64,000 bases of DNA from Chondrosia reniformis. Taxonomy: Eukaryota; Porifera; Demospongiae; Chondrillida; Chondrillidae. The stretch is taken from the NCBI GenBank assembly GCA_947172415.1, contig OX359196.1:2916501-2980500 (forward strand), read 5' to 3'. The first letter of the stretch is position 1, and each line of letters begins with the position of its first letter. Below are positions 1 to 64,000 of this stretch, piece after piece. A model generated the notes under the pieces. That model had not been told where the DNA came from, ran no database searches, and saw only the letters and a list, made by a program, of their open reading frames with translations. Both the position numbers and the translations under genes were made by a program.

Positions 1-120
1 TAACCTTGTTTTGTCAATTTTCGGCCTATTTCGGGATTTTGCACCTATACCGATGTATAGGGAAAAGGAAAAAACCACGTCATCCCTACATAGGGAGTAC
101 TACCGTACTCCCTGATATTC
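1..120. other. Non-satellite flank, duplicated at 31828-31934
   Basis: This non-repetitive AT-rich stretch precedes the first 13-mer array. Nearly the same sequence recurs at about 31828-31934, again directly before a 13-mer array that begins at GGGTTACTAGTACATACA. It therefore marks the left end of a segmental duplication. No coding potential is visible. The duplicated unit probably extends left of the window, because the second copy has a further 0.4 kb of non-satellite sequence upstream. Confidence 0.7.
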
Positions 121-222
121 TGAGGGTTACTAGTACATACAACTAGTACATACAATTAGTACATACACTAATCCATAGAGCTAGTACATACAATTAGTAC
201 ATAGAACTTATACATACAACTA

Positions 223-1706
223 TAGTGCATTTCACCATAAATGTAAAATTTCCAACTGTATGGTGGGGTTCAAAATAGGACGACAAAAGTGATTAATGTG
301 AAAAGTGAGCCTTTTTCAAACTTGCCACCAAAATAATTTTGCTCATGTAACCATGGAAACGGCAAGAAAAATTGCGACCTTCGTTGCCATTGCCAAAATT
401 TTGATTGCGCAATCGTGAAGAAGAAGAACAGCAGTTAAAGATAAAAGTGAATAGTGCTTGTTGAAGAAGAAACAGAGAAGCCCAAAACGCTGGCTTCTGG
501 TAGCCCTTGTAAGCACTCACAAACCTAAGTAGCGTTTTTTAATATGACATTTTATAATTATAATTAGGTTATTGTGTGTTTCCATATTTCCGTACCTTGA
601 CGGCTTTTAATCGGTACTCCTTTCAAGTTAGTCTAATCGATACAGACTTTTAGTATAAGAATATTTAAGAAATATATTAAATCTTTAAGTAGCCTTTTTG
701 TGAGTTTCGCTCTGTGTGATGAGATATAAAGGTTTGAATTTTCATAGTCTACTTAACAACACTTTCAACAACTAATGAAGTATAGTTGTCTTTTAAAGAA
801 TCCTATATATTCTAGCCTTCGTATGTGTCCATTCACAGCAATATTTTAATCACTCAGATATTGATTTTAACTTACTAAACTTTTTTGGGTAAGAAATTTA
901 GCAGAAAAGTGGGGTTAATATAGACAACCACTAATAACTTTCATTTGACATTTTTTACCAATTAAGACTCCTCGAGATTCCCATACAACTAGGCAGTGAC
1001 AGTCTTTAAAGGCAGTATTTACTTTATTACCTTCTGGCTCAAATGATAAACACATTTGAAAGCACATTTTTCTAATCAAATAATAAGGTGTTATGTAAAC
1101 ATTATTTAATTTCTACTTACCATACAGTTTTTATAACTGTGCATGACAAAGGCACAAACAAGTTCAAATACAGAAAATGATTAACTAAAGTGTACAGTGT
1201 GCAGATATTTCACTGGATAGTTCCTCGTTATCACGATTGCCGACTTCAGCCGAATCTGGGGCGATTTCTGACATAATTTCCTAATTTAAAAGCTTTTTAG
1301 TCTTTAAATCGCCTTTGCTATTATAGCTTCACCTTCGAATAAAGTGTTGTCAACGTAACAAGTGTATACACCTCTAAAAAGCTTAAAATGTGTAAATGTT
1401 TATTTGTTTATTTTTAGACATCCATTTTTCGAAAATAGTTATACGCAGGAACGTTGCGTTGTAACTCGATTTCACCTAATTAATTATGCAAACGTGACTG
1501 AATGAAGCCATTTGATTGGCTGAAATAGGTACCCTCTTTCAACAACACCTATCTTTTAAACGATAGCTGCTATCGCAAAACACGAAAAAAGGTACGGATT
1601 CCCTACTCTTCCCTCTTTCATTTGATACCAAATTTGAAAATACCTTGAGGATATTTTCCATAAAGCGTCTTAAAAGAAAATTTTACATTTATAGTGAAAT
1701 GCACTA
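223..1706. mobile_element. Non-autonomous TA-target DNA transposon, 1484 bp
   Basis: Terminal inverted repeats of about 28 bp begin TAGTGCATTTCAC at the left and end GTGAAATGCACTA at the right, with one mismatch inside. The element is flanked by TA at 221-222 and 1707-1708. The duplicated segment near 32050 lacks it and reads AACTATATACTACTT, which is exactly the left flank joined to the right flank with one TA. That fixes the boundaries and the TA duplication typical of Tc1/mariner-type transposition. The AT-rich interior has no open frame resembling a transposase, so movement would need an enzyme supplied elsewhere. Confidence 0.9.
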
Positions 1707-1771
1707 TATATACTACTTACAACTAATACATACATCTAGATACTAGTACATCCAACTTGTACATACAACTA

Positions 1772-3061
1772 CGCATGTGTGACATGTCTACAAATTTCCG
1801 ATTTTTGTAAATCGTCTTATTAGCGCTTTCAGAGGTGTCACATCCCAGGCGGAAGTGTCTCTAGCATGTGACCTGCGCGTGAAGCGGAGCACCAGCCACT
1901 GAAAAGTCACGAGTCATCACTAGTCGTTACGATGTTAAATTATCAATTGTGAAAACTTATGAGCAATTTATATAGTATAGTGGAGGAAGGCCAACGACGG
2001 AGGAAGGCCAATAAAGGCCTACGTGACCGAAACGTTCTATTTTTCTTTTGATTATACTATGTTAATAATCAAAAGAAGAATAGAACGTTTTTCTTTTGAT
2101 TATACTAAGTTAATAATCAAAAAAGAATAGAACGTTTCTGTCACGTAAGCCTTAATTCCTCAGCTATTATTAACGTATTATAATAGCTGAGGAATTAAGG
2201 CTTACGTGACCGAAACGTTCTATTTTCTTTTGATTATACTTCGTTAATTGCTCATACATTTTTGCCATTGATAATTACATAGATATTAGTAGACATGCAA
2301 TATGCTTATTGTTTCCACTTACCTCTTACAACAACAATAAACTCCGATCAAAGAAACTGTATCGCTACCGAGAAGCTTTACTTGACATATCAACTTCGGA
2401 AGTCTAATGTTTGTACCAAATATTTGGGTGCCTGTTATACGTCTTAAGACGTCATTGTATGATGGCTAAGCTATACTACTAATTTTGGCTGACAATCACA
2501 TGACAATACCATTACTCGAAGGAGAAGAGACAAATGGAAAACGAACCGATTATTAGACAGTGGAGAATTGTATATCTAACCATTTTTTGACATCAATCTC
2601 TTCAGTAAGTAACAGCCTAAAAGTTGTATGTATACTCCTGGAATATTCCCTTGTTGAACTGAGATATTAAGTACTAGAGGCGCCTGATAAAGGTACGAAA
2701 ATACGTTTTCGATTATAATTTAAAAACTAAAGGGAATTTTAAAGGAGTATACATACCATCGTTAGATATCATTATCCTTCATAGGTTGGTGTCACCATTT
2801 ATTCTATATTCGTATTTTCCACTGTCTAATAAAACATTTTTGGCGATTTGGCACCTATCACTTACGGCCGCTTACGTTCTCCTTTAAGCCTGCAATCGTG
2901 ACGCTCTTGTAGCCAAACTATTAAGAAAGAATAGCGCTTCAATTCTATATAATTTGTTTAGTGATACGATGTTTCTAAAGTAAAATAGAATAAATTAAAA
3001 AGAGTGTTAGTTAGCGACTTTTATCTAAAATTTCCGGAAGTATGGACATGTTCCACTAGCG
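1772..3061. mobile_element. Non-autonomous TA-target DNA transposon, 1290 bp
   Basis: Imperfect terminal inverted repeats: left CGCATGTGTGACATGTC, right end (reverse complement) CGCTAGTGGAACATGTCC. TA flanks at 1770-1771 and 3062-3063. The corresponding place at about 32110-32125 is empty, reading CAACTATTATATGAAAC with one TA. The interior contains a complex palindrome (1935-2275) and no credible open reading frame. The superfamily is inferred only from the TA duplication and inverted termini. Confidence 0.82.
1935..2275. repeat. Nested palindromes inside the 1772-3061 transposon
   Basis: A block of nested inverted repeats. The module ACGTGACCGAAACGTTCTAT, followed by TTTTGATTATAC, occurs forward near 2020 and 2204 and inverted near 2075 and 2125. 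A central hairpin CCTCAGCTATTATTA / TAATAGCTGAGG spans about 2158-2193. Outer arms (ATGAGCAATT near 1960 against AATTGCTCAT near 2246) extend the symmetry. It could be a foldback element inserted in, or captured by, the host transposon. Confidence 0.65.
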
Positions 3062-4073
3062 TAGTATATGAAACTAGAAACTACTACTAGTAAATATAAC
3101 TAGTACATACAAACATTGCACACAACTAGTACATACAAGTAGTACATATAACTACATTCAACTAGCGAAAACATAAAACTTGTAAAAACAATTAGTATAT
3201 AAAACTAGTCCATATTATACATAAAAAAATTTAAATACAGCTTGTACTTACAACTAGTAAATAAATACAGATTGCCACTCCTTCATACACCTAGTACATA
3301 CAGCTAATACATACAACTAGTACATACAACTAGTAAATACAACTAACTACTAGTATATACTACTAGTACATAAAATTTGTACATTCAACTAGTACATACA
3401 TCAAGTTCATACAACTAGTACATATAACTATGGCATCCACTACTTACTAGAACACATATACAACCAAGTACATACATCTAGTTACTAGTACATACGAAAA
3501 ATACACACAACTAGTACATACAAGTAGTACATATAACGGCATACAACAAGTATATTCTGATAGTTACTAGTATATACAACTAGTATATACAATTAGTACA
3601 TACACTAGTCCCTACAGCTAGTACATACAACTACTTACTAGAAAACATATACAACATATAAATACAACTAGCACATACAACTAGAACATTCAACAAGTAC
3701 ATACTTCTGGTTACTAGTACATACGAAAAATACACACAACTAGTACATACAAGTAGTACATATAACTACATACAACTAGTTCAAACAACTAGTACATACA
3801 ACTAGTATATTCTGATAGTTACTGGTACATACAACTAGTACATACAATTAGTACATACACTAGTCCATACAGTTAGTACATTCACTTAGTACATATGATT
3901 AGTACATACAACTACTTACTAGAACATATATACAACTAGTACATAGAACTACTACATACAACTACTTACTAGAACATATATACAACTAGTACATAGAACT
4001 AGTACATACAAATAGTACATACAGCTCGTATATAAAACTAGGACATTGAACTATTTTATACAACTAGTTACTA

Positions 4074-4406
4074 CCGTAGTTCGGGAAATTTTCGTTGTTA
4101 AAATATTTTTAACAACGAATAATAACACGTTGTACAATCTACGTATATATGTAAACGCAACACAGCTGAGCGCGGCCGAAATGGCTCTACTGCGATACCT
4201 GCAGCGCAAGGACGGTTTACCGGACCCAAAGGGCCCACTTTCGTGAAAGCCGCGAACACAGAGATCCCTTTCGTAATCCTCTATTTCTCAACGTAATTAC
4301 GTAACGTGTATAAATTGTCGTGGTAGCCCCCAGACCACGAAAATATTTTAACACATAAATTTTTTCCACGAAAATTTTACGAACACGAAAATTTCCCGAA
4401 CTACGG
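4074..4406. mobile_element. 333-bp MITE with perfect inverted termini and TA duplication
   Basis: Left end CCGTAGTTCGGGAAATTTTC and right end GAAAATTTCCCGAACTACGG are perfect inverted repeats, flanked by TA at 4072-4073 and 4407-4408. The paralogous segment at about 32850 reads GTTACTAGTACAC without the element, confirming the empty site. The interior includes a more GC-rich patch (about 4160-4260). Open frames crossing the element are short and run into satellite, so I treat them as chance. Confidence 0.92.
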
Positions 4407-7318
4407 TAGTACACTCAACTAGTACATACAAAAAGGACATACAACTAATATATATAACTAGTACATACAGCTATTACATACAACAATTACATATAACTAG
4501 TACATGCAACTACTTACAAGTACAAAAAACTAGAACATACAATTATGACATACAACTAGTACATATAACAATTACATACAACAATTAAACACAACAAGAA
4601 CATACAACTAGTACATATAACTAGTACAGGCAACCATTTACTAGTACACACAACTAGTATATATATACAATTAGTACATACAGCTAGTACATACAACTAG
4701 TACATACAATTACTACACACATTTAGTTATTAGTACATTCAACTACTACATAAAACTAGTAGCTACAAATTTAACTAGTATACAAAAAATCCACACAACT
4801 TGTACATACAAGTAGTATATATAACTACATACAACTAGTACACACAGCTAGTACATACAACTAGTTACCAGTACATACAACTAGTAAATACAACTATTAT
4901 ATACAACTATTGCATATAACTAGTACATACAGTTATTTCATACAACTAGTCCATACAACTAGGACCTATAACTAGTATTTACAGCTAGTACATACAATTA
5001 TTCCATAAAACTAGTAAATACATCAATTTCCTGCAACTAGTACTAAAAACTAATACAGAGAACTAGTTCATACAACTAGTACATGCAACAAGTTACTAGT
5101 ACATATATACAACTAATACATACAACTAGTACATACAACTAGAAGATATAACTAGTATATACAGCTGGTACATACAACTAGTACTTAAAACTATTAAATA
5201 CATCAATTTCCTGCAACTAGTACTTAAAGCTAATAGAGAGAACTAGTTCATACAACTAGTACATACAACTGGTTACTCGTACATATATACAACTAATACA
5301 TACAACTAGTACATACAACTAGTACATATAACTAGTACATACAGGTAGTACATACAACTAGTACATATAACTAATACATACAACCACTTCACACAACTAG
5401 CACATAAAACTAGTACATATTATTACATACAACTAGTACATACAACTAGTACATACAATTAGTAAATACAGATTGTTACTGGTACATACACCTGGTACAT
5501 AAAACTAGTTCATACAACTGTTACATATAACCAGTACATGCAACTACTTACTAGTACTTACAACTAGTACGTACAATTAGGATTTACAACTACTACATAC
5601 AACAAGTATATACAACTAGTCCCTACAACTAGTAAATACAGATTGTTCCTAGTTCTTACACCTAGTATATACATCTAGTATATACAATTATTTCATACAA
5701 CCAGAACATACAACTAGTACATTAATCTAGTAACTACAACTACTAAATATAACTAGTATACAAAATTACACACAACTATAACATACCAGTAGTACCTATA
5801 ACTACTTACAACTAGTACATACATCTAGTATACAAAACTAGTACATAGAACTAGTACATACAACCAGTACATACAACTACTTAGTAGTATATACAATTAG
5901 TACAGACAACTTGTACATATAACTAGTTAATGCTACATACAACTAGTACATACAACTAGTAACTACAACTAGTAAATATAAGTAATACATACAACAATTA
6001 CACACAATTAGTACATACAATTAGTTCATATAACTAGTACATAAAACTAGTAACTACAACAAGTAAATACATCTAGTTACTAGAACATACGAAAAATACA
6101 CACAACTAGTACATACAAGTAGTACATATAACTAGTACATACAGTTAGTACCTACAACTAGTACTTATAAATAGTATATAAAACAATATCACACAACTAG
6201 TATATACAACTAGTACATATAATTATATACATACAACTAGTACCTACAACTAGTACACAGAATTAGTAAATACAGATTATTACTAACGCATACACTAGTA
6301 CATACAATTAGTTCATACAATTATTACAAATATCCAGTACATGCAACTAATTACTAGTACTTACCACTACTACATACAACTAGTACCTAAAGTTAGTAAA
6401 TATAGTTTGTTAATAGTACATACACCTAGTCCATACAACTAGTACATACCACAAATACATATAACTAGTACATATGATAACTACATACAACTTCAACATA
6501 TAATTAGTACATATAACAATTTCACACAACTAGTACATACAACTAGTACATATAATTACAAACAAATAGTACATACAACTAGTACATACAATTTTAAAAT
6601 AAAGATTGTTACCAGTACATACATCTAGTACATACAACTAGTTCGTACAACAAATACGTATAATAGTTGCTAGTACATATAACTAGTACATGGAACTAGT
6701 ATATAGAACTAGTAGTTACAGATTGTTACTAGTACTTACACCTAGTACATACATCTAGTACATGCAACTACTTACTAGTACATAGAACTAGTACGTAAAA
6801 TTATTACACACAACTAGTACATATAACTAGTATATTCAACAATTTCACACAACTAGTAAATACAACTGGGAAATACAATAGTACATACAACTGGGAAATA
6901 CAATTAGTACATACAACTATGTACTAATACATACAACTACTACACTCAACTAGTAAATACAGAGAGTTACTAGTAGATACACCTATTATATACAGCCAGT
7001 ACACACAACTAGTACATATAACTAGTTCATACAACAAGTATATACAACAAGTACATACAACTAGTACATATAATTAGAACATGCAACTTTTACTAGTTCA
7101 TTCAACTACTACATACAATTAGAACATCCAACTAATACATGCATCCAGTTCATGCAAATAGCACATAAAATTAGTGCATAAAACTACATACCAGGACACA
7201 TATACAACAAGTACATACAACTAACGACTAGTATATACAACTAGTATATGCAACAAGCTACTAGTATATACAACTAGTACTTAAAACTAGTACGTACAAC
7301 AATTACACACTACTAGTA

Positions 7319-7768
7319 CAGTGTAACCCGGATAATCTGCCCCCGCTTAATACGCACAACCCCCCAATCGGTCTGAGTTCGTATCAAACGAATTCATTTA
7401 CATACTAGAAGTATATATGTAATCTGCCAACTGCCAAATCCACCATCCGCCATTATTTTCTCGCCTCAATTGTACGTTTATAGGTATTTTCCACTTTTGT
7501 AATCCGCCGCTTTCATCAACATTTTAATCGTACGAAATAAATCTTAGAGATTACCTCTAAGCGTTCCAAAACTGACTTGAAAATTGCCCGATATGTGACT
7601 GTAAGAGGAAGAATTCGACGGCAACGCAAAAGCAAATATCGTTCATCATTTTATTTAGCTGGTTATAATTAGAATTGCATAATGACGATATTTGGCTAAT
7701 CCACCAAACTCAATATTCTGCCAAAAAAGTGCTTGAACGAATTGTGGCCGATTTTCCCAGTTACACTG
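7319..7768. mobile_element. 450-bp MITE with pogo/Tigger-like CAGTGTAAC ends
   Basis: Both ends start CAGTGTAAC (left CAGTGTAACCCGGATAATC, right reverse complement CAGTGTAACTGGGAAAATC), with roughly 23-bp imperfect inverted repeats flanked by TA at 7317-7318 and 7769-7770. CAG-starting ends of this kind, with a TA duplication, are typical of the pogo/Tigger branch of Tc1/mariner. No transposase frame is present. No empty-site copy exists in this window. Confidence 0.82.
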
Positions 7769-9112
7769 TACATATAAGTACATACAACTAGTACATAAAA
7801 CTATTGCATATAACTAGTTCATACATCTATTGCACACACTAGTACACACAACAAGTACATATATTTAACCATTTACAACTAGAACATACAACTAGTAAAT
7901 ACAACAAGTAGAGACAACTGGTACATAAAATTTGGTATATACTACCAGTACATACAACTATGTTATACTTAAAACTAGTACTACAACTAGGACATAGTAC
8001 TAGTATATATAACCTGTATATATAACTAGTACATACAAATAGTACATACAAATAGTCCATACAAGAAGTACATACAACTAATTAATACTATATAGAACTA
8101 GTACACACAACTGCTAACTGCAACTAGTAAATATACTTAGTAGATACAAAAATTACACACACCTAGTACTTTCAACTAGTATATACAAATAACTCATAAA
8201 ACTAGAAAATATAACTGGTACATACAACTCCATAATAGTACATACAACTAGTACATATAACTAGCACAAACAACTAGTACATATAACTAGTACAAACAGC
8301 TAGTACATACAACTAGTACATACAATTAGTAAATACAGATTGTTACTGGTACATACACCTGGTACACAAAACTAGTTCATACAACTGTTACATATAGCCA
8401 GTACATGTAACTACTTACTAGTACTTACAACTAGTACGTACAATTAGGACATACAACTACTACATACATCAAGTACATACAACTAGTCCCTACAACTAGA
8501 AAATACAGATTGTTCCTAGTTCTTCCACCTATAATATACATCTGATACATACAATTATTACATACAACTAGTACATACAACTAGTACATGCAACAAGTAT
8601 ATATAACTAATACATACCACAATTTCACACAAATAGTAACTACAACTAGTACATATAATTACTTACAACTAGTACATACTACTTGTAAATACAATTAGTA
8701 AATACAGATTGTTACTAGTACATACAACTAGTACATACAACTAGTACATATAACTAGTACACGCAAGTACTTACTAGTACTTACATCTAGCACATAAAGT
8801 TACTACATACAACTACTACATATAACTAGTACATAAAATAATTACAAACAACTAGTATATGCATACAACTATTACATATAACTACATACAACTAGTGCAA
8901 ACAACTAGTACATACAACCAGAACATACATCCAGTTACTAGTACATACAACCAGAACATACCAGTAGTACCTATAACTATATCCAACTAGTACATAAATC
9001 TAGTATAAAAAACTAGTACATAGAACTAGTGCATCCACTACTTACTAGAACACATATACAAACAAGTACATACAACTAGCACATACAAGTACACTAGTAT
9101 TATGATATAGTT

Positions 9113-9640
9113 GTATGTACTGGTTGCATGTCCTAGTTGTATGTACTAGTTATATGTACTAGTTGTATACACTAGTTGTCTGATCTAGTTGTATGTACTG
9201 GTTTTATGTACTAGTGTTATGTGCTAGTTAAATTTGCTAGACGTAGATAATAGATGTATGATCTAGTTGTATGGACTGGTTGTATATACAAATAGTTTGT
9301 ACTGGTTGTGTGGGCTAGTTGTAAGTACTAGTTGAATGAACTAGTTTTATTTGTATCTTTTAGGTTTATGTATTAGTTGAATCTACTGGTTGAATTTACT
9401 ACTTGTATGTACAAGTTGTAAGTACAGCTTGTATGTACAAGTTGTATGAACTAGTTGTAGGTACAAGTTGTATGAACTAGTTGTATCTCCTAGTTGTAAG
9501 TACAGGTTGTATGAACAAGTTGTATGTACTAGTTGTATGTACAAAGTGTATGTAGTAGTTATAATAACTCTATATAGATACCAGTTGTATGTACCAGATG
9601 TATGAACTAGTTGTATGTACTGAATATATGTATCGATTAT
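9113..9640 (-). repeat. 13-bp satellite, reverse block
   Basis: Reverse-orientation 13-mers (TGTATGTACTAGT) start abruptly after GTACACTAGTATTATGATAT. The same switch and sequence recur at about 35306-35840, so this block belongs to the segmental duplication. Direct repeats of TGTACAAGTTGTATGAACTAG type are prominent near 9400-9540. Confidence 0.9.
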
Positions 9641-9735
9641 CGATTATTGATTATTTATTATTGATTAATGATCATGAATTATGGATTATAGATTATTTTT
9701 TAGTCATTTTTGATTATTTTATATTTTTTGTATTT
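9641..9735 (+). repeat. Truncated start of the GATTATN heptamer array
   Basis: About 95 bp of GATTATN-type sequence (GATTATTGATTATTTATTATTG, written here in part) ends near TTTTATATTTTTTG. The same junction at about 35840-35935 continues into 12.3 kb of heptamer satellite. Here it breaks off and returns to 13-mer sequence, so this copy lost the array or was joined elsewhere. Confidence 0.8.
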
Positions 9736-10066
9736 TCATAAAACTAGTACATATAACTAGTGCATCCAACCACTTACTAGAACACATATACAACAAATAC
9801 ATACAACTAGCACATACAACTAGAACATTCAACAAGTATATACATCTAGTTACTAGTACATATGAAAAATATACACAACTAGTACATACAAGTAGTACAT
9901 ATAACTACATACAACTAGTTCCAACAACTAGTACATACAACTAGTATATTCTGATAGTTACTAGTACATACAACTAGTACATACAGCAAGTACATAAAAC
10001 TAGTACATAAAACTAGTACATACAACCAGTACATTCAACTAATAAATACAACAAGCACCTACATCT

Positions 10067-10686
10067 ATGATAAGCAAAAGTATTCACTGGAAGATATTAC
10101 GCCAAACCAACCAAGGGACCGAAGTCTAATCTTGGCTGGTGGACCGAAGTCCTATTAAAAATGGCAACCAGTGATCGCCTCGCTAAGATGGAGGGCTGCA
10201 GTCTAAGCGAGACCGAGCGCTCACAATGAAAAAAGTGAATTAATTGCTCGGTCTCGCTTAGACTGCAGCCTTCCATCTTTGCTAATTATGAAACCACAAG
10301 TGTTTCACTTGTGGCTGATTAATAAGTGAAGACTGTCATCCAACTCACCATCATTGAAGTGTACCACACTGATGAGCCCAAATGAGGGCGAAACAGCTGT
10401 CTGTGGTTCTTTGATGAATTTTTTTCCATCTTGGATGACTGGAGGCCATCACCGGTTGCCATTTTTAATAGGACTTCGGTCCTCCAGCCAAGATTAGACT
10501 TCGGTCCCTTGGCTGGTTTGGTGTAATATCTTCCAGTGAATACTTTTGCTTATCATCCTAGCCTTTGCACAGCTCAGTGCAATTAACTCCCTCTTTTCAC
10601 ATACATCTCTAGAGACGCTCCCAAAGTCGAAAGATGAACCGTTACAAAGATAAGTTCGACGCAGGTAGAAGAAATCCTTATTCCAT
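10067..10686. mobile_element. HHR foldback element A, left ribozyme deleted
   Basis: Inverted arms start ATGATAAGCAAAAGTATTC and end GAATACTTTTGCTTATCAT (10556), followed by a 130-bp tail on the right only. The whole insertion is bracketed by the direct repeat CACCTACATCT at 10056-10066 and 10687-10697 (11 bp). A central hairpin near 10190-10275 has arms CTGCAGTCTAAGCGAGACCG and its complement. The right arm keeps a complete hammerhead ribozyme. The left arm jumps from GTGATCGCCT straight to GCTAAGATGG, so the block that holds the second ribozyme in element B is missing. No protein is encoded. The tail starts with a 7-nt spacer and the hairpin TTGCAC/GTGCAA (10565-10582). Confidence 0.88.
10363..10407 (+). 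ncRNA. Hammerhead ribozyme, element A right arm
   Basis: Stem I ACCACA (10363-10368) pairs with TGTGGT (10402-10407). The core is CTGATGA, then stem II GCCC/GGGC with loop AAATGA, then GAAA, then a 2-bp stem III (AC/GT) with loop AGCT, and cleavage triplet GTC. Predicted self-cleavage is after C10401. The short stem III is the minimal type I form known from PLE-associated hammerheads. Confidence 0.9.
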
Positions 10687-11705
10687 CACCTACATCTAGT
10701 TACTAGTATATACAACTAGTACATAATACAAGTAACTTAAACTAGTAAATAAAACTAGTGCTTAAAAAAATACACACAACTAGTACATACATGTAGTACA
10801 TACAACTAAATACACCTAATTCAAACAACTAAAACATACAACTAGTATATACTTAAAGTTACTAGTACATATAACTAGTACATACAACTTCTGCCTACAA
10901 CTAGTACATAAAACTATTACATGCAACTACCTACTAGAACATACAACTAGCACATAAAACTAGTACAGATAAGTACATACAACTAGTACATATAACTAGT
11001 ACATACAACTAGTACATACAAAAAGTAGATACAACAATTACACACAACTAGTACATACAACTAGTCCATATAACTACATACAAATTGTCCATACAGCTAG
11101 TACTTACAACTAGTAAATACAGATTGTTACTACTTCATACACCTAGTACATACAACTAATACATACAACTAGTACATACAACTAGTAAATACAACTAACT
11201 ACTAGTATATACTACTAGTACATAAAATTTGTACATTCAACGAGTACATACATCTAGTTCATAAAACTAGTACATATAACTAGTGCATCCAACCACTTAC
11301 TAGAACACATATACAACAAATACATACAACTAGCACATAAAACTAGAACATTCAACAAGTATATACATCTAGTTACTAGTACATATGAAAAATACACACA
11401 ACTATTACATACAAGTAGTACATATAACTACATACAACTAGTTCCAACAACTAGTACATACAACTAGTACATACAGCAAGTACATAAAACTAGTACATAA
11501 AACTAGTACATACAATCAGTACATTCAACTAATAAATACAACAAGCACCTACATCTATGATAAGCAAAAGTATTCACTGGAAGATATTACACCAAACCAG
11601 CCAAGGGACCGAAGTCTAATCTTGGCTGGGGGACCGAAGTCCTATTAAAAATGGCAACCGGTGATGGCCTCCAGTCATCCAAGATGGAAAAAAATTCATC
11701 AAAGA

Positions 11706-11750
11706 ACCACAGACAGCTGTTTCGCCCTCATTTGGGCTCATCAGTGTGGT
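11706..11750 (-). ncRNA. Hammerhead ribozyme, element B left arm
   Basis: Reading the minus strand: stem I ACCACA/TGTGGT, CTGATGA, stem II GCCC/GGGC with loop AAATGA, GAAA, 2-bp stem III with loop AGCT, triplet GTC. Predicted cleavage follows the C complementary to position 11712. It is identical in core and stems to the right-arm copy. Confidence 0.9.
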
Positions 11751-11996
11751 ACACTTCAATGATGGTGAGTTGGATGACCGTCTTCACTTATTAATCCGCC
11801 ACAAGTGAAACACTTGTGGTTTCATAATAAGCAAAGATGGAGGGCTGCAGTCTAAGCGAGACCGAGCGCTCACAATGAAAAAAGGGAGTTAATTGCTCGG
11901 TCTCGCTTAGACTGCAGCCCTCCATCTTTGCTTATTATGAAACCATTAATGATTAATAAGTGAAGACTGTCATCCAACTCACCATCATTGAAGTGT

Positions 11997-12041
11997 ACCA
12001 CACTGATGAGCCCAAATGAGGGCGAAACAGCTGTCTGTGGT
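11997..12041 (+). ncRNA. Hammerhead ribozyme, element B right arm
   Basis: Stem I ACCACA (11997-12002) pairs with TGTGGT (12036-12041). All core nucleotides (CTGATGA, GAAA, GTC) are present, with stem II GCCC/GGGC. Predicted cleavage is after C12035, in transcripts of the plus strand. Confidence 0.9.
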
Positions 12042-15000
12042 TCTTTGATGAATTTTTTTCCATCTTGGATGACTGGAGGCCATCACCGGTTGCCATTTTT
12101 AATAGGACTTCGGTCCCCCAGCCAAGATTAGACTTCGGTCCCTTGGCTGGTTTGGTGTAATATCTTCCAGTGAATACTTTTGTTTATCATCCTAGCCTTT
12201 GCACAGCTCAGTGCAATTAACTCCCTTTTTTCACATACATCTATCACAACTAGTTCGACGCAGTTAGAAGAAATCCTTATTCCATCACATACATCTAGTT
12301 ACTAGTATATACAACTAGTACATAATACAAGTAACTTAAACTAGTAAATATAACTAGTGCTTAAAAAAATACACACAACTAGTACATACATGTAGTACAT
12401 ACAACTAAATGCACCTAATTCAAACAACTAAAACATACAACTAGTATATACTTAAAGTTACTAGTACATATAACTAGTACATACAACTTCTGCCTACAAC
12501 TAGTACATAAAACTATTACATGCAACTACCTTCTAGAACATACAACTAGCACATAAAACTAGTACAGATAAGTACATACAACTAGTACATATAACTAGTA
12601 TATACAAGTAGTATATACATACAATTAGTACACACAACTAGTAAATATATATAACAACATACAACTACTACATGCAACTAGTACATATAACTAGCACATA
12701 CAACAATAGCACACAACTAGTACACACAACCTGTACGTTTATATAACTAATTACAACAAGTACATAAAACTAGTAAATACAACAAGTACATACAACTGGT
12801 ACTTACAACTAGTACATACATCTAGTAAATGCAACAATATATTACATACAACTAGTACTACAACTAGGACATAGAACTAGTACATACAAATAGTACATAC
12901 TAGAAACTAGTATATACATACAACTAGTAAAAAGAACTAGAAAATACAACTAGTACACACAACTAGTATATACAACTAGTACATACAACTAGTACTAAAA
13001 CTAGGTCACACAATTAGAACATAAAACTACTACATAGAAATAGTACATACAACAATAACCCACAACTAGTAAATACAACTAGTGTTAGTACATACAACTT
13101 GTGCATACAACTAGTACATGCAACTAGTAACGAGAACATACAACTAGTACATACAACTAGTACATGAAATTAGCACATGCAAATAGTCCATACAACTAGT
13201 ATATACAACTAGTACTACAACTAGTTCATAGAACTATTACATAGAACGAATACATAAAACTAGTTCATACCCCTAGAACATATGCAACTTGTACATATAA
13301 CTAGTACGTACAACTAGTAACTATTACATGCAACTAGTACAATCAACTAGAACATACTACTAGAACATACGACCAGTATATACAGCTAGTACATGCAACA
13401 AGTACAGATGACTTTTACACACACCTAGTTCAAACAACATGTACATACAACTAGTACATACAACTAGTACCTACAACTAGTACATATAACTGGTACCCAC
13501 AACCACTACATATAACCGGTACATACACATATAACTAGTGCATATAACTAGTACCTACAACTAGTACATACAACTAATACATACAACTTGTACATACAAC
13601 TAGTTCAAACAACTTTTAACACACCTAGTACATACAACTAGTAACTTGTACATACAAGTAGTACATACAACTATTATCTAGTGCATAAAACTAGCACCCA
13701 CCTAGGACCTAGTATAACCAGCACTAGAACCGACATCTTCTACACACAACTAGGACATACAACTAGTACAAACAACTAGTAACTAATATATACAACTATT
13801 ACATGCAACTTGTACACAAAACAAGTACATTCAACTAGTAAATATAACTATCCCACACCACTTGTACAAACAACTAGTAACTAGCATATACAACTAGTAC
13901 ATACAACTAGTACATACAACTAGTACACACAGCTAGTATACACAACTAGTTTAAAAAGCTAGTACATACAACTAGTACATACAACTAGTACAAACAGCGA
14001 GTTCATATAAGTAGTACATACAATTTTACACACAACCAGTACACTCAACTAATATACACAACTAGTTCATAAAACTAGTACATACAATTAGTACAAACAA
14101 CTCGTACAAACAACTAGTACATATGACTAGTACGTACAACTTTTACAAACGACTATTTCATAGAACTAGTACTTACAACTGGTACATAAAACTTGTCCTT
14201 ACAACTAGAACGTATGACAAGAACACAAACATTCAACTAGTACACACAACTAGTACATACAACTAGTACATATAACTAGTCCAAACAACTAGTTCATACG
14301 CCTAGTACTTACAACAAGTATAAAACTAGTACATACAACCAATACATACAACTAGTTCATTCAATTAGAACATACAACTAGCACTTATAACTAGTTCATA
14401 CAACTAGTACATTCAACTGGAAACTAGTACATACAACTAGTACATAGAAATAGTACATATATACAACTAGTACACACAGTTAGTACTTACAACTACTACA
14501 TACAACAAGTACATACAACTAGTACCTCCAACTCGTAAATATAACTAGTACTAGTTTGTTCAACTAGTGCATACAACTAGTAAATGCAACTCGTAAAGAG
14601 TGCATACAACTAGTACATAGAAATAAGACATATATACAACTGGTTCATACAATTAGAACATAAAACTACTACTTAGAAATAGTACATACAACAAGAACCC
14701 ACAACTAGTAAATATAAATAGTGTTTGTACATACAACTAGTGCATGCAACTAGTACATGCAACTAGTAACTAGTACATACAACTAATACATACAACTAGT
14801 ACTACAAATATTACATAGAACGAGTACATAAAACTAGTTCACACCCCTAGTACATACAACTAGTAACTAATACATACAACTGGTACATACAACTAGTACG
14901 TACAACTAGTAGATACAACTTGTACATACAACTAGTTCATTAAATTAGTACATGTAACTAGTATATATAAGTAGTACATATGACTATTTCAAACAACTAG

Positions 15001-17337
15001 TATATATAACTAGTACATACATAAAAGAATACATACACATATACTTGGTACTTATAAATATTATGTACAACAATTAGTAGATAAAGCTAGTACACACAAC
15101 TAGTACATTAAACTAGTACATTTAACTAGTACATATAACTAGTACATACAACAAGTACTTACAACTAGAAACCTGAACATAGAACTAGTACATAGATCAA
15201 GTACACATAACTAGTATATACAATTAGTACATACAACTAGTACATACAACTAGTAAATACAACTGGTATACAAACCTAGTTTTTAACACTAGCATATACA
15301 ACTAGTATATGCAACAATTACCTAGTACATTCAACTAGTACCTACCTACTACCCACTACAATTAGAACATACCACTACCACATACCATCAGTACATACAA
15401 CTAGTAACTCCAACTAGTAATCACATCTAGTGTTAGTACATACAACTAGTACATGCACCTAGTAACGAGTATATACAACTAGTTCATACAACTAGTATAT
15501 ACAATTAGTACTTACAAATAGTACATACAACTAGTACATATAATTAGTTCTTAGGAATATTTCATGAAACTAGAAGATATAACTATGATATACAGCTTGT
15601 ACATAAAACTAGTATATAAATCTAGTTCTTATAACTAGTACATACAAGTAGAAATTAGTACATACAACTTGTACATAGAACTAGTACATAGAAATAGTTG
15701 ATACAACTCGGACATACAACTACTACATAAAACTTTTAGATACAACTAGTTAATGGAACTAGTATATATAACTAGTACATACTACTAGTACATACAGCTA
15801 ATAACTAGTACATATATACAACTAATACTTACAACTAGTATATAAAACTAGTACATACAATTAGTACATACAACTTTTAAACACAACTAGTAAATAGAAC
15901 TAGAACATATAACTAGTACATTAAACTAGTACATACAACTAGTACATACAACTAGTTCATATAACTAGTTCTTACGACTATTTCATACAACTAGTACATA
16001 TAACTATGACATACAGCTAGTACGTATAACTAGTACAAACACATATATCTAGTACTCATAAATAGTATTTACAACTAGTTCATACAACTAGTACATACAA
16101 CTAGTACATATAACTAGTACATACAACTTGTACATTTACCTATTACATATGACTAGTACATAAAACTAGTACATACAACTTGAACATTTACCTATTACAA
16201 ACACATATAACTAATACATATAAATAGTACACACAACTAGAACATACTACTGGTGCAAACAACTATTTCAAACAGTTAGTACATACAACAAGTACATATG
16301 ACTAGTACAAAAACTAGTAAACATAGCTATAAACTATTGCATAAAACTAGTACATACAACTAGTACATATAACTAGTACATACAACTAGTACATAACTAG
16401 TAGATACAACTAATGCATACAAGAAGTTCAAACAATTATATCGAACATAAAACTACTACCTAAAATTAGTGCATACAACTGATGCCTACAAGTAGTAAAT
16501 ATAACTAGTACTAGTACATACAACTAGTGCTTAGAACTTGTACATGCAACAAGTACATACAACTTGTGCATACAACCAGTACATACAAGTAGAACATACA
16601 ATTAGTTCATACAACTAGAATATACCACTACTACTCTCAAGTAGTACATACAATTAGTGCCTACAATTAGTAAATATAACTGATATATACTATTACATAG
16701 AACTGGTAAAGTTCATTTAATTAGTAAATACAACAAGCACATACAAGTAGTACTTACAAGTAGTACACACATATAGTACCTATAACTAATACACACAACT
16801 ACTACATATTACTAGTTCATACAACAAGAACATAAACCTAGTACATACAACTAGTACATACAACTAGTATACAAGTAGTACATTTAACTAGCACATACAA
16901 CTAATCCATACAGCTAGAACATACAATTAGTATGTACTACTAGTTCATACAACTTTTAGAAAAAACTAGTACATTTGACTAGAACATACAGATATAACTA
17001 GTACATCTAAATAGTAGATACAACTAGTACATAGAACTAGTAAATACAATTAGTACACAAGTAGTACATTTAACGACTACATACAACTACACCATACAAC
17101 TAGTACATACAACTAGTACATACAACTAGTACTACAATTAGTACATAGAAGTAGTATATACAACTAGTTCATTCAACTAGTACATACAACTATTACATAA
17201 AACTAGTATATACAAGTAGTACTTACAACTAGTTCACACAACTCGTACATATATACAACTAGAAGCTATGACTAGAACATACACCTATATGTAGTACATA
17301 TAAATAGTGCATACAACTAGTTCATACAACTAGTATA

Positions 17338-19395
17338 TATATATATATAGTTGTATGTACTAGTTGTGTGTAGTAGTTTTATGTTCGATATAATTGTATG
17401 AACTAGTTGCATGTACCAGTTGCATGTACTAGTTGTATGGACTAGTTGTATGTACTAGTTACTAATTCTTTGTACTGGTTGTATAAATTAGTTATATATA
17501 CTAGGTGAAGATATTAATTGTGTGTAAGGGTTGCATGCACTAGTTGTATGAACTAGTTATAAGTACTAGTTGTATGTACTAGTTGTATGAACTAGTTATA
17601 AGTACTAGTTGTATGTACTAGTTGTATGTACTATTTCTATGGACCATTTATGTGTGTGTGTACTAGGTATATGTACTAGTTATTTGTACTAGTGGTATGT
17701 AATTGGTGTGTTTAAAAGTTGTATGTACTAGTTGTATGTACTAGTTGTATGTACTAGTTGTATGTTCTAGTTGTATAAACTAGTAACTAGTTGTATGTAC
17801 TAGTTGTGGGTACTAGATTTATGTGCTAGTTGCATGTACTATTTCTATGGACCACTTATTTGTGTATGTTCTAGTTAGATGTACTAGTTGAATGTACTAG
17901 TTATATGTACTAGTTGTATTTACTAGCTGTATGCAATAGTTGTAGGTTCTACTACTAGTTATAGGAGGTCTTAAGTAGGAACTAATTGTATATACTAGTT
18001 GTTTAAACTCGTTGTAAGTACTAGTTGTATGTACTAGGTGTGTGTATAAGTTGTATGTATTAGCTGTATGTATTAGTTGTAGGTACTAGTTTTTTGTACT
18101 AGGTGTAGGTTCTATTACTAGTTATACTAGGTACTAGGAAGGGAGGTTCTAGTTGTATATACTAGATACTAGTTGTATGTACTAGTTGTATGTACTAGTT
18201 ATATGTACGCTAGTAATATGTGTATTTACTGCTTTATGTAGTAGTTCTTTGTACTATTTATATTCACTACTTGTATGTACAGGTAACTAGGTCTATGTAC
18301 TAGTTGTGTGTACTAGTTGTACTTGCTAGTTACTAGTTGTATTCTCTAGTTGTATATGTTCCAATTGTATGTAGTAGTTGTATGAACTAGTTGGAGGTGC
18401 TAATTGTAGGTACTAGTTGTATATACTAGTGCTACTTATGTTTAAAAGTTGAAGGTACTAGTTGTATGTACTAGTTGTACGTATCAATTGTGTGTACCAG
18501 TTTTATGTACTAGTTTTATGTACTAGTTGCAGTACTAGTTGCATGTAGTATTTGAATGTACAAATTGTACGTACTAGTTGTATGTATTAGTTTTATACAC
18601 TAGTGGTATGCACTCATTACCAGTTTTATGTACTAGTTGAATGTACTATAATAGTTATATTTACAAGTTGGAGGTTCTAGGTGTATGTCCTCAATTGTTT
18701 GTAGTAGTTGCATTTTCTAATTGTATGTTCTACTTGTAAATACTAGTTCTTTGTACTAGTTGTATATTCTAGTTGTATGTACTAGTTATGTACTAGTTGT
18801 ATGTAAAAAATTGTATATACTAGTTGTATGTACTTGCTGTAAGAACTAGTTGTATGTAGTAGTTGTATGTACTAGTTGAATGTAGTAAATGTATTCACTA
18901 GTTGTATGTACTAGTTGCATGTACTATTACTAGTTATATTTACTAGTTGTATGTACCAGTTGTATGTACTGATTGTATGAACTGGTTTTATAAACTATTT
19001 GTAAGATATCTTTGTAGGTATATACTAGTTCTTTGTGTTAGTTGTATGTACTAATTGTGTTTACTAGTTATTTGTACTTGTTGTATTTACTTGTTAGGAG
19101 TTGTATGTACTAGTTGTGTGTATATACTTGTTGCATGTACTAGTTGTATGTACTACTACTAGTTATATTTATTAGTTGTATTTAATAGTTATATATACTA
19201 GTTGTATGAACTAGTACTAGTTATATTTACTAGTTGTAGGTACTAGTTGTATGCACAAGTTGTATTTACTAGTTGTAAGAACCAGTTACTACATGTATTT
19301 TAGGGGTTATATTTCTAGTCTTATGTACTAGTTATATGTTGTAGTTTATTTGTACTAGTTGTGAGAACTAGTTGTATGCACTAGTTGTATGTACA
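17338..19395 (-). repeat. 13-bp satellite, reverse block between two flips
   Basis: Reverse 13-mers begin after the (TA)n centre at about 17338 and end where forward units resume (CAAGTTGCACATACAAGCAC, about 19390). The junction GTAGTTTTATGTTCGATATAAT at 17372 is the reverse complement of a segment at about 16440, so the flip is flanked by real inverted copies. No gene is seen. Confidence 0.9.
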
Positions 19396-22125
19396 AGTTG
19401 CACATACAAGCACATATAATTAGTTCAAACAATTAGATGATACAACTATTACATACCATCAGTACATACAACTAGTAACTCAATTAGTGAATACAACTAG
19501 TGTTAGTACATACAACTAGTATATGCAAGTAGTAACTAGTACATACAACTAGTACATGCAACTAGTATATACAAATAGTACAAACAACGAGTACATACAA
19601 CTAGGACATACAAGGAGTACATACAACTAGAACTTTCAACTAGTACAAAAAAGTAGTACATACAACTAGTAAACACAACTAGTTCATACCACTAGTACAT
19701 ACAACTTGTACAAACAACTAGTACATATTACTAGTACATATAACTATTACATACAACTAGTACATACAACTACTACTTACAACTTGTACATACAGCTGGT
19801 ACATACAATTAGGTGAAGCAATTAGAAGACACAACTACTACATACATCTAATGCACACAATTAGTATCTCCAACTAGTAAATTTAACTAGTGTTAGAACA
19901 TACAACTAGTGCTTACAACTAGTACATACAAAGAGTATATACAACTAGTACTACAATTAATACATACAACTAGAACATCCAACTAGTACATGGAACTAAT
20001 ACAAATAACTATTACATACAACTGGTACATACAACTAGTACTTAATACTAGTACATTCAACTAGTACATATAACTAGAACACAAAATTAGTACATACAAC
20101 TAGTAAATAGTACTTACAACTAGTGCACACAACTAGTACACAAAACTTGTAAATACAACTAGTACCTAGAACCAGTTCAAAAAATTAGTACATACAACTA
20201 GTACATACAACAAGTATCTAGTACAAACAACTAGCACCTACGTAGAACCTGGTATAGCTAGTATAAGAACCTACAACTAGTACATACAACTAGTACATAA
20301 AACTAGTACATACAACTTGAACATTTACCTATTACAAACACATATAACTAATACCTAAAAATAGTACAAACAACTAGAACATACTACTAGTGCACACATC
20401 TATTTCAAACAGTTAGTACATACAACAAGTACATAAAACTAGTACATAAAACTAGTACATATAACTATAAACTAGTACATACAACTAGTACATACAACTA
20501 AAACATATAACTACTACACACAACTAGTTCATACAACTAGTACATACAACTAATGCACACAATTAGTACGTACATATAGGACATACAACTAGTACATAGA
20601 ACTAGTACATGGAATGAGTATATAAAACTAGTATATAGAACTAGTTCGAGTTTGAAAACTCGTTGGGCTGCCGCCCCCCGAATTAACTCGAACTACTTGA
20701 CCGCATCGTTGGTATTTAATATATATATTCGTAATAATAACAATTGAGAACGCTTAAATAACGATGGAAAAGTTTCGTTAACTAAAGCTTCCTGAACGCC
20801 GCCAGTTGCAAAAACGATGTATTGACTATAAATTAAGTGGAACAATAGTTACGTATGAACTCGGCTTATAAAATAAGTGTTATAATAGTTGCATATGAAC
20901 CCGTATTATATATATATCTTTCCACAACATGAAGCCGTATGTAATCAGCAAATGAAAACCATATAAGGGGCTGCCACAGCTAAAAACTAGTCCGTACAAC
21001 TAGTTCCTATAACTAGTCTATATAACTAGTACATACAAATAGTACATACAACTAGTACATACAACTAGTACATAACTAGTAGATACAACTAGTGCATACA
21101 AGAAGTTCAAACAATTATATCGAACATAAAACTACTACATACAATTAGTGCCTACAACTAGTACCTACAAGTAGTAAATATAACTAGTACTAGTACATAC
21201 AACTAGTGTATACAACTAGTACATGCAACAAGTACATACAACTTGTGCATACAACCAGTATATACAACTAGAACATACAATTAGTTCATACAACTAGAAC
21301 ATACAACTACTACTCCCAAGTAGTACATACAATTAGTGCCTACAATTAGTAAATATAACTAATATATACTATTATATAGAACTGGTAAAGTACATACAAT
21401 TATTAAATACAACTAGCACATACAATTAGTACTTACAAGTAGGACACAATACTAGTACCTATAACTAATACACACAACTACTACATATAACTAGTTCATA
21501 CAACTTTTAGAAACAACTAGTACATTTGACTAGAACACACAGATATAAGTAGTACATCTAAATAGTACCTACAACTAGTACATACAACTAGTACACTAAA
21601 CTAAGACTACAACTAGTACATAGAACTATTACATGCAACTAGTACTTACATGTAGTACATACAACTAGTACATACAACAAATACTTACAAGTAGTACACA
21701 CAACTAGTATCTAGAACTAGTACACACAACTTCTACATATAACTAGTACACACACAAATAACTACTACATATAAATAGTACTTACAACTAGTACATAAAA
21801 CCAGTTAATACAATTAGTACACAGGTAGTAAATTTAACGAGTACATACAACTACTCCATACAACTAGTACATACAACTAGTACATACAACTTGTACTACA
21901 AATAGTACATACAACTAGTGCTACAACTAGCACATAGAAGTAGTCCATACAATTTGTTCATTCAACTAATACCTACAACTAATACATAAAACTAGTATAT
22001 ACAAGTAGTACTTACAACTAGTTCACACTACTCGTACATACAACTAGTACCTATGACTAGAACATACACCTATAAGTAGTACATAAAAATAGTGCATACA
22101 ACTAGTTCATACAACTAGTATATAT
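19396..22125 (+). repeat. 13-bp satellite, forward block 3, with copies of 16.1-17.4 kb
   Basis: Forward 13-mers. Segments at about 20298-20480 and 21070-22200 are direct copies of about 16156-16350 and 16383-17400. They include the rare ATTATATCGAACATAAAAC motif and the strand-flip junction itself. The R1 repeat (20645-20985) lies between the two matched segments. Confidence 0.9.
20645..20985 (-). mobile_element. R1 repeat element, terminal hairpin at its left end
   Basis: About 340 bp of non-satellite sequence inside the 13-mers. The left end has the hairpin CGAGTTTGAAAACTCG, followed by GGGCTGCCGCCCCCC. The right end contains GGGGCTGCC before AAAAACTAG. An inverted relative lies at 57483-57857, and the hairpin end is shared with R2. 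No coding frame. It could be a SINE-like or Helitron-like non-autonomous element. The hairpin next to CTAG fits the Helitron idea weakly, but no 5' TC end could be confirmed. Confidence 0.6.
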
Positions 22126-22344
22126 ATATAGTTGTATGTACTAGTTGTGTGTAGTAGTTTTATGTTCGATATAATTATATGAACTAGTTGCATGTACTAG
22201 TTGTGTGTACTAGTTGCATGGACTAGTTATATGTACTAGCGGTAAGTACTAGTTGTATGTACTAATTGTATGTATTAGTTGTATGTACTAGTCGAAAGTA
22301 CTAGTTACTAGTTGTCTGTACTAGTGGTGTGGACTAGTTATATG
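22126..22344 (-). repeat. 13-bp satellite, reverse block upstream of the PLE
   Basis: Reverse 13-mers start at the second copy of the (TA)n flip junction (ACTAGTATATATATAGTTG) and run to the 3' end of the PLE insertion at GTTATATG/AAAAATC. Confidence 0.85.
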
Positions 22345-22489
22345 AAAAATCTAAGATACCATTTTCCTACATGCTATATGCCTATTCTGTAAAAAGAGCC
22401 TATAGGGGAACTAAACCTAAAGAGAGCTTTAGATGAAGATACAGTAGTCTTTTCTTCCTTCTTTTCCCTTCTTTCATCTTCTTCTCCAC

Positions 22490-22535
22490 TGGGCAGACAG
22501 CCGTTTCTGGGAATTCCACCCTTCATCAGTGATCC
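22490..22535 (-). ncRNA. Hammerhead ribozyme in the PLE 3' region (22.5 kb copy)
   Basis: On the minus strand: CTGATGA, stem II AGGG/CCCA-type hairpin with loop TGGAATT, GAAA, a 2-bp stem III (AC/GT) with loop GGCT, and GTC. The core spans 22496-22529. Stem I is damaged: GGATCA faces TGCCCA, with mismatches after two pairs. The fold is recognisable but activity is doubtful here. Confidence 0.75.
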
Positions 22536-22790
22536 TGGGAGTCTTTGTCTTTTTCTTTATCTTGATCTTCTGTGAATCCTTGGCTCACTATGCTAAATCT
22601 AGGGGCCTTATATACACTATTTTGGCGCCAAAAGTTAAATAAGGTGTTAACTAAGACACATGATGAAATTTAATTTTATGAAAGGAATGTAGGTCCATTT
22701 AACTTTTATGAATTAATTATAAATCCATTAGTAATCCTGCTTGTACAGGTAAAACAGACTCAGCATAACTATAGATACAAGTAGGACATA

Positions 22791-24630
22791 TTACGTAAGT
22801 CTACCCTTAGGTCTTCTAGTAGTAACATTTCTTGGGAGGTAGGGTAACACAATATGGGGTAACACAAGACAGTCCTTAAGCATACTAGCTACTTTTTGCT
22901 TATACTTGATTCTAACTAGAGGCTGCTGGGATAGGAAGGTTTTAAAGGTTGATTTTAGCTTAAAGTATTTGTAACCCTGCTTAATAAGCCTACTGCATAA
23001 CTGCAAACTTTTAACCTGAAAACTGGAGAAGTCATTACATATTCTAGAATACCTAATTAGTTGTGAAATAAAGACACCATAGGCTGGGGTATTAGGAATA
23101 TTACTATCTAAATGGGGAAATTTACTATATCAAAGTTAAATTCCTCTCGCTTATCATATACTTTAGTGATAAATTGATTGTTAGTAATGGTTATATCTAA
23201 GTCTAAAGAGGGGGATTTTTTAGGGCTGGTATTTGTCTTTTTAAGAATAAGTTCTTTGGGGTAAATATCACTAATTGACAGTTCAAAATCCTTGTTGTTA
23301 ATACATAAAAGGTCATCAATATACCTATAAGTATTGGAAAATTTAATAGCTAGGGTGATGTTATCCTTAAGTAGTCCTTTCATAAACTCATACTCATAGG
23401 CAAACAGAAAAAGATTAGCAACTACAGGGGCACAGTCAGTACCCATAGGGATACCTACACATTGCTTAAATACAGAACCGTCTACACATACATAAATGTT
23501 GTCAATAAGGTAATTAAAGAGCTCTACTAAATGAACAGCTGTGACTGCTTTATTGGAGACATTGTTAGACCAAAAGGCTTTATCCTGACAGACTTCTATA
23601 TATTGGGACTTTCTACAGGTATAGGCACTATAAATTAGGTTAGTAATCTTATCTTTAAGTAGGTTATGGGGGATCGCTGTATATAATGTAGAAAAATCAA
23701 AACTAGCTAGCTGGGCTTTTCTAGTGGGTATAGACCTAAGACTACCTAAGACTTCTAGTGAGTTTTCTACTATCCAAAAGGCATTAACACCAGTATTCCT
23801 ATATAAACCTAGGCAGTATTCTCTAAAATGTTTGAGAATTAGTCTGAGTGCCGAATTTAGAAATCTAGAAAGGGGTTTGGTAGTACATTTGTGAGAGGCG
23901 GCTATGAATCTGTAGCTGTAAGGGTTCTTATGTAGCTTAGGCATCCAGTAAAAAGAGGGAAGGTTACACCAGTCAGGTTTAGGTTCTAAGTTCTCTAGTT
24001 TTAAGAAATCCATGTGTTTCCTAATTAACTGTTGGGGTTCTACTGTACATTTAGCATAAGTGGAGGTACTGCCTAGTTCTTCATTAATATTTTGTCTATA
24101 GTAGGACTTACATATAAAAATTATATTATTAGAGGCCTTATCGGCAGGGGCTATAACATACTTATCATGTAGGTCTGCTAAGAATTTCTTAATTTTAGGG
24201 CAAGTAAGGGTCTTCTTGGCTACTGAGGATTTGGTATACTATTTAGACAGCTTAGAGATCCTATCATTAATTTTCTTAAGTACAGCATTTTCCCACTCAC
24301 TAAATACAGAAGTAGATACATTTTCTCTACGGGCCCAGGTAATCTTATATTTTCTAAGACCTTCCTTACACATTTTTAAAGCAGTTACCCAATTAAAGTT
24401 ATTAGGTTCTCTAAATTTTGGTCCTTTCTTAAGAAGTTTTCTAAGTTTTGGGTTACTAACAATACGTAGATCACCTGTTAAAACATGGCCTAGGGGCTTG
24501 TAAATGAAGGGGGACTTGTGACACTAACATGGTTCTGGTTTTCTAAAAACATCTGACTTAGAGGTTTGTGAAAAGTTAAAGATTTGAGGTCCTATTGGTT
24601 GGGTATACTTATATACTACACATGGGGCTC
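22791..24630 (-). pseudogene. PLE reverse transcriptase, broken
   Basis: The longest open part is 23108-24013 (301 codons). It has RT motifs in order: SFYWMPKLHKNP (residues 20-31, fingers), FDFSTLYTAIP (105-115, motif A with catalytic Asp106), GIPMGTDCAP (187-196, motif B) and YIDD (231-234, motif C with the catalytic Asp pair). The same frame continues upstream with [17 protein letters not shown] and GHVLTGDL, hallmarks of the PLE RT N-terminal region. It is interrupted by TAG codons at 24239-24241 and 24524-24526. Downstream, a frameshift near 23114 moves the thumb and C-terminal region into another frame (22791-23006 and just upstream). The methionine at 24013 is internal, not the true start. 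The enzyme would copy element RNA at a nicked target, but this copy cannot make it. Confidence 0.88.
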
Positions 24631-25540
24631 TTTGTTTTGTATAAAGGGTGGGACAGTTTCTAACACTAACTTTTGGTTTAAGATACCTGAGAGGCCTATT
24701 TTTTCTACACCTTTATTATGAAACACGATTTTAAGAAACCCTTCTGGACTTGTTGTTTTCGTTGGGTGTTTGGGAAGGCTGGCTGAAGCCCGTGCTTTAA
24801 TAACGTCTTTAATCATTAGCATAAGTCTAAGCGGAAAAGGTGTTTCTGGGGTATCGATGAGACATTGTACCGAGTTTAACAAACCATGAAGGTGTCGAGC
24901 TTGTAATGCAAAAGTATGGCGTTTAAGTTTGGCTAGAAAGCCCACGTTCTTGTAAAGTGGTAGTCGTTCTTTGAGCCATTCAGGGTCGTAGGCAGCGTTA
25001 TTACTACTGCCTTTCGATTCTAGATTGGAGCGCCGATGCCGTCTTTTATGAGATAAGCGATTAAAAAGGTTCCATACGATGATTTCTTTTTTAAGTTTTG
25101 AAATATTGCCAACGCCTTTAATGTTATCGTTAAGTCCATATGGGTAAATAGAGCAGAGTTCCTTATACCAGAACGCTTCTCTCAGTAGTCTGAGGCTAGT
25201 AGAATTAGGTGTCTCAGGTATCTGTTCTATGGGCATGATCAAGGCATCATCAAAACTATGGTTATCAGAATTAAAGTAATTGTAAAGATACAGTGGCTTA
25301 AAACCTTTGGTACTAGTCCTATGGTTGTTCATTCTACTCCTAAGCATCTTAGAGGTTTCTCCTACACACTGCACATCACATTGTTAACAAGTAATAAGAT
25401 ACACAACATTCCTACTCTGGCATCCTAGGGGACCACAAGGGCTACGGACTTGATAGGTCCTGCCAGTAACTGAACTCTTAAAAGTAGGGCCAGTAACTAA
25501 AGAGGGACATGTTTTACACTGCTTATTGCTACACTTCTTA
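24616..25540 (-). pseudogene. GIY-YIG endonuclease domain of the PLE, broken
   Basis: Translation of the minus strand gives a Cys cluster (KKCSNKQCKTC, then CGPLGC), NVVYLITC at the GIY position, and QCVGETSKMLRSRMNNHR, which matches the YIG strand and the conserved Arg helix. LREAFWYKEL follows with the expected catalytic Glu. The usual Gly of GIY is Val and the YIG tyrosine is Cys, so even the intact parts look inactivated. A TAA at 25384-25386 splits the two halves of the motif. The open stretch 24616-25374 begins only at a GTG after that stop. It ends by frameshift near 24620, beyond which the RT continues in another frame. The endonuclease would nick target DNA to prime reverse transcription. 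Confidence 0.85.
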
Positions 25541-28500
25541 ACTAGTACTAGTTGTATGTACTAGTTGTATGTACTAGTTGTATTTACTAGTTCTTTGTAC
25601 TAGTTGTATGTACTAGTTACTAGTTGTATGTACTAGTTGTATGTACTAGTTTTATGTTCTAGTTGTATAAACTACTTTAATGTTCTAGTTGAATTACTAG
25701 TTGTAATTACTGTTAGTAGTATGTTCTAGTTGTATGTACTATGAATATGTACTAGTTATATGTGTATGTACTCCTTATATGTACTAGCTGTATGAACTAG
25801 TTGTATGTACTAGTTATATGACCCAGTTTTATGTACTAGTGGGATGTACTAGTTTTATGTACTCGGTCTATGTACTAGTTCGATGTACTAGTTCTATGTA
25901 CTAGTTGTGTGTACTACTTGTATGTGCTAGTTGTCTGTACCTATTAAATGTCCTAGTGTTTGGTTCTAGTTGTTTGTACTACTTGTGTCTACCCGTTGTA
26001 TGTACTTGTTGTATGAACTAGTTGTATGTACTAGTTATATGTACTAGTTATATGTGTATGTACTAATTATATGTACTAGTTTAATGTACTAGTTATATGT
26101 TCTAGTTCTATTTACTAGTTGTGTTTAAAAGTTGTATGTACTAATTGTATGTACTAGTTTTATGTACTAGTTGTAAGTATTAGTTGTATATATGTACTAG
26201 TTATTAGCTGTAGGTACTACTAGTATGTACTAGTTATATATACTAGTTCCATTAACTAGTTGTATCTAAAAGTTTTATGTAGTAGTTGTATGTCCGAGTT
26301 GCATGAACTATTTCGATGTATTAGTTCTATGTACAAGTTGTATGTACTAATTTCTACTTGTATGTACTAGTTATAAGAACTAGATTTATATACTAGTTTT
26401 ATGTACTCGTTCTATGAACTAGTTTTATGTACTAGTTGTATGTACTATATGTATGTACTAATTGTCCCTATTAGTTGTATGTACTAATTGTATGTATGAG
26501 TTGTATGTACTAGTTCTATGTGCTAGTTGTATGTACTAATTGTATGTACTAGTTTATAGTTATATGTATTAGTTGTTTGTACTAGTTATAAGTTCTTTTT
26601 GTATGTACTAACTGTTTGAAATATTTGTATGCCCTAGTAGTACATTCTAGTTGTGTGTACTCTTTTTGTTCACTAGTTATATGGAAATGTCCTGGTTATA
26701 TGAACTAGTTGTTTGTACTCTTTATATGTAATAGTTATATGTGTGTGTACTATGTAAAGTTGTCTGTACTACTTTTATGGACTATTTGTATGTACTAGCT
26801 GTATGAACTAGTTGTAAATACTATTTATAAGTACTAGATATATGTTTATATACTAGTTACATGTACAAGCTGTATATCATAGTTATATCTTCTAGTTTTA
26901 TGAAATATTCCTAAGAACTAATTATATGTACTAGTTGTATGTACTATTTGTAAGTACTAATTGTATATACTAGTTGTATGTACTAGTTGTATATACTCGT
27001 TACTAGGTGCATGTACTAGTTGTATGTACTAACACTAGTTGTGATTACTAGTTGGAGTTACTAGTTGTATGTACTGATGGTATGTGGTAGTGGTATGTTC
27101 TAATTGTAGTGGGTAGTAGGTAGGTACTAGTTGAATGTACTAGGTAATTGTTGCATATACTAGTTGTATATGCTAGTTTTAAAAACTAGGTTTGTATACC
27201 AGTTGTATTTACTAGTTGTATGTACTAGTTGTATGTACTAATTGTATATACTAGTTATGTGTACTTGATCTATGTACTAGTTCTATGTTCAGGTTTCTAG
27301 TTGTAAGTACTTGTTCTATGTACTAGTTATATGTACTAGTTAAATGTACTAGTTTAATGTACTAGTTGTGTGTACTAGCTTTATCTACTAATTGTTGTGC
27401 ATAATATTTATGAGTACCAAGTATGTATTCTTTTATGTATGTACTAGTTATATATACTAGTTGTTTGAAATAGTCATATGTACTACTTATATATACTAGT
27501 TACATGTACTAATTTAATGAACTAGTTGTATGTACAAGTTGTATCTACCAGTTGTACGTACTAGTTGTATGTACCAGTTGTATGTAATAGTTACTAGTTG
27601 TATGTACTAGGGGTGTGAACTAATTTTATGTACTCGTTCTATGTAATATTTGTAGAACTAGTTGTATGTATTAGTTGTATGTACTAGTTACTAGTTGTAT
27701 GTACTAGTTGTGTGTACTAGTTGAATGTTTATGTTCTTGTCATACGTTCTAGTTGTAAGGACAAGTTTTATGTACCAGTTGTAAGTACTAGTTCTATGAA
27801 ATAGTCGTTTGTAAAAGTTGTACGTACTAGTCATATGTACTAGTTGTTTGTACTAATTGTATGTACTAGTTTTATGAACTAGTTGTGTATATTAGTTGAG
27901 TGTACTGGTTGTGTGTAAAATTGTATGTACTACTTATATGAACTCGCTGTTTGTACTAGTTGTATGTACTAGCTGTATGTACTGGTTTTTTAAACTAGTT
28001 GTGTATACTAGCTGTGTGTACTAGTTGTATGTACTAGTTGTATGTACTAGTTGTATATGCTAGTTACTAGTTGTTTGTACAAGTGGTGTGGGATAGTTAT
28101 ATTTACTAGTTGAATGTACTTGTTTTGTGTACAAGTTGCATGTAATAGTTGTATATATTAGTTACTAGTTGTATGTACTAGTTGTATGTCCTAGTTGTGC
28201 GTAGAAGATGTCGGTTCTAGTGCTGGTTATACTAGGTCCTAGGTGGGTGCTAGTTTTATGCACTAGATAATAGTTGTATGTACTACTTGTATGTACAAGT
28301 TACTAGTTGTATGTACTAGGTGTGTTAAAAAGTTGTATGAACTAGTTGTATGTACAAGTTGTATGTATTAGTTGTATGTACTCGTTGTAAGTACTAGTTA
28401 TATGCACTAGTTATATGTGTATGTACCGGTTATATGTAGTGGTTGCGGGTACCAGTTATATGTACTAGTTGTAGGTACTAGTTGTATGTACTAGTTGTAT

Positions 28501-29935
28501 GTACATGTTGTTTGAACTAGGTGTGTGTAAACGTCATCTCTACTTGTTGCATGTACTAGCTGTATATACTGGTCGTATGTTCTAGTAGTATGTTCTAGTT
28601 GATTGTACAAGTTGCATGTTCTAGGGGTATGGACTAGTTTTAGGTACTCGTTCTATGTAATAGTTCTATGTACTACTTGTAGTACTAGTTGTATATATTA
28701 GTTGTATGGACTATTTGCATGTGCTAATTTCATGTACTAGTTGTATATACTAGTTGTGTCTACTAGTTGTATTTACTAGTTCTTTGTACTAGTTGTATGT
28801 ATATACTAGTTTCTAGTTGTATGTTCTAGTTGAATGTACTAGTTATATGTACTAGTTGTATGAAGTAGTTTTATGTTCTAGTTAAATTACTAGTTGTATT
28901 TATTGTTGTATGTGTTAGTAGTATGTTCTAGTTGTATGTACTATTTATCTGTACTTTTTATATGTGTTTTTACTGCTTATATGTATATACTAGTTGTATG
29001 CACTAGTTATATGTACTAGTGGTATGTAATAGTTACTAGTTGTATGAACTATGACCTAGTTGTATATGCTAGTGGTGTGTACAAGTTGTATGTACATGTT
29101 ACTAGTTGAAGGTAAGTTATATACACAAGTTGTATGTACTGGCAATAGTTACATTTACGAGTTGCAGGTCCTAGTTGTAAGTACTTGTTGTATGTAGTAG
29201 TTGTATGCTCTAATTGTATGAACCGGTTGTATATATGTCCTATTTCTATGTACTAGTTGTATGTACTGGTTTCCAGTTGAATGTACTAGTTGTATGCACT
29301 AGTTGAACAAACTAGCATTAGTTATATCTACGAGTTGGAGGTACTAGCTGTATGTACTTGTTGTATATAGTAGTTGTAAGTACTAACTGTATGTACTAGT
29401 TGTATATATGTATTATTTCTATGTACTAGTTGTATGTACTAGTTTCCAGTTGAATGTACTAGTTGTATGTACTAGTTTCCAGTTGAATGTGCTAGTTGTA
29501 TGAACTAGTTATAGGTTCTAATTGTATGCACTAGTATTATGTACTATTTGCATGTACTAGTTGTATGCACTAGTTGTATGTACTAGCACTAGTTAAATTT
29601 TCCAGTTGTAGGACTAGTTGTATGTACTAATTGTATGTATTAGTTGTATGTTCTAATTGAATGAACTTATCGAATGTATTGGTTGTATGTACTAGTTTTA
29701 TACTTGTTGTATGAACTAGGTGTATGAACTACTTGTTTGAACTAGTTATATGTACTAGTTGTATGTACTAGTTGTATGTTTATGTTCTTGTCATATCTTC
29801 TAGTTATAAGGACAAGTTTTAGTTGTATGTACTAGTTTTTTATACTAACTGTGTATACTAGCTGTGTGTACTAGTTGTATGTACTAGTTGTATGTACTAG
29901 TTGTATATGCTAGTTACTAGTGGTTTGTACAAGGG
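25541..29935 (-). repeat. 13-bp satellite, reverse block, inverted arm of 13-16 kb
   Basis: Reverse 13-mers. Rare motifs match the forward block as exact reverse complements: CTAGGTCCTAGGTGGGTGCT (28231) with 13685-13710, GTAGTGGGTAGTAGGTAGG (27108) with about 15340-15358, and ATGTATTCTTTTATGTATG (27421) with about 15015. The block ends at an R2 fragment. Apart from one inserted piece this is continuous satellite with no genes. Confidence 0.92.
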
Positions 29936-30138
29936 GAGGAAGGTTTTTAAGTCCATTTTGTTTGTTCAATGTTCTACCCAAAGGAAGAGAAAGCTAGAAA
30001 ACGAAAGCTACCCGAGCATCCGCCATTTTTTAACAGATATATAAATGTATACATTTACAAAACTACAAACAGGAAGCCATACGTTAACATAATTTCTGAA
30101 AACAATATAGGGGCCCTTGCGGTGTCCCAATTAGAGAC
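29936..30138 (-). mobile_element. R2 repeat fragment at a satellite strand flip
   Basis: About 200 bp matching, in reverse complement, the first two-thirds of the R2 copies at 59946, 60844 and 62778 (shared GCCATACGTTAACATAATTT). The left side lacks the terminal GAGTTTAAACTCG hairpin region. The 13-mer array is reverse on its left and forward on its right, so the fragment marks a rearrangement breakpoint. A 62-codon open frame here runs into satellite and I do not consider it a gene. Confidence 0.7.
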
Positions 30139-31184
30139 AACTAGAACATACAACTAGCACATACAAATAGTACATACAACTAGTATATACTTACAGTTAG
30201 TGCATATAAATAGTACATACAACTAGTACATATAACTAGTACATTCAACAATTTCACACAACTAGTAAATTCAACTAGTGAATAGAACTAGTTACTAGTA
30301 CATACAACTAGTACATACAACTAGTGCATACAACTAGTCCATATAACTAGTACATATAGCTAGCGCATACAATGAGTACATATAACTAGTACATACATCA
30401 ATTTCACACAACTAGTACATAAAACTAATATATACATGGTACTAGTACATACAACTAGTACATATATCTAGGTACTAGTACATACAACTAGTACATATAA
30501 CTAATACATACAACAATTTCACACAACTAGCACATAAAACTAGTACATATTATTACATACAACTAGTACATACAACTAGTACATACAATTAGTAAATACA
30601 GATTGTCACTAATACATACACCTGGTACATACAACTATTTCATACAACGGTTTCATATTAACCAGTACATGCAACTACTTACTAGTACTTACAACTAGTA
30701 CGTACAATTAGGACATACAACTACTACATACAACAAGTATATACAATTAGTCCCTACAACTAGTAAATACAGATTGTTCCTAGTTCTTACACCTAGTATA
30801 TACATCTGGTACATACAATTATTACATACAACCGGAACATACAACTAGTACATTAATCTAGTAACTACAACTACTAAATATAACTAGTATACAAAATTAC
30901 ACACAACTATAACATACCAGTAGTACCTATAACTACTTACAACTAGTACATACATCTAGTATAAAAAACTAGTACATAGAACTAGTTACTGCTACATACA
31001 ACTAGTACATACAACTAGTAACCACAACTAGTAAATATAAGTAATACATACAACAATTACACACAATTAGTACATACAATTAGTTCATATAAATAGTACA
31101 TAAAACAAGTAACTGCAACAAGTAAATACATCTAGTTACTAGTACATACGAAAAATACACACAACTAGTACATACAACTAGTAT
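30139..31184 (+). repeat. 13-bp satellite, forward block 4
   Basis: Forward 13-mers. About 30470-31170 matches about 5370-6120 and 33820-34560 cassette by cassette, including AAATACAGATTGT and CATACCAGTAGTACCTATAA. No gene is seen. Confidence 0.9.
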
Positions 31185-31186
31185 TA

Positions 31187-31421
31187 GAGAAAAATAAAAA
31201 TTTTCTACAAAAATGGTGAGGATGGCACAAAAAGCACATAAACAAGAAAGGGATGTTACAGAGTGAAGCGTTGGCTATATATGCATGAATCATACAACAC
31301 CCTTGCTTGGAGGATTCATGCATAGCTAATGCTTCACTGTGTAACATCCCTTTCTTGTTTATGTGCTTTTTGTGCCATCGCTACATCTTCACTATTTGTG
31401 TAGAAATTTTTTATTTTTCTC
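31187..31421. mobile_element. 235-bp nearly complete palindrome with TA flanks
   Basis: Left end GAGAAAAATAAAAATTTTCT and right end (reverse complement) GAGAAAAATAAAAAATTTCT are inverted. The symmetry continues inward through GCACATAAACAAGAAAGGGA and its complement to a short loop near 31300. TA occurs at 31185-31186 and 31422-31423. This looks like a foldback MITE with TA duplication. RNA from it would form an almost uninterrupted hairpin. No empty site is available. Confidence 0.75.
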
Positions 31422-31423
31422 TA

Positions 31424-31934
31424 GTTTCTGTTCTTTTTATGGAGCATAAGCTAGGAATTCGATTGTATTTAAACCCATTTTGATTTCGGAATCTTCGACT
31501 GAATGTGACGTCAGTAAAATGGAGATTTATTGAGGTCTTGATTCTGGGGCCATGAAAACTGTCATACTCAATAATAGCGCTATCGCTCTCGCTTCTGCAA
31601 AAGAATACAGCTCGGAAAATTTGCAATCGTTTCGTTTAACAATTAGTCCAAAAGCTTGTATAGTTTCTTAGTTATGGCTGACGAAGAAGAAAATGAATGA
31701 GAATAAGAAGAAGAATATGAAGAAGACGAAAATGGGAATTTATAAAGTTTATTATTTCACCAGCGGGAAATATTCGCCTGCCTTTAAGGTCTATTTAGAG
31801 TATGTATATTGTATATTTGGTTATACATAACCTTGTTTTGTCGATTTTCGGCCTATTTCGGGATTTTGCTCCTATATCGATGTATGGGGAAAAGGAAAAA
31901 ACCACGTCATCCCTACATAGGGAGTTCTACCGTA
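31424..31934. other. Non-satellite sequence upstream of the duplicated array
   Basis: About 0.5 kb with more balanced composition. The last 107 bp equals the window start. It includes ATGGCTGACGAAGAAGAAAA, which opens a short acidic frame that stops after eight codons, and a purine-rich GAAGAAGAATATGAAGAAG run. I see no convincing exon, splice pair or promoter. It may be ancestral flank or another decayed repeat. Confidence 0.5.
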
Positions 31935-34900
31935 CTCCCTAATATTCTGAGGGTTACTAGTACATACAACTAGTACATACAATTAGTACATACACTAATC
32001 CATAGAGCTAGTACATACAATTAGTACATAGGACTTATACATACAACTATATACTACTTACAACTATTACATACATCTAGATACTAGTACATCCAACTTG
32101 TACATACAACTATTATATGAAACTAGTAACTACTACTAGTAAATATAACTAGTACATACAAACATTGCACACAACTAGTACATACAAGTAGTACATATAA
32201 CTACAGTCAACTAGCGAATACATAAAACTAGTAAAAACAATTAGTACATAAAACTAGTCCATATAATACATAAAAAAATTTAAATACAGCTAGTACTTAC
32301 AACTAGTATATAAATACAGATTGCCACTCCTTCATACACCTAGTACATACAGCTAATACATACAACTAGTACATACAACTAGTATATACTACTAGTACAT
32401 AAAATGTGTACATTCAATTATACCTACATCTAGTTCATACAATTAGTACATATAACTATGGCATCCACTACTTACTAGAACACATATACAACAAGTACAT
32501 ACATCTAGTTACTAGTACATACGAAAAATACACACAACTAGTACATACAAGTAGTACATATAACTACATACAACTAGTTCAAACAACTAGTACCTACAAC
32601 TAGTATATTCTGATAGTTACTAGTACATACAACTAGTACATACAATTAGTACATACAACTAGTACATACAATTAGTACATACACTAGTCCATACAGCTAG
32701 TACATACACTTAGTACCTATAACTAGTACATACAACTACTTACTAGAACATATATACAACTAGTACATAGAACCAGTACATACAAATAGTATATACAGCT
32801 CGTATATAAAACTAGGACATAGAACTATTTTATACAACTAGTACATACAACTAGTTACTAGTACACACAACTAGCACATACAAAAAGTACATACAACTAA
32901 TATATATAACTAGTACATACAGCTATTACATACAACAAGTACATATAACTAGTACATTCAACTACTTACAAGTACAAAAAACTAGGACATACAATTATGA
33001 CATGCAACTAGTACATATAACAATTACATACAACAATTAAACACAACAAGAACATACAACTAGTACACATAACTAGTACAGGCAACCATTTACTAGTACA
33101 CACAACTAGTATATATATACAATTAGTACATACAGCTAGTACATACAACTAGTACATACAATTACTACACACATTTAGTTATTAGTACATTCAACTACTA
33201 CATAAAACTAGTAGCTACAAATTTAACTAGTATACAAAAAATCCACACAACTTGTACATACAAGTAGTATATATAACTACATACAACTAGTACACGCAGC
33301 TAGTACATACAACTAGTTACCAGTACATACAACTAGTAAATACAACTATTACATACAACTATTGCATATAAATAGTACATACAGTTATTTCATACAACTA
33401 GTACATACAACTAGGACCTATAACTAGTACATACAGCTAGTACATACAATTATTATATAAAACCAGTAAATACATCAATTTCCTGCAACTAGTACTAAAC
33501 ACTAATACAGAGAACTAGTTCATACAACTAGTACATGCAACAAATTACTAGTACATATATACAACTAAAACATACAACTAGTACATACAACTAGAAGATA
33601 TAACTAGTATATACAGCTAGTACAGACAACTAGTACTTAAAACTATTAAATACATCAATTTCCTGCAACTAGTACTTAAAGCTAATAGAGAGAACTAGTT
33701 CATACAACTAGTACATACAACTAGTTACTCGTACATATATACAACTAATACATACAACTAGTACATACAACTAGTACATATAACTAGTACATACAGCTAG
33801 TACATACAACTAGTACATATAACTAATACATACAACCACTTCACACAACTAGCACATAAAACTAGTACATATTATTACATACAACTAGTACATACAACTA
33901 GTACATACAATTAGTAAATACAGATTGTTACTAGTACATACATCTGGTACATAAAACTATTTCATACAACTGTTACAAATAACCAGTACATGCAACTACC
34001 TACTATTACTTTCAACTAGTACGTACAATTAGGACATACAACTACTACATACAACAAGTATATACAACTAGTCCCTACAACTAGTAATTACAGATTGTTC
34101 CTAGTTCTTACACCTAGTATATACATCTGGTATACACAATTATTACATACAGCCAGAACATACAACTAGTACATTAATCTAGTAACTACAACTACTAAAT
34201 ATAACTAGTATACAAAATTACACACAACTATAACATACCAGTAGTCCCTATAACTACTTACAACTAGTACATACATCTAGTATAAAAACTAGTACATAGA
34301 ACTAGTACATACAACCAGTACATACAACTACTTACTAGTATATACAATTAGTGCAGACAACTTGTACATATAACTAGTTAATGCTACATACAACTAGTAC
34401 ATACAACTAGTAACTACAACTAGTAAATATAAGTAATACATACAACAATTACACACAATTAGTACATACAATTAGTTCATATAACTAGTACATAAAACTA
34501 GTAACTACAACAAGTAAATACATCTAGTTACTAGAACATACGAAAAATACACACAACTAGTACATACAAGTAATACATATAACTATATACAACTATTTCA
34601 AACAACTAGTACATTCAACTAGTATATTCTGATAGTTACTAGTACATACAACTAGTTCATACAATTAGTACATACACTAGTCCATAGAACTAGTACATGC
34701 AATTAGTACATATAACTTATACATACAACTATATACTAATTACAACTAATACATACATCTAGATACTAGTAAATAAAACTTGTACATACAACTAGTATAT
34801 ACAACTAATTAATACATCTAGATACTAGTACATCCAACTTGTACATCCAACTAGTATATGAACTAGTAACTACAACTAGTAAATATAACTAGTACATACA

Positions 34901-35305
34901 AACTTTGCACACAACTAGTACATACAAGTAGTACATATAACTACATTCAACTAGTTCAAACAGCGAATACATATAACTAGTAAAAACAATTAGTACATAA
35001 AACTAGTCCATATAACTACATACAAATTTTAAATACAGCTAGTACTTACAACTAGTATATAAATTTAGATTGGCACTCCTTCATACACCTAGTACATACA
35101 GCTAATACATACAACTAGTGCATACAACTAGTAATTACAACTAACTACTAGTACATACTACTAGTACAAAAAATTTGTACATTCAACTATTACATACATC
35201 TAGTTCATACAACTAGTACATATAACTAGTGCATCCACTACTTACTAGAACACATATACAAACAAGTACATACAACTAGCACATACAAGTACACTAGTAT
35301 TATGA
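31935..35305 (+). repeat. 13-bp satellite, forward block 5
   Basis: Forward 13-mers of the duplicated segment, free of transposon insertions. Short open frames here are translations of the repeat (TYNYIQLV-type peptides) and are not annotated as genes. Confidence 0.93.
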
Positions 35306-35840
35306 TCTAGTTGTATGTACTGGTTGCATGTCCTAGTTGTATATATGTACTAGTTATATGTACTAGTTGTATACACTAGTTGTCTGATCTAGTTGTATGT
35401 ACTGGTTTTATGTACTAGTGTTATGTGCTAGTTAAATTTGCTAGAAGTAGATAATAGATGTATGATCTAGTTGTATGGACTGGTTGTATGTACATATAGT
35501 TTGTACTAGTTGTGTGGGCTAGTTGTAAGTACTAGTTGAATGAACTAGTTTTATTTGTATCTTTTAGGTTTATGTATTAGTTGAATCTACTAGTTGAATT
35601 TACTACTTGTAAGTACAAGTTGTAAGTACAGCTTGTATGTACAAGTAGTATGAACTAGTTGTAGGTACAAGTTGTATGAACTAGTTGTATCTCCTAGTTG
35701 TAAGTACAGGTTGTATGAACAAGTTGTATGTACTAGTTGTATGTACAAAGTGTATGTAGTAGTTATAATAACTCTATATAGATACCAGTTGTATGTACCA
35801 GATGTATGAACTAGTTGTATGTACTGAATATATGTATCGA
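35306..35840 (-). repeat. 13-bp satellite, reverse block adjoining the heptamer array
   Basis: Reverse 13-mers, nearly the same as 9113-9640. They end in CTGAATATATGTATCGATT, where the 7-bp satellite begins. Confidence 0.9.
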
Positions 35841-38800
35841 TTTTCGATTATTGATTATTTATTTTTGATTGTTGATCATGAATTATGGATTATAGATTAT
35901 TTTTTAGTCATTTTTGATTATTTTATATTTTTTATAGAAAAGTGATAATTGATTACTGAAGTTTGATTATTCAATATTGATTATTGATTATGTATGATTG
36001 ATTGTTGATAATGCATTATGGGTTATTGGTTATTTTAATTGTTATTGGTTATCGTTTATTGTTTATTGATTATGAATTATGGATTATGGATTACGTATGT
36101 TTTATTATTGTTTATGGATTATTCATTAACGATTATACATTAGTGATTATGGATTATCGATTATTTATTAATGATTATTGATTACTGAATATTGATTATT
36201 GATTATTGATTGTTGATTATGTATGATTGATATTTGATAATGGAATACGGGTTATTGGTTATTAGCTATTGGTTATTTGTTATTGAATATTCTTTAATGA
36301 TTTTGGATTATGGATTAGTGATTATTGATTATTAAACATTTATTAATGATTATTGATTATCGATTGTTGATCATGGATTTAAGATAATTGATTATTCATT
36401 ATTGATTGTTGATGATTTATTATTGATTATTGATTATTCATTATTCATTAGTCACTATTGTTTATTGATTATGAATGATTGATTATTGATAATGGTATAT
36501 GGGTGAGGGTTTTTGGTTATTGGTTATTGTTTATTGCTTATTGATTTTGGATAATAGATTATCGATAATAGATTTTCGATTATGGAATGTGGATTATCAA
36601 TTATCGATTATCGATCATCTCTTATCGATTATTGATTAGATAATGGGTAATTGATTATCGATAATTGATTATTCATTATTCATTTTTCATTATTGATTAT
36701 TGATTATGTATGATTGATTATTTATAATAAATTATGGGTTATGGGTTATTGGTTATGGGTTATTGTTTATTGTTTATTAATTATGTATTATGGATTATGG
36801 ATTATTGATTATTGAATATATATTATTGATTAAGGATTATGGATTATGGATTATGGATTATTGATTTTAGATTTTGGATTACGGATTATCAATTATCGAG
36901 TATGGATTATTGAATATGGATTATGGATTATTTATTATCGATTATCCATTTTTGATTATTAATTATCGATTATTATTAATTGATTATTCATTATCGATTA
37001 TTGATTATGTATGATTGATAATTGATAATGGATTATGGATTATTGGATATTGGTTATTGGTTATTGGTTATTGGTTATCGATTAGGGTTTTTGGATTATG
37101 GATTATGAATTATCGATTATGGTTTATCGATTATCTAAGAGTGATTATTAATTCCTGAATATTGATTATTGATTATTGATTAGGTATGATTGATTATTGA
37201 TAGTGGATTATTGGTTATTGGTTTATGGTTATTGCTTCTGGTTTATTGTTTATTGATAATGGAATATGGATTATTGATTATTGATTATTGATAATATATT
37301 GTTGATTATTGATATTGGATTATGGATTATTACTTATTGAATATCGATTATCGATTATCGATTATTCATAATTGATTATTGATAATGGATTATGGGTTAT
37401 TGATTTTAGATTATTGGTTATTGGTTATGGTTTATCGTTTATTCATTATGGATTATGGATTATTGAATATGGAATATGGATTAGGGATTATCGAAAAACG
37501 ATTATCGTTTATCCACTATGGTTTGTCGATTATTCAGTATCGATTATTGATCATCGGTTATCGATAATCGATTATCGATTATTGATTTTTGATTATTGAT
37601 TATTGTCTATCGATTAATGATTATCGATAATTGTTTATAGATTATGGATAATCGATTATTGATTGTGGATTATTAATTATGGATAATCGATTATCGATTA
37701 TTGATTATGGATTATACATAATTGATTATAGATTATGGATTATGAATTATCAATTATCGATTATTGATTATAGATTATGGATTATGGATTATGGGTTATT
37801 GATTATTGATTATTGTTACTTATTATTGTTAATTAATTATGTATGACTTATTATTGATAATGCATTATAGGTTATTGGTTATTGATTATTGTTTATTGTT
37901 TATTGGTTATTGTTTATTGATTATGGTGTATGGATTATCGATTATAGATTAGTGATTATTGATTACTGAATATTGATTATTCATTATTCATTATTGATTA
38001 TTGATTATGTATGATTGATTATTGATAATGGATTATGGGTTATTCATTATTTTTATTGGTTATTCCTCATTGTGTATTGATTATGGATTATGGTTTATCG
38101 CTTATAGATTATCGATTATGGATTTTCGATTGTCGATTAGCAATTATTGATAACTGAATATTGATTATTGATTATTCATAACTGATTATTGATAATGTAT
38201 GTTTGATTATTTGTAATGGATTATGGGATTATGGTTAATTTGTATGGGTTATTGGTTATTGGTTATTGTTTATAAATTATTGATTAGTGATAATCGATTA
38301 TTGTTTATTGCTTATGGATTATGGATTATCGCTTATAGATTATAGAATATGGAATTTCGATTGTCGATTAAGGATTATTGATTATTATTTTTATCGATTG
38401 TTTATTATTGAATATGGATTGTGGATTATCGATTATTCAAGATTCATTATGGATTATTGATTATTCATTATTCATTAGTCACTATTGTTTATGGATTATG
38501 TATGATTGATTATTGATAATAAATTATGATTTATGGGTTATTGGTTATTGGTTATTGGTCATTGTTTATTGATTATGGCTTATGGATTATGGATAATTGA
38601 TTTTAGATTATGGATTACGGATTAACGATTTTGGATTATTGATTATGGATTATAATCGATTATCGATTTTTGATTATTGGTTAAGCACTATTGATAATTG
38701 ATTATTCATTATCGATTATTGATTATGCACGATTGATTATTGATAATAAATTATGGATTATTGGATATTGGTTATTGATTATTGGTTATTGTTTATTGAT

Positions 38801-41800
38801 TATGGATTATGGATTATGGATTATAAATTATCAATTATAGCTTATCGATTATCGAAAAGTTATTGTTGATTCTTGAATATTTATTATTGATAATTGCTTA
38901 TTCATTATTCATAATTCATTATTCATTAATGATTATTGATTATGTATGACTGATTATTGATAATGGATTTTGAGTTATTGGTTATTATTTAATGTTATTG
39001 TTTATTGTTTCTTGATTATGGATTATGGATTATCGATTATAGATAATCGATTATGGGTTACTGATTATTGCTTATTGATTAATGATTATCGATTATTGAT
39101 TATTGATTGTAGATTATTGATTATATATTATGTTAATTGATTATGGATTAATGATTATTGATTATTATTTATTATGTATGAATCATTATTGATAATGGAT
39201 TATGAGTTATTAGTTATTGGTTATTGGTTAATGTTTATTGTTTATTGATTATGGATTATGGATTGTAGAATATTGATTATGGATTATCCATTATTGATTA
39301 GTGATTATTGTTAACTGTATGTTGATTATTGATTGTTGATTATTAATTATTGATTATGTATAATTAATTATTCATAATGGATTATGGTTTATAGTTTATT
39401 GATTATTGCTTCTGGTTTATTGTTTATTGATTATGAATTATGGATAATTGATTAAGGATTAAGGATTTTGGATTATTGATTATTGATTATCAATTATTGA
39501 TTATGAATTTTGGATTATGAATTATGGATAACCGATTAACCATTATCCATTATCGTTGACTATTATTATTTATTGATGATGGATAATCGATTATCGATAA
39601 ATTAGGTATAACCGATTATCGATTATTGATTATTATTGGTTATTGATTATTGATTATTGATTATTGATTATTGATTATTGATTATGGATTATTGATTATT
39701 GATAATGGATTATGTGTTAGTGGTAATTTGTTATCGGTTATTCTTCATTGTATATTGATTTTGGATTATGGATTATCCCTTATATATTATTAATTATGGA
39801 TTTTCGATTGTTGATTAGTGATTATTGATAACTGAATATTGATTATTGATTATTCATTACTGATTATTGATTATGTATGATTGATAATTGATAATGCATT
39901 ATGGCTTATTGGTTTTTGGTTATTGGTTTTTGGTTATTGGTTATAATTTATAGTTTATTGATTATGGTTTATGGATTATGGATTATTGATTTTTGAAAAT
40001 TTATTATTAATTATTGATTATCAATTATGGATTATCAATTATTGATAATCAATTATTGATTACCAATTATTGATAATCAATTATTGATTATAGATTATGG
40101 ATTAATGGTTATCTATTAGTGATTATTGATAACTTATGATTGTTAATTATGTATGACTTATTATTGATATGCATTATAGGTTAATGGTAATTGGTTATTG
40201 GTTATTGTTTATTGGTTTTGTTAATTGATTATGGCTTATGGATTATTGATTATAGATCAGGGATTATTGATTAGAAAATATTGATTACTGATTATGTATG
40301 ATTGATAATTGATAATGGATTATGGGTTATTGTTTATTTGTTATTGGTTATTCTTCATTGTATATTGATTACGGATTATGGATTATCGCTTATAGATAAT
40401 TGATTGTGGATTTTCAATTGTCGATTAGTGATTATAGATTACTAAATATTGAATATTCATTATTGATTATTGATTATGTATGATTGATAATTGATAATGC
40501 TTTATGGCTTATTGGTTTTTGGTTATTGGTTATTGGTTATTGTTTATAGTTTATTGATTATGGTTTATGGATTATTGATTATTGATTATTGAAAATTTAT
40601 TATTAATTATTGATTATAGATTATGCATTATGGATAATGGAATATGAATTATTGATTATCCATTAACGTTTATCGATAATCGATTATGGATAATTGATTA
40701 TTGATTATTGAATTTAGATTATGCATTACGAATTATCGATTAACAATTATAAATTATCAATTATTGATTATTGATTATGGATTATCAATTATCGATTAAT
40801 CACTATTGAATATCGAATATTGATAATTGATCATTCAATAGTGATTATTGCTTATGTGTGATTGATAAATGAAAATGGTTTATGGGTTATTGGTTATTGG
40901 TTATTGGGTTTTATTTATTCTTTATTGAATATTGATTATCGATTATCGTTTTTCGATTATCGATTATCGATTAACGATTAAAGATTATCGATTAACGATT
41001 AAAGATTATCGATTATAGATTATGGATTATTGATTATTAATTATTGATTATTGAATTTTTAAAATTTATTATTGATAATGGATTATGAGTTATTGGTTAT
41101 TGGTTATTGAATATGGGTTATTGTTTATTGATTATGGATTAAGGAATATGGGTTATGGATAATCGATTATCGATTTACGATTAACGATTATTGATTATAG
41201 ATTATGGATTATTTATTATTGATTATTCATTAGTCACTATTGTTTATTGATTATGTATGATTGATATTTGATAATGGTATATGGGTTAATGGTTTTTTGT
41301 TATTAGTTATTGTTCATTGTTTATTGATTTTGGATTATGGATTATGCATTATAGATTTTCGATTATGGTATGTGGATTATCGATTATCGATTATCGATTA
41401 TTGTTTTAATAATGGATATTTGATTATTGATAATTGATTATTGATTATTCACTATTCATTATTGATAATAAATTATGGGTTATGGGTTATCAGTTATTGG
41501 TAATTGGTTATTGTTTATTGATTATGGCTTATGATTACTGGTTATTGAATATAGACTATTGATTATGGATTATAGATTATGGATTATGGATTATGGATTT
41601 TGGATTATTGATTTTAGATTATGGATTACAGATTATCAATTATCGATTATGGATTATCGATTATGGATTATTATTGATTATTGACTTTTGATTATTGGTT
41701 AAGGACTATTGATAATTGATTATTCATTATCGATTATTGATTATGCACGATTGATTATTGATAATAGATTATGGATTATGGGATATTGGTTATTGGTTAT

Positions 41801-44800
41801 TGGTAATTGTTGAAATATTATGGATTATGGATTATGGATTATCAATTTTCAATTATAGTTTATCGATTATCGAAGAGTGATTATTAATTCCTTATATCAA
41901 TTATTGATTATTGCTTATTGATTATTGCCTATCGATTAATGAATATTGATTATTGATTATTGATTATGGATATTTGATTATCGATTGTTGATTATTTATT
42001 ATTGATAATCGATTATCGATAATCGATTAGGGATTATAGTTAATTGATTTTAGATTATGGATTATCAATAATCGACTATTGATTATGGATTATTCATAAT
42101 TCATATTTGAATATTCATTAATGATATTTGATTATGTATAATTGATTATTATAATGGATTTGGGGTTATTTCTTATTTGTCATTGGTTATTGATTATTGA
42201 TTATTGATTATGGATTATGGATTATCGATTGTAGATTATCGATTATTGGTTATGAATTATCAATTATGGATAATTGTTTATCGATTATTGATTATTGATT
42301 ATTCATCATTGATTATTCATTAATAATTATTAATTATGTACGACTGATTATTGACAATGGATTTTGGGTTATTGGTTATTAGTTATTGGTTATAGTTAAT
42401 TGTTAAATGATAATGGATTATAGATTATGGATTATAGATTATCGATTTTGGGTTATTGATTATCGATTATCGATTATCGATTATTGATTATGGATTATGA
42501 ATAATCGATTATTGATTGTTGATTATTAATTATGGATAATTGATTATTGATTATTGATTATGGATTATAAATAATTTATTATAGATAATGGATTATCAAT
42601 TATTGATAATTCTAATCTATTATTGATTATAGATTTTAGATTATGGGTTATCGATTATTGATTATTGATTACTTATTATTGTTAATTAATTATGTATGAT
42701 TTATTAGTTAAATGGATTATAGGTTATAGGTTATTGCTAATTGGTTATTGGTTATTGGTTATTGTTTATTGTTTAGGGTTTATTGTGTATTGGTTTTTGT
42801 TTATTGATTATGGATTATGGATTATGGATTATAAATTATAAATTATGGATTATGGATTTTTGATTTGTGATAATTGATTCCTAAATATTGATTATTTATA
42901 ATTCATTATTGATTATTGATTATTTATGATTGATATTTGATAATGAATTATGGGTTATTGGTTATTGGTTATTGGTTATTAGCTATTGCCTATTGTTTAT
43001 TTATTATGAGTTTTGTATTATTGATTATTGATTATTGAAAATTTATTAGTGATAATTGATAATAGATTACATATTATCGAATTTAGGCTATGATTATTTA
43101 TTATCGATCATCGATTTTTGATTATCAATTTTTGATCATTGTTATTGATTATGGATTATAGAAAATCAATTAACGATTATCGATTATTGATTATGGATTA
43201 TTGAATATTCATAATTGATTATTCATTAATGAATATTGATTATGTATAAATAATTTTTGATTATGGATTTTGTGTTATTTATTATAAGTCCTTGGTTATT
43301 GTTTATTGTTAATTGATTATGGATTATAGATTATCGATTATTGGTTACGGATTGTCAATTATGGATTATGGATTAGGGATTATTGTTTATTGATTATTGA
43401 TTATTCTTAATTGATTACACAATAATGATTATTGATTATGTATGACTGATTATTGAAAATTGATTTTGAGTTATTGGTTTTTATTTATTGTTTTTGTTTA
43501 TTTTTTCTTGATTATGGATTATGGATTATCGATTATAGATTATCGATTATGGGTTATTGATTATTACTTATCGATTAATGATTATCGATTATTGATTATT
43601 GATTATAGATTATGGATTATATATTTTCTTAATTGATAATGGATTAATGATTATTGATTATTGATTATTTATTATGTATGAATCATTACTGATAATGGAT
43701 TATGAGTTATTAGTTATTGGGTATTGGTTATTGTTTATTGTTTATTGATTATGGATTATGGTTAATGGATTATAGAATATTGATTACGGATTATCCATTA
43801 TCGATTAGTGATTATTGATAAATGTATGTTGTTTGTTGATTAATCATTCTTAAATATTGATTATGTGTGATTGATTATTGATAATGGATTATGGCTTATA
43901 AAGTTATTGATTATTGCTTCTGGTTTATTGTTTTTGGTTATGAATTATGGATTATTGAGTAAAGATTAAGGATTTTGGATTATGGATTACCGATTAACCA
44001 TTATCCATTATCGTTGACAATCATTATTTATTAATCATTGATTAATGATGATTTATAGTAGATTATTGATTATTGATTATTGATTATTGATTATTGATTA
44101 TTGATTATTGATTATTGATTATTGATTATTGATTATGGATTATTGATTATGGATTATTGATTATCGATTTTTCATTATTGGTTTTCGTTATCGATTATTG
44201 ATGATTTATTATCGATTATTGATTATTGCTTATTCATTATTCATTATTGATTTTTGATTAAGTGTGATTGATTATTGATAATGGATTATGTGTTAGTTGT
44301 TATTTGTTATTGGTTATTCTTCATTGTATATTGATTATGGATTATGGATTATCGCTTATAGATTATCGATTATGGATTTTCAATTGTCGATTAGTGATTA
44401 TAGATAACTGAATATTGATTTTTGTTTATTCATTACTGATTATTGATAATGTATAATTGATAATTGATAATGCATTGTGGCTTATTGGTTTTTGGTTATT
44501 GGTTATTGGTTATTGTTTATAGATTATTGATTATGGTTTATGGATATTGATTATTGATTATTGAAAATTTATTATTAATAATTGATTATCGATTATGGAT
44601 TATCAATTAAGGATAATCAATTATTGATAATCAATTATTGATTATAGATAATGGATTAATGGTTATCGATTATTGATTATTGATTACTTTTGGTTGTTAA
44701 TTATGTATGACTTAATATTGATAATGCATTATAGGTTAATGGTAATTGGTTATTGGTTATTGTTTATTGTTTATTGGTTTTTGTTTATTGATTGTGGCCT

Positions 44801-46282
44801 ATGCATTATCGATTATAGACTATTGATAATGGATTATGGGTTATGAGTTATCAATTATCGATTAGTGATTATGATAATTGATTATGTAAAATTGATTATT
44901 GATAATGGATTATGGGTTATTGGTTATTAGTTATTGGTTACTGTTTACTGGGGTTTATTTATTGTTTATTGAATATTGATTATCCATTATCGATTTTCGA
45001 TTATGGATTATCAATTATCGATTAGTCATTATTGAATACCAAATATTGCTTATTGATTATTCAATATTGATTATTGATTATTTGTGATTGATAATTTAAA
45101 ATAGATTATGGGTTATTGGTTATTGGTTATTGGGTTTTATTTATTGTTTATTGAATATTGATTATCGATTATCGTTTTTCGATTATCGATTATCGATTAA
45201 CGATTAAAGATTATCGATTATCGATTAATGATTATCAATTTTAGATTATGGATTATGGATTATTGATAATGGATTATGGGTTATAGGTTATTGGTTATTG
45301 GTTATTTGTAATTGTTTATTGTTTTTTGATCCTGGAATGTGGATAATTGATTATATATAATGTATTATTGATTAGTGGTTTTCGATTATGGATTTTCGAT
45401 ATCGTTTATGGATTATTGATTGTAGATTATGAAAAATCGATTAACAATTATTGATTTGAAAATAGATAATAGACTATCGATGATTGATTATTAATTATGT
45501 ATGATTGATTATTTACATTACAGTATGGGTTATTGGTTATTGGTTTTTCTTTATTGTTTATTGATTATGGATTGTGGTTTATGGATTATCAATTTTGGAT
45601 CTTTGATTTTTGATTATCGATTATCGATTTTGGATTATCAGTTATGGGTTATGGATTATCAATTATCGATTATGGATTATGGATTATTGATTATGTATTA
45701 TGTATAATCGATTATTGATTATTGTTTATTGATTATTGATTATTGAATACTGAAAATTGATTTTTGATTATGGAATGTAAATTATCGATTATCGATTATT
45801 GATCATTGTTTATTGTTTATTGATTATTGATTTTGTATAATTGATTATTGAAAATGGATAATGGGTTATTGGGTATAGGTTATTGGTTATTGGTTATGGT
45901 CTATTTATTATTGAAAATGGATTATGGATTATTGATTATTGATTATTGATTATTTATTATGTTTGACTTATTAATGATAATGGATTATGGATTATCCTTT
46001 ATTGATTAGCCATTATTGATTGTTGATTATTGATTTTGATTATGCATGATTGATAATATAATAATAATTATTGATAATGGATTATGGATTTTTGGTTATT
46101 GGCTATCGGTTATTTGTTTATGTTAATTGTTTATTGATTACGAAGTATGGATAATTGATTATTGATTATTTAAAATTTATTATGGATAATTGATTATAGA
46201 TTATGAATTATCGAATATAGACTATCGATTATCGATTATATATTATCGATCATTAATTATTGATTATGGATTATTGGTCATT

Positions 46283-46365
<83 letters not shown>

Positions 46366-48168
46366 CGATTATCGATTATCGATTATCGATTGATTATTGA
46401 TTATTCATTAATGATTTTTCATTATTGATTATTGGTTATGTATGACAGGTTACTGATTATACATTTTGGTTATAAGTTATTAGTTATTAGTTGGTTTTTG
46501 TTTATTGATTATGGCTGATGGAATATCAATTATAGATCAGTGATTACTGAATATTGATTATTCATTATTCATTATTGGTTATTGATTATGTATGATTGAT
46601 AATTGATAATGGATTATGGGTTATTAGTTATTTGTTATTGGTTATTCGTCATTGTATATTGACTACGGATTATGGTTTATTGCTTATAGATTATCAATTA
46701 TGGATTTTCGATTTTCCATTAGTGATTATTGATTACGGAATATTGATTATTCATTATTCATTATTGAATATTGATTATGTATGATTGATAATTGATAATG
46801 CTTTATGGGTTATTGGTTTTTGGTTATTGGTATTCGTTATTGTTAATAGTTTATTGATTTTGGTTTATGAATTATTGATTATTGATTATTGATTATTGAA
46901 ACTTTATAATTAATTATGGATTATAGATTATGCATTATGGATAATGGAATATCGATTATTGATTAACCATTAACGTTGATCGATAATCGATTAATGATTA
47001 TTGATTATTGATTATTGATTTTAGACTATGCATTACAGATAATCGATTACCAATTTTCCATTATCAATTATTGATTATTGATTATGGTTAATCGATTATC
47101 GATTATTGATTATGGATTATGCATAATCGATTATCAATTATTGAATATGGATTATGGATAATCGATTATCAATTGTTGAATATATATTATTGATTATTGA
47201 ATATTGATTAGAAATTTTCGATTATCGATTATCGATTATTGATTATGGATTATTCATAACTGATTATTCAATATTGATTATTGATTATGCATGACTCTTT
47301 TTTCATAATGGATTTTGGGTTTTGGTTATTAGTTATTGGTTATTGTTTATTGTTTATTGATTATGGTTTATGGATTATCGATTATAGATTTTTGATAATG
47401 GATTATGGGTTATGAATTATCGATTATCGATTAGCGATTAATGATAATTGATTATGTATAATTGATTATTGATAATGGAATATGGGTTATTGGATATTGG
47501 TTATTGGTTATTGTTTATTGTTTTTCATTGTATATTGAATATTGATTATCGATTTTCGATTTTCGATTATGGATTGTCAATTATCGATTAGTAATGATTG
47601 AATACCGAATATTGATTATTGATTATTCAATATTGATTATTGATTATATGTGATTGAAAATTGAAAATGGATTATGGGTTATTGGTTATTGTTTATTGTT
47701 TTTTATTGTATATTGAATATTGATTATCGATTTTCGATTTTCGATTATGGATTGTCAATTATCGATTAGTAATTATTGAATACCGAATATTGATTATTGA
47801 TTATTCAATATTGATTATATGTGATTGAAAATTTAAAATGGATTATGGGTTATTGGTTATTGGTTATTGTTTATTGTTTTTTGATCCTGGAATATGGATA
47901 TTTGATTATAGATAATGTATTATTGATTAGTGGTTTTCCATTATGGATTTTCGATTATCGTTTATGGATTAAGGATCATTGATTGCAGATTATGAATAAT
48001 CGATTATCGATTATCGAATATGGATTAATGATTATTGGTAATGGATTATTCATTAATGACGATTCATTATTGATTATTGGTTATGTATGACAGGTTAATG
48101 ATTTTGCCTTTTGGCTATAAGTTATTAGTTATTAGTTATTGTTTATTGTTTATTGATTATGGATTATG
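35841..48168 (+). repeat. 7-bp satellite GATTATN, 12.3 kb
   Basis: A continuous array of GATTATT, GATTATG and GATTATC units with drifted forms (GGTTATT, TTTATTG, GATAATG). Runs of one type occur, for example about twelve GATTATG near 46283-46370 and about ten GATTATT near 44055-44135. A longer order is visible: TATGTATGATTGATTATTG recurs at about 35989, 36218, 36467, 36708, 37008, 37187, 38006 and 38508, usually 180-310 bp apart, followed by GGTTATTGGTTATTG, then TTTATTG, then GATTATGGATTATCG. The plus strand has little C outside GATTATC. Open frames here encode only DYGLWIM-type repeats and are not genes. Confidence 0.95.
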
Positions 48169-48172
48169 ATAA

Positions 48173-48219
48173 GTGTGTACTAGTTATATACTAGAAACTA
48201 GTATATAACTAGTACACAC
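48173..48219. repeat. Perfect 22-bp-arm hairpin at the satellite boundary
   Basis: The left arm 48173-48194 (GTGTGTACTAGTTATATACT, then AG) and right arm 48198-48219 are exact reverse complements separated by AAA. The hairpin lies within a few bases of the end of the 7-bp array, where 13-mer sequence resumes first forward, then reverse. Confidence 0.85.
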
Positions 48220-49759
48220 AACTACTACGTATTACCAGTATATATAAATAGTATATACATCGAAGTACATACTAATTGTATGTACTTTGTGTACATAAAA
48301 CTACAAGTACCAGTTGTGTGTACTTGTTGTATTTACTAGGTTTATGTACTAGTTGTACAGAGAAGTTGTATGTACTAGTTATATGTACTAGTAACTTTCA
48401 GTATATACTAGTGGTATGTATTAGTTGTTTAAATTAGTTGTATGTAGTTTTATGTACTAATTGTATGTACTAGTTGTATGTACTAATTGTTTGAACTAGT
48501 TGTATGTAGTTATATGTACTACTTGTATGTATTAGTTGTGTGTATTTTTCGTATGTACAGTTATATTTACTAGTTTGAGTTACTTGTTTTATGTACTAGT
48601 TGTATATACTAGTAACTAGATGTTTGTGCTTGTTGTATTTATTAGTTGAATGTACTGGTTGTATGTACTAGTTTTATGTACTAGTTTTATGGACTTGCTT
48701 TATATGTGTTTTAGGAAGTTGTGTGCACTAGTTTTATGGACTGGTTGTATATACTAGTAGTTAGTTGTATTTACTAGTGGAATGTACTAGTTGTATGTAT
48801 TAGTTGTATGTACTAGGTGTATGAAAGAGTAGCACTCTGTATTCACTAGTTGTAAGTACTAGCTTAATGGACAATTTGTATGTAGTTATATGGACTAGTT
48901 GTATGTACTGGTTTTGTGTAATTGTTGTATCCTTTTGTTATATGTACTAGTTGTATATTCTAGCTGTATGTACCATTTATATGTACTAGTTGTATGTACT
49001 AGTTGTATGTACTAGTTGTACATACTAGTAACTAGTTGTATGTATTAGTTGTATGTACTAGTTCTATGTACTAGTTCTATGTACTAGTTTTATGCATAAG
49101 CTGTATGTCCTAATTTTTTTACTAGTTTTATGTACTCGTTGTTTGAACTAGTTGAATGTAGTTATATGTACTACTTGTATGTACTATTTGGGTGAAATTT
49201 TTGTATGTACTAGTTATATTTACTAGCTGAAGTTACTAGGTTTATGTACTCGTTGTATGTACAAGTTGTATGTACTAGTATCTAGATGTATGTATTAGTT
49301 GTATGTACTAGTTGTATGTACTAGTTGTATGTACTAGTTGTATATATGTTCTAGTAAGTAGTTGTATGTACTATTTATATGTACTAATTGTATGTACTAG
49401 CTGTATGGACTAGTGTATCTACTATTTGTATGGACTAGTTGTGTGTACTCATTGTTTGAACTAGTTGTATGTAGTTATATGTACTACTTGTATGTACTAG
49501 TTGTGTGTATTTTTCGTATGTACTAGTAACTAGATGTATGTACTTGTTGTATGTACTTGTTGAATGTTGTAGTTGTATGTACGAGTTGTATGTACTTGTT
49601 GTAAATGTGTTCTAGTAAGTAGTTGGATGCACTAGTTATATGTACTAGTTTTATGAACTAGATGTATGTACTAGTTGAACGTACAAATTTTATGTCCTGC
49701 TTCAGAATCTGGAACTGCACTAGCCAAGGGATTGGGACAGATGTCGCTTGTCAATAATT

Positions 49760-49800
49760 ACCAAACGTTTTGACCCAATCTCGGGTCTTCATCAGTGGTA
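49760..49800 (-). ncRNA. Degenerate hammerhead-like motif in the PLE 3' region
   Basis: The minus strand reads CTGATGA, then hairpin GACCC/GGGTC with loop GAGATT, then AAAAC where GAAAC is expected, then a possible 2-bp stem III with a GTA triplet. The bases before CTGATGA (ACTACCA) do not pair with those after GTA, so stem I cannot form. It is probably a fossil or a non-cleaving relative. Confidence 0.4.
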
Positions 49801-50010
49801 GTGAGATTACAGGGCAAGGTGACTTATATATCGGTAGGGTGAGGGGCAGGTGAGATGACTGTGGGCGGGAAAATAATGGGCGGGAAACTGGGAGTGTGGG
49901 AGGTCACGTGAGGTAAATTTTATACAATAAGATAAAACAAACAGTGCAGTAAGTAAGGAATAAATAGGTAAATGAGAGAATGGATGGGTCAAGGGGTGGG
50001 TGGGGCTTGA

Positions 50011-50679
50011 CTAGTCTGTGGATCGAAGCTGGCGGACGAGGAGGTCATAAACTGGGGGGAGGTTGCCTTCATCTCTATTCATTGTGTTCAATTCAGATCG
50101 GATGTGCCACGATTCCAGCAGGCATCTCTGGTGATATTGCTGCTGAACATCCATCACTGTGGCACCCTCCCAGTCAATGTCGTGCGAATCCTCTGCAGCA
50201 TGCTCTGCCACTGCCGACTGTGCCAGGTGTCCACTCACTAGAGCCCGTTTGTGTTCCTTCAGCCGTTGGGCCAGTGTTCTGCCAGTCTGGCCTACATACA
50301 CTCTGGGGCAACCGTTGCAGGGGATCCTGTAGATCACCCCTGCCTTCTGTTGGAAAGGGACCCGGTCCTTCAAATTGACCAGTGCCTGTCTCAGAGTCCG
50401 GTGTGGTCTGAAGCAGGTACGGATCTTCAGCGGGGAGAGGATGCGCCGAATGGATTCTGACAGATGCTTAAAGTAAGGGATGACCACCACGGCTTTGGGA
50501 GTGTCCAGTTCATGAGGGGGAGTGGAGTGGGGTGTCGGGTGCCAGTTCTTCTTCACCAGTGCAGTGGGGTAACCATTGCTGTTGAGGGCTTCAGTGACCC
50601 GTCTCTTCTCAACATCTCTGTCTGGGGCACTCTCGCAGATACGATCTGCCCGGGTGAGTAGTGTCCGAGCCACTGCCAC
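50011..50679 (-). pseudogene. PLE linker plus C-terminal GIY-YIG endonuclease, 5'-truncated
   Basis: An uninterrupted frame of 222 codons from the insertion edge to a stop at 50011. Residues 1-110 are the post-RT linker typical of PLEs (VTEALNSNGYP, then PYFKHLSESIRRIL and FRPHRTLRQALV). Residues 114-119 GVIYRI and 127-134 VYVGQTGR are the GIY and YIG strands. A CNGC pair (121-124) lies between them, and LLESW contains the expected catalytic Glu at 189. The sequence keeps the key residues, unlike the other PLE. There is no genuine start codon: the frame opens at a GTG two bases from the insertion edge and the RT is missing, so it is a fragment of a once larger protein. The enzyme would have nicked DNA for target-primed reverse transcription. 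Confidence 0.85.
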
Positions 50680-51930
50680 TTTATGTCCTAGGAGTATGTA
50701 CTAGTAGTTAGTTGTATTTACTAGTTGTATGTACTAGTTGTATGTATTAGTTGTATGTACTAGGTGTATGAAGGTGTAACAATCTGTATTTACTAGTTGT
50801 AAGTACTAGCTGTATTTAAAATTTGTATGTAGTTATATGTACTACTTGTATATACTAGTTGTATGCAATTTTTGTATGTACTAGTTATATTTACTAGTTT
50901 GAGTTACTTGTTTTATGTACTAGTTTTATATACTAGTAACTAGATGTATGTGCTTGTTGTATTTATTAGTTGAATGTACTGGCTGTAGGTACTAGTTGTA
51001 TGTAATATTAACAAACTATATTTACTAAGTTAATGTACTAGTTGTATGTAGTAGCGGTAAGTACTAGTAATTAGTTGCAGGTACTGGTTATTTGTAATAA
51101 TTCTATGAACTAGTTGTATGTACTAGTGTATGCATTAGGAATAATCTGTATTTACTAATTCTGTGTACTAGTTGTAGGTACTAGTTGTATGTATATAATT
51201 TTAATAATACTAGTTGTATATACTAGTTGTGTGACATTGTTTTATGTACTAGTTATACGTACTAGTTGTATGTACTAGCTGTATGTACTAGTTATATGTG
51301 CTAGTTGTATGTCCTAGTTGTATGTATTAGTTGTAAATATGTACTAGTAACTAGTTGTATGTACTAGTTGTATGTACTAGTTCTCTGTATTAGTTTTAAG
51401 TACTAGTTGCAGGAAATTGATGTATTTACTAGTGTTATGTACCAGTTGTATGTACTAGTTTTATGAAATAGCTGTATGAACTTGTTATATGTACTAGTTG
51501 TATATAATAGTTGTATGTACGAGTTGTATGTACTGGTAACTAGTTGTATGTACTAGCTGCGTGTACTAGTTGTAGGTAGTTATATGTACTACTTGTATGT
51601 ACTAGTTGTGTGGATTTTTTGTATACTAGTTAAATTTACTAATTGTAGCTACTAGTTTTATGTAGTAGTTGAATGTACTAATAACTAAATGTGTGTAGTA
51701 ATTGTATGTACTAGTTGTATGTTCTAGTTGTATTTACTAGTTTTATGTACTAGCTGTATGTACTAATTGTATATGCTAGTTGTATGTACTAGTAAATAGT
51801 TGCCTGTACTAGTTATATGTACTAGTCGTATGTACTAGTTGTGTGTAATTGTTTTATGTAATTGTTATATGTACTAGTTGTATGTCATAATTGTATATTT
51901 TAATTGTATGTACTAGTAAGTAGTTGCATG

Positions 51931-52449
51931 AAAAATCTAAGATACCATTTTCCTACATGCTATATGCCTATTCTGTAAAAAGAGCTTATGGGGGAACTAA
52001 ACCTAAAGAGAGCTTTAGATGAAGATCCAGGAGTCTTTTCTTCCTTCTTTTCCCTTCTTTCATCTTCTTCTCCACTGGGTAAGACAGCCGTTTCTGGGAA
52101 TTCCACGCTTCATCAGTGATCCTGGGAGTCTTTGTCTTTTTCTTTATCTTGATCTTCTGTGAATCCTTGGCTCTCTATGCTAAATCTAGGGGTCTTATAT
52201 ACACTATTTTGGCGCCAAAAGTTAAATAAAGTTTTAACTAAGACACATGATGAAATTTAATTTTATAAAAGGAATATAGGTCCAATTCATTTTATGAATT
52301 AATTATAAATCTATTAGTAATCTTGCGTATAGGTAAAACAGACTCAGCATAACTATAGACACAAGTAGGACATATTACATAAGTCTACCCTTAGGTCTTC
52401 TAGTAGTAACATTTCTTTGGAGGTGGGGTAACACAATATGGGGTAACAC
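51931..52449 (-). mobile_element. 3'-end copy of the Naiad-like PLE (519 bp)
   Basis: Matches 22345-22868 nearly base for base with scattered changes, from AAAAATCTAAGATACC to GGGGTAACACA. It holds only the 3' region and the last codons of the RT reading frame. Satellite resumes at both ends (GTTGCATG on the left, TGTACATG on the right). Its 3' end coincides with those of the other two copies, but its 5' end differs, the pattern expected for independent truncated retrotransposition. Confidence 0.85.
52077..52122 (-). ncRNA. Hammerhead ribozyme in the PLE 3' region (52.1 kb copy)
   Basis: The core (52083-52116) matches the 22.5 kb copy except for one change in stem II (AGCG for AGGG) that breaks a pair. 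Stem I GGATCA faces TTACCC, with mismatches. It is probably weak or inactive. Confidence 0.7.
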
Positions 52450-54147
52450 ATGTACATGTTATATGTACTTGTTGTATGTACTGGTTTTGTGTAATTGTTG
52501 TATCCACTTGTTATATGTACTAGTTGTATGTTCTAGCTGTATGTACCTGTTATATGTACTACTTGTATGTACTAGTTGTATGTACTAGTTGTACATACTA
52601 GTAACTAGTTGTATGTATTAGTTGTATGTACTCGTTCTATGTACTAGTTCTATGTACTAGTTTTATGTATAAGCTGTATGTCCTAATTTTTTTACTAGTT
52701 TTATGTACTCGTTGTTTGAACTAGTTGAATGTAGTTATATGTACTACTTGTATGTACTAGTTGGGTGTAATTTTTGTATGTACTAGTTATATTTACTAGT
52801 TGTAGTTACTAGTTTTATGTTCTCGTTGTATGTACAAGTTGTATGTACTAGTATCTAGATGTATGTATTAGTTGTATGTACTAGTTGTATGTAATAATTG
52901 TATGTACCAGATGTATATACTAGGTGTAAGAACTAGTAACAATCTGTATTTAAAAGTTGTATGTACTAGTTGTAAGTAATTATATGTACTAGTTGTATTT
53001 ACTATTTGTGTGAACTTGTGGTATATACTAGTTATATGTTCTTGCTGTCTGTACTAGTTGTATGTACTAGTTGTATGTAATAATTGTATGTACCAGATGT
53101 ATATACTAGGTGTAAGAACCAGTAACAATCTGTACTTACTAGTTGTAGGGACTAGTTGCATTTACTTGTTGTATGTAGTAGTTGTATTTCCGTACTAGTT
53201 GTAAGAACTAGTAAGTAGTTGCATGTACTGGTTATATGTAACAGTTGTATGAACTATATAGTTGTATGTACCAGGTGTATGTATTAGTAACAATCTGTAT
53301 TTACTAATTGTATATACTAGTTGTATGTAATAATGTGTACTAGTTTTATGTGCTGGTTGTATGAAATTGTTGTATCCACTTGTTATATGTACTAGTTGTA
53401 TGAACTAGTTGGATGTACTATTTACTAGATGTATGTACTAGTTGTATATGTACTAGTACTATGTGTATAATAGTTTTATGTACTAGTTGTGTGAAATTGA
53501 TGTATGTACTAGTTATATGTACTCATTGTATGTACTAGCTATATGTACTAGTTATATGGACTAGTTGTATGTACTAGCTGTATGTACTAGTTTTATATAC
53601 TAGTTGTATGTACTAGTTATGTACGAGTTGTAAGTACTAGTTGTATGTACTAGTTGTATGTACTTGTTGTATATGTGTTCTAGTAAGTAGTTTTATGCAC
53701 TAATTTTATATACTAGTTGTATGTACTAGATGTATGTACTAGTTGGATGTTCTATTGTATGTAGTAGTTGAATGAACTAGTAAAAAGTTGCATGTTCTAG
53801 TTATATGGACTAGTTTTTTGAACTAGTTGTATATACTTGTTGTATATATGAACTAGTTATATGTACTAGTTGTGTGTACTGGCTGTATATAGTAGGTGTA
53901 TCTACTAGTAACTCTCTGTATGAACTAATTGTATTTACTAGTTGTATTTACTAGTTGTGTGTAGAAAAAATAGGGGAACTTTAAGATCTAAAGCCGATCT
54001 TAAAGCATCGATGTCATCATCATTTAACTCTGGGTATTACCCCTGCCCACTCATGTCCCCTGAGGAGCGCAATGAGCTAATGGGCGGAACCGAAGTTCGC
54101 TTGATGGGAACCGTAGTCTCCCCCTAGCCACTCAAAAAGATGCTCGA

Positions 54148-54192
54148 GCCATAGACAGCTGTTTCGTCCTTATTAGGACTCATCAGTATGGC
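54148..54192 (-). ncRNA. Hammerhead ribozyme, element C left arm
   Basis: Minus strand: stem I GCCATA/TATGGC, CTGATGA, stem II GTCCT/AGGAC with loop AATA, GAAA, 2-bp stem III with loop AGCT, triplet GTC. Predicted cleavage follows the C opposite position 54154. Compared with elements A and B, both strands of stems I and II have changed together. Confidence 0.9.
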
Positions 54193-54438
54193 ATGCGATG
54201 GAAGTTAGAGTGGATAGTCTGCTAATAAGAACTCCCAGAAGCTAAAAAGCTTGTGGTTTCCTTATCAGAAGATATCCGATACAGCCTAAGGTGTGGCTGA
54301 CCACTATTATGTTTTTTTCCATACTAGTGGTCAGCCACACTTATGGCTGTATCCCATATCTGCTGATAAGGAAACCACAAGCTTTTTAGATTCTGGGAGT
54401 ACTTATTAGCAGACTAGCCACTCTAATTTCCACCGAAT

Positions 54439-54483
54439 GCCATACTGATGAGTCCTAATAAGGACGAAACAGCTGTCTATGGC
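54439..54483 (+). ncRNA. Hammerhead ribozyme, element C right arm
   Basis: Stem I GCCATA (54439-54444) pairs with TATGGC (54478-54483). Core CTGATGA, GAAA and GTC are all present, with stem II GTCCT/AGGAC. Predicted cleavage is after C54477. Confidence 0.92.
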
Positions 54484-57482
54484 TTGAGCATCTTTTTGAG
54501 TGGCTAGCGGGAGACTCCGGTTCCCATCAAGTGAATTTCGGTTCGGTCCATTAGCTCATTGCGCTCCTCAGGGGACATGAGTGGGCAGGGGTAATACCCA
54601 GAGTTAAATGATGATGACAGAGTTGTGTGTAATTGTTGTATGTGCTGGTCATATATGTGTACTAGTTGTGCGTGATAATTTTACGTACTAGTTCTATGTA
54701 GTTGCATGTATGTACTGGTAACAATCTGTATTTAAATATTGTTTGGACTTGTTGTATGTACTAGTTGTTTGTAATTATATGTACTAGTTGTATGTACTAA
54801 TTGTGTGAAATTGTTATATGTACTAGTTATATGTACTAGTTGTAGGTACTAGCTGTATGTACTAGTTATATGTACTAGTTGGATGTACTAGCTGTATGTA
54901 CTAGTTGGATTATACTAGTAACTAGTTGTATGTACAAATTTTATGTACTAGTTCCATGTATTAGTTTTATGTACTAGTTGTAGGTACTAGTTGTATGTAC
55001 TAGTTGTAGGTACTAGTTGGATGTACTACTTGAATGTATTAGGTGTATATTTGTACTAGTAACTAGTTCTCTGTATTAGTTTTAAGTACTAGTTGCAGGA
55101 AATTGATGTATTTACAAGTTTTATATACTAGTTGTATGTACTAGCTATATATACTAGTTATAGGTCCTAGTTGTATGTACTAGTTGTATGAAATAGCTGT
55201 ATATATTAGTTATATGTCCTAGTTGTATGTACTAGTTGTATGTACTAGTTGTATGAAAAAGCTGTATGTACTAGTTATATGCACTAGTTGTATATAATAG
55301 TTGTATGTACTAGTTGTATGTACTTGTAACTAGTTGTAGGTACTAGCTGTGTGTACTAGTTGTATGTAGTTATATATACTACTTGTATGTACTAGTTGTG
55401 TGGATTTTTTGTATACTAGTTAAATTTTACTAGTTGTAGCTACTAGTTTTATGGAGTAGTTGAATATACTAATAACTAAATGTGTGTAGTAATTGTATGT
55501 ACTAGTTGTATGTTCTAGTTGTATTTACTAGTTGTATGTACTAGTTGTATGTACTAATTGTATATACTAGTTGTATGTACTAGTAAATAGTTGCCTGTGC
55601 TAGTTATATGTACTTGTTGTATGTAAAAGCTGTATGTACTAGTTATATATATTAGTTGTATGTACTTTTTGTATGTACTAATTGTATGTGCTAGTTGTAT
55701 TAACTAGTTCTATGTCCTAGTTTTATATACGAGCTTTATGTACTATTTGTATGTACTAGTAATGTGTCCTAGTTGTAGTACTAGTTGTATGTAATATATA
55801 GTGGCATGTACTGGTTGTACGCACTAGTTGTAAGTACCAGTTGGATGTACTTGTACTATTTACTAGTTTTATGTACTAGTTGATATAGTTGTTGTATGTT
55901 GATATATATATTTACTAGTTGTGTGTACTAATTGTATGTATATACTAGTTGTATATACTAGGTATATGTACTAGTTGCATGTACTTATCTGTACTAGTTT
56001 TATGTACTAGTTGTACGCAGAAGTTGTATGTACTAGTTATATGTACTAGTATATACTAGTTGTATGTATTAGTTCTTTGAATTAGTTGTATGTAGTTGTA
56101 TTTACTACTTGTATGTACTAATTGTGTGTATTTTTTGTAAGTACTAGTTATATTAACTAGTTTGAGTTACTTGTTTTATGTACTAGTTGTATGTGCTTGT
56201 TGTATTTATTAGTTGAATGTACTGGTTGTATGTACTAGTTGTATGTACTAGTTTTAGGTACTAGTTTTATGTACTTGCTTTATATGTGTTGTAGGAAGTT
56301 GTGTGCACTAGTTTTATGGACTAGTTGTATGTACTAGATGTATATACTAGTTGGACATACTAGTAACTAGTTGTATGTATTCATTGTATGTACTATATAG
56401 TTCTATATACTAGTTCTATGTACTAGTTCTATGCATAAGCTGTATGTACCTAATTTTTTTAAACTAGTTTTATGTACTAGTTGTTTGAACTAGTTGAATG
56501 TAGTTATATGTATTACTTGTATGTGTTAGTTGGGTGTAATTTTTGTATGTACTAGTTATATTTACTAGTTGTAGTTAGTAGTTTTATGTACTTGTTGTAT
56601 GTACAAGTTGTATGTATCAAGATGTATGTATTAGTTGTATATGTTAGAAGTATGTACAAGATTTATGAACTAGTATCTAGATGTATGTATTAGTTATATG
56701 AACTAGTTTTATGTACTAGTTGTATTTCTAGTATGTAGTTGTATGTACTAGTTATATTTACTAATTGTGTGTACTAGATGTATGGACTAGTGTATGTACT
56801 AATTGTATGTTCTAGTTGTATGTACTAGTAACTATGAGAATATACTAGTGGTATGTAATAGGAACTAGATGTATGTACTTGTTGTGTGTGCTACTTGTAT
56901 GTACTTGTTGTATATATGTTCTAGTAAGTAGTTGGATGCACTAGTTATATGTACTAGTTTTATGAGCTAGATGTATGTACTAATTGAATGTACAAACTTT
57001 ATGTACTAGTAGTATGTACTAGTTGTATGTACCAGTTGTACATACTAGTTGTACATACTAGTAACTAGTTGCATATATTAGTTGTATGTACTAGTTCTAT
57101 GTACTAGTTTTTTGTATAAGCTGTATGTACTAGTTATATTACTAGTTGTGGTTACTAGGTTTATGTACTAGTTATATGAACTAATTGTATGTACTAATTG
57201 TGTGTAATTGTTGTATGTATTACTTATATTTACTAGTTGTAGTTACTAGTTGTATGTAGTAGTAACTAATTGTATGTACTACTTGTATGTACATGTTGTA
57301 TGTACTAGTAGTATGGACTAGTTGTATGTACAAGTTGTCTGTACTAATTGTATATACTAGTTACTAGTTTTATGTTCTGGTTGTATGTAGTAGTTCTATG
57401 TAGTAGTTTTTTATACTAGATGTATGTACTAGTTGTATGTAGTTATAGGTACTACTGGTATGTTCTAGTTGTGTGTATTTTT

Positions 57483-57857
57483 AGGGGCTGCCTGTGTCTA
57501 TTGTGTTCATAACGCAATTTATGTATGGCTTCATGTTACGTATATATATATATATATAATACGAGTTCATACACAACTATTATAACACATTTTATATGTC
57601 AATATATGTATGATACGAGTTCATATGAAACTATTATAAAACTTAATTTATACGTCAATACATCCTTTTGCAAATGGCGGCGTTCAGGAAGATTTAGTTA
57701 ATGAAGCTTTTCTATCATTATTTATAATTTCAGGACGCTTAAAGGTTCTCAATCGTTAGGATTAAGAATGATATATCAAAGCCAAACGATGCGGCCAAGT
57801 AGATTGAGTAAATTCAGGGGGTGGCAGTCCCACGAGGTTTTAAACTCGAACTACTTG
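57483..57857 (+). mobile_element. R1 repeat element, second copy
   Basis: Diverged, inverted relative of 20645-20985. Shared strings include GGGGCTGCC at one end, TTCAGGAAG within a patch resembling TGCAAATGGCGGCGTTCAGG, and CGATGCGGCCAAGTAGATTG near the other. It ends in the hairpin GAGGTTTTAAACTCGAAC. A (TA)n tract lies near 57540-57560. No coding frame is seen. The element class is uncertain. Confidence 0.6.
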
Positions 57858-58200
57858 TTTGTATACTAGTTATATTCACTAGTTGTAGTTACTAGATTAA
57901 TGTACTAGTTGTATGCTCTGGTTGTAGGTACTAGTAACTGGATGTATGTTCTGGTGGTATGTACTAGTTGTATGTACTAGTTGTATGTAGTTATATGTAA
58001 TTGTTGTATGCATATACTAGTTGTTAGTAATTATTTTAAGTACTAGATATATGTAGCAGTTGTATGTAGTAACTGTATGTGCTAGTTGTAAGTACTAGTA
58101 AGTACTTGCATATACTAGTTATATGTACTAGTTGTAAGTAATTATATGTACTAGTTGTATTTACTATTTGTGTGAAATTGTGGTATGTACTAGTTATATG

Positions 58201-58441
58201 AAAAATCTAAGATACCATTTTCCTACATGCTATATGCCTATTCTGTAAAAAGAGCCTATAGGGGAACTAAACCTAAAGAGAGCTTTAGATGAAGATACAG
58301 TAGTCTTTTCTTCCTTCTTTTCCCTTCTTTCATCTTCTTCTCCACTGGGTCAGACAGCCGTTTCTGGGAATTCCACCCTTCATCAGTGATCCTGGGAGTC
58401 TTTGTCTTTTTCTTTATCTTGATCTTCTGTGAATCCTTGGC
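58201..58441 (-). mobile_element. 3'-end copy of the Naiad-like PLE (241 bp)
   Basis: Matches 22345-22585 closely, ending at GAATCCTTGGC. TATATG occurs on both sides (58195-58200 and 58442-58447), a possible 6-bp target duplication, though satellite sequence makes chance matches likely. Only the 3'-terminal region including the ribozyme was inserted. Confidence 0.85.
58347..58392 (-). ncRNA. Hammerhead ribozyme in the PLE 3' region (58.3 kb copy)
   Basis: Best preserved of the three PLE ribozymes. The core (58353-58386) has CTGATGA, stem II AGGG/CCCA type, GAAA, a 2-bp stem III and GTC. Stem I GGATCA faces TGACCC with five of six pairs. It is the most likely of the three to self-cleave. Confidence 0.82.
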
Positions 58442-59945
58442 TATATGTACTTGTTGTATATACTAGTTGTCTGTACCAGATGTATATACTAGGTGTAAGA
58501 ACTAGTAACAATCTGTATTTACTAGTTTTAGGGACTAGTTGTATGTACTTGTAGTATGTATTAGTTGTATGTCCTAAGTGTATGTACTAGTTGTAAGTAC
58601 TAGTAAGTAGTTGCATGTATTGGTTGTGTGTAACAGTTGTATGAACTAGTTGTATGGACCAGGTGTATGTACTAGTAACAATCTGTAGTAACAATCTGTA
58701 TGTACTAATTGTATATACCAGTTGAATGTACTAGTTTTAAGTAATTATATGTACTAGTTGAAACACTAGTTGTGTGAAATTGTTGAACGTACTAGTTGTT
58801 TGAACTAATTGTATGTAATTATATGTACTACTTGTATGTACTAGTTGTGTGAAATTTTTGTATGAACTAGTTATATTTACTAGTTGTAGTTACTAATTGT
58901 ATGTACTAGTTGTATGTACTAGTAACTAGATATATGCACTAGTTGTATGTAGTAGTTTGATGTACTAGTTGGATGTACTAGTAACTAGTTGCATATACTA
59001 GTTGTATGTAGTTTTATGTAAATAGTTTTATGTATATACTAGTTGTGTGTAATTGTTCTATGTACTAGTTATATGTAGTAGTTGTATGTAGTTATCATAT
59101 GTACTAGTTATATGTATTAGTTGTATGTACTAATTGTATGTACTAGGTGTATGTACTATTTACAAACTATATTTACTAAGTTTATGTACTAGTTGTATGT
59201 AGTAGTGGTAAGTACAAGTTATTAGTTGCATGTACTGGTTATTTGTAATAATTGTATGAAATAGTTGTAGGTACTAGTTGTATGTATGTTATTATATGTA
59301 CTAGTTGTATACTAGTTGTGTGACATTGTTTTATATATGTACTAGTTATACGTACAAGTTATATGTACTAGTTGTATCTACTAGTTGTATGTATTAGTTG
59401 TATATATCTACTAGTAACTACTTGTATGTACTAGTTGTATGTACTAGTTCTCTGTTAGTTTTAAGTACTAGTTGCAGGAAATTGATGTATTTACTAGTTT
59501 TATGTACTAGTTGTATTTAGTTATATATACGTACTGGTTGTGTGTACTACTTGTGTGGAATTGTTGTATGTAAGAGATATATGTACTAGTTGTTTGTACT
59601 AGTAACTTTCAGTATATACTAGTTCTATGTATTAGTTGTTTGAATTAGTTGTATGTAGTTGTATGTACTACTTGTATGTACTAGTTTTGTGTATTTTTGT
59701 AAGTCCTAGTTATATTTACTAGTTTGAGTTACTTGTTTTATGTACTAGGTGTATATACTAGTGACTAGATGTATGTGCTTGTTGTTTTATTAGTTGAATG
59801 TATCAGTTGTATGTACTAGTTGTATGTACTAGTTATATGTACTAATTGTATGTATATACTAGCTGTATGTACAAGTTATATGATCTAGTTGTATGTACTA
59901 GTTGTGTGTACTAGTTGTATGTCCTAGTTGTATGTTCTAGTTGTG

Positions 59946-60310
59946 TCTAATTGGCACGCCGCAAGGGCCCTTATATTGTTTTCAGAAATTATATTAACGT
60001 ATGGCTTCCTGTTTGTAGTTTTGTAAATATATACATATAGATCTGTTAAAAAATTGCAGACTTTCGGGTAGCTTTCGTTTTCTAGTTTAAAATGAGCTTT
60101 CTCTTCATTAGTGTAGAACATTGAACGAACAAAATCGACTTAAAAACCATCCTTACTAAAACAATGTAACATAAAGCTTGCGCAAAAATTGACAGCCTAC
60201 AAGAATCGATCTGAAATCAGTTTACCGAATATCCATGAGAACCAGCCAAGTATTTCGAGTTTACTCAGGGTCGGCTAGGGCCCCACGAGTTTTTTAAACT
60301 CGAACTCCTT
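59946..60310 (+). mobile_element. R2 repeat element, copy 1 of a tandem duplication
   Basis: About 365 bp from TCTAATTGGCACGCCGCAAG to the terminal hairpin GAGTTTTTTAAACTC and GAACTCCTTG. The last 70 bp resembles the R1 end (TTTACTCAGGG, then a G/C-rich patch, then CCCACGAGTTTT). A 65-codon frame on the minus strand depends on satellite codons at its end and is shifted in the 62.8 kb copy, so I do not call it a gene. Confidence 0.65.
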
Positions 60311-60843
60311 GTTTTTGCATCTACTAATTGTATGTTTTTGTAGTTACTAATTGTATGTACTAATGGTATGTACTAGTTGTAAGTACTAATAAGTAGTTGC
60401 ATGTACTAGTTATATGTAATAGTTGTATGAACTAGTTGTAGGTACTAGTAACAATCTGTATTTACTAATTTTATATACCAGTTGAATGTACTAGTTTTAA
60501 GTAATTATATGTACTAGTTGTGTTGAAATTGTTGAATGTACTAGTTGTTTGATCTAGTTGTATGTAGTTATATGTACTACTTGTATGTACTAGTTGTGTG
60601 TATTTTTCGTATGTACTAGTAACTAGATGTATGTACTTGTTGTATGTACTTATTGAATGTTCTAGTTGTATGTGCTAGTTGTATATGTGTTCTAGTAAGT
60701 AGTTGGATGCACTAGTTACATGTACTAGTTTTATGAACTAGATGTATGTACTAGTTGAATGTACAAACTTTATGTACTAGTGTATGTACTAGTAGTCAGT
60801 TGTATTTTCTAGTTGTATGTCCTAGTTGTATGTTCTAGTTGTG

Positions 60844-61208
60844 TCTAATTGGCACGCCGCAAGGGCCCTTATATTGTTTTCAGAAATTATATTAACGTAT
60901 GGCTTCCTGTTTGTAGTTTTGTAAATATGTACATATAGATCTGTTAAAAAATTGCAGACGTTCAGGTAGCTTTCGTTTTCTAGTTTAAAATGAGCTTTCT
61001 CTTCCTTAGCGTAGAACATTGAACGAACAAAATGGACTTAAAAACCATCCTTACTAAAACAATGTAACATAAAGCTTGCGCAAAAATTGACAGCCTACAA
61101 GAGTCGATCTGAAATCAGTTTACCGAATATCCATGAGAACCAGCCAAGTATTTCGAGTTTACTCAGGGTCGGCTAGGGCCCCACGAGTTTTTTAAACTCG
61201 AACTCCTT
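60844..61208 (+). mobile_element. R2 repeat element, copy 2 of the tandem duplication
   Basis: Nearly identical to 59946-60310, with a handful of substitutions (for example AATGGACTTAAA for AATCGACTTAAA). It ends with the same hairpin and GAACTCCTTG. Confidence 0.65.
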
Positions 61209-62777
61209 GTTTTTGCATCTACTAATTGTATGTTTTTGTAGTTACTAATTGTATGTACTAGTTGTATGTACTAGTAACTAGATATATGCACTAGTTGTAT
61301 GCAGTAGTTGTATGTACTAATGGTATGTACTAGTTGAAAGTACTAATAAGTAGTTGCATGTACTAGTTATATGTAATAGTTGTATGAACTAGTTGTAGGT
61401 ACTAGTAACAATCTGTATTTACTAATTTTATATACCAGTTGAATGTACTAGTTTTAAGTAATTATATGTACTAGTTGTGTTGAAATTGTTGAATGTACTA
61501 GTTGTTTGGACTAGTTGTATGTAGTTATATGTACTACTTGTATGTACTAGTTGTGTGTATTTTTCGTATGTACTAGTAACTAGATGTATGTACTTGTTGT
61601 ATGTACTTATTGAATGTTCTAGTTGTATGTGCTAGTTGTATATGTGTTCTAGTAAGTAGTTGGATGCACTAGTTACATGTACTAGTTATATGAACTAGAT
61701 GTATGTACTAGTTGAATGTACAAACTTTATGTACTAGTGTATGTACTAGTAGTTAGTTGTATTTTCTAGTTGTATGTACTAGTTGTATGTATTAGTTGTA
61801 TGTACTAGGTGTATGAAGGATTAACAATCTGTATTTACTATTTGTAAGTACCAGCTGTATGGACAATTTGTATGTAGTTATATGGACTAGTTGTTTGTAC
61901 TAGTTGTGTGTAATTGTTGTATCTACTTGTTATATGTACTAGTTGTATGTTCTAGCTGTATGTATCAGTTATATGTACTAGTTGTATGTACTAGTTGTAC
62001 ATACTAATTGTATATACTAGTAACTAATTGTATGTACTGGTTGTATGTACTAGTTCTATGTACTAGTTTTTATACTAGATGTATGTACTAGTTGTATGTA
62101 GTTATAGGTAATACTGGTATGTTCTAGTTGTGTGTATATTTTATACTAGTTATATTTACTAGTGGTAGGTACTAGATTAATGTTATAGTTGTATGTTCGG
62201 ATTGTATGTACTAGTAACTGAATATATGTTCTGGTTGTATGTACTAGTTAAATGTAGTAGTTGTATGTAGTAACTGTATGTGCTAGTTGTAAGTACTAGT
62301 AAGTACTTGCATGTACTAGTTATATGTACTAGTTGTATGTACTAGTTGTATGTACTAGTTGTAAGTAATTATATGTACTAGTTGTATTTATTATTTGTGT
62401 GAAATTGTGATATGTACTAGTTATATGTACTTGTTGTATGTACTAGTTGTATGTACTAGTTGTATGTAATAATTTTATGTACTAGATGTATATACTAGGT
62501 GTAAGAGCTAGTAACAATGTGTAGTTACTAGTTGTAGGGACTAGTTGTACTTGTTGTATGTAGTAGTTGTATGTCCTAATTGTACGTACTAGTTGTAAGA
62601 ACTAGTAAGTAGTTGCATGTACTGGTTATATGTAACAGTTGTATAAACTAGTTTGTATGTACCAGGTGTATATACTAGTAACAATCTGTATTTACTAATT
62701 GTATGTACTAGTTGTATGTACTAGTTTTATGTACTAGTTGTATGTAACAATATGTACTAGTTTTATGCGCTAGTTGT

Positions 62778-63083
62778 CTCTAATTCGAGCGCCGCAAGGG
62801 CCACTATATTGTTTTCAGAAATTATGTTAACATATGGCTTCCTTTTCGTAGTTTTGTAAATATATACGTATATATCTGAAAAAAATGGCGGACGTTCGGG
62901 TAGCTTTCATTTTCTAACTTAAAATCAGCTTTCTCTTCCTTAGCGTAGAACATTGAACGAACGAAATGGATTTCAAAACCATCCTTACTAACACAATGTA
63001 ACATAAAGCTTGCGCAAAAATTGACGGCCAACAAGAGTCGATCTGAAATCAGTTTACCGGATATCCATGAGATCCAGCCAAGT
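62778..63083 (+). mobile_element. R2 repeat element, end-truncated copy
   Basis: A more diverged copy beginning TCTCTAATTCGAGCGCCGCA. It stops at GATCCAGCCAAGTATG and lacks the final hairpin region. Small indels shift the frame relative to the other copies. Confidence 0.6.
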
Positions 63084-64000
63084 ATGTTCTAGTTGTATGT
63101 ACTAGTAAGTAGTTGCATTGACTAGTTATAGCTGTATGTACTAGTTATATATATTAGTTGTATGCACTTTTTGTATGTACTTGTTCTATGTCCTAGTTTT
63201 AGTACTAGTTGTATGTAATATATAGTTTCATGTACTGGTTGTATGTACTAGTTGTAAGTACCAGTTGTATGTGCTTGTTGTATTTACTAGTTTTATGTAC
63301 TAGTTGTATTTATTTATATATACGTACTGGTTGTGTGTACTAGTTTTGTGCAATTGTTGTATGTACTCGTTTTATGTACTAGTTGTATGTAGTAGTTGTA
63401 TGTTGTTATATATATTTACTATTTGGGTGTACTAATTGTATGTATATACTAGTTGTATATACTAGTTATATGTACTAGTTTTTTATGTGCTAGTTGTATG
63501 TTCTAGTAGGTCGTTGCATGTAATAGTTGTATGTATTAGTTCTAAGTACTAGTTTTATGTACTAGTTGTAGGCAGAAGTGTTATGTACTAGTTATATGTA
63601 CTAGTAACTTTCAGTATATACTAGTTGTATGTATTGGTTGTTTGAATTAGTTTTATGTAGTTGTATGTACTACTTGTATGTACTAGTTGTGTGTATTTTT
63701 TATAAGTACTAGTTATATTTACTAGTTTAAGTTACTAGTTTTATGTACTACTTGTATATACTAGTAACTAGATGTATGTGCTTGTTGTATTTATTAGTTG
63801 AATGTACTGGTTGTATGTACTAGTTGTATGTACTGGTTTTATGTACTAGTTTTATGTACTTGCTGTATATGTGTTGTAGGAAGTTGTGTGCACTAGTTTT
63901 ATGTACTAGTTGTATGTACTAGATGTATGCACTAGTTGTATGAATTAATGTTAAATAATAGTTGTATGTACTAGTAGTTAGTTGTATTTTCTAGTTGTAT

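What the first reader, a model, noticed from the sequence alone, without database searches (positions are those of the whole stretch)
53964..54620. Foldback elements with opposed hammerhead ribozymes: a candidate new element class
Seen: elements B and C carry one complete hammerhead on each strand, in inverted arms, so RNA from either strand should self-cleave once. Insertions A/B and C have 11-bp flanking duplications, and a one-sided tail that begins with a 7-nt spacer and a hairpin. Established: hammerheads occur in PLEs and in direct-repeat retrozymes. Inference: an inverted ribozyme pair plus a non-symmetric tail and an 11-bp duplication does not fit any class I can name. It might be mobilised in trans by a PLE or by a DNA transposase.
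Basis: partly seen in the sequence, partly recalled or inferred. Interest (0 to 1): 0.9.

Follow-up and report, generated by a model that had tools for sequence, protein, structure and literature searches.

The report
Retrozymes carrying a Penelope-type insertion scar
These are small self-cutting RNA parasites of an animal genome whose DNA copies carry the insertion scar of Penelope-like jumping genes, which points to the enzyme that may copy them, so far only guessed.

Summary
Element C (53964-54620) has 300-bp inverted arms, one Rfam-level type I hammerhead per strand, an 11-bp target duplication and a one-sided 48-nt tail with a hairpin.

The class is not new. It is an animal non-LTR retrozyme: a non-coding unit of about 350 nt (arm plus tail) with a type I hammerhead. 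The genome holds 227 matches to this hammerhead pattern, 0 to the reversed one. Units also occur in direct tandem.

What looks new is the insertion mode. In 23 of 23 target-duplicated insertions with two canonical outward ends (duplicates grouped), one end lies just 3' of the tail hairpin and the other just 5' of it. Two families, alike only at the hammerhead, share this geometry. It matches the head-to-head, one-tail signature published for Penelope-like elements, whose reverse transcriptase starts at two sites bounding the tail. A canonical Penelope-like family here forms 15 such outward pairs; the one read has a tail on one side only.

I conclude that Penelope-type machinery inserts retrozymes in trans, probably from circular or multimeric RNA. 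The opposed ribozymes are a by-product, predicted to be trapped in the hairpin. The exact partner and in vivo RNA are untested.

The parts
53953..53963 (.). target-site duplication, left copy, AGTTGTGTGTA
   Evidence: exact 11-nt match to 54621-54631
53964..54011 (-). tail of element C: 7-nt spacer, 9-bp hairpin, GTTCCCCTATTTTTTC; outer end is the T end (RT start 3' of the hairpin)
   Evidence: hairpin conserved in 57 tails
54012..54311 (-). sense arm of the unit on the minus strand
54148..54192 (-). type I hammerhead ribozyme
   Evidence: Rfam RF00163, 37.1 bits, gathering 34
54312..54319 (+). 8-nt centre (TTTTTTTC): end of a tail T-run, so the right-hand cDNA ran past the unit start
54320..54619 (+). 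second arm, sense on the plus strand; outer end is the A end (RT start 5' of the hairpin), no tail
54439..54483 (+). type I hammerhead ribozyme
   Evidence: Rfam RF00163, 37.1 bits
54621..54631 (.). target-site duplication, right copy
10056..10066 (.). left target duplication of element A, CACCTACATCT
   Evidence: 10 of 11 identical to 10598-10608
10067..10597 (+). element A (B family): truncated inverted arm, sense arm, tail 10557-10597; one hammerhead 10363-10407 (+)
11557..12231 (+). element B: inverted arm 11557-11867, sense arm 11884-12190, tail 12191-12231; hammerheads 11706-11750 (-) and 11997-12041 (+); flanking CACCTACATCT 11546-11556 and CACATACATCT 12232-12242
49699..50679 (-). 5'-truncated canonical Penelope-like element (PLE2) with C-terminal GIY-YIG ORF and a hammerhead-like motif (by eye); 10-bp duplication AGGACATAAA at 49689-49698 and 50680-50689
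22342..25545 (-). second Penelope-like element (PLE1): GIY-YIG-like ORF 24616-25383 upstream of RT ORF 23108-24238, hammerhead motif 22503-22529

Best explanation
Elements A/B and C are copies of two families of an animal non-LTR retrozyme, a non-coding repeat unit of about 350 nt with a type I hammerhead. They were inserted by the machinery of a Penelope-like element acting in trans. The target is cut with a stagger of about 10-16 nt. One target strand primes reverse transcription just 3' of the tail hairpin (T site). The other strand primes just 5' of it, 7-8 nt before the stem (A site). Both cDNAs copy sense RNA, so their 3' ends of the unit face outwards, and they are joined in the middle at variable points. 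This makes a head-to-head 'foldback' with one tail. The template was continuous across the unit junction and the hammerhead cleavage point, so it was a ligated circle or an uncleaved multimer rather than a linear cleaved monomer. Shown here: anatomy, end rule, target duplications, and the same architecture in a canonical PLE of the same genome. Inferred: PLE protein as the agent, circular or multimeric template, strand assignment of the two starts. Not shown: which PLE family is the partner.
For: (1) 66 grouped rows; 30 have a direct repeat of 10 nt or more at the ends, against 15 of 392 pairings of flanks from different loci. (2) Of those 30, 23 have two canonical outward ends, and all 23 are one T plus one A; none of the 30 is TT or AA. 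Three of the 23 (L071, L072, L091) have repeats in simple or satellite sequence; without them it is 20 of 20. (3) Families C and B align significantly only over 46 nt at the hammerhead, yet both have 7-8 nt from A site to hairpin and 15-17 nt from hairpin to T end. (4) Tandem junctions are near-uniform within a family and tails are read through; single cDNAs sum to 690, 718 and 799 aligned nt, about two units or more; 0 of 50 inner cDNA ends lie within 5 nt of the cleavage point. (5) PLE2: 15 outward pairs of 3' ends, 14 with the same two distinct end points. In the one pair read, a 30-nt tail is on one end only, with a 15-bp duplication. The window copy has a 10-bp duplication. (6) Published: PLE RT initiates at two adjacent sites bounding the tail and cleaves both strands (PMC11167929); rotifer Penelope has inverted pLTRs, a 31-bp tail on one of them, and, where present, duplications of 8-10 bp (PMC3846280 passages).
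Against: No PLE whose 3' end matches the retrozyme tail was found; PLE2's tail is a different, AC-rich sequence (one copy). PLE1 shares only hairpin + AGTTCCCCTAT, about 70-80 nt before its own 3' end, and appears in simple truncated copies with repeats of 0-8 nt. Not every insertion is head-to-head: among the 30 there are 3 with one A end and a 5' end and 2 with one T end and a 5' end; the repeats of two of these (L037, L088) lie inside the arm and are not target duplications. Of 66 grouped rows 36 lack a repeat of 10 nt; these include one TT (L055) and three AA (L083, L084, L087). Two of the 30 have an internal A-type boundary (274 in L056, 275 in L022). 16 of 46 PLE2 3' ends are unpaired. 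Tandems could also come from template jumps. No RNA data.
Confidence: 0.82

Rival explanations
1. Snap-back: one cDNA is made from the tail, folds back on itself and copies the arm a second time, giving a symmetric hairpin.
For: C (counted through its sister copy L040) and L009 have symmetric centres, both arms reaching position 1. Self-priming was proposed for rotifer Penelope palindromes (PMC3846280 passage).
Against: Only these 2 of 25 head-to-head junctions have both arms ending at the same place; others meet at, for example, 276 and 73, 125 and 186, 270 and 98. Snap-back does not explain why the second arm stops at the A site.
Confidence: 0.08
2. Twin priming by a LINE-type element rather than a PLE.
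For: Two outward cDNAs and variable-length duplications are also products of twin priming (recalled).
Against: Both starts are at fixed sites flanking a hairpin, and there is no poly(A) end in the tails seen. A PLE in the same genome shows the same two-end rule. I did not search the genome for LINEs.
Confidence: 0.07
3. A foldback/MITE-like DNA transposon that captured a hammerhead and moves with a transposase.
For: Inverted arms and a target duplication.
Against: The two termini differ (tail against no tail), the arms vary in length, direct tandem units occur, and duplications vary from 10 to 16 bp among those counted. I did not search for transposases.
Confidence: 0.02
4. PLE1 (GIY-YIG-like ORF upstream of the RT) is the partner rather than a canonical PLE like PLE2.
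For: PLE1's 3' region holds a hairpin followed by GTTTAGTTCCCCTAT; the C tail has a hairpin followed by GTTCCCCTAT. PLE1-type hammerheads are the commonest in the 100 places listed.
Against: The seven PLE1 copies examined show repeats of 0-8 nt and no head-to-head two-end structure. In one search two of 42 matches have an opposite-strand neighbour, but with the 3' ends facing each other, not outwards.
Confidence: 0.2

Closest known systems
Animal non-LTR retrozymes with type I hammerheads (Cervera and de la Pena 2020, PMC7229834)
   Same: Non-coding unit of about 350 nt (published RNAs about 170-400), type I hammerhead, tandem copies, GC 45.7% and 43.4%, target duplications longer than 4 bp
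   Different: Head-to-head arrangement with one tail, two fixed start sites and a hairpin between them; not described in the passages I read. In that paper PLEs are 'a strong candidate' mobiliser, from co-existence and shared features
Penelope-like elements: Poseidon of Anolis (PMC11167929) and Pen families of Adineta vaga (PMC3846280)
   Same: Inverted arms head-to-head, tail on one end, tail bounded by two RT starts at a stem-loop, duplications of similar size; hammerhead in the Anolis repeat
   Different: No RT or endonuclease encoded; the unit is small; the tail sequence differs from that of the one PLE2 copy read
Plant LTR retrozymes (PMC4918200, listing only; described in PMC7761336 passages)
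   Same: Non-autonomous, hammerhead, circular RNA model
   Different: Type III hammerhead, LTRs, PBS and PPT, 4-bp duplications

Membership tests
Animal non-LTR retrozymes | Type I hammerhead in the repeat | tested here: met
   Rfam RF00163 above gathering
Animal non-LTR retrozymes | Non-coding unit of about 170-400 nt in tandem copies | tested here: met
   C unit 348 nt in the window, tandem period 350-355; B family tandem period 359-363, one 338; longest stop-free run 61 aa (C) and 100 aa (B) on the tripled piece; direct tandem units
Animal non-LTR retrozymes | Target duplications longer than the 4 bp of plant LTR retrozymes | tested here: met
   10-16 bp among those counted, 10 being my lower limit
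Animal non-LTR retrozymes | Circular RNA in tissue; self-cleavage in vitro | not testable with these tools
   no RNA data; only indirect evidence from multi-unit cDNAs
Penelope-like insertion signature | Head-to-head inverted repeats with the tail on one end | tested here: met
   23 of 23 two-ended insertions with a repeat of 10 nt or more
Penelope-like insertion signature | Tail lies between two RT start sites at a stem-loop | tested here: met
   A and T ends flank a hairpin in both families; inferred from DNA ends, not from RT assays
Penelope-like element (as a member) | Encodes RT and GIY-YIG endonuclease | tested here: not met
   no long ORF in the unit; non-autonomous
Non-autonomous partner of a named PLE | Shares the 3' tail with that PLE | tested here: inconclusive
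   PLE2 tail differs in the one copy read; PLE1 shares 11 nt after a hairpin but not its end; other PLE families not read
Foldback DNA transposon / MITE | Identical termini and fixed duplication length | tested here: not met
   T and A termini differ; lengths vary

The most novel reading that the evidence does not exclude
A dimer of Penelope-type reverse transcriptase grips one hairpin of a circular retrozyme RNA. One protomer always starts on its 3' side from one target strand, the other always on its 5' side from the other strand. Two enzymes then run one behind the other round the same circle and produce the obligate one-tail, head-to-head insertion. That would make the strict T/A rule a general law of Penelope transposition and the retrozyme its smallest natural substrate.
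Probability: 0.3. Interest if true: 0.85.

Novelty: new variant of a known kind. Interest (0 to 1): 0.64.

Why it matters
Who mobilises animal retrozymes was argued from co-existence and shared features (PMC7229834 and PMC7761336, passages). [quoted passage not shown] This turns the question into a direct test: purified PLE protein plus a retrozyme RNA of about 350 nt. The one-T-one-A rule also adds to the in vitro result, where no difference in start site between strands was seen: in the genome, each two-ended insertion counted uses one of each. Two short defined start sites around a hairpin make retrozymes a compact natural template for studying a poorly understood class of eukaryotic retroelements.

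Tried and rejected
New class and DNA transposition: rejected (different termini, variable duplications, tandem units). Two independent insertions facing each other: rejected (one duplication encloses both arms). Snap-back as the general route: rejected (2 of 25 centres symmetric). PLE1 as an obvious partner: the shared hairpin + AGTTCCCCTAT looked promising, but PLE1 ends elsewhere and the copies seen lack the signature. A hoped-for autonomous relative with the same tail: 72 exact C-tail motifs, 38 of them more than 1.5 kb from the C copies I compared with. The single one read (L103) is a tail fragment whose upstream 143 bases gave no second match, so this led nowhere. An empty site for C cannot be shown cleanly: the joined flanks match 154 places in the window at up to 3 mismatches, eight of them at 1 mismatch and one being C's own right flank. 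I first took both units as 348 nt; for B that figure only reflects where I cut the piece, and one search corrects it (period 359-363). Sequence selection: of 227 hammerhead places 100 are listed, and loci were cut for 30; others came by similarity to C (30 loci, several of one place), or by listed place (20 stretches). Intact-core counts (36 of 41 C arms, 10 of 10 B arms) are therefore biased towards intact ribozymes. Clusters with a best hit under 110 bits were dropped; duplicates were grouped by eye. In one search the AA rows are L083, L084 and L087, all without a repeat of 10 nt; by eye L083 and L087 have a worn tail beside one end.
Full report
What is there. The window is G000:C8:2916501-2980500 of a 117,379,552-base assembly in 15 contigs. 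It is probably the kidney sponge Chondrosia reniformis: the start of the abstract in a search listing gives 117.37 Mb, 14 chromosomes and a mitochondrial genome (PMC12181767). Elements A, B and C lie in a 13-bp satellite. A and B share a duplication that is 10 of 11 identical and look like one insertion duplicated locally.

How many, and what unit. The hammerhead pattern with the AGCTGTC end occurs 227 times in the assembly and never when read backwards. Element C as a query found 171 matches, a lower bound. Reading stretches around copies shows that the repeat unit is arm plus tail (300 + 48 in C), also found head-to-tail...CTATTTTTTC then CATACTAGTGG or CATATTAGTGG (C family), and ...CTCCCTTTTTTCA then TTGTGAGCGC or a near form (B family). 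The C unit is 348 nt in the window and 350-355 nt between neighbouring hammerheads in tandem copies; the B family repeats at 359-363 nt, once at 338. GC is 45.7% and 43.4%, with no long ORF. C and B align significantly only over 46 nt at the hammerhead.

The end rule. Outer ends were called for 85 rows, 66 after grouping copies that share flanks. Thirty have a direct repeat of 10 nt or more at the ends. The same finder on flanks of different loci gives 15 of 392. Among the 30, 23 have one T end (just after the T-run that follows the hairpin) and one A end (arm position 290-307, just before the tail). Two have a T end with an arm boundary short of that (274 in L056; 275 in L022, where the repeat lies 14 nt further out). 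Three have an A end and a 5' end, two a T end and a 5' end; there is no TT and no AA. Under equal and independent use, 23 of 23 has a probability near 1e-7; that is a rough yardstick. Weak points: the repeats of L071, L072 and L091 lie in simple or satellite sequence, and those of L037 and L088 lie inside the arm. The other 36 grouped rows have no repeat of 10 nt: many are old, cut short or of one orientation. Over all 66 the classes are AT 30, TT 1, AA 3, and 32 with a 5' or internal end.

The tail. In 57 C tails the nine stem pairs form in 52 to 57 cases each, with few changes, so it is conserved rather than proven by covariation. The better argument is between families. The B tail has another sequence, but again about 8 nt from the A site to a hairpin and 15-17 nt from the hairpin to the T end.

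The template. Inner ends of the two cDNAs vary. Of 50 ends at 25 head-to-head junctions, none lies within 5 nt of the hammerhead cleavage point. Eleven are at the start of the unit, partly an effect of where my query starts. Single cDNAs of 718 nt (L045), 690 nt (L046) and 799 nt (L056), summed over aligned pieces, span about two units or more. This fits a ligated circle or an uncleaved multimer. It does not by itself prove a circle, since template jumps could also give tandems.

Comparison with Penelope-like elements. The window holds two. PLE2 (49699-50679, minus) has a C-terminal GIY-YIG domain (Pfam E 2.2e-4, just under the curated cut-off) and a 10-bp duplication. Of 50 matches to its 3' region (40 of 75 candidates scored), 46 reach the 3' end. 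These form 15 outward pairs and leave 16 ends unpaired; one inward-facing pair was seen, made of ends of two neighbouring copies. In 14 of the 15, one end stops at query position 343 and the other at 346; the fifteenth has 346 and 351. Two of these pairs look like copies of each other. I could read one pair (L101, L102): the end listed with 346 continues into a 30-nt tail, the end listed with 343 does not, and a 15-bp sequence follows both. So a canonical PLE of this genome inserts with the same architecture. PLE1 (22342-25545, minus) has a GIY-YIG-like ORF (no Pfam hit; my reading of the motif) upstream of an RT ORF (RVT_1, E 7.5e-6, below cut-off), an order recalled for the Naiad/Chlamys clade (Craig et al. 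2021, not held). The seven copies examined look simply truncated, with repeats of 0-8 nt.

Literature seen. PMC11167929: three of four parts of the text read. RT initiates at two adjacent sites bounding the tail; both strands are cut and extended; HHR mutants do not affect insertion in vitro. PMC3846280: passages: inverted pLTRs, 31-bp tail optionally on one of them, duplications of 8-10 bp in some copies and none in others, palindromes read as self-priming. PMC7229834: first part of six and passages; PMC7761336: passages: animal retrozymes, with PLEs as candidate mobilisers from co-existence and shared features. Searches (no paper) listed no paper whose title or abstract start, as shown, reports head-to-head retrozymes or a PLE tail in retrozymes. 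The held library covers open-licence papers only.

Function of the opposed ribozymes. In the minimum-energy fold of the whole element on either strand the ribozyme is paired with the other arm. Simple foldback copies such as C are therefore more likely dead ends than double-acting ribozymes; copies with two direct units could release a monomer. This is a prediction.

Verdict. The element works like, and by the features that could be tested is, an animal non-LTR retrozyme. Its insertions meet the published PLE signature. The claim that a PLE protein did it is an inference from that signature, strengthened by PLE2 in the same genome, and the specific partner is open.

Noticed in passing
G000:C4:3837454-3838563: Four B-type hammerheads in the same direction at 359-nt spacing: a longer direct array of units; not read.
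   Followed up: no
L084:1990-2130: The A end of a multi-unit retrozyme directly abuts the 3' part of a PLE1 copy in opposite orientation; chimeric insertion or neighbours, no target duplication found.
   Followed up: partly
G000, 38 places listed: Exact C-tail motifs without a compared C copy within 1.5 kb; the one read is a tail-only fragment in DNA with no second match.
   Followed up: partly
G000 whole: The broad pattern CTGATGA..GAAAC occurs 4681 times against 448 for the reversed control; in the 100 places listed PLE1-type (CTGATGAAGGGTGGAATTCCCAGAAAC and near forms) and CTGATGAAGACC-type motifs are common.
   Followed up: partly
window 35835-48167: A 12-kb array of the 7-mer TATTGAT, between blocks of the 13-bp satellite that occur in both orientations.
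   Followed up: no
G000:C11:3692642-3692927 and C13:2726735-2727120: Very short head-to-head PLE2 copies (285 and 385 bp), foldback-like themselves.
   Followed up: no
window 53964-54631 and 11 held loci on C8, C9 and C12: One retrozyme insertion copied many times together with its satellite flanks; some copies hold an extra inverted unit (L062 type), others not (C).
   Followed up: partly
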